Shown piece by piece: positions 1 to 64,000 of a DNA stretch of 64,000 bases. The notes under the pieces were generated by a model, which was not told where the DNA came from, searched no databases, and worked only from the letters and a program-made list of their open reading frames with translations. The position numbers and the translations under genes were made by a program. How positions within the stretch are numbered: position 1 is the first letter of the stretch; each line of letters starts with the position of its first letter. The stretch is from Streptomyces nigra (GTDB lineage Bacteria; Actinomycetota; Actinomycetes; Streptomycetales; Streptomycetaceae), in contig NZ_CP029043.1 of the NCBI RefSeq assembly GCF_003074055.1, positions 1,364,001 to 1,428,000 on the forward strand, in the 5' to 3' direction.

Positions 1-46
1 CGCATTCGAGTTGTCATGACAGTGACGAGTCGTGGTCGAACTGTCA

Positions 47-745
47 TCAGGCGGCTGTCATCAGCCCGCGGAGAAATGCCAGATCGACGTGTTCCAGCGA
101 GGGCACGACCGTGCGGCGGGCGGCCGGGGCGATGGGGGCGATCGAGGGGACGGCGACCACCTGGCATCCGGCGGCCTCGGCGGCGGCGACCCCGGTCGCC
201 GTGTCCTCGACGACCGCGCAGCGCGCGGGGTCGGCGCCCAGGCCTGCCGCGGCGAGCAGATAGGGGTCGGGGTGGGGCTTGGTGCGGCTCACCTCGTCAC
301 CGGCGACGGTGAGCGCGAAGTGCTGCGGGCCCAACGTGGTGAGCACACGGTCGATGATGCGACGGTGCGAGGCGGAGACCAGGGCGGTCGGGATGCCGTG
401 CACGGACAGCTCGGCCAGCAGCCGGGCGGCTCCCGGCATCAGCGGCAGGGAGCTGTCGATACGGTCCTCGAAGCCCTGGTTGAGCAGCACCGTGAGCTCG
501 TCCAGGCCGATGTCGGCGCCGGTGGCCTCGATCAGGAAGCCGGCGCTGCGGGTCATGGGCCCGCCGACCACGACATGGCGCCAGGTGTCGTCCAAGGTGT
601 GGCCGAGGGAGGCGAAGACCTCGACCTCGACGTCCCACCAGAAGCCCTCGGAGTCCACCAGGGTGCCGTCCATGTCGAGGAGAACGGCCTGCAGGGCCGA
701 GCCGTCGGCCGTACGGGTCGACAGGGCGGGGACGGTGCTGGTCAT
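47..745 (-). CDS. HAD superfamily phosphatase (beta-phosphoglucomutase-like)
   Basis: Predicted cytosolic HAD hydrolase of 232 residues that removes phosphate from a small phosphorylated metabolite. The substrate cannot be read from the sequence. Motif I is DMDGTLVDS with nucleophile Asp24 and Asp26. Motif II is the Ser of ALVSAS, the Lys is in KPHPDPYLL, and the acidic motif IV is VVEDTATGV. A helical cap lies between motifs I and II, as in the PGMB/CbbY subgroup. The ATG at 745 is chosen because GGAGG stands 7 bases upstream, whereas the in-frame ATG at 751 abuts that same GGAGG. It lies downstream of metH on the same strand with a gap of about 150 bases. Confidence 0.9.
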   Translation of the reverse strand: MTSTVPALSTRTADGSALQAVLLDMDGTLVDSEGFWWDVEVEVFASLGHTLDDTWRHVVVGGPMTRSAGFLIEATGADIGLDELTVLLNQGFEDRIDSSLPLMPGAARLLAELSVHGIPTALVSASHRRIIDRVLTTLGPQHFALTVAGDEVSRTKPHPDPYLLAAAGLGADPARCAVVEDTATGVAAAEAAGCQVVAVPSIAPIAPAARRTVVPSLEHVDLAFLRGLMTAA

Positions 746-897
746 CCACATACCTCCTTCTGGGGACGACCAGGCCGGTTCCCACGGAGGGAACCGGCCT
801 GCGGTGGACCGTCCAGTGTACGACGCTCGCCGGGGTATCGCCCGGTACACCCGATGTGCCTCCCGGCACACCGGTCGCACGGGCCCCGGCGCGGGCG

Positions 898-3800
898 TCA
901 GCGTGCGTTGAAGTACTTGGCCTCCGGGTGGTGGATCACGATGGCGTCCGTGGACTGCTCGGGGTGCAGCTGGAACTCCTCGGAGAGGTGGACGCCGATG
1001 CGCTCGGGCCGCAGCAGGTCGGCGATCTTCGCGCGGTCCTCCAGGTCGGGGCAGGCGCCGTAGCCGAGGGAGAAGCGGGCGCCCCGGTACTTCAGGGAGA
1101 ACATGTCCTCGATGGCGGCCGGGTCCTCGCCGGCGAAGCCCAGTTCCGAGCGCACGCGCGCGTGCCAGTACTCGGCGAGGGCCTCGGCGAGCTGCACGGA
1201 CAGGCCGTGCAGTTCGAGGTAGTCGCGGTAGGCGTCGGCCTCGAAGAGCCGGGCGGTCTCCTCGCCGATGCGGGAGCCGACGGTGACGACCTGGAAGCCG
1301 ACGACGTCCGTCTCGCCGGACTCCTGCGGGCGGAAGAAGTCCGCGAGACACAGGCGGCGGCCGCGGCGCTGGCGGGGGAAGGTGAAGCGGGTCCGTTCGT
1401 TGCCGTGCTCGTCGAGGACGATCAGGTCGTCGTCCTTGGACACGCACGGGAAGTAGCCGTGCACGACGGCCGCCTCGAGGAGGTTGTCGGTCTGGAGCCG
1501 GTCGAGCAGGCCGCGCAGCCGGGGACGGCCCTCGGTCTCGACGAGTTCCTGGTACGACGGCCCGTCACCGGCGCGGGACTCCTTCAGGCCCCACTGGCCC
1601 TTGAAGAGGGCGCCCTCGTCCAGCCACGAGGCGTACTCCTTGAGCTGGATGCCCTTGCTGACGCGGGTGCCCCAGAACGGCGGTTCGGGCACGGGGTTGT
1701 CGGTGGCGACGTCGGAGCGCACCGGCCCGTCCTCGGGCCGCTCCTCGACCACGGTCTGCGCGGTGGCCCGCACCCGGCGCTGCCGGAGCTCGGGCAGCTT
1801 GGCGCCGGGCACGCCCCGCTTGACGCCGATGAGGGCGTCCATCAGGCGCAGGCCCTCGAAGGCGTCGCGGGCGTAGCGGACCTCGCCCTCGTAGACCTCG
1901 TGCAGGTCCTGTTCGACGTAGGCGCGGGTCAGGGCGGCGCCGCCGAGGATGACCGGGTAGTCGGCGGCGAGGCCGCGCTGGTTCAGCTCCTCCAGGTTCT
2001 CCTTCATGATCACGGTGGACTTCACCAGGAGACCGGACATGCCGATGACGTCGGCGCGGTGCTCCTCGGCGGCTTCCAGGATCGCGGAGACGGGCTGCTT
2101 GATGCCCAGGTTGACCACGTTGTAGCCGTTGTTGGACAGGATGATGTCCACGAGGTTCTTGCCGATGTCGTGGACGTCGCCGCGGACGGTGGCCAGCACG
2201 ATGGTGCCCTTGCCCTCGTCGTCGGTCTTCTCCATGTGCGGTTCGAGGTAGGCGACGGCGGCCTTCATGACCTCGGCGGACTGCAGCACGAACGGCAGCT
2301 GCATCTGCCCGGAGCCGAACAGCTCGCCGACGACCTTCATGCCGTCCAGCAGGGTCTCGTTGACGATGTCCAGGGCGGGCCGGTCCCGCAGGGCCGCGTC
2401 GAGGTCGGCCTCCAGGCCGTTGCGCTCACCGTCGATGATCCGCCGCTTGAGGCGCTCGTCCAGCGGCAGCGCGGCCAGTTCCTCGGCCTTGCCGGCCTTG
2501 AGGGACTTGGCGGTGGCGCCCTCGAACAGCGCCATCAGCTTCTGCAGCGGGTCGTAGCCCTCGGCGCGCCGGTCGTGGATGAGGTCGAGGGCCGTCCGGA
2601 CCTCTTCCTCGCTGAAGCGGGCGATCGGCAGGATCTTGCTGGCGTGCACGATCGCCGAGTCCAGGCCGGCCTTCACGCACTCGTCCAGGAAGACGGAGTT
2701 GAGCAGGATGCGGGCGGCCGGGTTGAGGCCGAAGGAGATGTTCGACAGGCCCAGCGTGGTCTGCACGTCGGGGTGGCGGCGCTTGAGCTCGCGGATGGCC
2801 TCGATGGTGGCGATGCCGTCCTTGCGGGACTCCTCCTGACCGGTGCAGATGGTGAAGGTCAGGGTGTCGATGAGGATGTCCGACTCGTGGATGCCCCAGT
2901 TCCCGGTCAGGTCGTCGATCAGCCGTTCGGCGATCTCGACCTTCTTCTCGGGGGTGCGGGCCTGCCCCTCCTCGTCGATGGTCAGCGCGATCAGCGCGGC
3001 GCCGTGCTCGCGGGCCAGTGCGGTGACGCGGGCGAAGCGGGACTCGGGGCCGTCGCCGTCCTCGTAGTTGACGGAGTTGATGACGGCGCGTCCACCGAGC
3101 TTCTCCAGGCCGGCCCGGATGACGTCGACCTCGGTGGAGTCCAGCACGATCGGCAGGGTGGAGGCCGTCGCGAACCGCCCGGCGAGTTCGCGCATGTCGG
3201 CGACGCCGTCGCGGCCGACGTAGTCCACGCACAGGTCGAGCATGTGCGCGCCCTCGCGGATCTGCTCGCGGGCGATCTCCACGCAGTCGTCCCAGCGGCC
3301 GTCCAGCATGGCCTCGCGGAACTTCTTGGAGCCGTTGGCGTTGGTGCGCTCGCCGATGGCCAGGTAGGAGGTGTCCTGCCGGAACGGGACGGTCTGGTAG
3401 AGCGAGGCGGCGCCCGGCTCGGGCTGCGGGGTCCGCTCGGTCGGCGCGAGGTCCCGGACCCGCTCGACCAGCCGGCGCAGATGCTCGGGTGTGGTGCCGC
3501 AGCAGCCGCCGACCAGGGACAGCCCGTAGTCGCGGACGAAGGTCTCGTGGGCGTCCGCCAGCTCGGGCGCGGTCAGCGGGTAGGTGGCGCCGTCCCTGCC
3601 GAGGACGGGCAGACCGGCGTTGGGCATGCAGGACAGCGGGATGCGGGAGTGCCGGGAGAGGTAGCGCAGGTGCTCGCTCATCTCGGCGGGGCCGGTGGCG
3701 CAGTTCATGCCGATCATGTCGATGCCGAGCGGCTCCAGGGCCGTCAGGGCGGCGCCGATCTCGGAGCCGAGCAGCATGGTGCCGGTGGTCTCGACGGTGA

Positions 3801-4413
3801 CGGAGACGATGATCGGCAGGTCCAGGCCGGACAGCTCGCGGGCGCGCTGGGCGCCGATGACGGCGGCCTTGGTCTGCAGCAGGTCCTGGGTGGTCTCGAC
3901 GATGAGCGCGTCGGCGCCACCGGAGATCAGGCCCTCGGCGTTCTGCTGGAACGCGTCACGGATGGTGGTGTAGCCGATGTGGCCGAGGGTGGGGAGCTTG
4001 GTGCCGGGGCCGATGGAGCCCAGCACCCAGCGGTCGCGTCCGTCGCGGGCGGCGTAGGCGTCGGCGGTCTCCCGGGCGATACGGGCGCCGGCCTCGGACA
4101 GCTCGAAGACCCGTTCGGGGATGTCGTACTCGGCCATCGCGGCGTGGTTCGCGCCGAAGGTGTTGGTCTCGACGCAGTCCACGCCCGCGTCGAAGTACGC
4201 CTCGTGCACGGAGCGGACGATGTCCGGCCGGGTCACGTTCAGGATCTCGTTGCAGCCCTCGAGATTCTGGAAGTCCTCGAGTGTGGGGTCCTGGGCCTGC
4301 AACATGGTGCCCATCGCTCCGTCGGCGACGACCACTCGGGTGGCGAGGGCCTGACGGAGAGCGGACACACGGGTCCGGCTGTCGGCGGAAGGGGTCGGTG
4401 GCAACGAGGCCAT
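898..4413 (-). CDS. metH: Cobalamin-dependent methionine synthase
   Basis: Cytosolic enzyme transferring the methyl group of 5-methyltetrahydrofolate to homocysteine through methylcobalamin. The 1171 residues carry all four expected modules in order. These are the homocysteine-binding barrel with Zn ligands in GMNCATGP and GGCCGTTPEH (about residue 301), the pterin-binding barrel, the B12 domain with the His ligand in DVHDIGKNLV (about residue 745), and the AdoMet reactivation domain ending with GYGACPD. Length is normal for the family and nothing is truncated. The start is the ATG at 4413, with GGGAG seven bases upstream. A longer in-frame extension to 4482 has no ribosome binding site. I saw no cobalamin riboswitch in the leader. 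Confidence 0.98.
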   Translation of the reverse strand: MASLPPTPSADSRTRVSALRQALATRVVVADGAMGTMLQAQDPTLEDFQNLEGCNEILNVTRPDIVRSVHEAYFDAGVDCVETNTFGANHAAMAEYDIPERVFELSEAGARIARETADAYAARDGRDRWVLGSIGPGTKLPTLGHIGYTTIRDAFQQNAEGLISGGADALIVETTQDLLQTKAAVIGAQRARELSGLDLPIIVSVTVETTGTMLLGSEIGAALTALEPLGIDMIGMNCATGPAEMSEHLRYLSRHSRIPLSCMPNAGLPVLGRDGATYPLTAPELADAHETFVRDYGLSLVGGCCGTTPEHLRRLVERVRDLAPTERTPQPEPGAASLYQTVPFRQDTSYLAIGERTNANGSKKFREAMLDGRWDDCVEIAREQIREGAHMLDLCVDYVGRDGVADMRELAGRFATASTLPIVLDSTEVDVIRAGLEKLGGRAVINSVNYEDGDGPESRFARVTALAREHGAALIALTIDEEGQARTPEKKVEIAERLIDDLTGNWGIHESDILIDTLTFTICTGQEESRKDGIATIEAIRELKRRHPDVQTTLGLSNISFGLNPAARILLNSVFLDECVKAGLDSAIVHASKILPIARFSEEEVRTALDLIHDRRAEGYDPLQKLMALFEGATAKSLKAGKAEELAALPLDERLKRRIIDGERNGLEADLDAALRDRPALDIVNETLLDGMKVVGELFGSGQMQLPFVLQSAEVMKAAVAYLEPHMEKTDDEGKGTIVLATVRGDVHDIGKNLVDIILSNNGYNVVNLGIKQPVSAILEAAEEHRADVIGMSGLLVKSTVIMKENLEELNQRGLAADYPVILGGAALTRAYVEQDLHEVYEGEVRYARDAFEGLRLMDALIGVKRGVPGAKLPELRQRRVRATAQTVVEERPEDGPVRSDVATDNPVPEPPFWGTRVSKGIQLKEYASWLDEGALFKGQWGLKESRAGDGPSYQELVETEGRPRLRGLLDRLQTDNLLEAAVVHGYFPCVSKDDDLIVLDEHGNERTRFTFPRQRRGRRLCLADFFRPQESGETDVVGFQVVTVGSRIGEETARLFEADAYRDYLELHGLSVQLAEALAEYWHARVRSELGFAGEDPAAIEDMFSLKYRGARFSLGYGACPDLEDRAKIADLLRPERIGVHLSEEFQLHPEQSTDAIVIHHPEAKYFNAR

Positions 4414-4637
4414 GAAAGGGCTCCCTGGAGTGCGACGGCTGTCGGCTTTGCGCCCGCAGGGCAGGTTCCGCGGCGGGCGCACCTCGCCAGCGTAGCCGGG
4501 AGCGCGGCGCGATGGTCGGGGCGTCCACGGGGCGGGACGCGGACGGCCCCGGGGGCGGCACCCGGTATACGTGTGTCGCGGTCCGGATGGATGAAGTCCG
4601 ACGGACCATTAGCGGAGCGTCGACATGGACCGGTAGT

Positions 4638-4654
4638 GTTCGACATTGCCGAAC
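4638..4654. promoter_or_regulatory. Candidate GylR operator upstream of gylR
   Basis: GTTCGACATTGCCGAAC is a 17-base inverted repeat with a single mismatch between its arms, about 55 bases before the gylR start codon. A close copy lies in front of glpF at 5726-5742. IclR-family GylR is known to repress both its own gene and the glycerol operon, so a shared operator is expected. The assignment to GylR is inference. Confidence 0.7.
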
Positions 4655-4709
4655 GACGGCAGCGACGTCGTGTAGGTCGACGGTCGAAGGGGACGGAGGC
4701 AGTACGGCG

Positions 4710-5474
4710 ATGGCACGGAACATCCAGTCGCTCGAACGGGCGGCCGCGATGCTGCGGCTGCTCGCGGGCGGTGAACGGCGCCTCGGCCTGTCGGACATCG
4801 CCTCCTCCCTGGGCCTCGCCAAGGGCACCGCCCACGGGATCCTGCGCACCCTCCAGCAGGAGGGGTTCGTCGAGCAGGACGAGGCGTCCGGGCGCTATCA
4901 GCTGGGCGCCGAGCTGCTGCGTCTGGGCACGACCTACCTGGACGTCCACGAGCTGCGCGCCCGCGCGCTGGTGTGGACGGACGACCTGGCCCGCTCCAGC
5001 GGGGAGAGCGTCTACCTGGGCGTGCTGCACCAGCAGGGCGTCCTGATCGTGCACCACGTCTTCCGCCCGGACGACAGCCGCCAGGTGCTGGAGATAGGGG
5101 CCATGCAGCCGCTGCACTCCACCGCCCTGGGCAAGGTGCTGTCGGCGTACGACCCGGTCGCGCACAGCGAGGCCATCGAGACCGGCCGCAAGGCGTTCAC
5201 CGAGCGCACGGTGTGCGACCTGGACGACTTCGAGCACCTGCTCGACATGACCCGCGCGCGCGGGTACGCCGCCGACGTCGAGGAGACCTGGGAGGGCGTC
5301 GCGTCGATCGCCGCCCCCATCCACGACCGGCGCCGTATGCCGGTGGGCGCGGTCGGCATCACCGGCGCGGTGGAGCGGCTGTGCCGCGAGGGCGAGCTGC
5401 GCCCCGAGCTGATCGCGGCGGTACGGGACTGTGCCCGCGCGGTGTCGCGGGATCTGGGCGCCGGGCGGTTCTGA
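4710..5474 (+). CDS. gylR: IclR-family glycerol operon repressor GylR
   Basis: Transcriptional repressor of glycerol uptake and catabolism, probably released by glycerol or glycerol-3-phosphate. At 254 residues it has the usual IclR layout: an N-terminal winged helix-turn-helix (about residues 8-65, with LSDIASSLGLAKGTAHGIL) and a C-terminal effector-binding domain containing HSTALGKVLSAY. The ATG at 4710 has GGACGGAGG upstream, so longer in-frame starts are unlikely. The gene stands directly upstream of glpF-glpK-glpD in the same direction, as in other streptomycetes, and matching palindromes precede both gylR and glpF. A hairpin overlaps its stop codon. Confidence 0.95.
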   Translation: MARNIQSLERAAAMLRLLAGGERRLGLSDIASSLGLAKGTAHGILRTLQQEGFVEQDEASGRYQLGAELLRLGTTYLDVHELRARALVWTDDLARSSGESVYLGVLHQQGVLIVHHVFRPDDSRQVLEIGAMQPLHSTALGKVLSAYDPVAHSEAIETGRKAFTERTVCDLDDFEHLLDMTRARGYAADVEETWEGVASIAAPIHDRRRMPVGAVGITGAVERLCREGELRPELIAAVRDCARAVSRDLGAGRF

Positions 5475-5494
5475 GCCCGGTGGTACGGGCTCAG
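5471..5494 (+). terminator. Hairpin at the end of gylR
   Basis: A 9-base perfect stem (CTGAGCCCG / CGGGCTCAG) with a 6-base loop begins at the gylR stop codon. It lacks a U tract, as is usual for Streptomyces terminators, and probably separates gylR from the glp operon. Confidence 0.55.
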
Positions 5495-5631
5495 CTGCTC
5501 ACGGCCGGGCTCAGGCCGATGAGGCACGACGACCGGGGCGCCGTACGGCGTTCCGGGCCTCCGCATGTTCGCGCGTGAGCCCCTGCCGACCACGCAGCGT
5601 GCCCCCTACGCGCCGGTACGCGCACGCCCTG

Positions 5632-5660
5632 GTTATCGATAAATCAACACAGCCGATAAC
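5632..5660. repeat. Inverted repeat in the glpF upstream region
   Basis: GTTATCG and CGATAAC form perfect 7-base arms around a 15-base A/T-rich spacer. The 398-base gap between gylR and glpF is unusually A/T rich here. This may be a second regulatory site of the glycerol operon, but no factor can be named. Confidence 0.4.
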
Positions 5661-5725
5661 GATCGAGCATTCGGTAACAGGACCCTTGACGCACACCTGA
5701 CGCCGGGGCAAGACTCCCGTCCATC

Positions 5726-5742
5726 GGTCGGCATTGTCGAAC
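5726..5742. promoter_or_regulatory. Candidate GylR operator upstream of glpF
   Basis: GGTCGGCATTGTCGAAC lies about 130 bases before the glpF start and matches the reverse complement of the palindrome upstream of gylR, with GTGTTCGACA followed by TGCCGA shared. A TTGACG hexamer about 40 bases upstream could be a -35 element. The site is the best candidate for repression of glpFKD by GylR. Confidence 0.65.
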
Positions 5743-5872
5743 ACCTACCGGCAATACGCGTTAGAGTGGGACAACGCCAGAGGCCGGCATCGCTCTCATC
5801 CCGAGAGCAACGCGAACCACCGGAGGGACCCGGGGTTCGGCTTCCCCTGGACGAAGGACAAAGGAGTCGCGG

Positions 5873-6667
5873 GTGTCCAGCTCCGACATCTTCATCGGCG
5901 AGACCATCGGTACCGCCATACTCATCCTGCTCGGCGGCGGCGTCTGCGCCGCTGTCACGCTGAAGGCCTCCAAGGCCCGCAACGCCGGCTGGCTCGCCAT
6001 CACCTTCGGGTGGGGCTTCGCAGTGCTCACGGCGGTCTACACCTCGGCACCGCTCTCCGGCGCCCACCTCAACCCGGCCGTCACCATCGGCATCGCGATC
6101 AAGGACAACGCCTGGGGCGACGTCCCGACGTACTTCGCCGGACAGCTCCTCGGCGCCATGATCGGCGCGGCGCTGGTGTGGGCCGCGTACGCCGGCCAGT
6201 TCCACGCCCACCTCACCGACAAGGACATCGTCGGCGGCCCGGGCGCGCAGGCCACGACCGCCAAAGCCGTCGAGGCGCAGGAGAAGGGCGCCGGTCCCGT
6301 CCTGGGCGTCTTCTCCACCGGTCCCGAGATCCGCAACGTCGTGCAGAACCTGATCACGGAGATCATCGGCACCGTCGTGCTGGTGCTCGCGGTCCTCACC
6401 CAGGGCCTCAACGACAGCGGCAAGGGCCTCGGCACCCTGGGCGCCCTGATCACCGCGCTCGTGGTCGTGTCCATCGGTCTGTCGCTCGGCGGCCCGACCG
6501 GGTACGCGATCAACCCGGCCCGTGACCTCGGTCCGAGAATCGTCCACGCCCTTCTGCCCCTGCCCAACAAGGGGGGCTCCGACTGGGGCTACGCCTGGAT
6601 CCCGGTGGTCGGCCCGCTCGTCGGCGGCGCCATCGCGGCAGGCATCTACAACGTCGCCTTCGCCTAG
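5873..6667 (+). CDS. glpF: Glycerol uptake facilitator (aquaglyceroporin)
   Basis: Membrane channel of the MIP family that lets glycerol diffuse into the cell, where GlpK traps it. The 264 residues contain the two half-helix signatures, NPA within [11 protein letters not shown] (about residue 66) and NPARDLGPR (about residue 212). The Asp after the second NPAR is typical of glycerol-conducting rather than water-specific channels. Six hydrophobic helices are visible. The GTG start at 5873 follows AAAGGAG. It is the first gene of the glpF-glpK-glpD operon, with a gap of about 95 bases to glpK. Confidence 0.95.
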
Positions 6668-6762
6668 AAGGAGCGCTTCACCCGTCCGGGTGAGACGCAC
6701 CGAAACTCTCGGCGCACGCCGTACGTAAAGCCCCATAACCACGGAACTTCCAGGAGCTAACT

Positions 6763-8304
6763 GTGACCGACGCCCACACCGCCGGCCCCTTCATCGCCGC
6801 GATCGACCAGGGCACGACCTCCTCCCGCTGCATCGTCTTCGACCGCGACGGCCGCATCGTCTCCGTCGACCAGAAGGAGCACGAGCAGATCTTCCCGAAG
6901 CCGGGCTGGGTCGAGCACGACGCCACGGAGATCTGGACCAACGTCCAGGAGGTCGTCGCCGGAGCCATCGAGAAGGCCGGCATCACCCGGGACGACATCA
7001 AGGCCATCGGCATCACCAACCAGCGCGAGACCACCGTGCTGTGGGACAAGAACACCGGTGAGCCCGTCCACAACGCCATCGTCTGGCAGGACACCCGCAC
7101 CGACGCCCTGTGCCGTGAGCTCGGCCGCAACGTCGGGCAGGACCGCTTCCGCCGCGAGACCGGTCTGCCCCTCGCCTCCTACTTCGCCGGTCCGAAGGCC
7201 CGCTGGCTGCTGGACAACGTCGAGGGCCTCAAGGAGCGCGCCGAGGCCGGCGACATCCTCTTCGGCACCATGGACACCTGGGTCATCTGGAACCTGACCG
7301 GCGGTGTCGACGGCGGCAAGCACGTCACCGACGTCACCAACGCCTCCCGCACCATGCTGATGAACCTGCACACCATGGAGTGGGACGAGAAGATCGCCGA
7401 GTCGATCGGCGTGCCGCTGCAGATCCTGCCCGAGATCCGGTCCTCCGCCGAGGTCTACGGCGAGATCACCGGCGGCAAGCTGGGCGACCTGCTCGGCGGC
7501 ATCCCGGTGGCCTCCGCGCTCGGCGACCAGCAGGCGGCCCTGTTCGGCCAGACCTGTTTCGCCGAGGGCGAGACCAAGTCGACGTACGGCACCGGCACCT
7601 TCATGGTGATGAACACCGGCGACAAGATCATCAACTCCTACGCCGGTCTGCTGACCACCGTCGGCTACAAGATCGGTGAGCAGGACACGGTGTACGCCCT
7701 GGAGGGCTCGATCGCCGTCACCGGTTCGCTGGTGCAGTGGATGCGCGACCAGATGGGCCTGATCTCCACCGCCGCCGAGATCGAGACGCTCGCGCTCTCC
7801 GTCGAGGACAACGGCGGCGCCTACTTCGTACCGGCCTTCTCCGGTCTGTTCGCCCCGCACTGGCGCTCCGACGCCCGCGGTGTGATCGCCGGCCTGACCC
7901 GGTACGTCACCAAGGCGCACCTCGCGCGTGCCGTCCTGGAGGCCACCGCCTGGCAGACGCGGGAGATCGCGGACGCCATGGTCAAGGACTCCGGCGTCGA
8001 GCTGGTGACCCTCAAGGTCGACGGCGGCATGACCGCGAACAACCTGCTGATGCAGCAGCTCGCGGACGTCCTGGACGCGCCCGTGGTGCGCCCGATGGTC
8101 GCCGAGACGACCTGCCTCGGCGCCGCCTACGCCGCCGGTCTCGCCGTCGGCTTCTGGAACAGCACCGACGACCTGCGCGCCAACTGGCGCCGGGCCGCCG
8201 AGTGGACCCCCCGCATGGACGCGGAGACCCGCGACCGTGAGTACAAGAACTGGCTCAAGGCCGTCGAGCGGACCATGGGCTGGATCGAGGACGACGAGAG
8301 CTGA
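6763..8304 (+). CDS. glpK: Glycerol kinase
   Basis: Cytosolic FGGY-family kinase making sn-glycerol-3-phosphate from glycerol and ATP. The 513 residues match the normal length. The N-terminal phosphate-binding motif DQGTTSSR, the substrate-contacting NQRETTVLW segment and the C-terminal [10 protein letters not shown] loop are all present. The GTG start at 6763 has AGGAG upstream. It sits second in the glpFKD operon between the channel and the dehydrogenase, so expression should follow glycerol through GylR. Confidence 0.98.
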
Positions 8305-8352
8305 CCCGCTGCTCGCCGGCCCTCGAACTCTGATGAGGAGCAATAACCCGAC

Positions 8353-9969
8353 ATGACCAGTCAGACCACCCTGCAGTCCGTGCCTGCCCTCGGTACGCAC
8401 CCGGCCTCCGGCTCCCACCCGAGCCGCGCCGAGACCCGGGAGCAGCTCTCCAAGGCGTCGTACGACCTCCTCGTGATCGGCGGCGGCATCCTGGGCATCT
8501 CCACCGCCTGGCACGCCGCGCAGTCCGGCCTCAGGGTGGCCCTGGTCGACGCCGGCGACTTCGCCGGCGCCACCTCCTCCGCCTCCTCCAAGCTTCTCCA
8601 CGGCGGTCTGCGCTACCTGCAGACCGGCGCGGTGAAGCTGGTGGCGGAGAACCACTTCGAGCGCCGTGCGGTCTCCCGCCAGGTGGCCCCCCACCTGGCG
8701 AACCCGCTGACCTTCTACCTCCCCGTGTACAAGGGCGGGCCGCACGGCGCCGCGAAGCTCGGGGCGGGCGTCTTCGCCTACTCCGCGCTCTCCGCCTTCG
8801 GTGACGGCGTCGGCCACCTCCTGTCCCCCGCCAAGGCGGCGCAGGACGTGCCGGAGCTGCGCACCGAGAACCTGAAGGCCGTGGCCGTGTACGGCGACGA
8901 CCAGATGAACGACGCCCGCATGGCGCTGATGACGGTCCGCGCGGCCGTCGAGTCCGGTGCCGTCGTGCTGAACCACGCCGAGGTCACCGGACTGCGCTTC
9001 ACGCAGGGCCGGGTGACCGGCGCCGATCTGCGGGACCGTCTGTCCGGCGACGAGTTCGGGGTGAACGCCCGGCTCGTGCTGAACGCGACCGGCCCCTGGG
9101 TCGACCACCTGCGCAAGATGGAGGACCCGAACGCGGCCCCGTCGATCCGTCTGTCGAAGGGCGCGCACCTGGTCCTGAAGCGGACCTCGCCCTGGAAGGC
9201 GGCGCTGGCCACCCCGATCGACAAGTACCGCATCACGTTCGCCCTGCCGTGGGAGGACATGCTGCTGTTGGGAACCACCGACGAGATGTACGAGGGCGAC
9301 CCGGCGGACGTCGCGGTCACCGAGAAGGACACGGCCCAGATACTCGACGAGGCCGCGTTCTCCGTCCGCGACCAGCAGCTGGACCGCGATCTGATCACGT
9401 ACGCCTTCGCGGGTCTGCGGGTGCTGCCGGGCGGCCCCGGTGACACGGCGAAGGCCAAGCGCGAGACGGTCGTGACCGAGGGACGCGGCGGCATGCTGTC
9501 CGTGGCGGGCGGCAAGTGGACGACGTTCCGGCACATCGGCCGGACCATCATGAAGAAGCTGGAGTCGCTGCCGGGCGCCCCGCTGGGCGACGACTTCGAG
9601 CCGGTCTCCGCGCTGCCGAAGAAGCTGCCGCTGCCCGGTATCGCGAACCCGCGCGCGGTCGCGCACCGGCTGCTGACCGACCGTCCGGCGCCGGGCCCCC
9701 GGATGGCGGCCGACACCGCCCGGCACCTGGCCACGCACTACGGTTCGCTGGCCTTCGACATCGCCCGCATCGCCAACGAGAACCCGGAGCTGGGCGAGCG
9801 TGTCCACCCGGACGCCCCGGAGATCTGGGCGCAGGTCGTCTACGCCCGGGACAACGAGTGGGCGGAGACGGCGGACGACGTGCTGCGCCGCCGGACGACG
9901 CTGACGATCCGGGGCCTGGCCACGGACGACGTCCGCGCGAAGGTGCAGGACCTGCTCGACAAGAAGTGA
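8353..9969 (+). CDS. glpD: Aerobic glycerol-3-phosphate dehydrogenase
   Basis: FAD enzyme at the membrane surface oxidising glycerol-3-phosphate to dihydroxyacetone phosphate and passing electrons to the quinone pool. The 538 residues begin with a short variable tail, then a dinucleotide-binding fold GGGILGISTAWHAAQSG with an acidic residue at the strand end. The family signature SSKLLHGGLRYL follows, then the C-terminal DAO_C domain. The ATG at 8353 is preceded by GATGAGGAG. It is the last gene of the glycerol operon and is followed by a strong hairpin. Confidence 0.97.
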   Translation: MTSQTTLQSVPALGTHPASGSHPSRAETREQLSKASYDLLVIGGGILGISTAWHAAQSGLRVALVDAGDFAGATSSASSKLLHGGLRYLQTGAVKLVAENHFERRAVSRQVAPHLANPLTFYLPVYKGGPHGAAKLGAGVFAYSALSAFGDGVGHLLSPAKAAQDVPELRTENLKAVAVYGDDQMNDARMALMTVRAAVESGAVVLNHAEVTGLRFTQGRVTGADLRDRLSGDEFGVNARLVLNATGPWVDHLRKMEDPNAAPSIRLSKGAHLVLKRTSPWKAALATPIDKYRITFALPWEDMLLLGTTDEMYEGDPADVAVTEKDTAQILDEAAFSVRDQQLDRDLITYAFAGLRVLPGGPGDTAKAKRETVVTEGRGGMLSVAGGKWTTFRHIGRTIMKKLESLPGAPLGDDFEPVSALPKKLPLPGIANPRAVAHRLLTDRPAPGPRMAADTARHLATHYGSLAFDIARIANENPELGERVHPDAPEIWAQVVYARDNEWAETADDVLRRRTTLTIRGLATDDVRAKVQDLLDKK

Positions 9970-10093
9970 CCTCGCGCGCGGCGGGCGGTTTTCGCCGGAT
10001 GAGCAGTCCGCCGCGTCGGGTCCGGCCACTCCCCTGACCACGCCGGACCGTGTGAGGGCGGCCCCTTCCGCACCGGGGCCGGCCACGACCGGA

Positions 10094-10123
10094 GGGGCGG
10101 CTCCTCGCCGATGGAGCCGCCCC
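10094..10123 (+). terminator. Terminator of the glpFKD operon
   Basis: Perfect 11-base stem (GGGGCGGCTCC / GGAGCCGCCCC) with an 8-base loop, about 125 bases after the glpD stop and just before the next gene. Confidence 0.8.
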
Positions 10124-10202
10124 TTCGCGCTGCCCGGACCCCGTACATAATGTGGGCCGAGACATCGGAGGTCTCGTGGGGCGGACGAGGGGGAGGGCGG
10201 CC

Positions 10203-10874
10203 ATGGCGGTCACCGACGAGGCGATCGAGAAGATCAAGGCGATGATCGTCTCCGGCGCGCTGCGCCCCGGGGACCGGCTGCCGAAGGAGAGCGAACTCGC
10301 GGCCGCGCTGGGACTGTCCCGCAACTCGCTGCGGGAGGCGGTGCGGGCGCTGTCGCTGATCCGCATCCTGGACGTCCGGCAGGGCGACGGGACGTATGTG
10401 ACCAGCCTGGACCCGCAGTTGCTGCTGGAGGCGCTGAGCTTCGTCGTCGACTTCCACCGCGACGACACCGTGCTGGAGTTCCTGGCGGTGCGCCGCATCC
10501 TGGAGCCGGCGGCCACGGCGATGGCGGCGGCCCGGATCAGCGAGCAGCAGCTCGACGGGCTGGCCGGTGAGCTGGACCGGCTCGGTGACGCCCCGTCGGT
10601 GGAGGAACTCGTCGCGAGCGACCTGGAGTTCCACCGGGGCATCGTGCGGGCGTCGGGCAACTCGGTGCTCTGCTCGCTGGTGGACGGACTGTCGGGGCCG
10701 ACGACGCGGGCCCGGATCTGGCGGGGGCTCACCCAGGAGGACGCGGTCGCCCGGACCCTGCACGAGCACCGGGCGATCCTCGCGGCGCTGCGGGACCGGG
10801 ACGCGGAGGCGGCGCGGTCGTGGGCGACCGTGCACATCGCGAGCGTGGAGCAGTGGCTGCGTTCGACGCTGTGA
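10203..10874 (+). CDS. FadR/GntR-family transcriptional regulator
   Basis: DNA-binding regulator of 223 residues. It has a GntR winged helix at residues about 5-70 (LPKESELAAALGLSRNSLREAVRAL, then a wing ending QGDGTYV) and an all-helical FCD ligand-binding domain with the metal-type motif DLEFHRGIVRASGN. The target and ligand are unknown. The ATG at 10203 follows GGGGGAGG. In-frame GTG codons at 10152 and about 10176 are possible alternatives, the latter also having GGAGG. It stands alone between the glp terminator and the PAC2 gene. Confidence 0.88.
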   Translation: MAVTDEAIEKIKAMIVSGALRPGDRLPKESELAAALGLSRNSLREAVRALSLIRILDVRQGDGTYVTSLDPQLLLEALSFVVDFHRDDTVLEFLAVRRILEPAATAMAAARISEQQLDGLAGELDRLGDAPSVEELVASDLEFHRGIVRASGNSVLCSLVDGLSGPTTRARIWRGLTQEDAVARTLHEHRAILAALRDRDAEAARSWATVHIASVEQWLRSTL

Positions 10875-11016
10875 CGTCGGATCTCTGCCGGGGGTGTTCC
10901 CGGGTGGGGATCGGGGCAGTGATCCCGCATCCCCCGTACGAGGGGGCTGCGGGCGCCCCCGCCGCACGCCGTAAGGTTGGTTCGTCAGGCGAGGGCACGT
11001 CGGAAGGAGGCGCTGG

Positions 11017-12033
11017 GTGATCGAGCTCGAGGGGGTTCCCGAGCTGATCGACCCGGTCATGGTGGCCGCGTTCGAGGGCTGGAACGATGCCGGCGACGCC
11101 GCCTCCACCGCGGTCGCGCATCTGGACAGGGAGTGGAAGGGCGAGGTGTTCGCGGCGCTGGACGCCGAGGACTACTACGACTTCCAGGTGAACCGGCCCA
11201 CGGTGTGGATGGACGCCGGAGTGCGCAAGATCACGTGGCCGACGACCCGGCTCTCGGTGGTCCGCGTCGGCGGTGACAAGCCGCGCGACCTGGTGCTGGT
11301 ACGCGGGATCGAACCGTCCATGCGCTGGCGCTCGTTCTGCAACGAGCTGCTCGGCTTCGCGCACGAGCTGGGCGTGGAGCTGGTGGTCATCCTGGGCGCC
11401 CTGCTCGGTGACACTCCGCACACCCGTCCGGTCCCGATCAGCGGGACCACCTCCGACCCGGATCTGGCGCGCCGGATGGATCTGGAGGAGACCAAGTACG
11501 AGGGCCCCACGGGCATCGTGGGCATCCTCCAGGAGGCCTGTACGCACGCCGGGGTGCCGGCGGTGTCGCTGTGGGCGGCGGTGCCGCACTACGTGTCGCA
11601 GCCGCCGAACCCGAAGGCGACGCTGGCGCTGCTGAACCGGCTCGAGGACCTGATCGACGTGCGCATCCCGCTGGGCGAGCTGCCCGAGGACGCGCGCGCC
11701 TGGCAGGTCGGCGTGGACCAGCTGGCCGCGGAGGACAGCGAGGTCGCCGAGTATGTGCAGTCGCTGGAGGAGGCCCGGGACACCGCGGAGCTGCCGGAGG
11801 CGTCGGGCGAGGCGATCGCCCGCGAGTTCGAGCGCTATCTGCGCCGCCGGGACGGTGGCGGGCCGACGGCCGGCGGGCACGCCACCGACGGCCAGGACGG
11901 CCCGTCGGGACCGCCGTTCCGCCGTGAGGGCCCCGGTGGCCCCGGTGGCCGCACCCGTCCGCCGAAGCCGCCGCGGCCGGGCGGGAAGGACAGTACGGAC
12001 ACGGACGCCGACGACGAGTCGTCGGAGGACTGA
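11017..12033 (+). CDS. PAC2 family protein (proteasome-assembly-chaperone-like fold)
   Basis: Cytosolic protein of 338 residues of unknown role. Its PAC2 domain (about residues 10-280) starts with PELIDPVMVAAFEGWNDAGDAAS and includes the conserved GALLGDTPHTRP segment. PAC2 proteins resemble archaeal and eukaryotic proteasome assembly chaperones and are common in actinobacteria, but a function here is not established. The last 60 residues are low-complexity Gly/Pro/Arg and end in an acidic tail (TDTDADDESSED), probably disordered. The GTG start follows GGAAGGAGG. It converges on the mshC cluster, with a bidirectional hairpin between them. Confidence 0.9.
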   Translation: MIELEGVPELIDPVMVAAFEGWNDAGDAASTAVAHLDREWKGEVFAALDAEDYYDFQVNRPTVWMDAGVRKITWPTTRLSVVRVGGDKPRDLVLVRGIEPSMRWRSFCNELLGFAHELGVELVVILGALLGDTPHTRPVPISGTTSDPDLARRMDLEETKYEGPTGIVGILQEACTHAGVPAVSLWAAVPHYVSQPPNPKATLALLNRLEDLIDVRIPLGELPEDARAWQVGVDQLAAEDSEVAEYVQSLEEARDTAELPEASGEAIAREFERYLRRRDGGGPTAGGHATDGQDGPSGPPFRREGPGGPGGRTRPPKPPRPGGKDSTDTDADDESSED

Positions 12034-12048
12034 GGTCCACGGGTGGAC

Positions 12049-12086
12049 GAAGGAGGGCGGTGCGCCGGTGCGCACCGCCCTCCTTC
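12049..12086. terminator. Bidirectional terminator between PAC2 gene and mshC
   Basis: A 17-base perfect stem (arms 12049-12065 and 12070-12086) with a 4-base CGGT loop lies between two convergent genes. Confidence 0.9.
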
Positions 12087-12102
12087 TTCGTGTTCTGCCC
12101 GG

Positions 12103-13332
12103 CTACAGGGCGACGCCCAGGAGCGCGTCCACGGCGCGGGAGACGACGCCGGGAGCCCCGATGTCCGTTCCGCCGTGCTCCTGCTGTGCGGCGGCCCAGC
12201 GGTCGACGGCGGCGAGCGCGGTGGGCGCGTCCAGGTCGTTCGCGAGGGCGTCGCGGATCTCCTCGACCAGCGCCTCGGCGGGCGGTCCGTCGGGCCGGGA
12301 CACGGCGGCGCGCCAGCGGTCGAGGCGGGCGACGGCGTCCCGGAGCACGTCGTCGGTGTACTCCCAGTCGGCCCGGTAGTGGTGGGCCAGCAGGGCGAGC
12401 CGGATGGCGGCCGGGTCGACGCCGTCACGGCGCAGCTGGGACACGAAGACGAGGTTGCCCTTGGACTTGGACATCTTCTCGCCGTGCAGGGCGACCATGC
12501 CGGCGTGGACGTACGCCTTGGCCATGGGGAACTCGCCGGTCAGCACCTGGGCGTGGGAGGCGCCCATCTCGTGGTGCGGGAAGGCGAGGTCGGAGCCGCC
12601 GCCCTGGACGTCGAAGCCCATGCCGAGGTGGTCGAGGGCGATGGCGACGCACTCGATGTGCCAGCCGGGGCGGCCCCGCCCGAGCGAGCCGCCGTCCCAG
12701 CTGGGCTCGCCCGGGCGGGCGGCCATCCACAGCATCGGGTCGAGGGGGTTCTTCTTGCCCGGGCGGTCCGGGTCGCCGCCGCGCTCGGCGGACAGCAGCC
12801 GCATGGCGGCGGCGTCCAGGTTGGAGACCTCGCCGAAGTGCGGGTCGGACTCGACGGAGAAGTAGATGTCGCCGTCGAGCTCGTAGGCGGCGCCGGCCTC
12901 GCGGAGGCGTTCGACCAGCGGGACGATCCCGGGTATGGCCTCGACGGCGCCGATGTAGTGGCGCGGCGGCAGCATCCGCAGGGCCGTCATGTCCTCGCGG
13001 AAGAGGGCGGTCTCCTTCTCGGCGAGGGCAACCCAGTCGACGTTGTCGCGCTCGGCCCGCTCCAGGAGCGGATCGTCGACGTCGGTGACGTTCTGGACGT
13101 AGTGGACCTGGCGCTTGGTGTCGAGCCACACGCGCTGCACGAGGTCGAACGCGTTGTAGGTCGCCGCGTGCCCCAGGTGGGTGGCGTCGTACGGGGTGAT
13201 GCCGCAGACGTAGATACGGGCGACGGGACCGGGGTCGAGGGTGACGAGGCCGCCGGTCGCGGTGTCGTGGATCCTCAGGTCGCGGCCCTGACCAGGCAGG
13301 GCGGGGACCTCAGAAGCGGGCCAGGCATGCAT
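12103..13332 (-). CDS. mshC: Cysteine:glucosaminyl-inositol ligase of mycothiol synthesis
   Basis: ATP-dependent ligase joining L-cysteine to 1-O-(2-amino-glucosyl)-myo-inositol, the third step of mycothiol biosynthesis. It is a paralogue of cysteinyl-tRNA synthetase. The 409 residues show the class I signatures HLGH (in [16 protein letters not shown]) and [10 protein letters not shown], and Zn ligands including CGITPYD and HHEMG. It is distinguished from CysS by the shorter C-terminus and by the opening [10 protein letters not shown], typical of MshC. No clear ribosome binding site precedes the ATG at 13332. It is the last gene of a conserved leftward cluster (phosphomutase, DUF3090, SCO1664 family, mshC). 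Confidence 0.95.
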
Positions 13333-13446
13333 GTCATGAGCCTAACCGGACGGATGTTCCGTATACGAACCGGACCGGCCCGGATGGCCGGTAAGGCGTT
13401 CTTGCGAGTGGGCGACCGGTGTGCTGCCGACCGCCCGGCCGGGGGG

Positions 13447-14265
13447 CTACACGGGAGGCCAGGGGATGGCGGGCCAGTCGCCGCCGGGCTGCGGGTGGAC
13501 GCCGGTGGTCAGAAGATCGGTGACCCGCGCGCGGGTGGCGTCCAACTCGGCGGGGGTGATCAGCTGTGCGAGGCGCGCCGCGAGCGGGCCGCCCTCCCCG
13601 AGCCCCTCGTCCAGGGTGCGCAGGACCCGCAGGGCGTCGTCGGTGAACGGCTCCCCCGCCCAGCCCCACAGCAGGGTCCTCAGCTTGTTCTCGACGTTGA
13701 AGGTGACGCCGTGGTCGATGCCGTGGAGCCGGCCGTCCGCGGTGGGCAGCAGATGCCCGCCCTTGCGGTCGGCGTTGTTGATCACGGCGTCGAGGACGGC
13801 GAGCCGCCGCAGCCGTTCGTCGTCGGCGTGCACGAGGAGGGCGGTGCGGCCCTCGCCGACCTCGGCGAAGCCGATCGCCTTCCAGCCCGGCTCGGGCTCC
13901 TCCCCGTCCACCAGGGCGAGGAGCTCTGCCTCGGGTGCCACGTCGATCCACAGCTGGACCATGCCCTCGCCGTACGGGCCGTCGCGGAGCACGGTGGGCG
14001 GTACGAGCCCCCAGCCGGTCGCCTCGGAGACCTCGTACGCGGCGACCTCCCGCTGGGCGAGGGTGCCGTCGGGGAAGTCCCACAGGGGCCGCTCGCCGGC
14101 GACCGGCTTGTACACGCAGGACGCCTCACGGCCGTCGAGGGCGACGGTGCACAGCAGCGCGGCGTTGGACGCCTCGCGGATGCGGCCGCGCACCGTCAGC
14201 TCACCCTCGGTGAGCAGGTCCACGGGGGTCACGCTCCGCGGCGGTATCCGTTCTGGCGCGGACAT
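13447..14265 (-). CDS. SCO1664 family protein (kinase-like fold, mshC-linked)
   Basis: Conserved actinobacterial protein of 272 residues without established function, in the family also described as TIGR03843. Visible motifs are NAALLCTVALDGREASCVYKP near the start, AVINNADRKGGHLL in the middle and GIDHGVTFNVENKLRTLLWGW after it. Lys-containing VYKP, the NADRKGGH loop and IDHG recall PI3/PI4- or HipA-type kinase active sites (Lys, catalytic Asp with Asn, metal-binding Asp), so a small-molecule or protein kinase is plausible but unproven. The ATG at 14265 has AAGGA upstream and lies within the last codons of the preceding DUF3090 gene, suggesting translational coupling. Confidence 0.88.
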   Translation of the reverse strand: MSAPERIPPRSVTPVDLLTEGELTVRGRIREASNAALLCTVALDGREASCVYKPVAGERPLWDFPDGTLAQREVAAYEVSEATGWGLVPPTVLRDGPYGEGMVQLWIDVAPEAELLALVDGEEPEPGWKAIGFAEVGEGRTALLVHADDERLRRLAVLDAVINNADRKGGHLLPTADGRLHGIDHGVTFNVENKLRTLLWGWAGEPFTDDALRVLRTLDEGLGEGGPLAARLAQLITPAELDATRARVTDLLTTGVHPQPGGDWPAIPWPPV

Positions 14266-14819
14266 ACGTGTCCTTCCGGGTCGAGCGGGAGGCTGCACAG
14301 CGGGCACGGCGGCCGCCCGGCGTTGACGACGTCGAGGGCGCGTTTGGCGAAGGCCCTCGCCTGGGCGCCGGTGAGCCGGACCCGCAGCATCGGGGGGCCG
14401 TTCTCCTCGTCCTGGAGGAGCCGCTCCTCGGCCTCGGCGAGGTCCTCATCGGTCTCGGCGTCGAGCTCCACCAGGGCCTGCGCCTCGACGATCATGCGCT
14501 GTTCCTCGCCGTCCCAGGCCAGGGCCATGGTGCCGACGCGGAACTCCTCCTCGACGGGGGTCTCCAGCGGATCGGTGTCGGCGATCTCGCTGGGGGCCAC
14601 GGCGGGGACGGCCGCGCTGCCCCCGCTGCGCCGTACGACCTCGTCGAGCAGTTCATCCATGCGCTCGGCGAGGGCGGCGACCTGCGTCTTCTCCAGGGCC
14701 ACGCTGGTCACCCGGGGGCCTGCGGTGGCCTGGAGGAAGAACGTACGGCGTCCGGGCAGTCCGACCGTGCCGGCCACGAAACGGTCCGGGGGGTCGTAGA
14801 GGAACACCTGACGGGACAC
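14229..14819 (-). CDS. DUF3090 family protein (possible zinc protein)
   Basis: Conserved actinobacterial protein of 196 residues, function unknown. The start MSRQVFLYDPPDRFVAGTVG and the segment RTFFLQATAGPRV are family hallmarks. The C-terminus CPLCSLPLDPEGHVCPRQNGY holds a CxxC and a later His/Cys pair that could bind zinc. The GTG start at 14819 follows GGAGACAGGAC. It overlaps the downstream SCO1664-family gene by 37 bases and belongs to the mshC cluster. Confidence 0.92.
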   Translation of the reverse strand: MSRQVFLYDPPDRFVAGTVGLPGRRTFFLQATAGPRVTSVALEKTQVAALAERMDELLDEVVRRSGGSAAVPAVAPSEIADTDPLETPVEEEFRVGTMALAWDGEEQRMIVEAQALVELDAETDEDLAEAEERLLQDEENGPPMLRVRLTGAQARAFAKRALDVVNAGRPPCPLCSLPLDPEGHVCPRQNGYRRGA

Positions 14820-14918
14820 GTCCTGTCTCCATGGGGGTCGTGAGTACGGCGGTTCGTGGAAGTCACGGGTGGTGCGGGGGGCGCTGCTTCGACCGCTTCA
14901 CCCTACTGCGCCGGACGA

Positions 14919-15605
14919 TCACGGTGCGCCCGCGCCGCCTCCGACGGCGGCGTCACCGGCCGCCGGTTCCTCGCGGGGGGCGAGGGACGCGAAGTCGCCG
15001 GTGTCCCCGAGGCGCACGAGGAACGGCCTCAGACGGGTGTAACGGATCGCGGTGATGGAACACGGTTCAACGGAGATCCTCTGGAAGAGGTCGAGATGAA
15101 GACCGAGTGCGTCCGCGACGAGCGACTTGATGATGTCGCCGTGCGAGCACATGACATAGACGGCGTCGGCGCCGTGGTCGCGCTCCACGCGCGCGTTCCA
15201 TTCGCGAACGGCCTCGGCGGCGCGGGTCTGCATGGCCCGCATCGACTCGCCGCCGGGGAACGCGGCCGCGGAGGGGTGCGCCTGGACGACGTCCATCAGC
15301 GGCTCGTCCTTGAGGTCGGCGAGCTTGCGGCCGGACCAGTCGCCGTAGTGGCACTCGCCGATGCGTTCCTCGGTGTGCGCGGTGAGGCCGGGGCGGGCGT
15401 CCAGGAGCGGGCGGATCGTCTCCTGGCAGCGCTGCAGCGGGCTGGTGACGATCTCGGCGATCGGCAGGGCGGCGAGCCGGCCGGGCAGCGCGGCGGCCTG
15501 CGCGGCCCCGCGCTCGTCGAGGGCGACGCCGGGCGTCCAGCCGGCGAGCACCCCTTCGGTGTTGGCGGTGGAACGTCCGTGGCGGACCAGGATCAGCGTG
15601 GGCAT
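14919..15605 (-). CDS. Histidine phosphatase, MSMEG_4193 family
   Basis: Predicted phosphomutase/phosphatase of the histidine phosphatase superfamily, 228 residues. The phosphohistidine motif is LVRHGRSTAN (residues about 5-14), the proton donor Glu lies in ECHYGDWSG, and the second catalytic His is in VMCSHGDIIKSL. The substrate is unknown. It heads the leftward cluster that ends with mshC, an arrangement also seen in mycobacteria. The start at 15605 is preferred because the protein then begins directly with MPTLILVRHG. An upstream in-frame ATG at 15623 would add six residues. The divergent corA starts about 60 bases away. Confidence 0.9.
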   Translation of the reverse strand: MPTLILVRHGRSTANTEGVLAGWTPGVALDERGAAQAAALPGRLAALPIAEIVTSPLQRCQETIRPLLDARPGLTAHTEERIGECHYGDWSGRKLADLKDEPLMDVVQAHPSAAAFPGGESMRAMQTRAAEAVREWNARVERDHGADAVYVMCSHGDIIKSLVADALGLHLDLFQRISVEPCSITAIRYTRLRPFLVRLGDTGDFASLAPREEPAAGDAAVGGGAGAP

Positions 15606-15667
15606 GCCGTCCAGCGTAGGCATACGGGTGGACGCACCCGGGACCGGATGACGGGAGAACACACTCT

Positions 15668-16669
15668 GTGATCGTCGACTGCGCCATCTACCGTGACGGG
15701 CGTCGTGCGGAGGGGCCCCCTCGGGACTTCTCCGACGCCCTCGACATGTGCCGCCTGCGGGACGACGCGTTCGTGTGGATCGGCCTGCACGAGCCGGCCG
15801 AGGACGAGTTCGACAAGGTCGCCGAGGAGTTCGGGCTGCATCCGCTGGCCGTGGAGGACGCGCTGAAGGCTCACCAGCGGCCGAAGATGGAGGTGTACGA
15901 CGACTCGCTGTTCGTGGTCCTCAAGCCGGTCGCCTACGAACCGAAGAGCGATGTGGTCACCGCGGGTGAGGTGATGCTGTTCATCGGCGACTCCTTCGTG
16001 GTGACGGTCCGGCACGGCGACGAGGCCCCGCTCGGGGCGGTCCGCGAGCGTCTGGAGCGGGAGCCGGACATGCTGCGGCACGGCCCGACGGCGGTGTTGT
16101 ACGCGGTCGCCGACGCCGTGGTCGACCACTATCTCGAGGTCGCCGTGGAGCTGGGCGTCGACCTGGAGGAGCTGGAGGCGGAGGTGTTCTCGCCCGAGAC
16201 GAGCGGCTCGCGGAACACGGCCTCGCGCATCTACGCCTTCAAACGGCAGGTCCTGGAGTTCCGCAGGGCGACGGGCCCGCTGGCGCAGCCCCTGGCCCGG
16301 CTCGCCCGGACCGGGCCGGGCGCCACGGAGGTGCCGTTCGTGCGCGACGAGGCGCAGCCGTTCTTCCGGGACGTCAGCGACCACCTCACACGGGTGAACG
16401 AGTCCGTGGAGGGCCTTGACCGGCTGGTCTCGGACGTCCTGTCGGCGCATCTGGCGCAGACGGGGGTGCGGCAGAACGACGACATGCGCAAGATCTCCTC
16501 GTGGGCGGCCATGGCCGCGCTCCCCACGCTGCTCGCGGGGATCTACGGCATGAACTTCGAGCACATGCCCGAGCTGACCTGGCGGTGGTCGTACCCGGTC
16601 CTGCTCGCGGTCATGGCCGCCCTGGAGGTCGCGCTGTACCGGACGTTCAAACGCCGGGGCTGGCTGTAG
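15668..16669 (+). CDS. corA: CorA-type magnesium/cobalt transporter
   Basis: Divalent cation channel of the inner membrane, 333 residues. A large soluble alpha/beta N-terminal domain and long coiled stalk (about residues 1-275) precede two C-terminal transmembrane helices. The signature YGMNF sits at the end of the first helix (about residue 293), followed by the loop EHMPELTWRWSYP. The short basic tail KRRGWL is typical. The GTG at 15668 is preceded by GGGAGAACACTCT. Transcription is divergent from the phosphomutase. Whether Mg, Co or another ion is the main substrate cannot be read from the sequence. Confidence 0.93.
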   Translation: MIVDCAIYRDGRRAEGPPRDFSDALDMCRLRDDAFVWIGLHEPAEDEFDKVAEEFGLHPLAVEDALKAHQRPKMEVYDDSLFVVLKPVAYEPKSDVVTAGEVMLFIGDSFVVTVRHGDEAPLGAVRERLEREPDMLRHGPTAVLYAVADAVVDHYLEVAVELGVDLEELEAEVFSPETSGSRNTASRIYAFKRQVLEFRRATGPLAQPLARLARTGPGATEVPFVRDEAQPFFRDVSDHLTRVNESVEGLDRLVSDVLSAHLAQTGVRQNDDMRKISSWAAMAALPTLLAGIYGMNFEHMPELTWRWSYPVLLAVMAALEVALYRTFKRRGWL

Positions 16670-16672
16670 CGG

Positions 16673-17461
16673 TCAGGCGAACTCGGGTGCCGAGGTGGCC
16701 GGTCCGCCGAGCGCGTCGCGGCGTTGCGGCATCGTCAGCGACACCATGCGCCGCCAGCCCGCGAGCCGTTCCCAGGCGTACACCGCGTGGATGCCCGCGG
16801 CGAGCACGGCGGCCTTGGGGCGGGACCAGCCCAGGATGCGGCCCATGTGGTCCATGACCGCGAGGCTGACGTCCCGGTAGATCCGGATCTCGGCGAGGGC
16901 GCACTCGCGCAGGGTGCGCTGGATGGCCCGGCCGTGTCCCTGGGCGGCGTAGCGCAGCAGTTCCTCGTGGCAGTAGGCGAGGTGGTTGTCCTCGTCGCCC
17001 GAGATCATCCGGACCGCGCGGCCGATGTCGGGGTGGTCGGCGAAGTGCTTGCGCAGCAGTTCCATCTGCTCGGAGGCGCGCTGCTCGGTGACCCTGCTGT
17101 GCGCGAGGTAGGTGACGATGTCCTGCACGGTGAGCGGCTGGTCGCTCTTGAGCTTGTCGTGGGCGAGGCCGATGCCGTGCCGCTCCAGCAGCATCGTGTA
17201 GTCGGTCTCGGGCGGGACGGGCACCGGTTCGAGGCCGCGCTTCTTCAGCAGGGCGTTGAAGATCCGCCCGTGCTTGTCCTCGTCGGCGCCGTGCCGCGTG
17301 ATCTTGGGGGCGAGGGCGCGCTCGCTCGGGGGGACGAGCGCGGCGATGCGCGCGTTCTCCCAGCCGCCCTGGGTCTCGCCGCTGGCCGCGATGGAGCAGA
17401 ACAGCCGGAACGACTCGTCGTTGTCGAGGATCTCCTGGAACAGACTCTTGGCCGAAAGCAT
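16673..17461 (-). CDS. Ferritin-like diiron-fold protein
   Basis: Protein of 262 residues with a predicted four-helix ferritin-like fold. Candidate metal ligands come in ExxH pairs: ADEDKHGRIFN and GDEDNHLAYCHEELL, plus acidic residues in LFCSIAASGETQGGWENAR and TEQRASEQMELL. Such proteins are annotated as ferritin-like in streptomycetes. An oxidase or iron-handling role is possible but the substrate is unknown. The ATG at 17461 is preceded by GAGAGAGG at a longish spacing. Its stop is four bases from the convergent corA stop. Confidence 0.85.
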   Translation of the reverse strand: MLSAKSLFQEILDNDESFRLFCSIAASGETQGGWENARIAALVPPSERALAPKITRHGADEDKHGRIFNALLKKRGLEPVPVPPETDYTMLLERHGIGLAHDKLKSDQPLTVQDIVTYLAHSRVTEQRASEQMELLRKHFADHPDIGRAVRMISGDEDNHLAYCHEELLRYAAQGHGRAIQRTLRECALAEIRIYRDVSLAVMDHMGRILGWSRPKAAVLAAGIHAVYAWERLAGWRRMVSLTMPQRRDALGGPATSAPEFA

Positions 17462-17625
17462 CGTGGGGCACCTCTCTCAGGACGCCGCAGGACTCCGCAA
17501 AGAACGAGTCAAATGCGGCGAGAGTGGTGCTGCAACAGCTGTGTCGGACAACTGGGCCGAATGAATGACGCGCGGGTGGCTCCGGGGGCGTAACCACCCG
17601 GGGTGCGCGCCCGTTGTTCCGGATG

Positions 17626-17668
17626 ACGGCCGTGGCGGGGAAGACCCCCGAGCCCCCACCACGGCCGT
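17626..17668 (-). terminator. Hairpin after the LLM oxidoreductase gene
   Basis: Ten-base perfect arms ACGGCCGTGG and CCACGGCCGT enclose a G-rich/C-rich inner stretch that can extend the stem. It lies just past the stop of the leftward LLM gene. Confidence 0.6.
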
Positions 17669-17697
17669 AGGAATGTCCGGGGACCGGCCCCCGGGGG

Positions 17698-18753
17698 TCA
17701 GGCGAGGCCGGCGAGCTCCAGGGCCTCGACGCCGGCGCGCAGCGAGGCCAGCCGCTCGTCGAGGGTGAAGCCGGCCGGGGCGAGGGTGAGGGTGGTGACC
17801 CCGGCGGCCGCGTAGGCCTTCATGCGGTCGGCGATCCGGTCGACCGAGCCGAGCAGGGTGGTCTGGTCGATCAGGTGGTGCGGGATCGCGGCGGCCGCGC
17901 CCTGCTTGTCGCCGGACAGGTACTTGTCCTGGATCTCGGCGGCCTCCCGCTCGTAGCCCATCCGCTGGGCGAGCTGGTTGTAGAAGTTCTGCTTGCGGCT
18001 GCCCATGCCGCCGACGTACAGCGCCGTGTAGGGACGGAAGGTGTCGGCGAGGGTGGCCACGTCCTTGTCGTCGCCCACGGCGAGCGGGACGGTCGGGCAG
18101 ATGTCGAAGCCCTCGAGGGTCTTGCCCGCCTTCTCGCGGCCCGCACGGATGTGCTTGACGGCGGTGTCCTCCAGGTGGTCGGCGGACGGGAAGATCAGCA
18201 GGGCGCCGTCGGCGATCTCACCGGTCTGCTCGAGGTTCTTCGGGCCGATCGCGGCGATGTACAGCGGGATGTGCTCGCGCTGCGGGTGCACGGTGAGCTT
18301 GAGGGGCTTGCCCGGGCCGCCGGGGAGGGGCAGGGTCCAGTGCTCGCCCTCGAAGGAGAGGCGCTCGCGGGTCATCGCCTTGCGGACGATCTCGACGTAC
18401 TCACGGGTGCGGGCCAGCGGCTTGTCGAATTTGACGCCGTACCAGCCCTCGGAGACCTGGGGGCCGGAGACGCCGAGGCCGAGCCGGAAGCGGCCGCCGG
18501 ACAGGGAGTCCAGGGTCGCGGCGGTCATGGCGGTCATCGCGGGCTGGCGGGCCGGGATCTGGAAGATCGCGGAGCCGACGTCGATGCGCTCGGTCCGGGC
18601 GGCGACCCAGCTGAGCACGGTGGCCGCGTCCGAGCCGTACGCCTCGGCGGCCCAGCACACGGCGTACCCGAGCCGGTCGGCCTCCTGCGCGACGGCGAGA
18701 TTGTCCGCGTCCATTCCGGCACCCCAGTAGCCGAGGTTGATCCCGAGCTGCAT
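17698..18753 (-). CDS. LLM-class F420-dependent oxidoreductase
   Basis: Flavin/F420 TIM-barrel oxidoreductase of the luciferase-like monooxygenase superfamily, 351 residues. Family features are the opening MQLGINLGYWG, the WAAEAYGSDA segment, GRFRLGLGVSGPQVSEGWYG and the C-terminal TLLGSVDRIADRMKAYAAAGVTTL. The lack of a paired flavin reductase and the actinomycete setting favour coenzyme F420 rather than FMN. The substrate is unknown. The ATG at 18753 follows AGAGGAG. A near-perfect palindrome lies 13-26 bases before the start and could be a repressor site. Confidence 0.92.
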   Translation of the reverse strand: MQLGINLGYWGAGMDADNLAVAQEADRLGYAVCWAAEAYGSDAATVLSWVAARTERIDVGSAIFQIPARQPAMTAMTAATLDSLSGGRFRLGLGVSGPQVSEGWYGVKFDKPLARTREYVEIVRKAMTRERLSFEGEHWTLPLPGGPGKPLKLTVHPQREHIPLYIAAIGPKNLEQTGEIADGALLIFPSADHLEDTAVKHIRAGREKAGKTLEGFDICPTVPLAVGDDKDVATLADTFRPYTALYVGGMGSRKQNFYNQLAQRMGYEREAAEIQDKYLSGDKQGAAAAIPHHLIDQTTLLGSVDRIADRMKAYAAAGVTTLTLAPAGFTLDERLASLRAGVEALELAGLA

Positions 18754-18765
18754 GGCCGACTCCTC

Positions 18766-18779
18766 TTACCGATCAGTAA
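18766..18779. promoter_or_regulatory. Candidate operator in front of the LLM gene
   Basis: TTACCGATCAGTAA is a 14-base palindrome with six of seven pairs matching, immediately upstream of the ribosome binding site. It looks like a TetR-type operator. No regulator gene is adjacent. Confidence 0.45.
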
Positions 18780-18928
18780 CGTCCTGTGTGGGCCAGACCT
18801 TAGCGCGGGGGGCCGGTCACGGGGAGGGCGGTGTGGCGGGCGTCGCCCGGCCGGCGGCCCGCACCTCGCCGAAACTGGTCATCCACAGGCCCCCACAGGT
18901 CAGGTTCTGGCCAGTAATCTCGGCGTTC

Positions 18929-19912
18929 ATGGAGCAGAGGCATCTCGGCCGCACCGGCCTGCGCGTGTCCCGCATCGGGCTCGGCACCCTCACCTGGGGA
19001 AGGGACACCGACGAGCACGACGCCGCGGACCTCCTGAAGACCTTCTGGGAGGCCGGCGGCACCCTCGTGGACACGGCCGACGTGTACGGCGACGGGGAGG
19101 CGGAGTATCTGCTGGGCCGGCTCATGGAGGGGCTGGTCCCGCGCCGGGACCTGGTCATCTCGACGAAGGCCGGCAGCGTGCCCGACCCCGACCGCCGGTT
19201 CGACGGCTCCCGCGGCCATCTGCTCTCCGCGCTGGACGCCTCGCTGGCCCGCCTCGGCACCGAGTACGTCGACATCTGGCACATCCACGCCTACGACCCG
19301 CACACCCCGCTCGACGAGACGCTGCACGCGCTCGACCTGGCGGTGTCCACCGGCCGCGCCCGGTATGTCGGCGTCTCCAACTTCTGCGGCTGGCAGCTCG
19401 CCAAGGCGGCCACCTGGCAGCTCGCGGCGCCGGGCACCCGGACCCGGCTGGCGAGCACACAGCTGGAGTACTCGCTGCTGCAGCGGGGCGTGGAGCGCGA
19501 GGTGCTGCCCGCCGCGCTCGACCTGGGCGTGGGGCTGCTGCCGTCGTCGCCGCTGGGCCGTGGCGTGCTGACCGGCAAGTACCGCAACGGCACACCGCCG
19601 GACTCCCGCGGCGGCTCCGAGCATCTGGCGCCGTTCGTCGCCCCGTACCTCGACGACACGGCGAGCCGCATCGTGGACGCCGTGCAGACGGCCGCCGACG
19701 GGCTCGCGGTGTCCCCGCTCCAGGTCGCCCTGGCCTGGGTCCGGGACCGGCCCGGGGTGACCGCGCCCGTGATAGGCGCGCGCACCGCGCAGCAGCTCAC
19801 GGCCGCGTTGTCAGTGGAGGACCTTAGTCTTCCTGACGAGATCTGCCGGGCGCTCGACGACGTCTCCGCGCCCGTGCACCGCTATCCCGATCACGACTGG
19901 AGCACGCTGTGA
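18929..19912 (+). CDS. Aldo/keto reductase
   Basis: NADPH-dependent carbonyl reductase fold of 327 residues. The catalytic tetrad is visible: Asp and Tyr in DTADVYGDG, Lys in ISTKAG and His in WHIHAYDPH. The C-terminal cofactor-binding loop appears as VIGARTAQQL. This resembles the YghZ/Tas branch. The physiological substrate is unknown. The ATG at 18929 is chosen because the protein then begins with the canonical MEQRHLGRTGLRVSRIGLG. Its stop overlaps the start of the RecD2-like gene by four bases (GTGA), so the two are probably translationally coupled. Confidence 0.93.
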   Translation: MEQRHLGRTGLRVSRIGLGTLTWGRDTDEHDAADLLKTFWEAGGTLVDTADVYGDGEAEYLLGRLMEGLVPRRDLVISTKAGSVPDPDRRFDGSRGHLLSALDASLARLGTEYVDIWHIHAYDPHTPLDETLHALDLAVSTGRARYVGVSNFCGWQLAKAATWQLAAPGTRTRLASTQLEYSLLQRGVEREVLPAALDLGVGLLPSSPLGRGVLTGKYRNGTPPDSRGGSEHLAPFVAPYLDDTASRIVDAVQTAADGLAVSPLQVALAWVRDRPGVTAPVIGARTAQQLTAALSVEDLSLPDEICRALDDVSAPVHRYPDHDWSTL

Positions 19913-22083
19913 GCACGGAGCCGCCCGAGACCACGGAGGACGCCGAGCCGGGGACGCCGGCGACCGGCGACGAGCCGGTCGGCGCCGCAGAGGCGGAGGG
20001 CACCGCGCCCGCGGCGGACACGGCCGACGACGCCGAGGCGAAGAAGCTGTCGGAGGCCGAGGCCGAGCTCGCCGCCCAGCGCCTGGAGCGCGAGCGGATC
20101 GAGCGGCGCAAGGCCGAGAAGCAGGGGCCCGTGGCCGCCGGGGCCAAGCTCAGCGGAAAGGCCGCGGACCTGCTGGCCGCGGTACGGGCCGTGGAGAGCG
20201 GCGCCAAGCCGGCGGCCACCGTGTTCAGCGAGCCGGAGCCGCCGCGCCGCCCCGCACCCGAGCCGGTGCGCCGGCCCGAGCCCGTGGCCGAGCCGGCGGC
20301 GCCCGCGGGGCCCGCGCCGGAGAGCGTCGAGGCGGTGCGGGGCGTGCTGGCCGAGGGCGGCGCCCCGGAAGGGCTGGCCCCGCAGGTGGCGGCTGCCCTC
20401 GGAGAGACGGCCGAGCAGGCGCTGCGGGAGGACCCGTGGCAGCTGCTGCGGGTCGCGGGCGTACGGCCCGAGCAGGCGGACGGGTTCGCGCGGGCGCTGC
20501 TCGGCGCCGAGTGCGCGCCGGACGACGAGCGGCGCGGGCGGGCTGTCACCGGCTGGCTGCTGGAGCAGGCGGCGCTCGCCGGGCACACGGCGCTGGAGCT
20601 GCCCGCGCTGACGGCCGCGCTGGCCCGGCAGGGCGTGCCCGACCCGGACGCGGCCGTGCAGGACACGCTGGCCGAGGGCGACGCGCTGGCCTTCCAGGAC
20701 GCCCTGGACGAGCCCGGTGCCCCCGCCGTGACGAGCGGGGAGACGGGCGAGGACGGGGAGGAGGAGCGGCCCGTCCGCGTCCTCGTCGGCCTGGAGCGGT
20801 ACGCCCTCGCCGAGGAGAGCCTCGCCGACGGACTGGCCCGGCTGATCAACTCCGTGCCCAAGCAGGACGGTGCGGCCGAGGAGTGGGAGCGCGCGGCGTC
20901 CGGTGCGGGCTCCGCCGCCGAGCTGATCCGCGCGGTCGCCGCGCACGGCCTCGTCCTGCACACCGGTGGGGAGGCGTCGCTGGCCGAGCCGGCGGCTCTG
21001 CTGCGGGCGGCGGATTCGCTCGGGCTGCGGGCCTGGGCGGCCGCGCACACCCCGGTCGGGCGGGACCGCTTCGCGGCCCTGGCGCGCGGGGCGGTGGAGG
21101 GCGAGGCAGCGGAGGGCGAGGCCGGGCGGACCGTGGCGACCGTCGCCAGGCTGCTCTCCGGCGTGGAGGGTCCCGGCCGGGACGCGGACGGCGCCCTCGA
21201 CCTCGATCTGCTGATCGTGCTGGACGCGCCGCTGCTCGATGTCGAGACCGCGGCCCTGCTGACCGAGTCGCTGCCCGACGGGGCCCGGCTGGTTCTGGCC
21301 GGGGACCCCGGAGTGCTGTGGTCGGCGGGCCCTGGCCGGGTGTTCGCCGATCTGCTGGCGGCGCGTGTCTGCCCGCAGCTCGCCTCGCGGCGGCCGGACC
21401 CCGGCCCGCTGGGCGAGCTGGTGTCGGGCATCGGCATCGGCGAGCTGAACCAGGTGGAGGCCCCCGGCAAGGAGGTCGTCATCGTGCCGGTCCGGGACGC
21501 GGGCGAGGCCGTGCACCGCACGGTGCAGCTTGTCGCGGACTCGGTGCCGCGGGCGTTCGGCGTCCCGTCCGAGGAGACCCAGGTGATCACGCCGGGGCAC
21601 GGCGGCGCGGCCGGTACCCGCGCGCTCAACGCCGCCCTGAAGGCGCGGCTCAACCCCGGTCCGGGCCGCTTCGGCGGCTTCGACCCCGGGGACCGCGTCG
21701 CCTACTCCCCCGCGCCGGGCCGTACGGTGCCGGGGCGGGTGGTCGGGGCCGACGCCGAGGGACTGCGCCTGACCTGCGCGGGCGAGGACGTCGTCGTACC
21801 GAAGGAGCGGGTGGAGCGGTCCGTGCGGCACGGCTGGGCGCTCACCGCGCACCAGGCCGCGGGGGGCCGGTGGCCGGCGGCGGTCGTCGTCCTGCCCGGT
21901 GACGCCACCCAGGCGCTGAGCCGCCCCTGGGTCTACACGGCCTTCAGCCGCGCCGACCGGCATCTGTCCGTCGTCCACGGCGCGGAGCAGGCCCTGCCCC
22001 AGGCCGTCGCCGAGATCCCGGCGAAGCCGCGCACGACCCGGCTGCCGGCACTGCTGCAGCCGCAGGTGCCGACGCCGGCCTGA
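19909..22083 (+). CDS. RecD2-like helicase homologue with degenerate ATPase motifs
   Basis: A 724-residue protein with the layout of RecD2: a charged Ala/Glu-rich tail (1-140), helix-hairpin-helix repeats (about 140-210), and two RecA-like domains. The motifs are altered. Walker A is replaced by HTGGEASLAEP without the GKT. Motif II reads IVLDAPLLD instead of DEASM. Motif III reads LAGDPGVLWSAGPG with Val for Gln. Motif V (ALTAHQAAGGRWPAAVVVLP) and motif VI (WVYTAFSRADRH) are better kept. It is therefore probably unable to hydrolyse ATP, but could still bind DNA or partners. The reading frame is intact throughout, so this is not a decayed pseudogene. The GTG start overlaps the aldo/keto reductase stop. 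Confidence 0.85.
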   Translation: MSTEPPETTEDAEPGTPATGDEPVGAAEAEGTAPAADTADDAEAKKLSEAEAELAAQRLERERIERRKAEKQGPVAAGAKLSGKAADLLAAVRAVESGAKPAATVFSEPEPPRRPAPEPVRRPEPVAEPAAPAGPAPESVEAVRGVLAEGGAPEGLAPQVAAALGETAEQALREDPWQLLRVAGVRPEQADGFARALLGAECAPDDERRGRAVTGWLLEQAALAGHTALELPALTAALARQGVPDPDAAVQDTLAEGDALAFQDALDEPGAPAVTSGETGEDGEEERPVRVLVGLERYALAEESLADGLARLINSVPKQDGAAEEWERAASGAGSAAELIRAVAAHGLVLHTGGEASLAEPAALLRAADSLGLRAWAAAHTPVGRDRFAALARGAVEGEAAEGEAGRTVATVARLLSGVEGPGRDADGALDLDLLIVLDAPLLDVETAALLTESLPDGARLVLAGDPGVLWSAGPGRVFADLLAARVCPQLASRRPDPGPLGELVSGIGIGELNQVEAPGKEVVIVPVRDAGEAVHRTVQLVADSVPRAFGVPSEETQVITPGHGGAAGTRALNAALKARLNPGPGRFGGFDPGDRVAYSPAPGRTVPGRVVGADAEGLRLTCAGEDVVVPKERVERSVRHGWALTAHQAAGGRWPAAVVVLPGDATQALSRPWVYTAFSRADRHLSVVHGAEQALPQAVAEIPAKPRTTRLPALLQPQVPTPA

Positions 22084-22096
22084 CGGTCCGCCCACG

Positions 22097-22137
22097 ACGA
22101 CGGCGGCCACGGAGAGTGTCTCCGTGGCCGCCGTCGT
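22097..22137. terminator. Bidirectional terminator after the RecD2-like gene
   Basis: A 19-base perfect stem (arms 22097-22115 and 22119-22137) with a 3-base GTG loop lies between convergent genes. Confidence 0.9.
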
Positions 22138-22141
22138 CTGT

Positions 22142-22171
22142 GCGGGGTGTCGCGGGGTATCGCGGGGTGTA
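22142..22171. repeat. 10-base tandem repeat, three copies
   Basis: Three units of GCGGGGTGTC/GCGGGGTATC/GCGGGGTGTA fill the gap between the terminator and the stop of the leftward gene at 22174. Confidence 0.65.
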
Positions 22172-22173
22172 CC

Positions 22174-22869
22174 TCAGCGCCGGTCCGCGTCCAAGGGCTC
22201 GACCTCGTCGTCCTCGACCGCTTCGACCTCGTCATCGTCGTCGTCGACATCGACGTCGTCCAGGTCGTCGTCGAAGACGGTGCTCACGTCGAAACGGCAG
22301 ATCACGCGCTGCGGGTCGGCGCCGTCGAAGGGCGCCTCCAGCCACTCGCCGGGGTCGGCCTGCTCGTCCGAGGCGGTCACCCAGAGCGTCGAGTCGCCCT
22401 CCTCCAGGCCGAACTCCTTGTGCCGGGAGGCGATCTCGTCCGGTTCGAACTCGCCGAACAGCACCCCCAGCGCTCCGTGCACGGTGCCCGAGGCCTCCGT
22501 GTCCGCGCCGTCCTCGAAGTCCGCCGCCTCGATCCGCTCGGCCTGGGCCCGCAGCCGCTGTGGCTCCACCACGGAGTAGTCGCGCCGGATCAGCACGCTC
22601 ACCGCGCTCGGCTCCTCGGGGCCCGTGTACGGGGGAAGCGCGTCCTCGGCGCCGGGGATCTCGAACGGGGTGACCTCGTCGTAACGGTCGTAGAGCAGCT
22701 CGTCGTAGACCTCGGCGGCGGCGGCCAGTTCGTTGAACGCCTCGTAGACGGCCGGGTCGTCCTCACCCGACCGGCGTTCGACGGCCGCCAGGTGGCGGTC
22801 GAGCGCGGTCTTGACAGCCTCGGCGGCGGCGCGTACCTCGGCAGCGGTGGGCTGCACAGCATCAGACAT
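22174..22869 (-). CDS. Hypothetical acidic protein
   Basis: Unrecognised cytosolic protein of 231 residues, conserved-looking in its first 190 residues and ending in a run of Asp/Glu (VFDDDLDDVDVDDDDDEV) that is probably disordered. No signal peptide or membrane segment is visible. The region EDDPAVYEAFNELAAAAEVYDELLYDRYDEVTPFEI is a helical, acidic stretch. The ATG at 22869 is chosen because the divergent DUF5703 gene begins only 48 bases away. No strong ribosome binding site is visible. Its stop faces the RecD2-like gene across a hairpin. Confidence 0.8.
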   Translation of the reverse strand: MSDAVQPTAAEVRAAAEAVKTALDRHLAAVERRSGEDDPAVYEAFNELAAAAEVYDELLYDRYDEVTPFEIPGAEDALPPYTGPEEPSAVSVLIRRDYSVVEPQRLRAQAERIEAADFEDGADTEASGTVHGALGVLFGEFEPDEIASRHKEFGLEEGDSTLWVTASDEQADPGEWLEAPFDGADPQRVICRFDVSTVFDDDLDDVDVDDDDDEVEAVEDDEVEPLDADRR

Positions 22870-22916
22870 AGTGCAGACGCTATCCGTACCGGGCCCCAGC
22901 CCGCACAATAGATGCG

Positions 22917-23105
22917 ATGCCGGAATACGAATTTGTCGACGTGTACGTGCCGCGCGGGGTCTCCCGCAAGGACGCCACACGACTGCTGACGGACCATGCC
23001 GAGTACGGACACTGGGAGTTGGACCGCCTGAGTCTGCTGCGCGACGGCAGCCGCAGGGTGCGGCTGCGTCGCCGGATCATTCGCCAGGTGCGGGCCACCT
23101 GGTGA
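22917..23105 (+). CDS. DUF5703 family small protein
   Basis: Small basic protein of 62 residues (MPEYEFVDVYVPRGVSRKDATRLLTD at the start, RRVRLRRRIIRQVRATW at the end). The family is restricted to actinobacteria and has no known function. The pattern of a short beta strand, helix and two strands suggests a compact fold. It is divergent from the acidic hypothetical gene and followed by a perfect hairpin. Confidence 0.85.
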   Translation: MPEYEFVDVYVPRGVSRKDATRLLTDHAEYGHWELDRLSLLRDGSRRVRLRRRIIRQVRATW

Positions 23106-23177
23106 CCTGAATCACAGAAAAGACGGATCAAGTCAAGACGATCCAGACCAGACGGATCCGACAAGACGGAAAATCGA

Positions 23178-23205
23178 AGCGGGCCCCGCATGGACGGGGC
23201 CCGCT
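23178..23205. terminator. Bidirectional terminator between DUF5703 gene and chpC
   Basis: Eleven-base perfect stem (AGCGGGCCCCG / CGGGGCCCGCT) with a 6-base loop, positioned between convergent transcription units. Confidence 0.85.
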
Positions 23206-23245
23206 GTGTTCGCACTCTCTCAATCCTGGACCTGGACCTTGGGCC

Positions 23246-24046
23246 TCAAGCCGACTGCCGGGCCTTGCGGTACAGGACCGCGCCCGCGAGCAGCGCGCCG
23301 GCGCCGACGGGCAGGACGAGGCCCATCGGGAGGTCGCTGCCGGTGGCGGCGAGCTCGGCGTCGCCCTGGGGCTGGGTGACGAAGTGGGCGCCCGGCTGGT
23401 TGCCGTGCGAGCCGCCGCCCGGGGTGTTCGGCTCCTCGGGCGTACCGGGGTTGCCGGGCTCGCCGGGGTTACCCGGCTCTCCCGGGTTGCCGGGCTCACC
23501 CGGGTTCCCCGGCTCACCGGGATTGCCAGGGTTGCCAGGGTTGCCGGGCTCACCAGGGTTCCCGGGGTTGCCCGGAGTTCCCGGGTTCCCGGGGTTGCCC
23601 GGCTCCTCGGGCGAACCGGGCGGGTTCTGGTGGCCGCCGCCGTTGGCGCAGTCGTTGCCCTCGGCCGCGTTGCCGATGCCGATGACGTCCACCGTGTTGC
23701 CGCAGACGTTGACCGGTACGTGCACCGGCGCCTGGACGTGGTTGCCGGAGCCGATGCCCGGCGAGTCACTGGCGTGCCCGTCGGCCTCGGCACCGGAGCC
23801 GCCCTGGTTGGCGCAGCTGTTGCCCATCGCGGGGTTGAGGATGCCCACCACGTCGACGGTGTTGCCGCAGACGTTGACCGGCACGTGCACCGGCGCCTGC
23901 ACCGTGTTGCCCGACAGCACGCCGGGCGAGTGGGACGTGGAGCCGTGCGCACCCGAGCCGGTGGCGTGCGCGGCGCCGCCCGCGGCCGCGATGACCCCGG
24001 TCGCCGCCGCCACGGTCATCAGGCCCTTGCGGGTGACCTGTCGCAT
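23246..24046 (-). CDS. chpC: Long chaplin with sortase signal (ChpC-type)
   Basis: Cell-wall-anchored amyloid-forming surfactant protein of aerial hyphae, 266 residues. In order: a Sec signal peptide (about 1-28, ending HATG), two chaplin domains each with two Cys and the core [17 protein letters not shown], and a Pro/Gly/Asn/Glu-rich spacer of GxP-type triplets (about residues 140-205). The end is a LAATG sortase motif, a hydrophobic helix and a basic tail RKARQSA, fitting class E sortases. The ATG at 24046 has AAGGCAGG upstream. chpH lies directly upstream. Long chaplins are thought to tether the short ones to the peptidoglycan. BldN/WhiG-type developmental control is expected from the family, not shown here. 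Confidence 0.95.
23440..23615. repeat. Collagen-like triplet-coding repeat inside chpC
   Basis: A run of degenerate 9- and 18-base units encodes PGN, PGE and PGT triplets in the spacer between the chaplin domains and the sortase signal. Copy number in such repeats can vary between strains. Confidence 0.75.
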
Positions 24047-24118
24047 TGCTGAATACCTGCCTTCGACCTTGTTCCGAGAGGACACGTCGGGAGATCGGCC
24101 GACGCACCGATGAGACCG

Positions 24119-24157
24119 GTCGGCCCCGGAGCGCATGGCACGCGCTCCGGGGCCGAC
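24119..24157 (-). terminator. Terminator after chpH
   Basis: Perfect 16-base stem (24119-24134 with 24142-24157) and a 7-base loop between the chpH stop and the chpC start on the same strand. Most chpH transcripts probably stop here. Confidence 0.85.
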
Positions 24158-24190
24158 GGCTCAGCCCTGGTCACAGGGCGAGACACAACG

Positions 24191-24424
24191 TCACTTGTTG
24201 ATGCAGGTGTTGCCGAAGGCGGGGTTCAGCAGCCCGATCACGGAGACCGTGTTGCCGCAGACGTTCACGGGGACGTGAATCGGAGCCTGAACGACGTTGC
24301 CGGACAGGATGCCCGGGGAGTGCACGGCGGCACCCTGGGCACCGGAGTCGGCAACGGCCAGGCCCGCGCCCGCGAGAACCAGCCCACCGGTGGCAGCCGC
24401 AGCAGCGACGACCTTCTTGATCAT
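24191..24424 (-). CDS. chpH: Short secreted chaplin ChpH
   Basis: Secreted 77-residue chaplin that assembles into amyloid fibres at the air-water interface and makes aerial hyphae hydrophobic. A signal peptide (MIKKVVAAAAATGGL to about residue 26, cleavage near AVA-DSG) is followed by one chaplin domain with two Cys and the core [20 protein letters not shown]. The ATG at 24424 has AAGGAGG upstream, so the longer in-frame start at 24454 is rejected. An inverted repeat lies 19-43 bases before the start codon. The chpC-chpH pairing is the conserved minimal chaplin locus in streptomycetes. Confidence 0.97.
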   Translation of the reverse strand: MIKKVVAAAAATGGLVLAGAGLAVADSGAQGAAVHSPGILSGNVVQAPIHVPVNVCGNTVSVIGLLNPAFGNTCINK

Positions 24425-24442
24425 TGTTCCTCCTTGTTGGCA

Positions 24443-24467
24443 ATGCGATCTCACTTGCTGATCGCAT
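24443..24467 (-). promoter_or_regulatory. Inverted repeat in the chpH leader
   Basis: Eight-base perfect arms ATGCGATC and GATCGCAT with a 9-base spacer lie just upstream of the chpH ribosome binding site. It could be an operator or an mRNA stem-loop. Nothing in the sequence decides between them. Confidence 0.5.
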
Positions 24468-24575
24468 CACCTGTAACGAGGAGCGGTGAATAGAGCTACG
24501 ACCCTATGAGCGTGTTCACCCGTTGAGATCACAGGCTGTACGCCTGGACGAATTAAGGGCCGTCCCGCGAGGCCT

Positions 24576-25901
24576 CTACGAGGCGTCGATGAACCGGTCG
24601 AGCACGCGCACGCCGAACCGCAGGCCGTCGACCGGGACGCGCTCGTCGACGCCGTGGAACATGCCGGCGAAGTCCAGCTCCGGGGGGAGCTTCAGCGGGG
24701 CGAAGCCGAAGCCGCGGATGCCGAGGTCGTCGAAGGACTTGGCGTCGGTGCCGCCGGAGAGCATGTACGGGATGGCCTTGGCCGCCGGGTCCTCCGCGAC
24801 CAGCGCGGACTGCATCGCGGCCACGAGGGCGCCGTCGAAGCCGGTCTCGACGGCCTTGTCGGCGTGCACGTCCTCGCGGCGCACGTTCGGGCCGAGGATC
24901 CGGTCGAGGTCGGCCAGGAACTCCTCCTCGTGCCCGGGCAGGAAGCGGCCGTCGACATGGGCGGTGGCCTCGCCGGGGATGACGTTGACCTTGTAACCGG
25001 CGTTCAGCTGGGTCGGGTTGGCCGTGTTGCTGAGAGTGGCGCCGATGAGCTTCGCGATGCCGCCGAGCCGGGCGAGGGTGCCCTCCATGTCCTCCGGGTC
25101 GAGCTCGGTGCCGAGCGCGTCGCCGAGCTCGTCGAGGAAGGCGCGGGTGGTCTTGGTGACGCGGACGGGGAACTTGTGGCGGCCGAGGCGGGCGACGGCC
25201 TCCGACAGCTCGGTGATCGCGTTGTCCCGGTGGATCATCGAGCCGTGCCCGGCGGTGCCGGCCACGGTCAGCTTCATCCAGTGCATGCCCTTCTCGGCCG
25301 TCTGGATCAGATAGAGCCGCCGCTCCTCGCTCACCGTGAACGAGAAGCCGCCGACCTCGCTGATGGCCTCCGTGACGCCCTCGAAGAGGTCGGGGTGCTC
25401 GTCGACGAGGAACCGGGCGCCGTAGGTGCCGCCCGCCTCCTCGTCGGCGAGGAACGCGAGGACGATGTCCCGCGGGGGCTTGCGGCCGCTGCGCAGCCGG
25501 TCGCGGACGACCGCCAGGGTCATCGCGTCCATGTCCTTCATGTCGACGGCGCCGCGCCCCCAGACACAGCCGTCGGCGATCTCGCCGGAGAACGGGTGGT
25601 GCGTCCAGTCGTCGGCGTTGGCCGGTACGACGTCGGTGTGTCCGTGGATGAGCAGGGCGGGCCGGGACGGGTCCTCGCCCTCGATGCGCGCCACGGTGGA
25701 GGCGCGTCCCGGGTGCGACTCGAAGATCTTCGGTTCCAGACCCACCTCGGCGAGCTTCTCGGCGACGTACTCGGCCGCCGCGCGCTCGCCGGGGCCGGAG
25801 TGGTCGCCGTAGTTGCTGGTGTCGATGCGGATCAGCTCGCGGCAGAGGTCCACGACCTCGTCCTCGCCGGTGACGTTCCTGGTCGTGTCCGTCTCGCTCA
25901 C
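24576..25901 (-). CDS. M20 family metallopeptidase (dipeptidase/ArgE-like)
   Basis: Zinc peptidase or deacylase of 441 residues. Metal ligands are visible in LLIHGHTDVVP (His, with the following Asp), WGRGAVDMKD (bridging Asp), DEEAGG (catalytic and ligand Glu) and the late His of FAGMFHGVDERVP. The dimerisation domain lies between about 200 and 320 (GTAGHGSMIHRDNA). The substrate, a dipeptide or N-acyl amino acid, cannot be told. The GTG at 25901 has GGAAGCAGC upstream. It lies alone between the chaplin genes and the tRNA. Confidence 0.93.
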   Translation of the reverse strand: MSETDTTRNVTGEDEVVDLCRELIRIDTSNYGDHSGPGERAAAEYVAEKLAEVGLEPKIFESHPGRASTVARIEGEDPSRPALLIHGHTDVVPANADDWTHHPFSGEIADGCVWGRGAVDMKDMDAMTLAVVRDRLRSGRKPPRDIVLAFLADEEAGGTYGARFLVDEHPDLFEGVTEAISEVGGFSFTVSEERRLYLIQTAEKGMHWMKLTVAGTAGHGSMIHRDNAITELSEAVARLGRHKFPVRVTKTTRAFLDELGDALGTELDPEDMEGTLARLGGIAKLIGATLSNTANPTQLNAGYKVNVIPGEATAHVDGRFLPGHEEEFLADLDRILGPNVRREDVHADKAVETGFDGALVAAMQSALVAEDPAAKAIPYMLSGGTDAKSFDDLGIRGFGFAPLKLPPELDFAGMFHGVDERVPVDGLRFGVRVLDRFIDAS

Positions 25902-26090
25902 GCTGCTTCCTCCCGCGGTGTCACTGCTGGTGGGTCCCCCTCATCCTCCCTCTCCGCCGGGCGCGGCCCAAGACCGGCCGCGCCTCGTCACACGCCGTTC
26001 ACGCCGCCCCGGGGGGTGATCGGGGACCCCTCGAAAGCCTGGTAGTGTTTTCTCTGTCGCCGCGAGGGAGACCCGCGCGACAGACACCTT

Positions 26091-26174
26091 GTCCGGGTGG
26101 CGGAATGGCAGACGCGCTAGCTTGAGGTGCTAGTGCCCTTTATCGGGCGTGGGGGTTCAAGTCCCCCTCGGACA
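26091..26174 (+). tRNA. tRNA-Leu (anticodon GAG)
   Basis: Class II tRNA of 84 bases without encoded CCA. The acceptor stem is GTCCGGG pairing with CTCGGAC, and the discriminator is A. The anticodon arm is CTAGC-TTGAGGT-GCTAG with GAG at 26124-26126. The variable arm GTGCCCTTTATCGGGCGT is long, and the T arm is GGGGG-TTCAAGT-CCCCC. It reads CUC and CUU codons. Confidence 0.97.
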
Positions 26175-26180
26175 CAGATC

Positions 26181-26209
26181 GAACAGCCCCTCCTGGTGAG
26201 GGGCTGTTC
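26181..26209. terminator. Terminator between tRNA-Leu and the NACHT gene
   Basis: Perfect 12-base stem (GAACAGCCCCTC / GAGGGGCTGTTC) with a 5-base loop, followed by a T-rich stretch. It can serve the tRNA and the convergent NACHT gene, whose stop is at 26221. Confidence 0.9.
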
Positions 26210-26220
26210 GTCGTTTCCTG

Positions 26221-29200
26221 TCACACGTCCAAAGGGGCGGGACGCCATCTCGCCGGCTCCAGGTGCGCTCCGATCGGTTGGGCCGGTTCGGGGGTGGCCT
26301 TGTCCATCACCTCAAGCCGCTCCGCGCAGTGCTTCTCGCACCACTCCCGTTGATCGAGTGCCATGGCGAGTTTGAGCAGCCACAGGTGCGCCGACTCGCG
26401 GTCCGCCAACTCCGTATCCGTTTCGATACGACGTAGGAGGAGCGTCAGCACCCGGCTCATGCCGGTGACGCCGCGCACCCGCTCGTCGCCCTCAAGGGCG
26501 ATGCTCAGGTCGTCGGCGAAATGTCTGGACGTCAGCCCCAGCAGCGTAACGACGATCACCGCCAACTGCTCGTCCGCGACCCTGGCGAGCACCCGGCAGG
26601 CGACGACGAGCAGGCACAAGCGGGTGCGGTCGTCCCGGTCGCCGTACCTATTGAGGACGTCTGCGTCGACCAGCGTCCACACCGTGTCGCTGACGAAGTC
26701 GACGGGAAGCAGCTCACTCTCCCCCGACAGCCTCTGGGCGATCAGCGTGACGACGCGTCGCCTGGTCGAGGGGCTCAGGGCGTCGAGGGAGCTCAGACAT
26801 GCCTCATAGCGCGCCATGAGGTCGCGGGCGGGCGCGGGCGGGCACAGCAGCAGGGAGATCAACGCATACGCGGAGGACGTGGCACGGCCGAAGGAATCGA
26901 CGACACAGGTCCCGATGAGGTCGTCCAGTTCCTCGAATACCGCGAGCGCCGGCTCGAGCGAGGTCTCCACGTCCCGGTCGTACAGGAGGCGCGCGCGTCG
27001 TAGGGCGTCGAGCCGTTCCTGCGGAGGTAGGACCTCGTCCCGATCCAGTCGTGTCCGCCCTTGCGGCCCTGACGAGGACTCCAGCACCCAGGCCGCCCGG
27101 CTCGCAGTGGGGGGCATTTCGTGCCGACCGAGGCACAGGGCGATGTCACGGACCTCTTCGCCAGTACCGGAGGCTGCTTGCTGGGGCACGCTGCCCACGG
27201 CGCGCGCGAAGGCGTCCCAGGCTTCCGGCTGGAGCTGAGATTTCCACAGCAGGGCGTGCTCGTTCCAGCGCGTCGCCGGGTCCGTACCGGCGGCCAGGAG
27301 CTCGGAGAAGAGGATGATCTCTCCGGGCGCCAGGGCTAGCAGGAGCAGGTTTGCGCTGTAGCAGGCGTGTCGGTAGGTGACGCGGGCGGCTTTCGGGGTG
27401 TAGCCGCTGCGGCTGTCGGGGCGCCGTTCGTCCAGAGAGAACTGATAGAGGGGGCGGACCGTGTCCCAGGAAGGCAGAAGATCGCGCAGATTCTCGATGA
27501 TCTGTGCTCGGTCGGTCAGCGGCGCATAGGACAGCAGGTCGAAGAGCAGACCTTCGTACGGGCCCTGGTCGGGGCAGCGGAGCAGAGTGCGGGCGATCTT
27601 CCGAGCGACCATGTGCTCGCCGAACGTGGCGTGCAAGAACTCGTACCAGCGCCGGTCGGTCCCGTCCTCGAAGGTGGCTTTGGCCTCGTGGATGAAGAAG
27701 AACCGACCGAAGAGCAGCTTGGCCTCCGGGCAGGCGGCTCGACTGTCGGGAGCTCTCAGGAACTCCAGGTCGTACCGGACCTCAGCAGCGCTGACCCCCT
27801 GGCGGCCGCGGTTGAACATGGCGACCGCCACGACGGACAGCAGGTCGAGTTCGTTCTCGATCCGCTCTTCGAGGGCTTCCGGGCGGAGCCGGGGCTCCAG
27901 TTTGATGATCTGGCGTCGCACGAAGAGGCGCAGGAGGCGCTCGTAGAGATCGACCCGGCTCATGGTGGTGGGGTCGGCCGGCTGGATGCCCGCCGTGTGT
28001 TCGACGCTGTGATAGAGGGCGAGCATGAGCAGCAGCAGCGGTTGAGTAGCGAGGTCCGGGTGCAGGGAATAGCCGATGTCGGGGCCGAGCGGTGTCAGTC
28101 CGTGGCGGCGGAAGTAGCTTGAGTTGATCGCGTTCCATGTGTCCGTCCAACGGGCGATGCGGGCGCTGTCGAAGGGCTCCAGCCGGATGATGACGCCGCC
28201 GTCCGGGAAGTGCGCCTGGTCGGCCACGACAGTGCGACTGGTGACGATCGCGGCCACCGGACGGCCGTTCTCCGCAGACGCCTGCTGGAACTCCGCGATG
28301 GCGTCCAAATAGCCCCAGTGATCGGCGCCGCCGGCCTGGAGCAACTCGTCGAACCCATCGAAGATCAGTACGGGCAGCACGCCTGGGGATGATTCGACCA
28401 CAGTGTCCCAGCTGACGTCCTTGAGAGTGGCCTGCCGCAGCGCCTCGTCGATCTGTTCCAAGACTCCGGCGTCAGCTGCGACGTTGCGCAGTTCGATCCT
28501 CAGGGGAAGGTAGTCCTCGGGCGGCAGCCGGGCGGCGAGAAGCCGGGTGAGCAGTGATTTGCCGGCTCCTGGATCGCCCAGCACGATGAGGGGGCGGTTG
28601 ACCGTGGGGAATGCCGTCAGATGGCCGGCGAGAAAGCCCTGGATCTCTTCGCGCAACGGGCGGGTGCTCCACCACGCGTTGACGTGAGGCATGGCTCCCG
28701 GCGCTTGAACCGTGGTGCGGAAGGCCGGGTTGACGTAGCCCTTGCCCAGCATGGGGATCCTGGGCCGGGGGGCGTCGTCCCCCATCCCCTCGATGGGCGA
28801 GATCGGACGGCGGAGGTCATGGCGGTAGATCGCCGACAACCGCGCGGGCCAATCGCCCGGCACCATGTCGCGCGACAAGGCCCGGAGGAGCGTCTCAAGG
28901 CCATCGAGACCGTCGTGCTGGGTATGCAAGTCCCGGTAGAGGGACTCCAGGCGTTCGCGTGTTTCTCCGGTCGGACAGGCATTCAGGGCCGCTGCGGCCG
29001 CAGGCCCGTCCTGCATGCCGGCCCAGACGAAGAGCTCCGGACACTCGGCCGCCAGTTCGGCCAGTCTGCCCTCATACAGGGCGGTGGCTCTCGCGGCGGC
29101 TTGACGGACCTGTTCCGGCGTGGCTTCGGGCGCCCACTGGGAGGCGAACTCCGTGTAGCCGTCCAGTACTTGTCCGTGGTGGTCGCTGTAAAGGACGCTG

Positions 29201-29976
29201 GCCACAGGTAGCGGCCCAGCGATGGCCCCGTCGCCGAAGATGGCGTCGAACAGCTCTGACAATGCTGTCGTATCGCTGTACTGTTCGTCGCCCTGTCCGA
29301 GGTCGAACGCCAGGCCGTGTACCACGCCCTCCAGCAGCACGACGGTGTGGGCGGCGCTCAGCAGCACGACACGGTGAAGGTGGCAGGCGCAGCGCACTCT
29401 GGCGCCAAGACCGGCCAACAGACGCCGAGCGAGGTCCTCGAGCCACGCGCGAAAGGCGTCCCGTCCAGCCGCCGAGTCCAGCTCGTGATCGAAGAGGATG
29501 TCCGCGTCCCGGCGCAGTACAGGGTGCCGACCGGTCAGCACGCGTGCGGCAGCACGGTACGAGCCCGACGGCCAGCCATCGCCGGAGAGTTCCCGAATGT
29601 GTGCGCGAAAGCGATTGTCCTCGTACTCGTCCGCGCAGACCGAGCATATGGACGATCGGTCCGGATCCCCGGACGGTGGCGTCGGGTCCGTGCGTGGCGC
29701 CCTGTTCACCTGGGCGGCGACGAAGTCCAATTCCGCCTGCAGGTCCGTCAGCCGTCTGCGCCAGTAGTCGAGTTGGGTACCCTCACCGCATTCGGTCACG
29801 ATCGTTCTGATCGTGACCCAGTCCGGAGCATTGGCCCGTTTCCCGTTGAGCAGCTCGGACAGGCCTGACGCGCCGATGCCCAGCCGTCGAGCCAGAAGCT
29901 TCCGGTTGACGTCGTGGTCCTCGACCATCCTCTTCAGCGGACGCCAGAAGGCGGCCATCAGGTCACTGCGGGACAC
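26221..29976 (-). CDS. HTH-NACHT STAND NTPase, candidate defence or signalling protein
   Basis: Large 1251-residue protein. Residues about 1-60 form an XRE-like helix-turn-helix (KLLARRLGIGASGLSELLNGKR). Residues 60-440 are a region of unknown fold with one CSVC pair. A NACHT NTPase follows with Walker A GDPGAGKS (about 464), Walker B VLIFDGFDEL (about 537) and a TSR sensor (about 578). The C-terminal 500 residues are helical, without a named repeat. The domain order fits STAND sensors, some of which (bNACHT) block phages. The sensor and effector parts are not recognisable here. The GTG at 29976 follows GGGAG. A longer in-frame ATG at 30075 lacks a ribosome binding site. The gene is visibly richer in A/T third positions than its neighbours and ends beside a tRNA, which suggests acquisition. 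Confidence 0.85.
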   Translation of the reverse strand: MSRSDLMAAFWRPLKRMVEDHDVNRKLLARRLGIGASGLSELLNGKRANAPDWVTIRTIVTECGEGTQLDYWRRRLTDLQAELDFVAAQVNRAPRTDPTPPSGDPDRSSICSVCADEYEDNRFRAHIRELSGDGWPSGSYRAAARVLTGRHPVLRRDADILFDHELDSAAGRDAFRAWLEDLARRLLAGLGARVRCACHLHRVVLLSAAHTVVLLEGVVHGLAFDLGQGDEQYSDTTALSELFDAIFGDGAIAGPLPVASVLYSDHHGQVLDGYTEFASQWAPEATPEQVRQAAARATALYEGRLAELAAECPELFVWAGMQDGPAAAAALNACPTGETRERLESLYRDLHTQHDGLDGLETLLRALSRDMVPGDWPARLSAIYRHDLRRPISPIEGMGDDAPRPRIPMLGKGYVNPAFRTTVQAPGAMPHVNAWWSTRPLREEIQGFLAGHLTAFPTVNRPLIVLGDPGAGKSLLTRLLAARLPPEDYLPLRIELRNVAADAGVLEQIDEALRQATLKDVSWDTVVESSPGVLPVLIFDGFDELLQAGGADHWGYLDAIAEFQQASAENGRPVAAIVTSRTVVADQAHFPDGGVIIRLEPFDSARIARWTDTWNAINSSYFRRHGLTPLGPDIGYSLHPDLATQPLLLLMLALYHSVEHTAGIQPADPTTMSRVDLYERLLRLFVRRQIIKLEPRLRPEALEERIENELDLLSVVAVAMFNRGRQGVSAAEVRYDLEFLRAPDSRAACPEAKLLFGRFFFIHEAKATFEDGTDRRWYEFLHATFGEHMVARKIARTLLRCPDQGPYEGLLFDLLSYAPLTDRAQIIENLRDLLPSWDTVRPLYQFSLDERRPDSRSGYTPKAARVTYRHACYSANLLLLALAPGEIILFSELLAAGTDPATRWNEHALLWKSQLQPEAWDAFARAVGSVPQQAASGTGEEVRDIALCLGRHEMPPTASRAAWVLESSSGPQGRTRLDRDEVLPPQERLDALRRARLLYDRDVETSLEPALAVFEELDDLIGTCVVDSFGRATSSAYALISLLLCPPAPARDLMARYEACLSSLDALSPSTRRRVVTLIAQRLSGESELLPVDFVSDTVWTLVDADVLNRYGDRDDRTRLCLLVVACRVLARVADEQLAVIVVTLLGLTSRHFADDLSIALEGDERVRGVTGMSRVLTLLLRRIETDTELADRESAHLWLLKLAMALDQREWCEKHCAERLEVMDKATPEPAQPIGAHLEPARWRPAPLDV

Positions 29977-30305
29977 GTGGTGCTCCCTGGTCCATGCGGC
30001 GGGCGATGTCCCTTCCCGCCGCCACGAGGCGTAAGGGGAGCCTTTCGCACGGCAGGCCGAAGTCCCCTGACTCACCAGGCTATTGCGCGAAATGTGTCAG
30101 GCCGGGCCATCGGTGGAAGGAACGCGACCTTTCTTGTCGGCGCCGGTTCGGCACCGTTCGCCAGGACCGGCCCCGAACACCCTCCTGGCCTGCTTCGTTT
30201 CCCTCGGCATCGGCCCTTTTCTGCGTTCGGCCCGGGAGGCGGGCCGGCAGGTGATGGTGGTGCGGCCGGCCGGCACGTCATCGTACGGAGCACTAGGAGG
30301 ATGTC
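29977..30305. other. Divergent intergenic region between NACHT gene and small membrane gene
   Basis: This gap of about 330 bases must hold the promoters of the leftward NACHT gene and the rightward small gene. No palindrome strong enough to name as an operator, no RNA gene and no copy of the tRNA-Leu 3' end was seen in it. Confidence 0.5.
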
Positions 30306-30494
30306 ATGGCGAGGATCACCTTGCGGAGCGCGGTCGTGCTGGGGGCCGCCGGCACGGCGGGGAGCGCTGCGGGGAGCATGGTCGAGACGCTGGGCCAGCC
30401 TGTGGGGGCGGGCCCTGTGGTCGCCGGGCTGGTGGCGCTGTGGGTGGCCGAGAAGCTGGACCGCCTGATCGCCGGCGAGGAGGACGGAAGCTGA
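30306..30494 (+). CDS. Small hydrophobic protein
   Basis: Unrecognised 62-residue protein with an Ala/Gly-rich hydrophobic first half (SAVVLGAAGTAGSAAGS) and a second hydrophobic stretch (PVVAGLVALWVAEKL), ending in a charged tail. One or two membrane segments are likely. The start is supported by AGGAGG five bases before the ATG, one of the best ribosome binding sites in the window. It is divergent from the NACHT gene and 50-60 bases before the YchJ gene. No function can be assigned. Confidence 0.65.
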   Translation: MARITLRSAVVLGAAGTAGSAAGSMVETLGQPVGAGPVVAGLVALWVAEKLDRLIAGEEDGS

Positions 30495-30555
30495 GGTACC
30501 GGGGCCGGCGCACCCCGGGTGGGCCGGCCCCCGCCCCACCGGCACAATGGGGGTC

Positions 30556-30966
30556 ATGTCCCGACGTGCCGCCCGCCCCGCCTCCCCGTCCCGGTCCACG
30601 GGCGGGTGCCCGTGCGGGCTTTCCGGTTCCTACGAGGCCTGCTGCGGGCGGTTCCACTCCGGTGCGGGCGCCGCGCCGACCGCCGAGGCGTTGATGCGGT
30701 CGCGGTACAGCGCGTTCGTACGGGGCGATGTGCCGTATCTCCTGCGCACCTGGCATCCGCGGACGCGGCCGGGGCGGCTGGAGCTGGATCCCGGGATGCG
30801 GTGGACCGGCCTGGAGATCCTCGACGCCAGGGACGGTACGGCGTTCCACACCACGGGGACGGTGACGTTCCGGGCGTCGTACCGCGGCGGGTCGCTGCAC
30901 GAGCGCAGCCGGTTCGAGCGGGTGGACGGCGCCTGGGTGTACGTGGACGGGGAGTTCCTCGACTAG
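30556..30966 (+). CDS. YchJ family protein with SEC-C motif
   Basis: Protein of 136 residues of the YchJ/UPF0225 family. The N-terminal SEC-C-like zinc motif is CPCGLSGSYEACCGRFH, followed by the family segment EALMRSRYSAFVRGDVPYLLRTWHP and an NTF2-like fold ending DGEWVYVDG-like (DGAWVYVDGEFLD). A role in protein quality control has been suggested for SEC-C proteins but not shown for this one. Two in-frame ATGs, 30547 and 30556, are possible. The second is chosen because a GGGGG stretch precedes it. Only five bases separate its stop from the convergent gntR stop. Confidence 0.88.
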   Translation: MSRRAARPASPSRSTGGCPCGLSGSYEACCGRFHSGAGAAPTAEALMRSRYSAFVRGDVPYLLRTWHPRTRPGRLELDPGMRWTGLEILDARDGTAFHTTGTVTFRASYRGGSLHERSRFERVDGAWVYVDGEFLD

Positions 30967-30971
30967 CGCGT

Positions 30972-31673
30972 CTACGGGGCCAGGATGTCGAGTTCCTGGA
31001 GGGCACCGACCGTGATCTCGCGGGTGAGGTGCTCGGCGCGGACGGCGTCGCCCGCGCGGACCGCCTCGGCGACCTGGACGTGCAGGGTGACCGCCGCCGG
31101 GTCGGGGTCCTCGAACATGACCTCGTGATGGGTGCGGCCGGCCAGGACCTCCGCGACGACGTCGCCGAGCCGGGCGAACATCTCGTTGCCGGAGGCGTTG
31201 AGGATGACGCGGTGGAACGCGACGTCGTGGAAGAGATAGCCCTCCAGCTGGTGGCCGCGCGAGTGGGCGACCATACCGAGGGCGCACTCGGTGAGTTCGG
31301 CGCACTGCTCGGCCGTGGCGTGCTTGGCGGCGAGGCCCGCGGCCACGGGTTCGACGGCGGAGCGCAGCACGGTGAGCGAACGGAGCTGGTGGGGGCGGTC
31401 GGCGCCGGCCAGCCGCCAGCGGATGACCTGGGGGTCGTAGACGTTCCACTCCGCCTTGGGGCGGACGGTGACGCCGACGCGGCGGCGGGACTCGACCAGG
31501 TGCATCGACTCCAGGACGCGTACCGCCTCGCGCATCACGGAGCGTGAGACGTCGAAGCGCTGGGCGAGTTCGTCCGTGCGCAGGACACTGCCCGGCGGGT
31601 ACTCACCCGCGGTGATCGCGGGGCCGAGGGAGTCCAGTACTCGGCCGTGCAGCCCCCGGCCCGTTGTGCTCAT
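30972..31673 (-). CDS. gntR: GntR/FadR-family gluconate operon repressor
   Basis: Transcriptional repressor of 233 residues, divergent from gntK-gntP, the classical arrangement for gluconate control. A GntR winged helix (about residues 10-75: LRTDELAQRFDVSRSVMREAVRVLES) precedes an FCD effector domain with metal-type residues (HDVAFHRVILNASGN and HHEVM). Gluconate or 6-phosphogluconate is the likely inducer, by analogy with the known Streptomyces system. The ATG at 31673 has only a weak GAG upstream. The gap to gntK is A/T rich and contains an inverted repeat. Confidence 0.92.
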   Translation of the reverse strand: MSTTGRGLHGRVLDSLGPAITAGEYPPGSVLRTDELAQRFDVSRSVMREAVRVLESMHLVESRRRVGVTVRPKAEWNVYDPQVIRWRLAGADRPHQLRSLTVLRSAVEPVAAGLAAKHATAEQCAELTECALGMVAHSRGHQLEGYLFHDVAFHRVILNASGNEMFARLGDVVAEVLAGRTHHEVMFEDPDPAAVTLHVQVAEAVRAGDAVRAEHLTREITVGALQELDILAP

Positions 31674-31766
31674 GCACTCAGCGTACGGGCCGGATCACAG
31701 GAACAAAAAGTCAGACTTATATGTCACACACTCTTGATTAGTCGTACCTAATGAGTTTCAGTGTCG

Positions 31767-31785
31767 GTCGACATCACGTGTCGAC
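31767..31785. promoter_or_regulatory. Inverted repeat in the gntR-gntK gap
   Basis: GTCGACA and TGTCGAC are perfect 7-base arms around a 5-base centre, 23-41 bases before gntK. It could be a GntR operator, although A/T-rich repeats closer to gntR are also candidates. Confidence 0.4.
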
Positions 31786-31807
31786 GAGGACAGACAGTGA
31801 GGCAGCG

Positions 31808-32326
31808 ATGAACACCCCCCATGTCGTCGTGGTCATGGGCGTCGCGGGCACCGGGAAGACCACCATCGGTCCCCTGCTCGCGGCCCGCCTCGGCGTTCCC
31901 TACGCCGAGGGCGACGACTTCCACTCCGAGGCCAACATCTCCAAGATGTCGGCCGGCACTCCGCTCGACGACGACGACAGGTGGCCGTGGCTCGACGCCA
32001 TCGGCGCCTGGGCGCACCGAAGGGCCGGGCTCGGCGGAGTGGTCAGCTGCTCGGCGCTGAAGCGCTCGTACCGCGACCGGTTGCGGGCCGCCGCACCGGA
32101 CGTCGTGTTCGTGCACCTCGCGGGTGACCGCGCGGTGATCGAGGACCGGATGTCGCACCGGCAGGGGCACTTCATGCCGACCGCGCTGCTCGACTCCCAG
32201 TTCGCCACCCTCCAGCCGCTCCAGGAGGACGAGGCGGGAGTCGCCGTGGATGTGGCCGGCACCCCCGAGGAGATCACCGAACGGGCCGCCAGGGCTCTGT
32301 CGGCGCTCCCCGAGCCGACCGCGTAA
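31808..32326 (+). CDS. gntK: Gluconokinase
   Basis: Cytosolic kinase phosphorylating D-gluconate to 6-phosphogluconate for the pentose phosphate pathway. The 172 residues match the family. A P-loop GVAGTGKTT is near residue 11, with a nearby acidic motif EGDDFHSEANISKM and the lid segment SCSALKRSYRDRLR typical of GntK. The ATG at 31808 gives the canonical short N-terminus and has GTGAGG upstream. It is the first gene of the gntK-gntP operon and is divergent from gntR. Confidence 0.95.
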   Translation: MNTPHVVVVMGVAGTGKTTIGPLLAARLGVPYAEGDDFHSEANISKMSAGTPLDDDDRWPWLDAIGAWAHRRAGLGGVVSCSALKRSYRDRLRAAAPDVVFVHLAGDRAVIEDRMSHRQGHFMPTALLDSQFATLQPLQEDEAGVAVDVAGTPEEITERAARALSALPEPTA

Positions 32327-32367
32327 CCCTCCCCTCCCCACCCCCCGTACCTGCAAGGGAAATCCCC

Positions 32368-33765
32368 GTGACCAGACTCAGCGTCGAGATGCTGGCAGCG
32401 GACCCCGTCGAGCCGATCACCTCGGCGGGACACGCTCAGCTCGGTGTCGCCGTCCTCTTGGGCATCGCCGTCATCGTGCTGCTCATCACCAAGTTCAAGC
32501 TCCACGCCTTCCTGTCCCTGACCCTCGGGTCGCTGGTGCTCGGCGCGATCGCCGGGGCACCGCTGGACAAGGTCATCGCCAGCTTCACCACGGGCCTCGG
32601 CTCCACGGTGGCGGGCGTCGGCGTACTGATCGCCCTGGGCGCCATCCTCGGCAAGATGCTCGCCGACTCCGGGGGTGCCGACCAGATCGTCGACACGATC
32701 CTCGCGAAGACCGGCGGCCGTTCGATGCCGTGGGCCATGGTGCTGATCGCGTCCGTGATCGGACTGCCCCTGTTCTTCGAGGTCGGCGTCGTCCTGCTGA
32801 TCCCCGTCGTGCTGATGGTCGCCAAGCGCGGCAACTACTCGCTGATGCGCATCGGCATCCCGGCGCTGGCCGGTCTGTCCGTGATGCACGGCCTGGTCCC
32901 GCCGCACCCCGGTCCGCTGGTCGCGATCGACGCGGTCGGCGCCAACCTGGGCGTCACGCTGGCGCTCGGTGTCCTGGTCGCGATACCGACCGTGATCATC
33001 GCCGGTCCGGTGTTCTCGAAGTTCGCCGCGCGCTGGGTGGACGTCCCGGCGCCGGAGCGGATGATCCCGCAGCGTGTCAGCGAGGACCTGAAGAAGCGTC
33101 CCGGCTTCGGCGCCACCCTGGCGACGATCCTTCTGCCGGTCGTCCTGATGCTGTCCAAGGCGCTGGTCGACATCGTCGTGGACGACCCGGAGAACACCGT
33201 CCAGCGGGTCTTCGACGTCGTCGGCTCGCCGCTGATCGCCCTGCTCGCCTCCGTGATCGTCGGCATCTTCACGCTGCTGGCGCCGGCCGGGTTCGGCAAG
33301 GAGCGCATCTCGCCGCTGGTCGAGAAGGGGCTCGCGCCGATCGCGGGCATCCTGCTGATCGTCGGTGCGGGCGGTGGCTTCAAGCAGACGCTGATCGACA
33401 CCGGTGTGGGCCAGATGGTCCTGGACATCTCCAAGGACTGGTCGATCCCCGCGCTGCTGCTGGCCTGGCTGATCGCGGTGGCGATCCGGCTGGCGACGGG
33501 TTCGGCGACGGTGGCGACGGTATCCGCGGCCGGTCTGGTCGCCCCGCTCGCGGCCGACATGTCGACCACGCACACGGCCCTGCTCGTCCTGGCCATCGGC
33601 GCCGGCTCGCTGTTCTTCAGCCATGTCAACGACGCCGGGTTCTGGCTGGTGAAGGAGTACTTCGGGCTGAACGTCGGCCAGACCATCAAGACCTGGTCCG
33701 TCATGGAGACGATCATCTCGGTCGTGGCCGGCGGCACGGTCCTGCTGCTCTCGCTGATCCTGTAG
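32368..33765 (+). CDS. gntP: Gluconate:H+ symporter
   Basis: Inner-membrane permease of the GntP family, 465 residues with about 12-14 hydrophobic segments. Family landmarks include ALGAILGKMLADSGGADQIVDTI, the substrate-region motif PPHPGPLVAID, and ATGSATVATVSAAGLVAPL. The GTG at 32368 follows AAGGGA. It is 41 bases after gntK, so the kinase and permease form one operon under GntR. It is followed by an imperfect hairpin. Confidence 0.95.
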   Translation: MTRLSVEMLAADPVEPITSAGHAQLGVAVLLGIAVIVLLITKFKLHAFLSLTLGSLVLGAIAGAPLDKVIASFTTGLGSTVAGVGVLIALGAILGKMLADSGGADQIVDTILAKTGGRSMPWAMVLIASVIGLPLFFEVGVVLLIPVVLMVAKRGNYSLMRIGIPALAGLSVMHGLVPPHPGPLVAIDAVGANLGVTLALGVLVAIPTVIIAGPVFSKFAARWVDVPAPERMIPQRVSEDLKKRPGFGATLATILLPVVLMLSKALVDIVVDDPENTVQRVFDVVGSPLIALLASVIVGIFTLLAPAGFGKERISPLVEKGLAPIAGILLIVGAGGGFKQTLIDTGVGQMVLDISKDWSIPALLLAWLIAVAIRLATGSATVATVSAAGLVAPLAADMSTTHTALLVLAIGAGSLFFSHVNDAGFWLVKEYFGLNVGQTIKTWSVMETIISVVAGGTVLLLSLIL

Positions 33766-33783
33766 CGGCACGGCGACTCCGGT

Positions 33784-33829
33784 CCACCCGCTCCTCGGCA
33801 CGGCGTCACCGGTGTCGAGGGGCGGGTGG
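33784..33829 (+). terminator. Terminator after gntP
   Basis: Fourteen-base arms (CCACCCGCTCCTCG with CGAGGGGCGGGTGG, one mismatch) enclose an 18-base loop just after the gntP stop. Confidence 0.65.
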
Positions 33830-33939
33830 GCCTGCTCCTGACGTCTTCATGGCTTCCCCCGGAGCGCGAAGAGACCGATGATGTGGTGATCCCCCGGAGG
33901 CCGCCGCGGCCGTCGGGGGCACGGACGTCGGGGGGTGTC

Positions 33940-35028
33940 ATGGCGGTTTCCCTCGGGATGCGCATCTCGGGGCTGCTGTTCGTCGGCGCGGTGGCGGTGG
34001 CCGCCGCCGCGTTCACGGAGACGGGCGGCGACCGCGCGGGCGGTGGGGCCGGTGGCGGTCCGGCGGTGACGGCCGAGCCCTCCGCGAGTCCGGCCTCGCC
34101 CTCCTCCTCCCCCGCGGCCCGTCAGCGCCCCGAGGGGCACATCGGGGCACCCGCACTCACCGGCGTCCCCGGCGCCGTCGCGGGCGGCGGTTCGGTACGC
34201 CGCTCCGCGGATCCCGCGCCCGCCCCGTCCCCGACCCGCGTCGCGGCACCGGCCTGGCTGCCGCCGGGCCCCGGCTCACCCGACGCCGACGGCACCGCCG
34301 ACCCGGCGAGCGTCTACGACCGGCTCCGGGACCCCGCCACGTGCGGGACCGCTCTGAACGGCGTCCCGGAGGGGGCAGCCGGTGACGAGTGGACGCTGCT
34401 GCGGGCCCTGTCCTCGGCCTGTCGGGCCGTACAGGGCGAGGGCGGCGACTGGGAACAGGCGAGCCGGGACCACGCGGCCCTGGCAGGTGCGGTCCAGTCC
34501 TGCAAAGGACGCGCCGCCTACGCCGTACTGGGCGGCCTCCTCGACTTCCACCGGCGCAACCCCGGCACCACGGTCCGGCTGCGCCCCTCGGCAGGCGGAA
34601 CCCCGGCGTGCGGCTACCGGATCACCGGGGTCGACACGGGCGGCGACGGCACGGCACGCCCCGCCGACGTGATCGGCATCGAACTGACGGACCCGTACTT
34701 CGACCCGGCCGAGCTGCCGGGGGCGGCGACGGTGACGGTGGGCGGCCGCCAGGTGCCGGGCGCCCCGCTCCTGGGCCCGCGCGGCGGCGGCACGGTGGTC
34801 CTGTCGGTCCTGGTCCCGGCCCTGGACCCGGGCGCGGCGGACGTGACCGTCCGATACGGCGACACCGAGGTCCGCCTCCCCCAGGCCTTCACGGTCCCGC
34901 CCCCACCGACCGCGCCCACCGGCCCGGACCCGGCCCCCGACGCGGGCCCCGACCAGGAGGGCGAGACGGAGGGACCGGCCGGGGGTGAGGTATCCGGGCT
35001 CGGCTCGGTCGACGTGACCGGGCCATAG
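33940..35028 (+). CDS. Hypothetical secreted or membrane-anchored Pro-rich protein
   Basis: Unrecognised protein of 362 residues. It begins with a signal peptide or anchor (MRISGLLFVGAVAVAAAAF), then a long low-complexity Ser/Pro/Ala/Gly segment. A folded middle (about residues 120-300) has several Cys (RDPATCGTALNG, SSACRAV, VQSCKG, TPACGYRI). A Pro-rich tail follows. The pairs of Cys suggest disulfides outside the membrane. The segment PYFDPAELPGAATVTVGGRQVPGAPLLGP resembles an IPT/Ig-like beta domain. The ATG at 33940 follows GGGGGTGTC. No function can be assigned. Confidence 0.8.
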   Translation: MAVSLGMRISGLLFVGAVAVAAAAFTETGGDRAGGGAGGGPAVTAEPSASPASPSSSPAARQRPEGHIGAPALTGVPGAVAGGGSVRRSADPAPAPSPTRVAAPAWLPPGPGSPDADGTADPASVYDRLRDPATCGTALNGVPEGAAGDEWTLLRALSSACRAVQGEGGDWEQASRDHAALAGAVQSCKGRAAYAVLGGLLDFHRRNPGTTVRLRPSAGGTPACGYRITGVDTGGDGTARPADVIGIELTDPYFDPAELPGAATVTVGGRQVPGAPLLGPRGGGTVVLSVLVPALDPGAADVTVRYGDTEVRLPQAFTVPPPPTAPTGPDPAPDAGPDQEGETEGPAGGEVSGLGSVDVTGP

Positions 35029-35032
35029 GCCG

Positions 35033-35058
35033 CTGCGGCGGTGCTACGGCCGCCGCAG
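35033..35058. terminator. Short bidirectional hairpin
   Basis: Nine-base perfect arms CTGCGGCGG and CCGCCGCAG with an 8-base loop lie between the convergent Pro-rich protein and cytochrome b genes. Confidence 0.6.
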
Positions 35059-35066
35059 GTGAGGCC

Positions 35067-35690
35067 TCAGGAGCGCCACAAGGAGTGTTCCCGTTCTGCC
35101 CAGGCGCGGCTGACCGAGCCCGTGCGTAGGCCTCGGCGGGCCTCCGGGTCGGCCAGGGCCATGCCGATGTGGGCGGCCAGGACGATGCCCAGGGTGAGGG
35201 CGAGCCAGTCGTGGACGAAGGTGGCGCTGGTGCGCCAGCGCAGTGGGGTGAGGTCGGTGAACCACATCAGCAGACCGGTGCCGAGCATCACCAGGGTCGC
35301 GCCGGCGAGCCAGTTGGCGTAGATCTTCTGGCCGGCGTTGAACTTGCCCGCCGGGCGGGAGCCGGGGCGGCGGTCGCGGCGCAGGGCGGCGCGGAGCCAG
35401 GTCCGGTCGTGGGGGCCGAAGCGGTTGAGGAAGCGCAGGTCGCGGCGGAAGGCGCGGGAGGCGAGGCCGGCCAGGGCGGGCACCGGCAGGGCGAGGCCCG
35501 TCCACTCGTGGACGCGGACCACGAGTTCGCGGCGGCCCACGAGCTCGGCGAGCTGCGGGACGTAGAGGCAGGCCGCCGTCGCCACGCACACGCCCATCAG
35601 CGCGGCGGTGGCCCGGTGCACCCGGCGTGCGGCCGGGGTGAAGCGGCGGACGTCGGTGGCCGGGCGGGGTGTGTCAAGTCGTCGGGTCAT
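35067..35690 (-). CDS. Cytochrome b/b6-type membrane subunit
   Basis: Membrane protein of 207 residues with four predicted helices and heme-ligand-type His residues (RRVHRATAALM, RVHEWTGLALP, VHDWLALTLG, AAHIGMA). It resembles the bacterial cytochrome b561 or formate dehydrogenase gamma family. It is the likely electron partner of the molybdopterin oxidoreductase encoded just upstream, whose end it overlaps by 17 bases. The pair probably shuttles electrons between the quinone pool and the extracytoplasmic Mo enzyme. Confidence 0.9.
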   Translation of the reverse strand: MTRRLDTPRPATDVRRFTPAARRVHRATAALMGVCVATAACLYVPQLAELVGRRELVVRVHEWTGLALPVPALAGLASRAFRRDLRFLNRFGPHDRTWLRAALRRDRRPGSRPAGKFNAGQKIYANWLAGATLVMLGTGLLMWFTDLTPLRWRTSATFVHDWLALTLGIVLAAHIGMALADPEARRGLRTGSVSRAWAEREHSLWRS

Positions 35691-36423
35691 CGTCCCGTCC
35701 GTTCGAGCGGCCGACCCAGGCGTCGACGTCGTAGCCCCGCTCCTCCCAGTAGCCGGGCCGCACGTCCCGGGTGACCGTGATGCCGGAGAGCCACTTGGCG
35801 GACTTGTAGAAGTACATGGGGGCGACGTAGAGGCGCGCGGGGCCGCCGTGGGCGTGACTCAGGTCCTCGTCCCGCATGCGCAGGGCGACCAGGACGTCGG
35901 AGCGGCGGGCCTGGTCGAGGGTGAGGCTCTCGGAGTAGGCGCCGTCGAAGCAGGTGAAGCGCACGGCGCCCGCTCCGGGGCGCACACCGGCGGCGTCGAG
36001 CAGCTCGGACAGCCGCACGCCTTCGAAGGGGGTCGCGGGGACCCGCCAGCCGGTGACGCACTGGACGTCGCGGACCAGCCGGGTCTGCGGAAGGGCCCGC
36101 AGGTCGGCCAGCGAGTAGGAGCGGGGGCGGTCGACGAGGCCGCCGACGGTCAGGCGGTAGTCGGTGGCGCCCTTGCGGGGGACGGAGGAGGTGACCGAGT
36201 AGTAGCGGAAGCCGCCGCCGTTGGGCAGCAGGTCCGTCAGGCCGGTGGGGTCCTTGTCGGACGCTCCGGCGAGGAAGGACTCCAGGCCGCGTTGCAGGGT
36301 GGGCGCGGTGACCACGCCGAGGACGCCGAGTCCGAGGGTGCCGAGGAGCACGCGGCGGCCGACGGGCCTGCCCTGTTCTTCCTCGCCGTCGTCCTCGGGG
36401 GCGCCGGGCTGTTCGGGGTTCAC
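35674..36423 (-). CDS. MsrP/sulfite-oxidase-fold molybdopterin oxidoreductase
   Basis: Molybdopterin-dependent oxidoreductase of 249 residues, exported in the folded state. The N-terminus carries a twin-Arg-type signal (GRRVLLGTLGLGVLGVV). The Mo-ligating Cys is in RDVQCVTGWRVPATPFEGVRL, and the C-terminal KSAKWLSGITV and GYWEERGY are typical of the sulfite oxidase fold. MsrP-type enzymes repair oxidised methionine, but other substrates are possible. The GTG start at 36423 has its GAGGAG directly adjacent, so the exact start is uncertain. It is cotranscribed with the cytochrome b gene. Confidence 0.9.
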   Translation of the reverse strand: MNPEQPGAPEDDGEEEQGRPVGRRVLLGTLGLGVLGVVTAPTLQRGLESFLAGASDKDPTGLTDLLPNGGGFRYYSVTSSVPRKGATDYRLTVGGLVDRPRSYSLADLRALPQTRLVRDVQCVTGWRVPATPFEGVRLSELLDAAGVRPGAGAVRFTCFDGAYSESLTLDQARRSDVLVALRMRDEDLSHAHGGPARLYVAPMYFYKSAKWLSGITVTRDVRPGYWEERGYDVDAWVGRSNGRDDDPTT

Positions 36424-36432
36424 CTCCTCATT

Positions 36433-36476
36433 CGAACACCCGCGGCCCGGACGGGGCCAGGGATCGCGGGTGTTCG
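36433..36476 (-). terminator. Terminator after the APC permease gene
   Basis: Perfect 12-base arms CGAACACCCGCG and CGCGGGTGTTCG with an inner GC-rich stretch, located between the permease stop (36511) and the start of the Mo-oxidoreductase gene (36423). Confidence 0.75.
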
Positions 36477-36510
36477 TCAGAGTTCCGTCATCTCTCGCGA
36501 AGGACGGCCG

Positions 36511-38058
36511 TTACGGGGTCTCCTCCGCGGCCTTGTCGAGCTGGAACGCCTCGTTGCCGAGCCCGATGCGTGCGTGCCGTTCGGGGGTGCGGGAGCGCAG
36601 CAGCAGGCCCTGGACCACCCCGGCGGCCAGCGCGAGGAGGATGACCGAGGGCAGGATCCAGGCCAGGGCGGAGCCGGGTCCTGCGCCGATCAGGACGTCG
36701 AAGTCCTTGACCGTGTAGACGACGATGAAGAGCAGCGCCAGGACGGACAGCGCGGAGGCGGCGAGCCGCCAGAACTGGGCCGCCACGGCACCGCGCCGGA
36801 CGAAGAAGGCGATCACGGAGACCGAGGCGGCGGCCATCAGGGCGGTGACGCCGAGCGCGCCGAGGCTGCCCATCCAGGTGAAGAGGTGCAGGACGGGCGC
36901 GGTGGGGTCGCCGGCCGGCTTGTCGTCGGTGAGCGCGAAGGCGGCGACGGCGAGGACGGAGACCCCGGTCTGCAGGAGGGAGCCGGTGCCGGGGGCGCCG
37001 CTGACGCCGCTGGTGCGGCCGAACGCGGCGGGCAGCAGTCCCTCGCGCCCCATGGCGAAGGCGTAGCGGGCGACGACGTTGTGGAAGCTGAGCATGGCGG
37101 CGAACATGCCGGTCACGAACAGCACGTGCAGGACGTCGGTGAAGGTCCCCCCGATGAGGTCCTCGGTGAGGAAGAAGAGCATGCCGGCGCTCTGCTCCTG
37201 GGCGGTGCCGACGACGGCGGACGGCCCGGTGGCGACGGTGTACGCCCAGCAGCTGATCGTGTAGAACACCGCGATGCCGCCGATGGCCAGGAACATCACG
37301 CGGGGCACGAGGACGTGCGGGCGGCTGGTCTCCTCGGCGTAGACGGGTGCCTGCTCGAAGCCGAGGAAGGCGGCGACGCAGAAGCACAGGGCGGTTCCGA
37401 TGCCGGCGCCGGTGAGGGTGTCGGGGTTGAAGGCGTGCAGCGACAGGCCCTCCTTCGCGGGGTCGGAGATCGCGGCGACGTCGAAGATGACGACGAGGGC
37501 GACCTCGATGACCAGCAGCACGCCGAGCACGCGCGCGTTGAGGTCGATCTTCAGCCAGCCCAGCGCGCCGACGGCGAGCGCGGCGAGCAGCGCCGGTATC
37601 CACCAGGCGATCTCGAGGTCGAGGTAGGTGGCGAAGAGCCCGGAGACCTCGAAGCCGAAGATGCCGTAGATGCCGACCTGGAGGGCGTTGTAGGCGACGA
37701 GCGCGACCATCGCCGCTCCGGCGCCGGCCGTGCCGCCCAGGCCCCGGGAGATGTAGGCGTAGAAGGCGCCGGCGTTGTGGACGTGCCGGCTCATCTCGGC
37801 GTAGCCGACGCTGAAGAGCGCGAGGACGAGGCCGAGGATGACGAACAGCAGCGGCTGCCCGAGGATCCCCATCACCCCGAAAGTCGTGGGCATGACACCC
37901 GCGACGACCATGAGGGGCGCGGTCGCGGCGAGGACGGAGAGCAGCAGGCCGGTGGTGCCCAGCCGGTCGGCGCGCAGGGCGCGGTCCTGCCCCTTGAACG
38001 TACTGATCCCGCCGCTGTCCGCGGTGGCGCTGCTGGTGCTGGAACTGCCCGTCGTCAT
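36511..38058 (-). CDS. APC family amino acid permease
   Basis: Inner-membrane transporter of 515 residues with about 12 helices. APC signatures are the first helix TTGLLLSVLAATAPLMVVAGVMP, the YAEMSRHVHNAGAFYAYISRGLGG segment and the ALCFCVAAFLGFEQAPVYAEET motif (helix 6). The N-terminal tail is Ser/Thr rich. The substrate is probably an amino acid or a related amine and is not identifiable. The ATG at 38058 has GGACGGAC upstream, weaker than usual. It is a single gene with its own terminator. Confidence 0.92.
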   Translation of the reverse strand: MTTGSSSTSSATADSGGISTFKGQDRALRADRLGTTGLLLSVLAATAPLMVVAGVMPTTFGVMGILGQPLLFVILGLVLALFSVGYAEMSRHVHNAGAFYAYISRGLGGTAGAGAAMVALVAYNALQVGIYGIFGFEVSGLFATYLDLEIAWWIPALLAALAVGALGWLKIDLNARVLGVLLVIEVALVVIFDVAAISDPAKEGLSLHAFNPDTLTGAGIGTALCFCVAAFLGFEQAPVYAEETSRPHVLVPRVMFLAIGGIAVFYTISCWAYTVATGPSAVVGTAQEQSAGMLFFLTEDLIGGTFTDVLHVLFVTGMFAAMLSFHNVVARYAFAMGREGLLPAAFGRTSGVSGAPGTGSLLQTGVSVLAVAAFALTDDKPAGDPTAPVLHLFTWMGSLGALGVTALMAAASVSVIAFFVRRGAVAAQFWRLAASALSVLALLFIVVYTVKDFDVLIGAGPGSALAWILPSVILLALAAGVVQGLLLRSRTPERHARIGLGNEAFQLDKAAEETP

Positions 38059-38160
38059 CGAATGTCCGTCCTTCGTCGGGTCGGGTGGCGCTCGGGGGTC
38101 GGTGGCACTACGGATCGGGAGTGGCACTACGGAAGGGTGGGTCCTGGTGATCCGCCGCCC

Positions 38161-39156
38161 TCACGCCGTGCCGAGCGCGGTGTCGCGGGCGGCGCGGAAG
38201 GCGGAGTAGGGGTCGCGGTCGGGGTACGACCACGGTGAGGGGGTGGCGTGGTCGCCGATGCGGTGGAACAGCGCGGCGGCCTCTGCGCCCCGGCCCTCGC
38301 AGACCTTGGCGTGGGCGAGGAAGTTCAGGTCGATCAGCCGGCGGGGGTGGCCCTCCTGCTCCCACTCCAGCCACCAGTCGAAGGCGGAGCGCATCACCTG
38401 CCGGGCCCGGCGGCCGGTCCAGTGCCCGGAGGCGGCCGCGTCCCGGGGTTCGTGGCCCGTCGCCGCCAGGACCCGGAAGCGCTCGGTGTGGGCGACGACC
38501 GGCAGGACGGCGAGCGGGGAGTCGGCCGGGGCCTGCTGCGCGGCGTCGAGGGCGAAGTCGTACACCGCGTGCAGGGGGCCGTCCGCGGTCCGCTGCTCGG
38601 CGAGCCGGGCGACCACCAGATGGTGGGCGTGGTGGTGGTCGGCGTACCGGGCGCGGATCTCGGCGAAGCAGTGCCACATCTCCTGCTCGGTGCCGAGAGC
38701 GCTCTCGAGCATGAGCAGGCCCAGCCAGGGGGTGGGGTCGGCGGGCAGGCGCGCGGCGGCGGTGCGGCAGGCCTCACGGGCGCGGGGCGGCTTCTCCTTG
38801 CCGCGCAGCGCGAGCCGCACCTGGGCGTGGGCGAGCAGGACGGCCGCGTCGCCGGAGTCGGGCTCGGCGAGCAGCCAGTCACGGGTCCATGCGGCGCAGT
38901 AGGGCTCGGCGGCGAGGACGGTCACACGGTGTCCTCTGCGGTCCCAGTCGTCGCCCGTCCGGGCGAGCAGGAAGCGGACCGTCTGCCAGCGCCCCTGGGA
39001 GAGGGCGGTGCGGGCGGCGGCGAGCTCGGCGTCGTCCAGTGCCGCGTCGAAGGTGTGGCCGGAGCGCTTGCGGCCGCGGCCGAGGGGAGGTGGGGGTGGG
39101 GACACCGGTCTGGGTCCTGGGAGCGCGTCGTGGGCTGTCATCGGGTGGTCACGCAC
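38161..39156 (-). CDS. Hypothetical helical-repeat protein
   Basis: Unrecognised cytosolic protein of 331 residues. After a Pro-rich tail (GPRPVSPPPPPLGRGRKRSG) it is made of paired helices rich in Ala, Leu, Arg and Trp (GDAAVLLAHAQVRLALRGKEKPP, DPTPWLGLLMLESALG, FAEIRARYADHHHAHHLV), which looks like a TPR-type solenoid. The GTG at 39156 is preferred because GGAGG stands 7 bases upstream, while the ATG at 39141 has no ribosome binding site. Neighbours give no clue to the role. Confidence 0.82.
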   Translation of the reverse strand: MRDHPMTAHDALPGPRPVSPPPPPLGRGRKRSGHTFDAALDDAELAAARTALSQGRWQTVRFLLARTGDDWDRRGHRVTVLAAEPYCAAWTRDWLLAEPDSGDAAVLLAHAQVRLALRGKEKPPRAREACRTAAARLPADPTPWLGLLMLESALGTEQEMWHCFAEIRARYADHHHAHHLVVARLAEQRTADGPLHAVYDFALDAAQQAPADSPLAVLPVVAHTERFRVLAATGHEPRDAAASGHWTGRRARQVMRSAFDWWLEWEQEGHPRRLIDLNFLAHAKVCEGRGAEAAALFHRIGDHATPSPWSYPDRDPYSAFRAARDTALGTA

Positions 39157-39413
39157 AGCAAACCCTCCGCCAAGGGTCCTCGTCAAGAGCCATCGGCGCG
39201 TTACGCGCGTCAACTTGCGTGATCCGTGGGGTAGTTGTTACTGAAGGGGTGTCCGGATTGGCATGATTTGATGGGAGTGTGTGGCGTAGGTCATGGCGGC
39301 GGGGTACCCGATCCCTCACACTTGCAGGACGCGCATGCCGGGAATGAGGTCGCTACAGTCGGCCTCTACGCACCCCGTCCCCCTCCCCCGGCAGGATGAT
39401 CGAGGTACGCAGC

Positions 39414-40319
39414 GTGTCGCTCCAGATCCTCATACTCGCCATCGCCGCCGCGTCCTGTCTGGGCTTCGGCTTCGTGCTCCAGCAGAACGTCGCCCAGCGG
39501 GCGCCGCTCAACGACTATCTCTCCCCCCGGCTGCTGCTCGACCTGATGAAGGTCCCGCGCTGGCTCGGCGGCATCGGTCTGATGGTGGTCGGCATGGCGC
39601 TCGGCGCGGCGGCGCTGGGCCAGGGCGAGGTCTCCCTCGTGGAACCGCTGCTCGCCACGAACCTCCTCTTCGCGCTCATGCTCTCCCGCCGTCAGACCAA
39701 GCAGCCCCTGGGCCGCCAGGGCTGGGCGGGCCTCGCGCTGCTCGCCGGCGGTGTGACGGCGTTCATCGTGGCCGGCCGGCCCCATGGCGGCTCGGCGAGC
39801 GGCGACTCGTTCCGGCAGTGGCTGATCATCGGCGTCATGGTCGGGGCGGCCCTGCTGCTGACGGGGTACGCGAAACGCTCCCGGCTCAACGCCGGCCCCG
39901 CCCTGCTCGCCACGGCCGCGGGGCTTCTCTACGGCGTCCAGGACGCCCTGACCCGGATGACCGGGGAGCGGTTCGCGGACGGCGGCCTCTCCGCGGTGCT
40001 GACCAGCTGGCAGCCGTACGCCATCGTCGCGCTCGGCCTGACCGGTCTCGTGCTCGTCCAGAGCGCCTTCGAAACGGCGTCGCTGCGCATGTCCCTGCCC
40101 GCGCTGACCGCGGCCCAGCCGCTGGCGGGCATCCTGTGCGGGGTGGGCTTCCTCGGCGACCGGCTGCGCACCGACGCGGGCGCGCTGGCGTGGGAGTCGG
40201 CGGGCCTCGCGGGCATCGTCGTCGGCATCATCCTGCTCGGCACACACCAGGCCATGCCGTGCGGCGCGCCGCAGCGGACCAAGCGCGCGGCGGCCGTGGT
40301 CCCGGCTCCGCTGAGCTGA
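39414..40319 (+). CDS. DMT superfamily transporter
   Basis: Membrane protein of 301 residues with about 9-10 hydrophobic helices and internal two-fold similarity, as in EamA/NIPA-like transporters (CLGFGFVLQQNVAQRAP near the start, SLVEPLLATNLLFALML, and LPALTAAQPLAGILCGV in the second half). The substrate is unknown. The GTG at 39414 has GAGG 8 bases upstream. The alternative ATG at 39396 is too close to its only purine run. Confidence 0.88.
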   Translation: MSLQILILAIAAASCLGFGFVLQQNVAQRAPLNDYLSPRLLLDLMKVPRWLGGIGLMVVGMALGAAALGQGEVSLVEPLLATNLLFALMLSRRQTKQPLGRQGWAGLALLAGGVTAFIVAGRPHGGSASGDSFRQWLIIGVMVGAALLLTGYAKRSRLNAGPALLATAAGLLYGVQDALTRMTGERFADGGLSAVLTSWQPYAIVALGLTGLVLVQSAFETASLRMSLPALTAAQPLAGILCGVGFLGDRLRTDAGALAWESAGLAGIVVGIILLGTHQAMPCGAPQRTKRAAAVVPAPLS

Positions 40320-40331
40320 CCCGCCGCACCC

Positions 40332-40391
40332 CTCGGGGGCCCTCGTGCTTGCTCGGGGGCCCTTCTGCCACCCCGGGGGCCCTCCTGCTTG
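40332..40391. repeat. 20-base tandem repeat, three copies
   Basis: Three imperfect units of exactly 20 bases, each with the core C(T/C)CGGGGGCCCT, fill the gap between the DMT transporter stop and the NUDIX start and end 10 bases before the NUDIX start codon. Confidence 0.8.
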
Positions 40392-40400
40392 GATGGGCCC

Positions 40401-40916
40401 ATGAGCGCTGCTGACGAGATCCTCGACATCGTCGACGAGCGGGACCGGGTCGTCGGGCGGGCCCCGCGCGGTGAGGCGTACGCCCGGGGGCTGCGCCACC
40501 GCTGCGTCTTCATCGAGGCCCGGGACGCCGAAGGCCGGCTCTTCGTGCACCGGCGCACCCCCACCAAGCTGGTCTTCCCCTCGCACTACGACATGTTCGT
40601 CGGCGGCGTGGTCGGCGCGGGCGAGTCGTACGACGACGCGGCGCTGCGCGAGGCCGAGGAGGAACTCGGCGTGAGCGGCCTGCCCCGCCCCGCCTTCCTG
40701 TTCAAGTTCCTCTACGACGACGGCGCCGGGCAGACCTGGTGGTCGGCGGTGTACGAGGTGCGCTGCACGCTGCCGGTGGAGCCCCAGGTCGAGGAGGTCG
40801 CCTGGCACGGCTTCCTGACCGGCGAGGAACTGGAGCGGCGGCTTCCGGAGTGGCCGTGGGTGCCGGACGGCCTGGCGGCGTACGAGCGGCTGCGGGCGCA
40901 CCGGGCGGCCGGCTGA
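40401..40916 (+). CDS. NUDIX hydrolase (isopentenyl-diphosphate-isomerase-like branch)
   Basis: Nucleotide-diphosphate-type hydrolase of 171 residues. The Nudix box is complete: the stretch starting GGVVGAGESYDDAALREAEEEL followed by GV fits GX5EX7REUXEEXGU. The opening DEILDIVDERDRVVGRAPRGEAYARGLRHR is shared with the YfcD and IDI-like group of NUDIX proteins. The physiological substrate is unknown. The ATG at 40401 gives the canonical N-terminus. A 20-base tandem array stands where the leader would be. Confidence 0.92.
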   Translation: MSAADEILDIVDERDRVVGRAPRGEAYARGLRHRCVFIEARDAEGRLFVHRRTPTKLVFPSHYDMFVGGVVGAGESYDDAALREAEEELGVSGLPRPAFLFKFLYDDGAGQTWWSAVYEVRCTLPVEPQVEEVAWHGFLTGEELERRLPEWPWVPDGLAAYERLRAHRAAG

Positions 40917-40982
40917 CCGGCGGCCGGCCCGCGGGCGGAACCGGTCGCGCCGGTGGACCGGCGCCCGGTTAGGGTCGTGCGT

Positions 40983-41375
40983 GTGATCGAACTCGTGCGC
41001 AACGTCCGGCTGTGGTTCGCGCCGGAGCGGATCCGGCAGGAGGGCGGTACGCCCGACTACCGGTTCTCGCTGGCGAACGAGCGCACCTTCCTCGCCTGGC
41101 TGCGGACCGCGCTGGCGCTGGTCGGCGGCGGTTTCGCGGTGGACCAGTTCCTGCCCGACCTGCGCTGGGGATGGCGGGTCGGACTCGCGCTCGCGCTGCT
41201 GGCCGCCGGGGTGCTGTGCGCGCTGCGCGCGGTCAACCACTGGGTGCGCTGCGAGCGGGCGATGCGCCGGGGCGAGGACCTTCCGGTGTCCCGGTTCCCG
41301 GCGCTGCTCGCGGTCGTGGTCGCGCTGGTGGCCGTGGCGATGGTGTTCGTGGTGCTCGTCGGGTGGGAGACGTGA
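40983..41375 (+). CDS. DUF202 (YidH-type) membrane protein, first of a pair
   Basis: Membrane protein of 130 residues with three hydrophobic helices. The DUF202 signature is DYRFSLANERTFLAWLRTALALVGGGFAVDQF. The GTG at 40983 has AGGG about 8 bases upstream. It overlaps the next gene by four bases, so the two are translationally coupled and may form a hetero-oligomer. The molecular function of YidH/DUF202 proteins is not well defined. Confidence 0.88.
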   Translation: MIELVRNVRLWFAPERIRQEGGTPDYRFSLANERTFLAWLRTALALVGGGFAVDQFLPDLRWGWRVGLALALLAAGVLCALRAVNHWVRCERAMRRGEDLPVSRFPALLAVVVALVAVAMVFVVLVGWET

Positions 41376-41701
41376 GCGGCGGGCCGGCGGCCGGGCCCGT
41401 ACGGGACCCGGGGCTCCAGCCCGAGCGGACGCGGCTGGCGTGGCGGCGTACGACGCTGGCGGCCACGGTGGCCGCCGTGCTCGCCGCGAAGAGCGCGCTG
41501 CGGGGCGGGGTCTCGGTGAGCGGGGCGGTCGGCGGTGCCCTGTGCTGTGTCCTGTGGCTGGGGTTCCTGGCGCTCGCCCACCACCGGATCCGGCTGCTGG
41601 CCGCGTTCTCCGAGCCCCGGGGCCTGGCCCCGCTCCACGCGACGGCCACGGTTCTGGTCACGGTGGCGCTGGCGGTGTGCGGGGCGGGACTGCTGCTGTG
41701 A
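41372..41701 (+). CDS. DUF202 membrane protein, second of a pair
   Basis: Membrane protein of 109 residues with three helices and the motif QPERTRLAWRRTTLAATVAAVLAAK, a shorter DUF202 relative of its neighbour (ERTxLAWxRT pattern). The GTG start at 41372 lies in the GTGA overlap with the stop of the upstream gene. The arrangement of one long and one short DUF202 protein recurs in actinobacteria. The role is unknown. Confidence 0.85.
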   Translation: MSGGPAAGPVRDPGLQPERTRLAWRRTTLAATVAAVLAAKSALRGGVSVSGAVGGALCCVLWLGFLALAHHRIRLLAAFSEPRGLAPLHATATVLVTVALAVCGAGLLL

Positions 41702-41806
41702 GAGGCCGTCGGCGGCTCGGGACGGCTTGGACGGCTGACCGCGCTCGCGGGTGCCGCTGCGCCCACCCGTGCCGCACCGGCGGCACGACTGCCCGCGACT
41801 ACGTCC

Positions 41807-42781
41807 TCAGTGCTCGTGCTCCCAGAGGCCCGGTGGGGTCGGGTCCTCCGATTCCCAGTCCACGGTGACGACGATCTTGCCGCGGACGCCGCCCTCCTGG
41901 CTCAGACGGTGCGCCTCGGCCGCCTCCTCCATCGGGAGGGAGCGTGCGACATGCACCGTGATCACGCCCTGTTCGGCCAGTTCGGAGAGCCGGAGCAGGT
42001 CGTCGGGGTCGGGGCGGGTGAAGTGGTAGCGGCCGCCGTAGTCGACGACATCGGGGTCGGCGATGGACACCAGGCGTCCCTCGGGGGCCAGCAGGTTGGC
42101 CGAGACCTTCAGGGCGTCGCCGCCGACCGTGTCGAACACGGCGGTCACCCCTTCCGGCGCGAGCCCCCGGACCCGCTCGGCCAGCCCGTCCCCGTACGCG
42201 ACAGGCTCGCCGCCGAGTCCGCGTACGAAGTCGTGGTTGCCGGGGCTCGCGGTGCCGATCACCCGGGCGCCCGCGTGCCGGGCGAGCTGGACGGCGAGGG
42301 AGCCGACACCGCCGGCCGCCGCGTGCACGAGAATGGTCTCGTCCCGTCTGACCTGGAGGGTCTTCGTGAGCACCTGGTAGGCGGTGAGGCCCGCGAGCGG
42401 CAGGCCGGCCGCCTCCTCCCAGGTGAGGTTGCGGGGCTTGCGCGCGAGGGTGCGCACGGGCGCGGCGACGTACTCGGCGAAGGTGCCGTGCGCGAGGACG
42501 TCCTGGCGGACGTAGCCGATGACCTCGTCGCCGACGAGGAACTCGGTGACGGCGAGTCCGGGCTGGACGACGACCCCGCAGACGTCCCAGCCCGGCACCA
42601 CCGGGAAGACGGGCTCGATCAGCTGGTCCAGATGACCCTCGCGGCACTTCCGGTCGACCGGGTTGACCGCCGCCGCCCGCACCTTGACCAGCACGGAGTC
42701 CGGGCCGACCCGAGGGTCGTCGACCTCCCCGTATACGAGCACATCGGGCCCGCCGTAGCGTGAGTAGCTGATGCCCTTCAT
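41807..42781 (-). CDS. Zinc-independent quinone oxidoreductase (MDR superfamily)
   Basis: NADPH-dependent oxidoreductase of 324 residues. It has a GroES-like N-terminal domain (AAAVNPVDRKCREG, PVVPGWDVCGVV) and a Rossmann fold with the nucleotide motif HAAAGGVGSLAVQLARHAGARVIGTAS. The structural-zinc Cys cluster of true alcohol dehydrogenases is absent, pointing to the quinone oxidoreductase (QOR/Zta1) branch. The ATG at 42781 has GGAG upstream. It is divergent from the His-rich protein gene 113 bases away. Confidence 0.92.
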   Translation of the reverse strand: MKGISYSRYGGPDVLVYGEVDDPRVGPDSVLVKVRAAAVNPVDRKCREGHLDQLIEPVFPVVPGWDVCGVVVQPGLAVTEFLVGDEVIGYVRQDVLAHGTFAEYVAAPVRTLARKPRNLTWEEAAGLPLAGLTAYQVLTKTLQVRRDETILVHAAAGGVGSLAVQLARHAGARVIGTASPGNHDFVRGLGGEPVAYGDGLAERVRGLAPEGVTAVFDTVGGDALKVSANLLAPEGRLVSIADPDVVDYGGRYHFTRPDPDDLLRLSELAEQGVITVHVARSLPMEEAAEAHRLSQEGGVRGKIVVTVDWESEDPTPPGLWEHEH

Positions 42782-42894
42782 GGGTCCGACACTCCGGGGC
42801 CACAGGTCGCCGCGCAAGCGGAATGCCTTGATATGCGCCGTTCGCGTGGCAGCCTGGGCGCCGTCGGATCCCGCACCTCCCGAAGGTGAGCACC

Positions 42895-43194
42895 ATGACC
42901 ACCCAGCACGTCGCACACTCCGCCGCCCATCCGCACACCCACGGTCCCGGCTGCGGGCACACCCCGGTGCCGCACGGCGACCACACCGACTACGCGCACG
43001 ACGGGCATCTGCACCGCGAGCACGCGGGCCACTGGGACGAGTGCGTCAGCGAGGAGCACGTCCCGCACGGCGAGCACCCCCACCGGCACGGCGAGGGCTG
43101 CGGGCACGAGAGCGTCCTGCACGGCGATCACGTCGACTATCTGCACGACGGGCACCGGCACGCGGCGCACGAGGGCCACTGGGACGACCACTGA
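42895..43194 (+). CDS. Histidine-rich repeat protein, probable metal binder
   Basis: Cytosolic 99-residue protein with no signal peptide and about a third His. Two 31-residue repeats follow each other: the first starts GCGHTPVPHGDHTDYAHDGH and ends GHWDE, the second starts GCGHESVLHGDHVDYLHDGH and ends GHWDD. Each has CG-H, HGDH-DY and HDGH-H spacing. Zinc, nickel or copper storage or chaperoning is plausible but no specific family function is known. The ATG at 42895 follows AAGGTGA. An upstream in-frame GTG at 42886 has no room for a ribosome binding site. It is closed by a strong hairpin. Confidence 0.85.
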   Translation: MTTQHVAHSAAHPHTHGPGCGHTPVPHGDHTDYAHDGHLHREHAGHWDECVSEEHVPHGEHPHRHGEGCGHESVLHGDHVDYLHDGHRHAAHEGHWDDH

Positions 43195-43228
43195 GCCCAC
43201 CGGCGCACGACCGGCCCCACAGACCCCC

Positions 43229-43260
43229 GCGGCTCCCCGGCGCTCCGCCCGGGGAGCCGC
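43229..43260 (+). terminator. Terminator after the His-rich protein gene
   Basis: Twelve-base perfect stem (GCGGCTCCCCGG / CCGGGGAGCCGC) with an 8-base loop, 35 bases after the stop. Confidence 0.85.
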
Positions 43261-43306
43261 CGTCGTGACGTGGGACCGATCACGTTGGGGCACTCCTCTG
43301 GACGGC

Positions 43307-43324
43307 ATACCGACTGGTCGGCAT
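43307..43324. promoter_or_regulatory. Candidate TetR operator upstream of the APH-acyl-CoA dehydrogenase operon
   Basis: ATACCGACTGGTCGGCAT is a near-perfect palindrome ending 39 bases before the kinase-like gene. A related site lies at 48785-48800 in front of the SDR-ligase-TetR genes. It probably binds the TetR encoded at 45681-46274. Confidence 0.7.
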
Positions 43325-43363
43325 CATAAGTCGGGTCACGTTCACCCGTCCCGAGGAGCACCG

Positions 43364-44407
43364 ATGAGCCCCGACCATCCGCCCGGACTCGATCTCGACC
43401 GGCTGCGCGGCCTGCTCGAGCGCGAGCTGCCCGGTCTGGCGCAGGGTCCGCTGACCGGCCGGCTGATCGAGGGCGGACGGTCCAACCTCACCTACACCGT
43501 CTCGGACGGCACCTCCCGCTGGGTCGTACGCCGCCCGCCGCTGGGCCACGTCCTCGCCACCGCGCACGACATGAAGCGCGAGCACCGCGTGATCAGCGCG
43601 CTGCACCCGACCAGTGTGCCGGTTCCGCGCCCGCTGCTGCTGTGCGAGGACGAGGAGGTGCTCGGGGCGCCGTTCTACATGATGGAGTTCGTCGAGGGCA
43701 CCCCGTACCGCACGGCCGGCCAGCTGGCCCCGCTCGGCCCGGAGCGCACCCGGGGCGCGGTGCTGTCGCTGGTGGACACCCTCGTCGGGCTGCACGCGGT
43801 GGACCCCGCCTCGGTGGGCCTGGAGGACTTCGGCCGCCCCGAGGGCTTCCTGGACCGGCAGCTGCGCCGCTGGGGCAAGCAGCTGGACGCCTCCCGCAAC
43901 CGCGACCTGGCCGGCATCGACGAGCTGCACGCGACGCTGGGCCGCCGTCTGCCGGACTCCCCCGCCGCGACCGTGATCCACGGCGACTACCGCCTGGACA
44001 ACGTGCTGATCGGCACCGACGACCGGATCAAGGCCATCCTCGACTGGGAGATGTCCACCCTCGGCGACCCGCTGACCGACCTGGGCCTGCTGGTGATGTA
44101 CGGCATGCCGCTCGGGATGCCCGACTCCCCGGTCTCCACGACCGCCGAGGCCCCCGGCCACCCCTCGCCCCGCGAGCTGATCGAGCGGTACGCCGAGCGG
44201 TCGGGCCGCGACGTCTCGGCGGTGTCCTGGTACACGGCGTTCGCCTGGTTCAAGCTCGCCGTGATCCTCGAGGGCATCCACTACCGCTACACCCTGGGCC
44301 AGACGGTCGGCCGCGGCTTCGACCGCATCGGCGACCTGGTCCCCGTCTTCATCCAGCACGGTCTGACCACGCTCCGCGACGGCATCGACGGCATCCAGGA
44401 AGGCTGA
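43364..44407 (+). CDS. APH-family phosphotransferase, ACAD10/11-type kinase partner
   Basis: Aminoglycoside-phosphotransferase-fold kinase of 347 residues. Conserved elements are the nucleotide-loop region IEGGRSNLTYTV with the Lys-equivalent region VVRRPP, the catalytic loop VIHGDYRLDNVLI and the metal motif ILDWEMSTLGDPLTDLG. This branch is the one fused to acyl-CoA dehydrogenase in animal ACAD10/11, where it phosphorylates 4-hydroxyacyl substrates. It is not a likely antibiotic resistance enzyme. The ATG at 43364 follows CGAGGAG. Only four bases separate its stop from the acyl-CoA dehydrogenase start. Confidence 0.92.
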   Translation: MSPDHPPGLDLDRLRGLLERELPGLAQGPLTGRLIEGGRSNLTYTVSDGTSRWVVRRPPLGHVLATAHDMKREHRVISALHPTSVPVPRPLLLCEDEEVLGAPFYMMEFVEGTPYRTAGQLAPLGPERTRGAVLSLVDTLVGLHAVDPASVGLEDFGRPEGFLDRQLRRWGKQLDASRNRDLAGIDELHATLGRRLPDSPAATVIHGDYRLDNVLIGTDDRIKAILDWEMSTLGDPLTDLGLLVMYGMPLGMPDSPVSTTAEAPGHPSPRELIERYAERSGRDVSAVSWYTAFAWFKLAVILEGIHYRYTLGQTVGRGFDRIGDLVPVFIQHGLTTLRDGIDGIQEG

Positions 44408-44411
44408 GGAC

Positions 44412-45626
44412 ATGGACTTCGCGTTCGACGCGCGCACCGAGGAACTCCGCGCGAAACTGTTGGCCTTCATGGACGAGCACGTCTACCCGGCCGAGGCGGT
44501 GGCCGAGGAGCAGCGCGCCCTGCTGGCCTCGCCGTGGGACACCCCGGCCGTGGTGGAGGAGCTGAAGGCCGAGGCCCGCCGGCAGGGCCTGTGGAACCTC
44601 TTCCTGCCGGACACCGAGTACGGCGCCGGTCTCACCAACCTCCAGTACGCGCCGCTCGCCGAGATCACCGGCCGCTCCCCGCATCTGGCCCCGACGGCGA
44701 CGAACTGCGCGGCGCCGGACACCGGGAACATGGAGGTGCTGGCTCAGTTCGGCGACGAGCGGCAGAAGAAGCAGTGGCTGGAGCCGCTGCTCGCGGGCGA
44801 GATCCGCTCGGCGTTCGCGATGACCGAGCCGGAGGTGGCGTCCTCCGACGCCACCAACATCACCACCCGGATCGAGCGGGACGGCGACGAGTACGTCATC
44901 ACCGGCCGCAAGTGGTACATCTCCGGCGCGATGAACCCCGACTGCGCGATCTTCATCGTGATGGGCAAGACGGACCCGGACGGCGCGGACATCCGCCGTC
45001 AGCAGTCCATGGTCCTGGTGCCCCGGGACACCCCGGGCGTGACCGTGCGGCGCGCGATGCGGGTCTTCGGCTACGAGGACCACTCGCACGGCGGCCACGC
45101 CGAGGTGGTCTTCGACCAGGCGCGCGTGCCCGTGGCCAACCTGGTCGGCGAGGAGGGCGGCGGCTTCGCCATCGCCCAGGCCCGGCTCGGCCCCGGCCGC
45201 ATCCACCACTGCATGCGGCTGATCGGCATGGCCGAGCGGGCGATCGAGCTGATGTGCCGGCGGGCGGCGTCCCGTACGGCGTTCGGCAAGGCGCTCGCCC
45301 AGCAGGGTGTGGTGCAGAACTGGATCGCGGACGCCCGGGTGACCGTCGAGCAGCTGCGGCTGCTGGTGCTGAAGACGGCCTGGCTGATGGACACCGTCGG
45401 CAACCGGGGCGCCCACACCGAGATCCAGGCCATCAAGATCGCCACTCCGCGCGCGGTCGTCGACATCATCGACCGGGCGATCCAGCTGTACGGCGCGGGC
45501 GGCGTCAGCCAGGACTTCCCGCTCGCGGAGCTGTACGCCTCGGCGCGGACGCTGATGATCGCCGACGGGCCGGACGAGGTGCACCAGCGGTCGCTGGCCC
45601 GGCGGGAGCTGAAGAAGTACCTGTAG
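44412..45626 (+). CDS. Acyl-CoA dehydrogenase, ACAD10/11-type
   Basis: FAD enzyme of 404 residues close to ACAD10/11 and the bacterial 4-phosphohydroxyacyl-CoA lyase branch. FAD-binding segments are AFAMTEPEVASSDATNI, KWYISGAMNPDCAIFIVMGKT and IQLYGAGGVSQDFPLA. The C-terminal ADGPDEVHQRSLARRELKKY has DGPDEVH where the usual catalytic-Glu motif YEGT would be, as in ACAD11. The ATG at 44412 overlaps a GAGGA signal. It is cotranscribed with the APH kinase and ends in a 17-base hairpin. Confidence 0.93.
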   Translation: MDFAFDARTEELRAKLLAFMDEHVYPAEAVAEEQRALLASPWDTPAVVEELKAEARRQGLWNLFLPDTEYGAGLTNLQYAPLAEITGRSPHLAPTATNCAAPDTGNMEVLAQFGDERQKKQWLEPLLAGEIRSAFAMTEPEVASSDATNITTRIERDGDEYVITGRKWYISGAMNPDCAIFIVMGKTDPDGADIRRQQSMVLVPRDTPGVTVRRAMRVFGYEDHSHGGHAEVVFDQARVPVANLVGEEGGGFAIAQARLGPGRIHHCMRLIGMAERAIELMCRRAASRTAFGKALAQQGVVQNWIADARVTVEQLRLLVLKTAWLMDTVGNRGAHTEIQAIKIATPRAVVDIIDRAIQLYGAGGVSQDFPLAELYASARTLMIADGPDEVHQRSLARRELKKYL

Positions 45627-45634
45627 CGGCACGC

Positions 45635-45672
45635 GTGCGGGGCCCCGGTGGAAGTCCACCGGGGCCCCGCAC
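45635..45672. terminator. Bidirectional terminator between acyl-CoA dehydrogenase and TetR genes
   Basis: Perfect 17-base stem (45635-45651 with 45656-45672) and a 4-base AAGT loop between convergent transcription units. Confidence 0.9.
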
Positions 45673-45680
45673 GGGCGTGT

Positions 45681-46274
45681 TCAGGGGCGCAGGGCGCGCA
45701 GCAGCAGGTCGGCGAGGTGGTCGGCGACCTCCTGCGGGCTGAGCGGGCCGTCGGGCCGGTACCACGTGGACAGGTGGTGGACCGAGCCGAAGTGGTAGTC
45801 GACCACGAGGTCGGCCGGGGTCGCCGTGGAGAAGACGCCGGTGCGCTGGCCCTCCTCGATGAGCGCACGGAAGCGTTCGTGGTAGCGCCGGCGCTCGGCG
45901 CGCACCAGTTTGTTCTTCTCGGGGCTCAGATGGTGCATCGAGCGGAAGAAGATCGAGGCGTCGTCGAGGTTCTCGATCGTCGTCACGACCACGTCCGCGG
46001 CGGCGCCCCGCAGCCGCTTCTCCACGGGCTCGTCGGCGTCCGCGAAGGCATCCAGGCGCTCCTGCTGGACGCGCAGCACCCGGGCGTACACCTCGTGCAG
46101 GAGGTCGTCCTTGGAGCCGAAGTAGTGGTAGAGCGCCCCCTTGGTGACGCCGGCCGCCTCCACGATCTCCTGCACCGAGGTGCGGTCGTAGCCCTGCTCC
46201 GCGAAGAGCCGGGTGGCGGCGGCGAGCAGCCGCTGCGGGACGGGCGTGCCGTCACCGTCCGTCGTCCTGGCCAC
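45681..46274 (-). CDS. TetR-family regulator of the acyl catabolism island
   Basis: Repressor of 197 residues. The N-terminal TetR helix-turn-helix (about residues 12-58) contains TRLFAEQGYDRTSVQEIV and EAAGVTKGALYHYFGSKDDLL. The C-terminal ligand domain resembles FadR/KstR2-type regulators of acyl-CoA metabolism. The GTG at 46274 is the most upstream plausible start. It lies downstream of the SDR and ligase genes and faces the dehydrogenase, and paired palindromes upstream of both operons suggest one shared regulon with an acyl-CoA as inducer. Confidence 0.92.
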   Translation of the reverse strand: MARTTDGDGTPVPQRLLAAATRLFAEQGYDRTSVQEIVEAAGVTKGALYHYFGSKDDLLHEVYARVLRVQQERLDAFADADEPVEKRLRGAAADVVVTTIENLDDASIFFRSMHHLSPEKNKLVRAERRRYHERFRALIEEGQRTGVFSTATPADLVVDYHFGSVHHLSTWYRPDGPLSPQEVADHLADLLLRALRP

Positions 46275-46314
46275 TGTGCCGCCACCTGCCTTCCGAGAAG
46301 TGCGCCTGCTGTGT

Positions 46315-47979
46315 CTATCCGTCGTTGCTTCGGGAACGCAGTTCCCGACGGAGGATCTTCCCACTCGCCGTCTTGGGCAAGTCGGGCAGGATCTCCACCT
46401 GCCGCGGATATTTGTAGGCGGCCAGTCTCTCCCTGCAGTGGGCGACGAGTTCACCGGGGTCGGTCCCGGCACCCGGACGGAGGCTGATGTACGCCTTGAC
46501 GGTCTCGCCGCGGTAGCCGTCGGGCACGCCGACGACGGCCGCCTCCCGGACGTCGGGATGGGCGTGCAGGACGTCCTCGACCTCGCGGGGCCACACCTTG
46601 AAGCCGGACGCGTTGATCATGTCCTTCTTGCGGTCGACGACGTACAGCCAGCCGTCGGCGTCCATGAAGCCGATGTCTCCGGTGCGCAGTTCGCCGTCCG
46701 GGAAGGTCTCGGCGGTGGCGTCGGGCCGACGCCAGTAGCCGGGGATCACCTGCGGTCCGCGGACGACGATCTCGCCCTGCTCGCCGAAGGGCACCTCGTC
46801 GCCCCGGTCGTCGATTATCCGTACGACCGTGTCGGGGCCCGGCAGGCCCACGGCGAGGGTCCCGGAGGCGGGGTCGACGGGGGCTTCGAGGCCGGGCGGC
46901 ACGGAGGCGCAGGGGGCGGTGCACTCGGTGAGGCCGTAGCCGTTGCGGATGTACGGCCCGAGGGCGTCCCGGAACCGCTCGACCAGGGCCGGCGGGAGCG
47001 GGGCGCCGCCGGAGGAGATCATGCGGAACGAGGCGAAGTGCTCACGGGTGACGGCCGGGTGGGCGGCGAGCGCCATGAAGGCCGTCGAGGGGCCGACGGT
47101 GTAGTGCGGCCGGTGCTCGGCGAAGGCGTCGAGGACGACGCCCGCCTCGAAGCGGTACGCGAGCACCAGGGTGCCCCCGCTGACCAGGCAGGCGCCGAAC
47201 TGGCAGACCATGCCGGTGATGTGGAACAGCGGGGCGAGCGCGAAGTAGACGGGCGGGTCGGGCAGTTCGAGGCCCGTCCGCTGCCGCTCGGCGTTGTGGA
47301 GGATGTTGCGGTGGGTGTTGGTGGCGCCCTTCGGGGTGCCGCTGGTGCCCGAGGTGTAGCTGATCAGTGCGGTCCCGGACGGCTCCGGGGCGCGGCCCTC
47401 GGGGGCGGGGTGCCCGGCGCGGGCGACAGCGGTGAGGTCGTCGGTGTCCGCGGGGGCCGGGAGCCGGTCGAGGCCGCTCACCCGGGGGTCGTCGCGGGTC
47501 TGGAGGTCGGCCTCGCAGGCGCTGAGCACGATCTTCACCGGGGAGTCGGCGGCCGTCGTGCGCAGATACGTCTCCCAGGCGCGGCGGGAGCAGACGAGGG
47601 CGGCCACCTCGCCGTCCCGCAGGACGTGCCCGACCTCGGCCGACTTGTACATCGGGTTGACGGGGACGACGATGGCGCCGGCCTTCCAGGCGCCGAGTGC
47701 GGCGAGCACGAAGTGCGGGGAGTTCTGCAGCTGGACGGCGACCCGGTCGCCGGGCTCCAGGCCGCGGGCGGCGAGGTGCCCGGCGACGGAGTCGCTGAGC
47801 TCGTCGACCTCGCGGTACGTCAGGCGCCCGTCGAAGTAGGCGAGGCAGACCCGGTCGGGGGTCTCGGCGGCGACCCGGCGCAGGGCGTGCACCAGGGAGT
47901 CGTCCGGTGCGACGGGGGCGCGCTGGGCCTCGGTGAGCAGGGCCAGCCAGGGCTTGGCGGCGTAACGGGAGGCGGTCAC
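46315..47979 (-). CDS. AMP-dependent acyl-CoA synthetase/ligase
   Basis: ANL-superfamily ligase of 554 residues activating a carboxylic acid to its CoA thioester. The P-loop is SYTSGTSGTPKGATNTHRNI, the adenylation motif is NGYGLTECTAP, the hinge region is TGDIGFMDADGWLYVVDRKKDMINASGFKVWP, and the catalytic Lys lies in PKTASGKILRRELR near the C-terminus. Substrate class is probably a medium or hydroxylated fatty acid, by context. The GTG start at 47979 follows GGGAGGAG and overlaps the SDR stop by four bases. Confidence 0.94.
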   Translation of the reverse strand: MTASRYAAKPWLALLTEAQRAPVAPDDSLVHALRRVAAETPDRVCLAYFDGRLTYREVDELSDSVAGHLAARGLEPGDRVAVQLQNSPHFVLAALGAWKAGAIVVPVNPMYKSAEVGHVLRDGEVAALVCSRRAWETYLRTTAADSPVKIVLSACEADLQTRDDPRVSGLDRLPAPADTDDLTAVARAGHPAPEGRAPEPSGTALISYTSGTSGTPKGATNTHRNILHNAERQRTGLELPDPPVYFALAPLFHITGMVCQFGACLVSGGTLVLAYRFEAGVVLDAFAEHRPHYTVGPSTAFMALAAHPAVTREHFASFRMISSGGAPLPPALVERFRDALGPYIRNGYGLTECTAPCASVPPGLEAPVDPASGTLAVGLPGPDTVVRIIDDRGDEVPFGEQGEIVVRGPQVIPGYWRRPDATAETFPDGELRTGDIGFMDADGWLYVVDRKKDMINASGFKVWPREVEDVLHAHPDVREAAVVGVPDGYRGETVKAYISLRPGAGTDPGELVAHCRERLAAYKYPRQVEILPDLPKTASGKILRRELRSRSNDG

Positions 47980-48749
47980 CGGGTCTCCTCCCAGCGCTGC
48001 TGGAGGTGGTTCATCCCGGCCAGCCAGCGGTCGGGGGCGGCGGCCCGCGTCTCGTAGTACCCGGCGACCTCGGGGTGCGGGAGGATCAGGAAGCGGTCCT
48101 CCTCCATGCCCTTGAACAGGGCGTCCGCCACGTCCTCGGGGGCGATGGCGGTGGGCTTCAGCACCAGGTCGCCGGCGCTGCCGGTGGCGTCCAGCATGTC
48201 GGTGCGCACGCCCTGCGGGCAGATGGCGTGGACCTTGATCCCGCGGTGCCGGTACGTCAGCGCCAGGTATTCGGCGAAGGCGAGGGCGCCGTGCTTGGTG
48301 ACGGCGTAGGGAGCGGCGCCGATCATGGTGAGCAGCCCGGCGGCCGACACGGTGGAGACGAAACGGCCGTTGCCGCGCTCCAGCCAGTCGGGCAGCAGGG
48401 CCTGGGCGGCCCGCACCTGGGCCATGACGTTGACGTCCCAGGACGTCGCCCACGCCCGCTCGTCGAGCGGTGCGCCGGGGTCGTCCCCGGCGAAGGCGAC
48501 GCCCGCGTTGGCGCACCAGACGTCGATCGTGCCGCCGAGCGCGTCACGGGCCTCGGCGACGATCGCCGAGGCGTCGCCGGGGACGGCGAGGCCGCCGATC
48601 TCCCCCGCGACCGCCCGCGCCTTCACGGCGTCCAGGTCGTTGACGGCGACCCGGGCCCCGGCGGCCGCGAACCGCCGGGCCAGCGCGGCGCCGATGCCCC
48701 CTCCGGCCCCGGTGACGACGACTGCGGCGTCCTGCACGGCTTGCACCAT
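47976..48749 (-). CDS. Short-chain dehydrogenase/reductase
   Basis: NAD(P)-dependent SDR of 257 residues. The cofactor motif is TGAGGGIG (about residue 13), the structural motif is CANAG, the catalytic Ser is in STVSAAG, and YxxxK reads YAVTKHG. An Asp at the end of strand 2 (VNDLD) favours NAD. In context it probably oxidises or reduces a hydroxyacyl intermediate. The ATG at 48749 has GAAGGAG upstream. It is the first gene of the leftward SDR-ligase-TetR operon, with a candidate TetR operator 36-51 bases upstream. Confidence 0.94.
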   Translation of the reverse strand: MVQAVQDAAVVVTGAGGGIGAALARRFAAAGARVAVNDLDAVKARAVAGEIGGLAVPGDASAIVAEARDALGGTIDVWCANAGVAFAGDDPGAPLDERAWATSWDVNVMAQVRAAQALLPDWLERGNGRFVSTVSAAGLLTMIGAAPYAVTKHGALAFAEYLALTYRHRGIKVHAICPQGVRTDMLDATGSAGDLVLKPTAIAPEDVADALFKGMEEDRFLILPHPEVAGYYETRAAAPDRWLAGMNHLQQRWEETR

Positions 48750-48784
48750 CGGTCTCCTTCGACTGCGGCTCCTGGCGGAGTCAG

Positions 48785-48800
48785 ACTAACCGGTCGGTAT
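48785..48800. promoter_or_regulatory. Candidate TetR operator upstream of the SDR operon
   Basis: ACTAACCGGTCGGTAT shares its right arm GTCGGTAT with the palindrome at 43307-43324. The left arm is degenerate. It lies between the SDR gene and the divergent NamZ gene and could influence either. Confidence 0.6.
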
Positions 48801-48885
48801 GTTCGAGGGAAGGGCTGTGAAAGGGCTTGCGCCACCCGGCTCCGGCACCTTCCCTGCGCTCCGCACGGGCAATACGGTGCACCCC

Positions 48886-50124
48886 ATGCGCCTCTCCAGA
48901 CGAGCTCTTCTCGCAGCGACCACGGCGGCGACAGCGGCCTCCGTCTCCTCCCCGGCCTCGGCGGCACCGCGCGCCACGCGGCTGCGCACCGGTTTCGAAC
49001 GGCTCGCGGCGGACGGCTACGCGCTCCTCGACGGCCAGAAGGTCGGGATCGTCACCAACCCCACCGGCGTGACCCGGGACGTCCGCCACATCGTGGACGT
49101 CATGCACGACGACGACCGGGTGGACCTGACGGCCGTCTTCGGCCCCGAGCACGGCTTCCGCGGCACCGCGCAGGCGGGCGGCTCGGAGGGCCGCTACGAC
49201 GACCCGGCCACCGGCCTGCCGGTCTACGACACCTACCTCAAGAGCGGCCGGCCGCTGGCCGACATCTTCACGGCGTCCGGCGTCGACACGATCGTCTTCG
49301 ACATCCAGGACGCCGGCGCCCGCTTCTACACCTACATCTGGACCCTGTACGACTGCATGGAGGCGGCCCGGCTCGCCGGGAAGCGCTTCGTCGTGCTGGA
49401 CCGGCCCAACCCGGTGACCGGCCGGGCGGCCCTGGGGCCCGTCCTGCACAAGGAGTTCGCCACCTTCGTCGGGCGGCAGCCCATCGCGCAGGCGCACGGC
49501 ATGACGGTCGCCGAGCTGGCGCTGCTGTTCAACGGGGAGTTCCTGACCGACCCCGTCCCCCTGGAGACCGTGCGGATGACGGGCTGGAAGCGCTCGGACT
49601 TCTACGACGCCTCGGGGCTGCCCTGGGTGCCGCCGAGCCCCAACATGCCCACCCCGGACACCGCGCTCGTGTACGCCGGTACCTGTCTGTTCGAGGGCAC
49701 CAACCTGTCGGAGGGACGCGGCACGACCCGCCCGTTCGAACTGCTCGGCGCGGAGGGCGTCGACCGGCGCTGGGCGGCGGCCGTCAACGAACTCGAGCTG
49801 CCCGGCGTGCGGTTCAGGGAGGCGTACTTCGCGCCGACGTTCTCCAAGTTCCAGGGGAAGACCATCGGCGGGGTGCAGCTCCATGTGCACGACCGGGCCG
49901 CGTTCGACCCGGTGCGCACGGGCATCGCGCTGCTGGTGACGGCGAAGCGGACCTGGAGCGGCTTCGCCTGGCGGGCGGACAACTGGATCGACAAGCTCAC
50001 CGGGTCGACCCAGGTGCGCACGATGATCGACGCGGGCGCGGACACCGACGAGGTGGTGGCGGGCTGGCAGCACGAGCTGGCGGCGTTCCGCCGGGTCCGC
50101 AGGGAGTATCTGCTGTACCGGTGA
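48886..50124 (+). CDS. namZ: Exo-beta-N-acetylmuramidase NamZ (DUF1343)
   Basis: Secreted glycosidase of 412 residues related to Bacillus NamZ/YbbC, which releases MurNAc from the non-reducing end of peptidoglycan fragments. A Tat-type signal is present (SRRALLAATTAATAASVSSPASA, cleavage about residue 31). Conserved family segments are VGIVTNPTGVTRDVRHIVDVM, FGPEHGFRGTAQAG, VFDIQDAGARFYTYIWTL and VLDRPNPVTG. The ATG at 48886 places the twin Arg at positions 5-6. It points to peptidoglycan recycling or remodelling of the organism's own wall, or use of other bacteria's walls. Transcription ends at a 13-base hairpin. Confidence 0.92.
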   Translation: MRLSRRALLAATTAATAASVSSPASAAPRATRLRTGFERLAADGYALLDGQKVGIVTNPTGVTRDVRHIVDVMHDDDRVDLTAVFGPEHGFRGTAQAGGSEGRYDDPATGLPVYDTYLKSGRPLADIFTASGVDTIVFDIQDAGARFYTYIWTLYDCMEAARLAGKRFVVLDRPNPVTGRAALGPVLHKEFATFVGRQPIAQAHGMTVAELALLFNGEFLTDPVPLETVRMTGWKRSDFYDASGLPWVPPSPNMPTPDTALVYAGTCLFEGTNLSEGRGTTRPFELLGAEGVDRRWAAAVNELELPGVRFREAYFAPTFSKFQGKTIGGVQLHVHDRAAFDPVRTGIALLVTAKRTWSGFAWRADNWIDKLTGSTQVRTMIDAGADTDEVVAGWQHELAAFRRVRREYLLYR

Positions 50125-50129
50125 GGCTT

Positions 50130-50161
50130 ACCGGCGCGGGGGTATCGGCCCCCGCGCCGGT
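50130..50161. terminator. Bidirectional terminator between NamZ and penicillin acylase genes
   Basis: Thirteen-base perfect stem (ACCGGCGCGGGGG / CCCCCGCGCCGGT) with a 6-base loop between convergent genes. Confidence 0.9.
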
Positions 50162-50171
50162 CCCCGGCGGG

Positions 50172-52970
50172 TCACCGGTGCGAGGTGAACTCCACGACCT
50201 GCTGGTAGGTCGGCCGGTTCTGCCAGCTGATCTTCCCGTGCTTGATGCCGCCCAGGGTGCGCTGCACGATCGCGTCGGCGCACCACTGGTCGCCCGCCGC
50301 GCACTGCTCGTCGCCCGGGTAGACCTGGGCCGCCGTCCGGCCCGCCGCCTCCTTCAGGGTGCCGATCAGCAGGTCCCGGCAGGCGCCGAGGCTGCCGTCG
50401 CCGCAGTACACGCGGTCGAGCGGGCCCCGCACCGGCTCACCCAGCACCGCCCGGATGTCCTTGTCGACATAGCTCCACCAGCCGTACTGGAAGGAGCTGC
50501 CGGCGTGCGACCCGGTGGGGCCGTGCCCGGCGGACGGGGCCTCGTCGACGGGCAGGTTGCGCTGCATCGCCGTGTAGAGGGCGCTGCCGAGCCCGGGTTC
50601 GAACTGGGCCTTCACCAGCCGCGGCCACCATGCGTCCAGGATGCGGATCGCGTCGGCGTCGGCGTACTTCTTCGAGCCGGCCGAGGTCTCGGTGCGCCGG
50701 GCGCCCGCGCCGACCCACGCCTGGAGTCTGGTCACCGCCGCGGCGGCCGTCGGGTCGGTCACCGGTGAGCTGGTGACGACCCGCAGCAGACCGGGCAGGA
50801 CGTCCTCGGCGCGCAGGTCCGCGAGACCCGCGTCGGCCATCGCCTTCACCAGCGCGGCCCGGGTCACGCCGCCCCGGTCGACCAGGGCGCGCACCCGGCC
50901 GTCCAGCAGATCGCCCCGGTGGACGGAGCCGTCGCCCCAGGGCGCGGTGCTGTAGTCGGCGGCCTGCTTGTTGTTCCAGGAGATGTAGTAGTCCTGGTCG
51001 ACGGAGTTGGGGTGCTCGGACGGCGGGGTGTACCGCGCGGTGTTCCCGGCCGGATCCCAGCCCTGCCACTCGTGCGCCGGGCGCGCCCAGACCGGGAAGT
51101 CCGGGTCGACGCCGGCCGCCCGGACCGGGTTGTCACCGCTGTTGTGGTAGGCGGTGTGCGCGGAGTCGGCGTAGAACCAGTTGAAGGTGAAGTTGATGTG
51201 CTGGGTGGCCCGCTGGAAGTCCGCCGGGCCCTTCACATAGTCGGGGTCGTTCAGCATCTGGAAGCCGATGATCGAGTCGACCTCGTGCAGATACGACGAG
51301 CGCAGGCTGGTGTAGGCGACCTTCTTGCCGCCGACGGTCGCGCGGTGCGTCACCGGGCCGTACTTGGTCCGCCACACCCGCATCGTGTACGAGCCCGCGG
51401 CGGTGCCGTCGGCGGTCGTCGGCTTCCAGGCGTTCTTCTGCTCGACCTTGTCCATGGCCGTGCAGGTGCCGCGGTACAGGTAGTGGTGGTCGTCCTGGCA
51501 GAGCTCGACGGCGTAGGTGTCGATGATGTCCTGTCCCGAGGTCGTGGCGCTCCACGCGTAGTCCTGGCCGCGCCCCAGCTCGACGTACATGCTCAGGCCC
51601 GCGAAGGAGGCGCCGCGCGCGCTGATGCCGGGCCCCTGGATCTCCTGGAGGAGCAGCAGCTGGGGCGCGAAGTACCCGGTCTGCGGCCCGAACACGGCGA
51701 TCGGATGGCCGCTCGCGGTGTGCTCGCCGCTGACGACGAGCGCGTTGGACATACCCCGCCGGGCCGAGCCGAGGGCGGTGGCGGCGGCCGTCGTGGAGGC
51801 ACCGCCCGCGGCGGCGCCGGCCGCGCTGCCCGTCCGGTCGTACACCAGTTGCTCCTCGGTCACCGAGCCGGCGTCGGGGAGGGCCGTGCCCTGCGGGTCG
51901 GCGGGCTTCGTGGCGTACGGGAAGCTCTTGCCGTGGACGGTGACGGCAGCCTCGGGGTCGTTGCGCTGCCGGAACGACTCCCACAGCCGGGTGCCCTCGA
52001 CGACGCCGTACTTCTCCTGCGCGGCGAGCAGGGTGAGCGCGTTGTCGACCTCGCCGCCGCCCCCGGAGCCGAAGAGGGCGCCGATGACGGAGGCGAGCGC
52101 GACCAGGTCCGTCAGCTTGAAGTGCTCGATGGTGCCGGCGTTGGTGATCGAGTCCTTGTGGCCGGTCAGGACGTACTCGCCGGGGAAGTAGCGGCCGCTG
52201 TCGGAGGCGTCGATATAGCTGTTGACGCCGTCGAGGTAGGCGGTGGCGTCGGCGAGGGCCTGCCGGCCGCGCTCGCCGCCCTTGGCGACGGCGCTGTCGA
52301 TCTGCGCCCGCAGCTCCGCCTCGGTGTAGGGCGCGCTGCGCCAGAACTGCTGCTCCAGGCCCTGGTTGGAGGGGGCGCCGCCCGCGAAGGACGTCAACTG
52401 GCCGCGTCCGACGTGCCGGAAGACGTCCATCAGCCACAGCCGGTCCTGGGCGGCCGCGTAGCCGGCACCGAACTCCGTGCCGTAGCGGGTCGTCCCCGTG
52501 ATGTGCGGCACACCCGTCTTCTTGTCCCGCACGATCGTCACGTCGTCGCGCCCGGCGGGCTTCACGGTGGAGGCGACCTGGTCGGCGGGGACGCCGAAGG
52601 AGGCGTCGTTGAAGAAGGAGCTGATCGTCGCGTCGGTGAGGCCTGTGTGGCCCTTCGCCAGGGCGGCATAGGGCCCGAGCTGGTCGGACGCGTGCTCGGG
52701 CAGGGTGCCGAACGCCTGGTTGAGCAGGATCTGGGCCAGGGTCGCGTTGCCGTTCTGGCCCGGCGGCAGGATGTCGGAACACCGGCTTCCGCAGTGGTCG
52801 GTCACGGCGGCCGGCTCGGCCGCGGCGGCCTCGGACAGGGTCACCGCCGGGGAAAGAGGCGACAAAAGTCCGGCAATCAACGTGCATACGGATGCGGCCT
52901 TCAGGAACCCGGGGAATACGCGGGGAGTTCTCAGAGCGGCTGGGGCGTTGCGTGGGGTACGCCGTGGCAT
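50172..52970 (-). CDS. Secreted penicillin acylase family amidohydrolase
   Basis: Ntn-hydrolase precursor of 932 residues. It has a signal peptide (about 1-50, ending SEAAAAEPA), an alpha chain, a spacer, and the beta chain that begins with the catalytic Ser at about 408 in ARRGMSNALVVSG after autocleavage. Downstream motifs GPQTGYF and TSGQDIIDTYAVE support the fold. Family members cleave N-acyl bonds in beta-lactams, lipopeptides or acyl-homoserine lactones. The substrate here is not known, and antibiotic or signal deacylation is possible. Several Cys pairs at both ends (DHCGSRCSD, YCGDGSLGACRD) suggest disulfides. The ATG at 52970 has AGGAG upstream. Confidence 0.93.
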   Translation of the reverse strand: MPRRTPRNAPAALRTPRVFPGFLKAASVCTLIAGLLSPLSPAVTLSEAAAAEPAAVTDHCGSRCSDILPPGQNGNATLAQILLNQAFGTLPEHASDQLGPYAALAKGHTGLTDATISSFFNDASFGVPADQVASTVKPAGRDDVTIVRDKKTGVPHITGTTRYGTEFGAGYAAAQDRLWLMDVFRHVGRGQLTSFAGGAPSNQGLEQQFWRSAPYTEAELRAQIDSAVAKGGERGRQALADATAYLDGVNSYIDASDSGRYFPGEYVLTGHKDSITNAGTIEHFKLTDLVALASVIGALFGSGGGGEVDNALTLLAAQEKYGVVEGTRLWESFRQRNDPEAAVTVHGKSFPYATKPADPQGTALPDAGSVTEEQLVYDRTGSAAGAAAGGASTTAAATALGSARRGMSNALVVSGEHTASGHPIAVFGPQTGYFAPQLLLLQEIQGPGISARGASFAGLSMYVELGRGQDYAWSATTSGQDIIDTYAVELCQDDHHYLYRGTCTAMDKVEQKNAWKPTTADGTAAGSYTMRVWRTKYGPVTHRATVGGKKVAYTSLRSSYLHEVDSIIGFQMLNDPDYVKGPADFQRATQHINFTFNWFYADSAHTAYHNSGDNPVRAAGVDPDFPVWARPAHEWQGWDPAGNTARYTPPSEHPNSVDQDYYISWNNKQAADYSTAPWGDGSVHRGDLLDGRVRALVDRGGVTRAALVKAMADAGLADLRAEDVLPGLLRVVTSSPVTDPTAAAAVTRLQAWVGAGARRTETSAGSKKYADADAIRILDAWWPRLVKAQFEPGLGSALYTAMQRNLPVDEAPSAGHGPTGSHAGSSFQYGWWSYVDKDIRAVLGEPVRGPLDRVYCGDGSLGACRDLLIGTLKEAAGRTAAQVYPGDEQCAAGDQWCADAIVQRTLGGIKHGKISWQNRPTYQQVVEFTSHR

Positions 52971-53203
52971 GGCAGCTCCTACCGACGAGGGTGGGCCGGG
53001 ACGTTACCGGCGGTATCCCCGGGATTGAAGATGAACATGCGTCAGGTATCCGGGTCGCCAGGACTCGTAGGGGAGGTCGTCGGACATCGGATGGAGCCGA
53101 ATCGCTTGTCGATACGTCTATTCGTCAACGCCGCGCGGGAAGGAGGCGCGGTGTCGCCGAAGTGACCGAAGTACAGGTGCAGGTGTGACGGAGGTGCAGG
53201 GCG

Positions 53204-53809
53204 ATGGCAGGTTTCCGGAGTCTGGCGAGACAGGTGCGCGATCCGCGGTGCGACCTGGCACTGCGGCGTTATTCACTGCGCAAGTGCCTGGAGCGGTTCG
53301 CTCCGTACGGGCACAGGGCGACCTGGGACCACTTGTGCTCCCGGGCGGGATTCGGTCCGGAGGACCGCTCTCCTGAGCCGGCGCGGCTCGTGGCCGCGTT
53401 GGAGGAGTTGGAGGAGGCGCGTTCGGTCTGGCTGGCCTACGAGGTCGCGTTCGCCGAGCGCCGCAAGAAGGAGAAGCACGACGGACTGCGCAGGCCGGGC
53501 AGTGTGGACGACTGGCACCGGCTGACCTGGGGCGGGTTCGGCGTCGCCTGGTGCGACGACCCCCGGGTGCATCCGCGGGAGCCACTGGCCGACGTGCTGC
53601 GCAAGCTGATCTCCGCGCTGGAGCGCGAACCGGGCTCGCACTGCCCGGTGTGCGACGGGGACCGGCTCGTCTGGAAGTACGACCTGGCCCATGAACCGTC
53701 GTCGGGCCCGGTCTGCACGGACTGCGGCATCGTGGTGCCGCGCCCGGTGCTCACACCGGAAGCGCTGGCGACGGCGCGCCGCGGACGGCGACTGCTCGTG
53801 TCCGCGTAG
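53204..53809 (+). CDS. Hypothetical zinc-ribbon protein
   Basis: Unrecognised protein of 201 residues. The first part is helical and basic (SLRKCLERFAPYGHRATWDHL), the middle has a Glu/Arg helix (LEELEEARSVWLAYEVAFAERRKKEKHD), and the C-terminus contains two CxxC knuckles, CPVCDGD and CTDCGIV, 26 residues apart, which form a probable zinc ribbon. A nucleic-acid-binding role is possible. The ATG at 53204 has GGAGGTGCAGG upstream. It is probably a single gene, followed by an 18-base tandem array. Confidence 0.8.
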   Translation: MAGFRSLARQVRDPRCDLALRRYSLRKCLERFAPYGHRATWDHLCSRAGFGPEDRSPEPARLVAALEELEEARSVWLAYEVAFAERRKKEKHDGLRRPGSVDDWHRLTWGGFGVAWCDDPRVHPREPLADVLRKLISALEREPGSHCPVCDGDRLVWKYDLAHEPSSGPVCTDCGIVVPRPVLTPEALATARRGRRLLVSA

Positions 53810-53830
53810 GGGGGAAGCCCCGCGGGGGGC

Positions 53831-53884
53831 CTCGGCACGTCCGAGGTCCTCGACAGGTCGGGGTTCTCAGCACGTCGGGGGTGC
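53831..53884. repeat. 18-base tandem repeat, three copies
   Basis: Three imperfect 18-base units around CTCGGCACGTCCGAGGTC lie between the zinc-ribbon gene stop and the BKACE gene. Confidence 0.75.
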
Positions 53885-53963
53885 GCCGGGGATGCCGCAC
53901 CCCCTCCTTCGGGACGCGTGACCGCGTCCTCGCATTGTCGGTGCCGCCTGGCACCATCGGGTC

Positions 53964-54689
53964 ATGGTCCAGGTCTGTCTGAACGGTTCCCGGGGAGCGG
54001 GCGACGGTACGGCCGTGCCGCTCACGCCGTCGGCCGTCCCGGAGGCGGCCCCCGCCGCGGTCGCCGCCGGGGCCACGGACGTGCACGTCCACCCCAAGTC
54101 CCCCTGCGGCCGGGACAGTCTGTCGCCGGGAGTGCTCACGCCCATGCTCACCGCGCTGTGGGAGCGGGTGCGGGTGCCGGTCGGGGTGACGACCGGCGCC
54201 TGGGCGGAACCGGACCCGGCGGCGCGGGTGGCGCGCGTCCGCGCCTGGACGGTCCTGCCCGACCACGCCTCGGTCAACTGGCACGAGCCGGGCGCCGAGG
54301 AGGTGGCCGCCGCGCTGCTGGAGCGGGGCGTGGGCGTGGAGGCGGGCATCTGGTCCGGCACGGACGGCGCGGCGCGGTTCGGCGCCTCCCCGCTCGGGCC
54401 ACGTGTGCTGCGCGTACTGGCGGAGGTGACCGACCCCGACCCGGACAACGCGGTGACGACGGCCCGGTCACTCCTCGCGGAGCTGGGACCGGCCCATGGC
54501 CGCCCGGTGCTGCTGCACGGGGAGGACGGGTGGGCGTGGCCGGTGCTGCGGCTGGCGGGACGGCTGGGGCTGGCGACCCGTATCGGGCTGGAGGACACAC
54601 TGGTCCTGCCGGACGGTGAACGGGCGTGCTCCAACGCCGCCTTGGTGACGGAGGCCCTGAGGCTGCTCGCGAACGCCCGTACGTCTTGA
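53964..54689 (+). CDS. BKACE family protein (beta-keto acid cleavage enzyme), short form
   Basis: Zn-dependent beta-keto acid cleavage enzyme, which condenses a beta-keto acid with acetyl-CoA to give acetoacetate and a CoA thioester. The 241 residues are shorter than the usual 270-310. Zn ligands are seen in DVHVHPKSP and in VLLHGEDGW, the substrate-carboxylate segment is in NWHEPGA, and GLEDTLVLPDG is the family C-terminal motif. The ATG at 53964 opens with MVQVCLNGSR, so the N-terminus looks complete. Missing length seems to be internal. The substrate is not inferable. Confidence 0.85.
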   Translation: MVQVCLNGSRGAGDGTAVPLTPSAVPEAAPAAVAAGATDVHVHPKSPCGRDSLSPGVLTPMLTALWERVRVPVGVTTGAWAEPDPAARVARVRAWTVLPDHASVNWHEPGAEEVAAALLERGVGVEAGIWSGTDGAARFGASPLGPRVLRVLAEVTDPDPDNAVTTARSLLAELGPAHGRPVLLHGEDGWAWPVLRLAGRLGLATRIGLEDTLVLPDGERACSNAALVTEALRLLANARTS

Positions 54690-54705
54690 GCGCAGTGACG
54701 TGCGG

Positions 54706-55197
54706 TCAGGAGCGCCCGGCGTCCTGCCGCCGTCCGTTCCCCCGCTGCTCGGCCAGCAGGCGCGAGCCCGTCAGCCGTTCACCGGTGATGTCGTCCGGGT
54801 TGGACAGGACACAGCCGTCCAGGGAGAGGCAACCGCAGCCGATGCAGTCGGTGAGATGGTCGCGCAGCCGGTTGAGCCGGCTGATGCGTTCGTCCAGCTC
54901 GGAGCGCCACGCCTCGGACAGCCGCGCCCAGTCCTCGCGGGTGGGCGTGCGTTCCTCGGGGAGTTCGGCGAGCGCCTCGCGGATCGTCGCCAGCGGGATG
55001 CCGACGCGCTGCGCGGCGCGGACGAAGGCGACCCGGCGCAGGGTGTCACGGGTGTAGCGGCGCTGGTTCCCGGAGGTGCGGCGGCTGGTGATCAGGCCCT
55101 TGGACTCGTAGAAGTGCAGGGCGGACACCGCGGCGCCACTGCGGGCGGACAGCTGGCCGACCGTGAGTTCATGGATCTTCTCGGGAATCTGGGGCAC
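54706..55197 (-). CDS. soxR: Redox-sensing MerR-family regulator SoxR
   Basis: [2Fe-2S] transcription factor that in actinomycetes responds to redox-active secondary metabolites. The 163 residues carry a MerR helix-turn-helix and wing ([48 protein letters not shown]), a dimerisation helix, and the cluster motif [12 protein letters not shown] with four Cys. The start is taken at the GTG (55197) giving [13 protein letters not shown]-rich run precedes it. It is divergent from the MaoC gene with a 121-base gap. Expected targets are elsewhere in the genome and are not visible here. Confidence 0.95.
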
Positions 55198-55263
55198 GCC
55201 CCCCAACCTACCCACCCGTGTCACTCCCCCGGTCCGTTGACAGGCACCCGGCGGCCGACCATG

Positions 55264-55279
55264 CTAAGCAGTTGCTTAG
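55264..55279. promoter_or_regulatory. Candidate TetR operator upstream of the MaoC gene
   Basis: CTAAGCAGTTGCTTAG has perfect 7-base arms and overlaps the position of a -10 element. A TTGACA hexamer (55237-55242) lies 21 bases upstream. A related palindrome lies in front of the adjacent TetR gene at 56466-56481. Confidence 0.7.
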
Positions 55280-55318
55280 AGTTGCCCTTCCGAGACATGT
55301 GACGCGAGAGGCCTGGAC

Positions 55319-55780
55319 ATGGCAGAGCCGAGGATCTTCACCGGCGCCGACGACCTGAAGGCGGCGGTGGGCGAGCAGCTGGGGTACACCGACTGGCTGG
55401 AGGTCGACCAGAAGCGGATCGACACGTTCGCGGAGGCCACCGGCGACCACCAGTGGATTCATGTCGACCCGGAGAGGGCCGCCTCCGGCCCGTTCGGGAC
55501 GACCATCGCCCACGGCTACCTCACGCTGTCGCTGCTGCCGCTGTTCGGCCCCCAGCTGATCGCGGTCGAGGGCGTGAAGATGGGCGTCAACTACGGCACC
55601 AACAAGGTGCGTTTCCCCGCCCCGGTGCCCGTCGGCTCGCGGCTGCGCGCCACCGCCGCCATCACCGACGTCACGGATGTGCCGGGCGGTGTGCAGGTCA
55701 GCGTCGCCTTCACCGTGGAGCGCGAGGGCGGGGACAAGCCCGTCTGCGTGGCCGAGTCCGTCTCCCGGTACTACCTGTAG
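55319..55780 (+). CDS. MaoC family enoyl-CoA hydratase
   Basis: Hot-dog-fold hydratase of 153 residues that would hydrate an enoyl-CoA or dehydrate a 3-hydroxyacyl-CoA. The R-hydratase motif is ATGDHQWIHVDPERA with the Asp-His pair, followed by IAHGYLTLSLLP and GVNYGTNKVRFPAPV. It is convergent with the TetR gene 10 bases away and shares a palindrome type with that gene's promoter, so regulation by it is likely. Confidence 0.94.
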   Translation: MAEPRIFTGADDLKAAVGEQLGYTDWLEVDQKRIDTFAEATGDHQWIHVDPERAASGPFGTTIAHGYLTLSLLPLFGPQLIAVEGVKMGVNYGTNKVRFPAPVPVGSRLRATAAITDVTDVPGGVQVSVAFTVEREGGDKPVCVAESVSRYYL

Positions 55781-55790
55781 ACAGCCGGGG

Positions 55791-56417
55791 CTACTTCGAC
55801 GCCCCGACCATCCGCAGCACGAGGTCGGCGTAGAGCGCGCCGACCTCGTCCGGCGTCCAGGGGCCGGACACGTTGAACCAGCGGGCCACGTCGATGCAGA
55901 GGGACAGCACGGCGAGGGTGGTGCCCTTGACGTCCAGGACGTCGAAGTCGCCGGCCGCCACACCCTCCTCGATGATCCCGCGCACCTCGGCGTCGCACCG
56001 GCGGCGCAGGGCGAGGATCTCGGCGCGGGCGTCGGGGCCGAGCGAGTCGAGTTCGTACTGCACGACCCGGGCGGTGGTGCGCCCGCCGGCGTGCCAGCGG
56101 ACGAAGGAGCCCACCGCGTCGGCGAGCCGCTCGGCCGGGGTGCCCTCCCGCCGGGCCGCCGTGCGCAGGATGTCCAGCGCCTTCTCGTGGCCGATGCGGC
56201 TGATCCGGTGGAGGAGCTCCTCCTTGGTCTTGTAGTGGATGTAGAGCGCGGCCGGGCTCATGCCCGCGCGGCCCGCGATGTCCCGGGTCGTCGTGGCGTG
56301 GTAGCCGCGCTCGGCGAAGGCCTCCACGGCGGCGATCAGCAGCCGCCGGGCCGCGTCGGGCGTGACCTCACCCCACGCCGACGTCTCGCCGCCGGCCGTG
56401 TCCTCCGCCGTACTCAT
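55791..56417 (-). CDS. TetR-family regulator next to MaoC
   Basis: Repressor of 208 residues with the helix-turn-helix in VEAFAERGYHATTTRDIA and GRAGMSPAALYIHYKTKEELLHRI, and a TetR_C ligand domain. It is convergent with MaoC. CTAAGC-type palindromes precede both its own gene and MaoC, so it probably represses both. An acyl-CoA inducer is likely from the context. Confidence 0.92.
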   Translation of the reverse strand: MSTAEDTAGGETSAWGEVTPDAARRLLIAAVEAFAERGYHATTTRDIAGRAGMSPAALYIHYKTKEELLHRISRIGHEKALDILRTAARREGTPAERLADAVGSFVRWHAGGRTTARVVQYELDSLGPDARAEILALRRRCDAEVRGIIEEGVAAGDFDVLDVKGTTLAVLSLCIDVARWFNVSGPWTPDEVGALYADLVLRMVGASK

Positions 56418-56465
56418 CGCTCACTCGCCCCTCTCGCTGACAGAGGCTCCACCATACCGCCCCAG

Positions 56466-56481
56466 GTGAGCGGGCGCTTAG
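56466..56481. promoter_or_regulatory. Candidate autoregulatory TetR operator
   Basis: GTGAGCGGGCGCTTAG is an imperfect palindrome of the same CTAAGCR-type as 55264-55279, 49 bases upstream of the TetR start. Confidence 0.55.
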
Positions 56482-56503
56482 CGCGCGGTGGCCGACGTTC
56501 CGC

Positions 56504-56752
56504 TCAGTGCTTGGGGAAGGGCGGGTAGGCGGGCGGCGCGGTGGCGTCCTGCCGGTCGCGGATCACCTTGGCGAGGGTGAACGCGGACGTGACCAGGTAC
56601 AGGACGGCGATCGCCAGGAAGGCGCGCACCCAGGCGTCGGCGTTCAGTTTGAAGATGCCGATCGCGGTCGCGGCCATGGCGACGGCGAAGGAGGCGACGG
56701 CCTGCCCGTAGAAGGCCGCGGTGTTCTGGGACTTGCCCGATGCGTCACTCAT
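56504..56752 (-). CDS. YiaA/YiaB family inner membrane protein
   Basis: Small membrane protein of 82 residues with the two YiaAB helices: AAFYGQAVASFAVAMAATAIGIFKLNADAW and VRAFLAIAVLYLVTSAFTLAKVIRD. A Pro-rich tail follows. The function of the family is unknown. A 21-base tandem array lies between it and the next leftward gene upstream. Confidence 0.9.
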   Translation of the reverse strand: MSDASGKSQNTAAFYGQAVASFAVAMAATAIGIFKLNADAWVRAFLAIAVLYLVTSAFTLAKVIRDRQDATAPPAYPPFPKH

Positions 56753-56810
56753 GGGCCCATGCTCGGGCCGCCGCGGCCGGTCCGGTATCCGTCGGGGTAC
56801 TCAGCCCGTA

Positions 56811-56873
56811 CTCAGAACGGTTCAGCCGGTGCGCAGAACCGTTCACCCGGTGCGCAGAACGCCTCAGCCGGTG
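56811..56873. repeat. 21-base tandem repeat, three copies
   Basis: Three imperfect 21-base units with the core GCAGAACCGTTCACCCGGTG lie between the YiaAB start and the acyl-CoA dehydrogenase stop. A partial fourth copy overlaps the dehydrogenase stop. Confidence 0.8.
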
Positions 56874-56877
56874 GTGC

Positions 56878-58029
56878 TCAGAACGCGGAGACCCCCGTGA
56901 GCGCCCGCCCGATGACCAGCTTCTGGATCTGGCTGGTGCCCTCGTAGAGGGTCATCACGCGGGCGTCGCGCAGCAGCTTGCCCACCGGATACTCGTCGAT
57001 GTAGCCGTAGCCGCCGTAGACCTGCAGGGCGTTGTTGGCGGCCCGCACGGCGGCCTCGGAGGCGAACAGCTTGGCCTTGGAGGACTCCACGGCGAACGGC
57101 AGCCCCCGGTCGATCAGATCGGCGACCCGCCAGGTCAGCAGCCGGGCCGCGTCCACGTCGACGGCGATGTCGCTGATCAGCTCCTGGACCAGCTGGTGCC
57201 CGGCGATGGGCTTGCCGAACTGCTCGCGCTCCCCGGCGTAGCGCACGGCGGCGTCCAGCGCGGCCTGGGCGATACCCACACAGCCCGCGGCGACCGACAT
57301 CCGGCCCTTGGCCAGCGCCGACATGGCGACGGAGAAACCCTTGCCCTCCTCGCCCAGCAGGGCGGACGCGGGCACGCGGACCCCGTCGAGGACCAGTTCG
57401 GCGGTGGCCTGGCCGCGCAGACCGAGCTTGCCGTGGACCGTGCGGCGGGTCAGGCCGGGCGTGTCCGTGGGCACCAGGAACGCGGAGACGCCCTTGTGGC
57501 CGGGGGCGTCGGTGGAGCGGGCGAAGAGCAGCACGACGTCGGCCCAGGTGCCGTTGGTGATGAACATCTTGGAGCCGGAGATCACATAGTCGTCGCCGTC
57601 GCGTACGGCCCGGGTGGCGAGGCTGCCCGCGTCGGAGCCGGTGCCCGGCTCGGTGAGGCCGAAGCAGCCGACGAGGTCGCCCCCGGTGAGCCCGGGCAGC
57701 CAGCGCCGCTTCTGCTCCTCGCTCCCCCAGGCCGCGATCGTCTTGGCGACCAGGCCCAGCGAGACCGACACGATGCCGCGCACCGAGGAGTCGCCCCGGC
57801 CCAGCTCCTCGGTGACCAGGCAGTACGCGAGATGGTCGCCGCCGGAGCCGCCGTACTCCTCGTCGATCGTCAGGCCCAGGAAGCCGACCTCGCCGAGCTT
57901 CTTGACGATCGAGCGGTCCACTTCCTCCGCGCGGTCCCACGCGACGGCGTTCGGCGCGATCTCGCGGTCCACGAAGTCCCGGGCGAGCCGGCGGACGGCG
58001 GACTGCTCCTCGCTGAGCTCCAGGTTCAT
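56878..58029 (-). CDS. Acyl-CoA dehydrogenase
   Basis: FAD-dependent dehydrogenase of 383 residues introducing an alpha,beta double bond into an acyl-CoA. Signatures are the N-terminal SEEQSAVRRLARDFV, the flavin-binding CFGLTEPGTGSDA and KMFITNGTWADVV, and the catalytic Glu in RVMTLYEGTSQIQKLVIGRAL. This is the short or medium chain type rather than ACAD10/11. It is divergent from the TetR gene at 58096, and the shared gap holds a TAGTTT palindrome. The ATG at 58029 is preceded by GAGGTGTCCGCCGC. Confidence 0.95.
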   Translation of the reverse strand: MNLELSEEQSAVRRLARDFVDREIAPNAVAWDRAEEVDRSIVKKLGEVGFLGLTIDEEYGGSGGDHLAYCLVTEELGRGDSSVRGIVSVSLGLVAKTIAAWGSEEQKRRWLPGLTGGDLVGCFGLTEPGTGSDAGSLATRAVRDGDDYVISGSKMFITNGTWADVVLLFARSTDAPGHKGVSAFLVPTDTPGLTRRTVHGKLGLRGQATAELVLDGVRVPASALLGEEGKGFSVAMSALAKGRMSVAAGCVGIAQAALDAAVRYAGEREQFGKPIAGHQLVQELISDIAVDVDAARLLTWRVADLIDRGLPFAVESSKAKLFASEAAVRAANNALQVYGGYGYIDEYPVGKLLRDARVMTLYEGTSQIQKLVIGRALTGVSAF

Positions 58030-58049
58030 GCGGCGGACACCTCACCGTT

Positions 58050-58068
58050 AAACTAACGCTGCTAGTTT
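58050..58068. promoter_or_regulatory. Candidate TetR operator between acyl-CoA dehydrogenase and TetR genes
   Basis: AAACTAACGCTGCTAGTTT has perfect AAACTA/TAGTTT arms with a 7-base centre. The same arms and spacing recur at 63220-63238 in front of the aldehyde dehydrogenase gene. Confidence 0.75.
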
Positions 58069-58095
58069 CTGTCGGGCAGCCCTACTATGTGCGCC

Positions 58096-58737
58096 ATGGC
58101 CCGACCGCGCAAGCCCCTCCTCAGCTACGACCGGATCGTCGCGACGGCCCGCGAACTCGTGGACACGGAGGGCCTGGCCGCCCTCTCCACCCGCCGGCTC
58201 GCCGCCGAACTGGGCGTCAGCGGCCCGTCTCTCTACAACCACTTCCGCACCAAGGACGAGATCCTGGAGGCGGTCGCCGACTCGGTGAGCGCCCAGGTCG
58301 ATCTGTCGATGTTCGAGGACGGCCGGGACTGGCGGACGGCGCTGCACGACTGGGCGGTCTCCTACCGGGCGGCCCTGCGCGACCACCCGAACATCGTCCC
58401 GGTACTGGCCCGGGGCCCCGGCCGCCGCCCGGCCGCACTGCGGCTCGCCGACGCGGTCTACGGCGCCATGGTCGAGGCGGGCTGGCCGGCCTCGCAGGCC
58501 ACCTCCATCGGCGCGCTGATGCGGTACTTCATCATGGGCTCGGCGCTCGGCTCCTTCGCCGGTGGCTTCGTGGACGACGCCGCCGCGTACGACCCCGCCG
58601 ACTACCCCCACCTCGGCCAGGCCCACCTTCTCGCCGACCAGCAGGAGAAAGTCGACGAGCGGGCGTTCGAGACGGGCCTCGCCGCCCTGCTCGACGGGCT
58701 GGCCCAGCAGTACACGCGCCTGACCGGCGAGAGCTGA
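58096..58737 (+). CDS. TetR-family regulator with TetR_C domain
   Basis: Regulator of 213 residues with the helix-turn-helix TRRLAAELGVSGPSLYNHFRTKDEIL and a TetR_C-type ligand domain. It is divergent from the acyl-CoA dehydrogenase and probably controls it through the AAACTA palindrome in the gap, with a second target at the aldehyde and alcohol dehydrogenase genes. The ATG at 58096 gives the usual MARPRK start. An ATG at 58087 would add three residues. No ribosome binding site is visible, so a leaderless transcript is possible. Confidence 0.92.
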   Translation: MARPRKPLLSYDRIVATARELVDTEGLAALSTRRLAAELGVSGPSLYNHFRTKDEILEAVADSVSAQVDLSMFEDGRDWRTALHDWAVSYRAALRDHPNIVPVLARGPGRRPAALRLADAVYGAMVEAGWPASQATSIGALMRYFIMGSALGSFAGGFVDDAAAYDPADYPHLGQAHLLADQQEKVDERAFETGLAALLDGLAQQYTRLTGES

Positions 58738-58790
58738 GGCGAGGCACTCTTCGGCGCCGGCCGAAGCGTCCGTGCCCCATCCTGGGACCT

Positions 58791-59501
58791 ATGGCCTCCA
58801 GAGAACCCCAGGCACCGCCCCTCGCCCGGCTCGCGGCGCTCATCGCCGACGAGACCCGGGCGGCCTGTCTGCTGGCGCTGCTCGACGGGCGGGCCTGGAC
58901 CGCCGGTGAGCTGGCCCGGCACGCCGGGGTCGCCCCGTCGACCCTGAGCGAGCACCTGGGCAAGCTCGTCGCGGGCGGGCTGCTCACCGAGGAGCGGCAG
59001 GGACGGCACCGGTACGTACGGCTGGCCGACGCGCGGACGGCCCAGCTGGTGGAGGACCTGGTGGCACAGGTGAGCCCGGGAGCGCGGCCGGCGCCCCGGA
59101 CGCTGCGGGAGGCCGGCGCCGGTTCGGCGATGGCGCGTGCCCGCACCTGCTACGACCATCTCGCCGGGCGGCTCGGCATCGCGCTCACCGACGCGCTGAC
59201 CTCGCGCGGGCTGCTGCGCCAGGACACCGGGTTCGCCCTGACCGACGCGGGCGTCGGCTGGTTCGCCGCCGCCGGCATCCCGCTGGAGCGGACCGGGCGC
59301 CGGCCGCTGGCCCGCGCCTGCCTCGACTGGACCGAACGCCGGCCGCATCTCGCCGGGGTCGCGGGCGCCGCCCTGTGCCGGCACGCGCTGGACGCCGGGT
59401 GGTGCGTACGGATCGGCTCGGAGCGGGCCGTGAAGGTGACCGCCGCGGGGGCACGGGCCTTCCAGGACCTGCTCGGCGTCGAGGCGGGCGCCCTGCGCTG
59501 A
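58791..59501 (+). CDS. ArsR-type winged-helix regulator with C-terminal domain
   Basis: Regulator of 236 residues. An ArsR/SmtB winged helix (about residues 10-85: DETRAACLLALLDGRAWTAGELARHAGVAPSTLSEHLGKLVAGGLL) is followed by a C-terminal part with a conserved-looking GRRPLARACLDWTERRPHLAGVAGAALC. No metal-binding Cys pair is seen in the DNA-recognition helix. The C-terminal Cys/His residues could bind a ligand. The stop codon lies inside a 13-base tandem array. Confidence 0.88.
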   Translation: MASREPQAPPLARLAALIADETRAACLLALLDGRAWTAGELARHAGVAPSTLSEHLGKLVAGGLLTEERQGRHRYVRLADARTAQLVEDLVAQVSPGARPAPRTLREAGAGSAMARARTCYDHLAGRLGIALTDALTSRGLLRQDTGFALTDAGVGWFAAAGIPLERTGRRPLARACLDWTERRPHLAGVAGAALCRHALDAGWCVRIGSERAVKVTAAGARAFQDLLGVEAGALR

Positions 59502-59549
59502 AGCCGGTGCCTGAAGGCCGCGCCTGAGGCCCGTGCTTGAAGGCCGCCG
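59498..59549. repeat. 13-base tandem repeat, four copies
   Basis: Units CTGAAGCCGGTGC, CTGAAGGCCGCGC, CTGAGGCCCGTGC and TTGAAGGCCGCCG run without gap from the ArsR-type gene's stop codon (59499-59501) into the intergenic space. Confidence 0.8.
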
Positions 59550-59636
59550 TCCTCAAGGCCGGTGACCGAAAACCACTTTCGCCGGGCCCCGTTCCCGGTC
59601 CACGATCCACACCCACCCCGTCCCGACACTCGGAGC

Positions 59637-60587
59637 ATGATGACCTCCTCCCCCGCCTCCCCGTCCCGCCGCGCCGGGCTGCTCGCCGCGGGCGCCGCCA
59701 CCGTCACCGTCGTGCTGTGGGCCTCGGCGTTCGTGTCGATCCGCCGCGCGGGCGAGGAGTACTCGCCGGGCGCGCTGGCGCTCGGACGGCTGCTCGTCGG
59801 CGCGGCGGTGCTGGGCGCCCTGTGTCTCGTCCGGCGCGAGGGACCGCCGCCGCGGGCCGCCTGGCCCGGTGTCGCGATATCGGGCCTGCTCTGGTTCGGC
59901 CTCTACAGCGTGGTGCTGAACTGGGGCGAGCAGGAGGTGGACGCGGGCACCGCGGCCCTCGTGGTCAACGTGGGGCCCCTCCTCATCGCCCTGCTGGGCG
60001 CCCGGCTGCTCGGCGACCCGATGCCGCCGCGGCTGCTCGCCGGGATGGCGGTCTCCTTCGCCGGCGCGGTGACCGTGGGCGTGTCGATGTCGGGCGGGGG
60101 CGGTTCCTCGGTGCTGGGCGTCGGCCTGTGCCTGCTGGCCGCCGTCGGCTACGCGGGCGGGGTCGTCGCGCAGAAGCCGGCCCTGGGCCACGCGAGCGCG
60201 CTCCAGGTGACGACGTACGGCTGTCTGGTCGGGGCCGTACTGTGTCTGCCGTTCGCCGGGCAGCTGGTCACGGACGTGGGGCGCGCCTCGCTGCCGGCCA
60301 CGCTGCACATGGTGTACCTGGGCGTGTTCTCGCTCGCGCTGGCCTTCACCACCTGGGCGTACGCGCTGGCCCGGACGACCGCCAGCCGGATGGGGGCGAC
60401 GACATACGCGGTGCCCGCGCTGGTGGTGCTGATGTCGTGGCTGGTGCTGGACGAGGTGCCGGGGCTGTTCACGCTGGCGGGCGGGGCGCTGTGCCTGGCC
60501 GGGGTCGCCGTGTCGCGGTCGGGCGCGCGGTCCGCCCGGGTCGTGGCGAAGGGGCCGCGCACCGGGCGGACCCACGAGTCGCTGTGA
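59637..60587 (+). CDS. EamA family drug/metabolite transporter
   Basis: Membrane transporter of 316 residues with ten hydrophobic helices in two EamA repeats (ATVTVVLWASAFVSIRRAGE at helix 1, and SLALAFTTWAYALARTTAS with VLMSWLVLDEVP in the second half). Substrate unknown. The start is the first of two adjacent ATGs at 59637, with CGGAG upstream. It follows the ArsR-type gene in the same direction and could be under its control. Confidence 0.9.
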   Translation: MMTSSPASPSRRAGLLAAGAATVTVVLWASAFVSIRRAGEEYSPGALALGRLLVGAAVLGALCLVRREGPPPRAAWPGVAISGLLWFGLYSVVLNWGEQEVDAGTAALVVNVGPLLIALLGARLLGDPMPPRLLAGMAVSFAGAVTVGVSMSGGGGSSVLGVGLCLLAAVGYAGGVVAQKPALGHASALQVTTYGCLVGAVLCLPFAGQLVTDVGRASLPATLHMVYLGVFSLALAFTTWAYALARTTASRMGATTYAVPALVVLMSWLVLDEVPGLFTLAGGALCLAGVAVSRSGARSARVVAKGPRTGRTHESL

Positions 60588-60610
60588 CCGGGGCCTGACC
60601 GCCGGGTCCG

Positions 60611-61693
60611 TCAGAAGACGACCAGGGCCCGGCCCCCCTTGCCGGCGAGCATGTTCTCGAAGGCGTCCGGGATGCCGTCCAGGGCGATCCGCTCGGTCAC
60701 CAGGGCGCCGAGGTCGAGGCGGCCCTCCCGGACGTGCCCGGCGAGGACGGGCACGTCCCGCGCCGGGTCGGAGTTGCCGTAGACGCAGCCGGCGAGGGTG
60801 CGGCCCCAGTGGAAGATCTCCAGGGCGTTGAAGGTGACCTGCTGGTCCTTGCCGCCGATGCCGACGACCGTGGTGCGTCCGCCGCGGCGGGTGGAGTCCC
60901 AGGCGGTGCGGATCGTGGCGGCGCGGCCGACGCACTCGACGGCGACGTCCACGCCCTGCTTCCCGGTCAGGCCGCGGATCTCCCGGGCGGTGTTCTCGGA
61001 GGCGACGACGTAGTCGGTGGCGCCCGCCGCGCGCGCCAGCTCCTCCTTCGCCGGGGAGACGTCGACGGCCACGATCCGCCCGGCGCCCGCGATACGGGCC
61101 GACTGGAGCGCGGCCAGGCCCACACCGCCGACGCCGAACACGGCGACGCTCTCGCCGGCCCGGACCCGCGCCGAGTGGTGCACGGCGCCGTAGCCGGTGA
61201 GGACGGCGCAGCCGAGCAGGGCGGCGTCGGTGAGCGGGACGCCGTCCGGCAGGGGCAGCACGCAGTTCGCCGCGACGACCGTCTCCTCGGCGAACGCGGC
61301 GACGTTCAGGCCGGGGTGCAGTTCGGTGCCGTCGGTGGTCCGGGCGTGGATGTTCGCGGCGCCGTTCAGCGCGTTGGCGCACAGCCACACCTCGCCGAGG
61401 CCGCAGGCGTGGCAACTGCCGCAGGACGGCGCCCAGTTCAGGACGACCGGGTCGCCGGGCGCGACGGCCGTGACGCCCTCGCCGACGGCGACGACGGTGC
61501 CGGCGCCCTCGTGGCCGAGCACGGCGGGCACGGGGACGCGCATGGTCCCGTCGGACAGGGACAGGTCGGAGTGGCAGACGCCGGCGGCGGCGAGCCGGAC
61601 GCGGACCTGGCCGGGTCCGGGGTCGGGCAGGACGATCTCGGTGACCTCGAGCGGGGCCCCGACGGCGGGCAGGACGGCGGCGCGGACGGCCAT
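60611..61693 (-). CDS. Zinc-dependent alcohol dehydrogenase (class III/AdhE1-like)
   Basis: Medium-chain Zn alcohol dehydrogenase of 360 residues. Catalytic zinc ligands are Cys in GVCHSDLSLSDG, His-Glu in LGHEGAGTVVAVG, and a later Cys. The structural zinc Cys cluster is CGSCHACGLGEVWLCANA. The NAD fold motif is VFGVGGVGLAALQSARIAGA with an Asp after strand 2. It resembles F420- or mycothiol-independent alcohol dehydrogenases acting on aromatic or long alcohols. The ATG at 61693 has GAGGAG upstream. It lies 41 bases after the aldehyde dehydrogenase in the same direction, forming an alcohol-to-acid oxidation pair. Confidence 0.94.
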   Translation of the reverse strand: MAVRAAVLPAVGAPLEVTEIVLPDPGPGQVRVRLAAAGVCHSDLSLSDGTMRVPVPAVLGHEGAGTVVAVGEGVTAVAPGDPVVLNWAPSCGSCHACGLGEVWLCANALNGAANIHARTTDGTELHPGLNVAAFAEETVVAANCVLPLPDGVPLTDAALLGCAVLTGYGAVHHSARVRAGESVAVFGVGGVGLAALQSARIAGAGRIVAVDVSPAKEELARAAGATDYVVASENTAREIRGLTGKQGVDVAVECVGRAATIRTAWDSTRRGGRTTVVGIGGKDQQVTFNALEIFHWGRTLAGCVYGNSDPARDVPVLAGHVREGRLDLGALVTERIALDGIPDAFENMLAGKGGRALVVF

Positions 61694-61734
61694 GGCGGAC
61701 GACTCCTCGGTGCGCGAAGGGCTGGTGACGGGGC

Positions 61735-63123
61735 TCAGAACTGCAGGGACTTGGTCTGGAGGTACTCGGCGAGGCCGTGCGCGCCGAGTTCCCGGCCGAC
61801 GCCGGACTGCTTGTAGCCGCCGAAGGGGGCCAGCGGGTTGAAGCGGCCGCCGTTGATGTCGACCTGACCGGTGTCCATACGGCGCGCGAAGGCCACCGCG
61901 CGCGCCTCGTCCCCGGCCCAGACGGCGCCCGCGAGCCCGTAGACGGTCCCGTTGGCGATCCGCAGGGCGTCCTCCTCGTCCTCGTAGCGCAGGACCGACA
62001 GGACGGGGCCGAAGATCTCCTCCTGGGCGATGGTCATGTCGGGAGTGACCTCGGCGAAGACGGTCGGGCTGACGAAGTACCCCGTCTCGCGCGGCGGTTC
62101 GGCGCTTCCCGCTACCAGCCGGGCGCCTTCCGCGACACCCTTGCCGATGTAGCCGAGCACCCGCTCCTGCTGCCGGGCGCTGACCACGGGGCCGATGCGC
62201 TCGCCGTACTTGGCGGCGGCCTGCGCCGCCAGCTCCACGGCCTCGTCGTACCGGTCGCGGTGGACGAGCATCCGGGTCCAGGCGCTGCACGTCTGGCCGG
62301 AGTTGGACATCACGTTGGCGACACCGACGTTGACCGCCTTGGCGAGGTCGGCGTCCGGCAGGATGACGTTGGCGGACTTGCCGCCGAGTTCCAGGGCGAC
62401 CTTCTTGACGGCGGCGCCCGCGATCGAGGCGATGTGCCGTCCGACGGCCGTGGAGCCGGTGAAGGAGACCAGGTCGACGCCCGGGTGCTCGGCGAGCGCC
62501 TGCCCGGCGACCGGGCCGAGGCCGGTGACCAGGTTGAAGACGCCCGCGGGGAGACCGGCCTCGTGGACGGCCTCGGCGAACAGCTGGGCGACCAGCGGGG
62601 TGTTCTCGGCGGGCTTGAGGACGATCGCGCAGCCCGCGGCCAGCGCCGGGGCCGCCTTGGCGACGATCTGGTGGAGCGGGTAGTTCCAGGGCGTGATGGC
62701 GCCGACCACGCCGATCGGCTCCTGGTACACGGTCGAGTTGCCGACCTTCTCCTCGAAGGCGTACGTGCCCGCGAGCTCCGCGTACGAGCCGGCGACCGCG
62801 ATGGGCACGGCCGCGTGGACGGCCTGGGAGAACTTCAGCGGGGCGCCGAGTTCGGCGGTGACCGTCTCGGCGATCTCGTCCCGGCGCGCGTCGAGGACGT
62901 CCCGCAGGGCGGTCAGCCGCGCGGCGCGCTCGGCGGGCGGCGTGGCGGTCCAGCCCGGGAGCGCGGCGCGGGCGGCCCGTACGGCGGTGTCGACGTCGGC
63001 GGCGGTACCGGCCGGGACGGTGCCGATGACCTGCTCGTCGGCCGGGTTCACCACCTCGATGACGTCCTGGCCCGCGGCGGGGCGCCAGGCTCCGTCGATG
63101 TACATGCCGTCGTGTGCCTTCAT
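61735..63123 (-). CDS. NAD-dependent aldehyde dehydrogenase
   Basis: Aldehyde dehydrogenase of 462 residues oxidising an aldehyde to its acid. The catalytic Cys is in [17 protein letters not shown], the general-base Glu is in [12 protein letters not shown], and the cofactor Gly motif is [12 protein letters not shown]. The oxyanion Asn is in WNYPLHQ. The ATG at 63123 has GGGAGG upstream. It is the first gene of an operon with the alcohol dehydrogenase and has a matching AAACTA palindrome upstream, which links it to the acyl-CoA dehydrogenase and TetR genes 5 kb away. Confidence 0.95.
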
Positions 63124-63219
63124 GGCGGTTCCTCCCGGGGCGGGCCGTCGGCCGGCCGCCTGCGCGCTCGTCGTTCCGGCTGGGGTCGTCCGGCTCACCA
63201 AACTAGTCGTCCGGCTCAC

Positions 63220-63238
63220 AAACTAGCGGCGATAGTTT
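63220..63238. promoter_or_regulatory. Candidate TetR operator upstream of the aldehyde dehydrogenase operon
   Basis: AAACTAGCGGCGATAGTTT has the same arms and 7-base spacing as the palindrome at 58050-58068. A 20-base tandem duplication next to it repeats CCGGCTCA followed by AAACTAG, giving an extra half-site at 63200-63206. Confidence 0.75.
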
Positions 63239-63291
63239 TAGCGCGCCAGGGACCTCAGGGGATCGGCCGCACCGGAAGGCGCCCCGTCCGC

Positions 63292-64000
63292 TCACTCCTC
63301 CAGGTCCGGCAGCCGCGCCGGGGCGGGGCAGATGCGATCCCCGTGCTGGTCGAAGACGAACAGGTGGGCGATGTCGACGAGCAGCGGCACCTGCATGCCG
63401 TGCCGCAGCGCGTAGTCGGGCGTGGTGCGCACGATGAGGTCGCCCGGGAGCCGCCCCTCGGGCGGCGCCGGCTCGATGGCGGGGGCGGCGGGTTCCTCCA
63501 CCGCGACCACGGGACCGGCCCGCAGGGCGCCCGCCCGGCCGCGCAGCCGCTCCAGCACCGTGCCGCCGTCGCGGCGGCGCCGGCGTCCGGTCGGGGCGGG
63601 GCGCGGCGCCTCCAGATCGGGGACGACGGCGGGCCGGGAGCCGGTGTTGAAGTGGACCAGCACCTCGTGCCCCTGGAACTCCACATGCTCGACCAGGCCC
63701 GTGATGAGCGCCTCCCCGGGCCGGGCGGCGGACCGGTCGCCGATCCGCACGGCCTCCGAGCGCAGGCCCACGATGACCTCGCGGCCCTGCTGGACCCGGA
63801 GCAACTGGTGGTCGAGGCTGAGGGGTTCGGGCAGCCGCAGGAACTGCTTGCCGAGGCTGATGGTCATGGCGCCGTCGAGCGGCGCGCGGACGACGCCGCG
63901 CAGCAGGTTGATGCGCGGGGTGCCGATGAAGGCGGCGACGAAGACGTTGCGGGGCAGCGCGTACACCGTGCGCGGGGTGCCGACCTGCTGGAGGACGCCG
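63292..64000 (-). CDS. ABC transporter ATP-binding protein, MsmX/UgpC type (3' part only)
   Basis: C-terminal 236 residues of a sugar-type ABC ATPase. The start lies beyond the right edge. The window begins in the segment GVLQQVGTPRTVYALPRN, followed by NVFVAAFIGTPRINLLRG. This is the typical end of the nucleotide-binding domain of MalK/UgpC proteins, and TOBE-like regulatory domains follow. Walker motifs are not in the window. An unusual Arg/Pro-rich insertion (TGRRRRRDGGTVLERLRGR) interrupts the regulatory domain. Such ATPases often serve several carbohydrate importers. Confidence 0.9.
   Translation of the reverse strand, partial: GVLQQVGTPRTVYALPRNVFVAAFIGTPRINLLRGVVRAPLDGAMTISLGKQFLRLPEPLSLDHQLLRVQQGREVIVGLRSEAVRIGDRSAARPGEALITGLVEHVEFQGHEVLVHFNTGSRPAVVPDLEAPRPAPTGRRRRRDGGTVLERLRGRAGALRAGPVVAVEEPAAPAIEPAPPEGRLPGDLIVRTTPDYALRHGMQVPLLVDIAHLFVFDQHGDRICPAPARLPDLEE

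Follow-up and report, generated by a model that had tools for sequence, protein, structure and literature searches.

Organization and conservation of the locus

The locus lies in a window of 64,000 nucleotides of Streptomyces nigra DNA, the whole stretch that was analyzed, and holds five genes, all of them real, together with two operator sequences (Table 1). The kinase gene and the gene for an acyl-CoA dehydrogenase-fold enzyme (hereafter ACAD) are both on the plus strand, with a gap of exactly four bases between them. The initial annotation regarded this as a split form of ACAD10/11, and two genes four bases apart are indeed present, but separate kinase and ACAD genes are the usual state in bacteria and so represent no departure. 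Facing the pair is a minus-strand operon in the order SDR, ligase, TetR, an arrangement that had been proposed earlier and is confirmed by the coordinates and Pfam assignments. The ligase begins with a GTG codon at 47979 that overlaps the SDR stop, and 40 bases separate its end at 46315 from the TetR start at 46274.

Table 1. Genes and operators of the locus, numbered from the first base of the window
Feature	Position	Strand	Description
APH-fold kinase	43364..44407	+	PF01636; predicted 4-hydroxyacyl-CoA kinase, LvaA / ACAD10-11 kinase-domain type
ACAD10/11-type acyl-CoA dehydrogenase-fold enzyme	44412..45626	+	PF02771/PF02770/PF00441; predicted 4-phosphoacyl-CoA phosphate-eliminating enzyme
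TetR-family regulator	45681..46274	-	PF00440+PF17932; probable repressor of both operons
AMP-binding acyl-CoA ligase	46315..47979	-	PF00501+PF13193; predicted CoA activation; not constant
SDR oxidoreductase	47976..48749	-	PF00106; predicted 4-oxo-/4-hydroxyacyl interconversion
Operator CATACCGACTGGTCGGCAT	43306..43324	+	39 bases 5' of kinase start
Operator CATACCGACCGGTTAGTCT	48783..48801	-	33 bases 5' of SDR start

An orthologue was found in each of the 24 genomes sampled from the genus. The kinase is directly 5' of the ACAD gene on the same strand at all 24 loci, one of which is cut by a contig end, and this constant adjacency indicates that the pairing is not due to chance. The TetR gene is present at 23 of the 24, the remaining locus being cut by a contig end, and the SDR at 20; the SDR also occurs near APH-ACAD pairs in other actinobacterial families. 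A whole or partial ligase gene was recovered at 18 of the 24 loci and was not found at five others although the contigs continue there. The ligase is thus a variable, not a fixed, component of the gene set.

The ACAD-fold enzyme and its kinase

Best matches, active-site residues and phylogeny support the assignment of the ACAD to the ACAD10/11 type, a kind of enzyme that is already known. Its best match among solved structures is ACAD11 at 457 bits, compared with 141 bits for the best ordinary dehydrogenase, and it is 54.6% identical to mouse ACAD11. The residues reported to handle phosphate in ACAD11 are R626, H634 and R637, which include the HCMR motif, and the catalytic residue is Asp753 in place of Glu. 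Residues R258, R263, H266, R269 and D385 of the S. nigra enzyme align with R626, R631, H634, R637 and D753 of ACAD11; the HCMR motif is present as H266-C-M-R269, and both the upstream arginine R258 and the catalytic D385 are kept. Among the relatives gathered, all 30 with scores of 600 bits or more retain the five signature positions, as do 104 of 107 between 350 and 600 bits and all 12 between 200 and 350 bits; below 200 bits they are retained in 2 of 15 only. In the tree the enzyme falls inside a 34-row ACAD11 clade (support 100/99) that also contains the human and mouse ACAD11 proteins and a Burkholderia enzyme. Placement of the enzyme among the ordinary beta-oxidation ACADs, the outcome that the initial annotation named as refuting its reading, was put to an AU test and rejected (p-AU 0.00013). 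No kinase was found near many of the other loci of the ACAD11 clade when the kinase of this locus served as query, a search that divergent kinases could escape.

The kinase has the ACAD11 kinase among its best solved matches (186 bits) and is 36.8% identical to mouse ACAD11. Its residues D208, N213, R165 and D227 align with D220, N225, R176 and D240 of ACAD11, and the catalytic Asp and Asn are conserved, as is the CoA-side Arg. Also conserved is the Arg next to the alpha-C Glu; it counts as residue 84 on the deposited ACAD11 chain, a number that does not match the R86 of the published description. An APH fold, an adjoining gene and intact catalytic residues mark this protein as the partner of the ACAD. 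The kinase family is broad, and phosphorylation of a 4-hydroxyl rather than of another position cannot be read from the sequence. For the pair as a whole, the ACAD10/11 identity first proposed has held on best matches, active-site residues and tree, and its predicted chemistry is the most secure part of our explanation.

The SDR carries the motifs TGAGGGIG and YAVTK and an Asp after beta2, and it could act elsewhere, for instance as a 3-hydroxyacyl-CoA dehydrogenase. The predicted ligase is similar to many acyl-CoA ligases.

The TetR regulator and its probable operator

The operator is found 5' of the kinase at all 23 evaluated loci of the genus (22 with ten of ten core positions and one with nine) and 5' of the SDR at all 20 evaluated (18 with ten of ten and two with nine). 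Conservation of the same operator before both operons across the genus suggests that they probably form one TetR regulon, and this common operator, which is new here, backs the view that the two facing operons belong together. In one genome (G012) 1.8 Mb separate the SDR from the kinase/ACAD pair, and in another (G076) 11 kb, with the operator retained at both parts in each case. In a third (G018) neither SDR nor ligase was found in the vicinity of the pair, and the operator sits before the TetR gene.

A strict 19-base operator pattern has matches in 57 of 61 genomes of the genus, and the reversed pattern has a single match across all 61; four genomes contain no strict site and 11 contain just one. 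The core is not unique to this system, as exact core sites also occur at loci lacking this TetR. A scan of the S. nigra genome with one mismatch allowed gave 14 sites compared with 9 for the reversed control, and owing to this closeness exact sites alone were used. Two candidate further targets of the regulon are a molybdopterin oxidoreductase, in many species, and an F420-dependent luciferase-like oxidoreductase, in some. Selenocysteine was considered for the molybdopterin enzyme (in-frame TGAs) and dropped, no stop being present inside the aligned part at the three loci checked. The label of gamma-butyrolactone receptor (ScbR) was likewise dropped for the TetR protein, which scores 70 bits against the ScbR-type NCBIfam model NF041196, below its cut-off of 150.

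Proposed pathway

We consider it likely, judging from gene content, residues and operators, that the locus is one TetR-controlled two-operon set feeding 4-hydroxy (probably also 4-oxo) acids to beta-oxidation by way of 4-hydroxyacyl-CoA, 4-phosphoacyl-CoA and 2-enoyl-CoA. The CoA thioester would be made by the ligase of the locus or by another cellular ligase, and the SDR would convert 4-oxoacyl-CoA to 4-hydroxyacyl-CoA or catalyze the reverse. The kinase, from its residues and homology, is expected to phosphorylate the 4-hydroxyl. In the ACAD-fold enzyme, Asp385 would then remove the C2 proton, FAD would serve as an internal hydride shuttle, and the phosphate held by R258, H266 and R269 would be expelled to give 2-enoyl-CoA with no net redox change, leaving general beta-oxidation to complete the breakdown. 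The overall conversion of 4-hydroxyacyl-CoA to 2-enoyl-CoA would use ATP and need no electron acceptor. The TetR protein would bind the CATACCGACYGGT sites before both operons and presumably let go of them in response to a pathway acyl-CoA.

The elimination mechanism of ACAD10/11 is partly shown and partly proposed in the available portions of PMC11342911 and PMC12440821, according to which animal and Burkholderia relatives perform 4-hydroxyacyl chemistry in vitro. The kinase and ACAD of B. pseudomallei are described as substituting for the ACAD10 domains in vitro (excerpts of PMC11342911). Among the CC-licensed PubMed Central papers listed we found none on this locus, nor biochemical or growth data for a close relative; the accessible part of PMC13118837 does not mention it, and for S. 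coelicolor locus tags the literature gave a metabolic-model entry only (PMC5539140, in the part available).

Alternative explanations

The chemistry may be as proposed while the role is to clear the cell's own 4-hydroxyacids, such as those left where beta-oxidation of mid-chain-hydroxylated or oxidised lipids stalls or those from opened gamma-lactones, instead of supporting growth on external carbon; we hold this to be a serious possibility, somewhat short of an even chance. The orthologue in every sampled genome of the genus is in keeping with it. Excerpts of PMC12440821 speculate that ACAD10/11 clear oxygenated lipids and cite a 4-hydroxy C10 compound from ricinoleate in microbes, and on one Streptomyces plasmid a pair of this kind lies close to ketosynthases and an AfsA-related gene. 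Against this role, the similarity of the TetR protein to ScbR-type lactone receptors stays below the cut-off. A broader and rather unlikely extension would be a genus-wide Streptomyces 4-hydroxyacid regulon, in which the TetR protein senses 4-hydroxyacyl- (or 4-phosphoacyl-) CoA and controls the pair, the SDR-ligase operon and the molybdopterin and luciferase-like oxidoreductases, clearing oxidised lipids or gamma-lactones, possibly including the lactone signals made by the producer itself.

The initial annotation saw in these genes a complete set resembling the levulinate/4-hydroxyacid pathway of pseudomonads. Its ACAD10/11-type pair and its facing operons, now linked by the operator, stand; the lva pathway and a fixed ligase are not supported. 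In a levulinate (lva) operon the ligase would form levulinyl-CoA, the SDR would reduce it, and the kinase and ACAD would convert 4-hydroxyvaleryl-CoA. The kinase, ACAD-fold enzyme and SDR, and the ligase of the described clusters, are classes common to both systems (excerpts of PMC6692424), as are the signature residues of the ACAD. Mutation of lvaE, the ligase gene, is also said to leave P. putida able to grow on levulinate (same excerpts), which fits the variable ligase here. All lva comparisons used a proxy for the P. putida KT2440 proteins: the P. fluorescens operon L274, chosen because its gene order and PrpR_N/sigma-54 regulator match the P. citronellolis levulinate cluster in the available part of PMC6692424, with its DUF6285 protein taken as LvaB by size and place. 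A P. putida ACAD (L174) was rejected as LvaC, having no kinase match near it and the kinase match of that genome lying on another contig. Identities to L274 are 31% for the kinase, 36% for the ACAD and 26% for the SDR. The comparison with LvaC proposed earlier, run with the proxy clade L274/L237, left the S. nigra ACAD in a separate clade, and joining the two clades was rejected (p-AU 0.000115). Neither a DUF6285 (LvaB-like) homologue (tblastn, E 0.001) nor a sigma-54 PrpR_N/LvaR-like homologue (L274 regulator as query) was found in the window, where a TetR regulator is present instead. The LvaC-like protein of L274 is 32.5% identical to mouse ACAD11, unlike the LvaC of PMC11342911, whose available text gives 62% identity to ACAD10 and 56% to ACAD11. 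Judged against this proxy, membership in the lva operon is rejected on the AU test, the low identities and the missing LvaB- and LvaR-like proteins; the link to that operon is weak, with no ligase gene recovered at several loci, and we regard an lva-type levulinate operon as quite improbable.

That the ACAD is an ordinary beta-oxidation enzyme beside an unrelated kinase is very improbable. The annotation favors it by fold only. SCO1690 is presumably the S. coelicolor orthologue of the ACAD. This gene is among those assigned to a tetradecanoyl-CoA dehydrogenase reaction in one S. coelicolor metabolic model (excerpts of PMC5539140). A FadE-, SCAD- or MCAD-type enzyme is nevertheless contradicted by the match scores, phosphate-binding residues, tree and AU test, and by the kinase that adjoins the ACAD at all 24 loci of the genus that were sampled. 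An antibiotic (aminoglycoside or macrolide) phosphotransferase shares the APH superfamily fold with the kinase but can be dismissed, since the curated APH/MPH models lie far under cut-off (the best of those listed at 31.6 bits against 205), the ACAD11 kinase is among the best solved matches and the ACAD neighbor is constant.

Significance and comparison with known systems

Papers of 2024 and 2025 linked ACAD10/11 to the breakdown of 4-hydroxyacids. In a genetically tractable genus, a core bacterial version made of two genes and equipped with a regulator of its own would be a natural source of the kinase and the eliminase as separate proteins, would offer a possible 4-hydroxyacyl-CoA sensor and would let one ask why cells need a 4-hydroxyacid route. 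The locus also suggests that labels given by fold only, such as acyl-CoA dehydrogenase and aminoglycoside phosphotransferase, can misguide metabolic models.

As a stand-in for the tested B. pseudomallei pair of LvaA/LvaC orthologues (excerpts of PMC11342911) we took that of B. cenocepacia (L141), presumably equivalent. Its ACAD belongs to the same ACAD11 clade with 58.7% identity, and its kinase and ACAD are likewise separate genes, with two SDR genes lying between them. The gene order and neighbors differ, and that stretch gave no match to the ligase or to TetR.

Animal ACAD10 and ACAD11, as described in the accessible parts of PMC12440821 and PMC11342911, have the kinase followed by the ACAD in the same order as here. 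The S. nigra ACAD shares with the animal enzymes the HCMR motif, the Arg that precedes it and the catalytic Asp. The animal proteins are single polypeptides, and the HAD domain of ACAD10 is absent here; in S. nigra the two activities would instead reside in two separate proteins within a bacterial, TetR-associated gene set.

Gene organization and enzyme identity

In this window (72.1% G+C), the five genes of the initial annotation, a kinase of the APH fold paired with an acyl-CoA-dehydrogenase-fold gene (ACAD) and a facing operon of SDR, ligase and TetR, were confirmed by their coordinates and Pfam folds. None of the five proteins reached the cut-off of a curated NCBIfam model among the matches listed, which comprised the best 25 of 108 families for the ligase and the best 25 of 195 for the SDR. 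The SDR carries the nucleotide motif, YAVTK and an Asp after beta-2, and SDRs with this Asp usually use NAD(H).

Genes of the locus and their positions in the window
Gene	Coordinates	Strand	Pfam fold	Spacing
Kinase	43364-44407	+	confirmed	
ACAD	44412-45626	+	confirmed	four bases after kinase
SDR	48749-47976	-	confirmed	overlaps ligase start
AMP-binding ligase	47979-46315	-	confirmed	start overlapped by SDR
TetR	46274-45681	-	confirmed	40 bases past ligase

About 6.5 kb past the SDR, a MaoC-like dehydratase gene (PF01575), a gene judged by eye to be TetR-like, and an ordinary acyl-CoA dehydrogenase with 33% identity to the ACAD of the locus make up a group of their own (55319-58029).

When searched against all solved structures, the ACAD matched mouse ACAD11 (457 bits), human ACAD11 (454) and 4hr3 (443), while the best other dehydrogenase scored 141 bits. 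The best structures for the kinase were 9o56 (235 bits), named only as an aminoglycoside phosphotransferase, the ACAD11 kinase (186 and 183) and 3dxp (177), after which the score drops to 51 bits. According to PMC12440821 and PMC11342911, the catalytic base of ACAD11 is Asp753, phosphate is held by Arg626, His634 and Arg637, Arg631 is common to ACADs generally, and Asp220 is catalytic with Asn225 in the kinase. The corresponding ACAD residues are D385, R258, H266, R269 and R263, and D208 and N213 of the kinase occupy the places of Asp220 and Asn225. Among 164 distinct ACAD sequences gathered, the window copy included and binned by bits to the query, all five ACAD positions were kept in 30/30 at 600 bits or more, 104/107 at 350-600, 12/12 at 200-350, and 2/15 below 200.

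A maximum-likelihood tree of 47 rows, chosen by hand among the 89 rows of an earlier tree, placed the window ACAD in a clade of 34 rows (bootstrap 100, SH-aLRT 99) that also contains ACAD11 of human and mouse and sequences from Burkholderia, Bacillus, planctomycetes and others. Constraining the nine-row subclade of the window ACAD with ordinary dehydrogenases was 61.7 log units worse (p-AU 0.00013), and a grouping with ordinary beta-oxidation enzymes, which the initial annotation had named as evidence against its reading, was rejected. Constraint with the LvaC-like clade was 57.4 log units worse (p-AU 0.000115), and an LvaC-type enzyme is ruled out as far as our proxy for the pseudomonad operon shows. 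Both p-values are optimistic, as the rows of the constrained groups were picked once the tree was known, though the margins are large. Structure matches, residues and clade together support the view that the pair encodes ACAD10/11-type enzymes, as had been proposed from sequence.

Conservation of the gene set

All 24 genomes sampled from the genus have an ACAD orthologue (84-95% identity, one match partial). The genome of the window has one ACAD of this type, after which the best match falls to 160 bits. The kinase is directly upstream in 24/24 loci, and the TetR is found in 23; in the last one a contig end interrupts the locus. The SDR accompanies 20 of the 24; two of the others (L039, L049) are cut by contig ends, one (L052) has none in the 15 kb fetched, and in genome G012 it lies 1.8 Mb off. 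The ligase is whole or partial in 18 loci. Of the other six, a contig end truncates one; the fetched stretches of L040, L041, L042, L044 and L052 showed no ligase, though it may lie elsewhere in these genomes, and the ligase is thus the replaceable part. PMC6692424 reports that levulinate still supports growth of an lvaE mutant. In G012, ligase residues 363-550 lie near the pair (L055) and residues 4-324 with the distant SDR (L132), as would result from a rearrangement, or an assembly error, with its breakpoint inside the gene.

Outside the genus, the SDR also accompanies the kinase/ACAD pair. It is near the pair in L057-L059 (59-62% identity) and L136 (56%). Among the best 80 loci of a genome scan (L145-L224), from which frequencies cannot be drawn, the SDR follows the ACAD immediately in L166, L186 and L196 (44-48%), and L197 has SDR (57%), kinase (57%) and ACAD (73%) all in one direction.

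A shared operator

The sequence CATACCGACTGGTCGGCAT lies 39 bases before the kinase and CATACCGACCGGTTAGTCT lies 33 bases before the SDR. With at most one mismatch, ATACCGACYGGT occurs in the window at these two places only (0.26 expected), and two or more matches were obtained in 5/100 shuffles. The ten-base core is exact before the kinase in 22 of 23 same-genus loci evaluated (one change in the other) and before the SDR in 18 of 20 (one change in two); as a control, 71 of 3000 random 260-base pieces of the fetched loci, true sites included, reached 10/10. A strict 19-base pattern was found twice in 40 of the 61 genus genomes, three times in 6 and once in 11, so that 57 had at least one site and 4 had no site; its reversed form matched once across all 61.

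The operators travel with separated genes in G012 (1.8 Mb apart) and G076 (11 kb apart). In G018 the operator precedes the TetR, and SDR and ligase were not found nearby. Three loci outside the genus with a TetR relative (58-73% identity) have the operator before kinase or TetR, the core being exact in L054 and L214 and nine of ten in L060. On the other side, the exact core is also present in loci without this TetR, which means that other regulators share the motif. Taken together, the shared sites suggest that both facing operons form one regulon, apparently with a regulator of its own.

A palindromic copy of the motif directly precedes an ACAD11-type gene in Nocardiopsis suaedae (L168:7967-8001), in a locus where no relative of the TetR was found. 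A copy of the kinase-ACAD-TetR-SDR locus on plasmid NZ_CP121683.1 of Streptomyces cathayae (L138, ~6918-10767) has both operators, with IS3 genes close by and F420/luciferase-like genes downstream; its TetR looks broken, since the match is split into two pieces and no TetR gene is annotated. On plasmid NZ_CP107949.1 of Streptomyces sp. NBC_00388 (L137, ~6853-15487), a kinase/ACAD11-type pair near ketosynthase genes and an AfsA-related gene hints at biosynthetic use or removal of a lactone-type product.

The genome of the window has four sites with the exact 13-base motif, two being the kinase and SDR operators. The others precede a molybdopterin oxidoreductase (L085:9099-11418) and an F420-dependent luciferase-like oxidoreductase (L086:7953-8854; TIGR03619 above cut-off). 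Among the best 30 of 47 molybdopterin orthologues, 26 have the exact motif upstream and 4 have it with one change; among the best 30 of 46 luciferase-like orthologues, 5 have it exactly, 7 have it with one change and 18 lack it. In the 150 bases downstream, matches never exceeded 10 of 13. The right half of the molybdopterin site differs, and in the loci looked at another TetR gene adjoins this site, which may for these reasons answer to that TetR. Both genes are possible extra members of the regulon, or targets of another TetR.

Proposed function

Gene order, residues, clade and operator conservation were observed, and the scheme that follows is inferred. The acid would be activated with CoA by this or another ligase, and the SDR would interconvert 4-oxo- and 4-hydroxyacyl-CoA. 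The kinase would phosphorylate at C4, and D385 of the ACAD would deprotonate C2, with hydride passing to FAD and back and phosphate lost to give 2-enoyl-CoA. An acyl-CoA of the pathway may release the TetR. The pathway could serve growth on an external carbon source or rid the cell of its own oxidised acids, and the core-like distribution leans to the second role.

Comparison with known systems

The initial annotation likened the locus to the levulinate pathway of pseudomonads, for which our proxy was an lva-type operon of P. fluorescens PS862 (L274). This has a divergent sigma-54 regulator with PrpR_N, followed by APH kinase, DUF6285, histidine phosphatase, ACAD and SDR, an order that agrees with the P. 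citronellolis levulinate cluster of PMC6692424, except that an lvaB homologue was not found there. The likeness was not borne out against this proxy: identities are 31% (kinase), 36% (ACAD) and 26% (SDR), the ACADs fall in separate clades, and the DUF6285 protein and sigma-54 regulator have no match in the window. The proxy ACAD is also far from ACAD11 (32.5% to mouse ACAD11), at odds with the identities of LvaC to ACAD10 (62%) and ACAD11 (56%) in PMC11342911. In P. putida GM4FR, the surroundings of an ACAD11-type gene (L174:8001-9230) include a CoA-transferase gene (PF01144) but no kinase match; the kinase match of this genome is on another contig.

The split of kinase and ACAD into two genes, pointed out in the initial annotation, is probably the ordinary bacterial state and therefore no novelty. 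The enzyme system is of a known kind and the regulon is the new part. The enzyme system is moderately interesting, since it belongs to a family whose function became settled only of late and is present in a tractable genus, together with a seemingly dedicated regulator.
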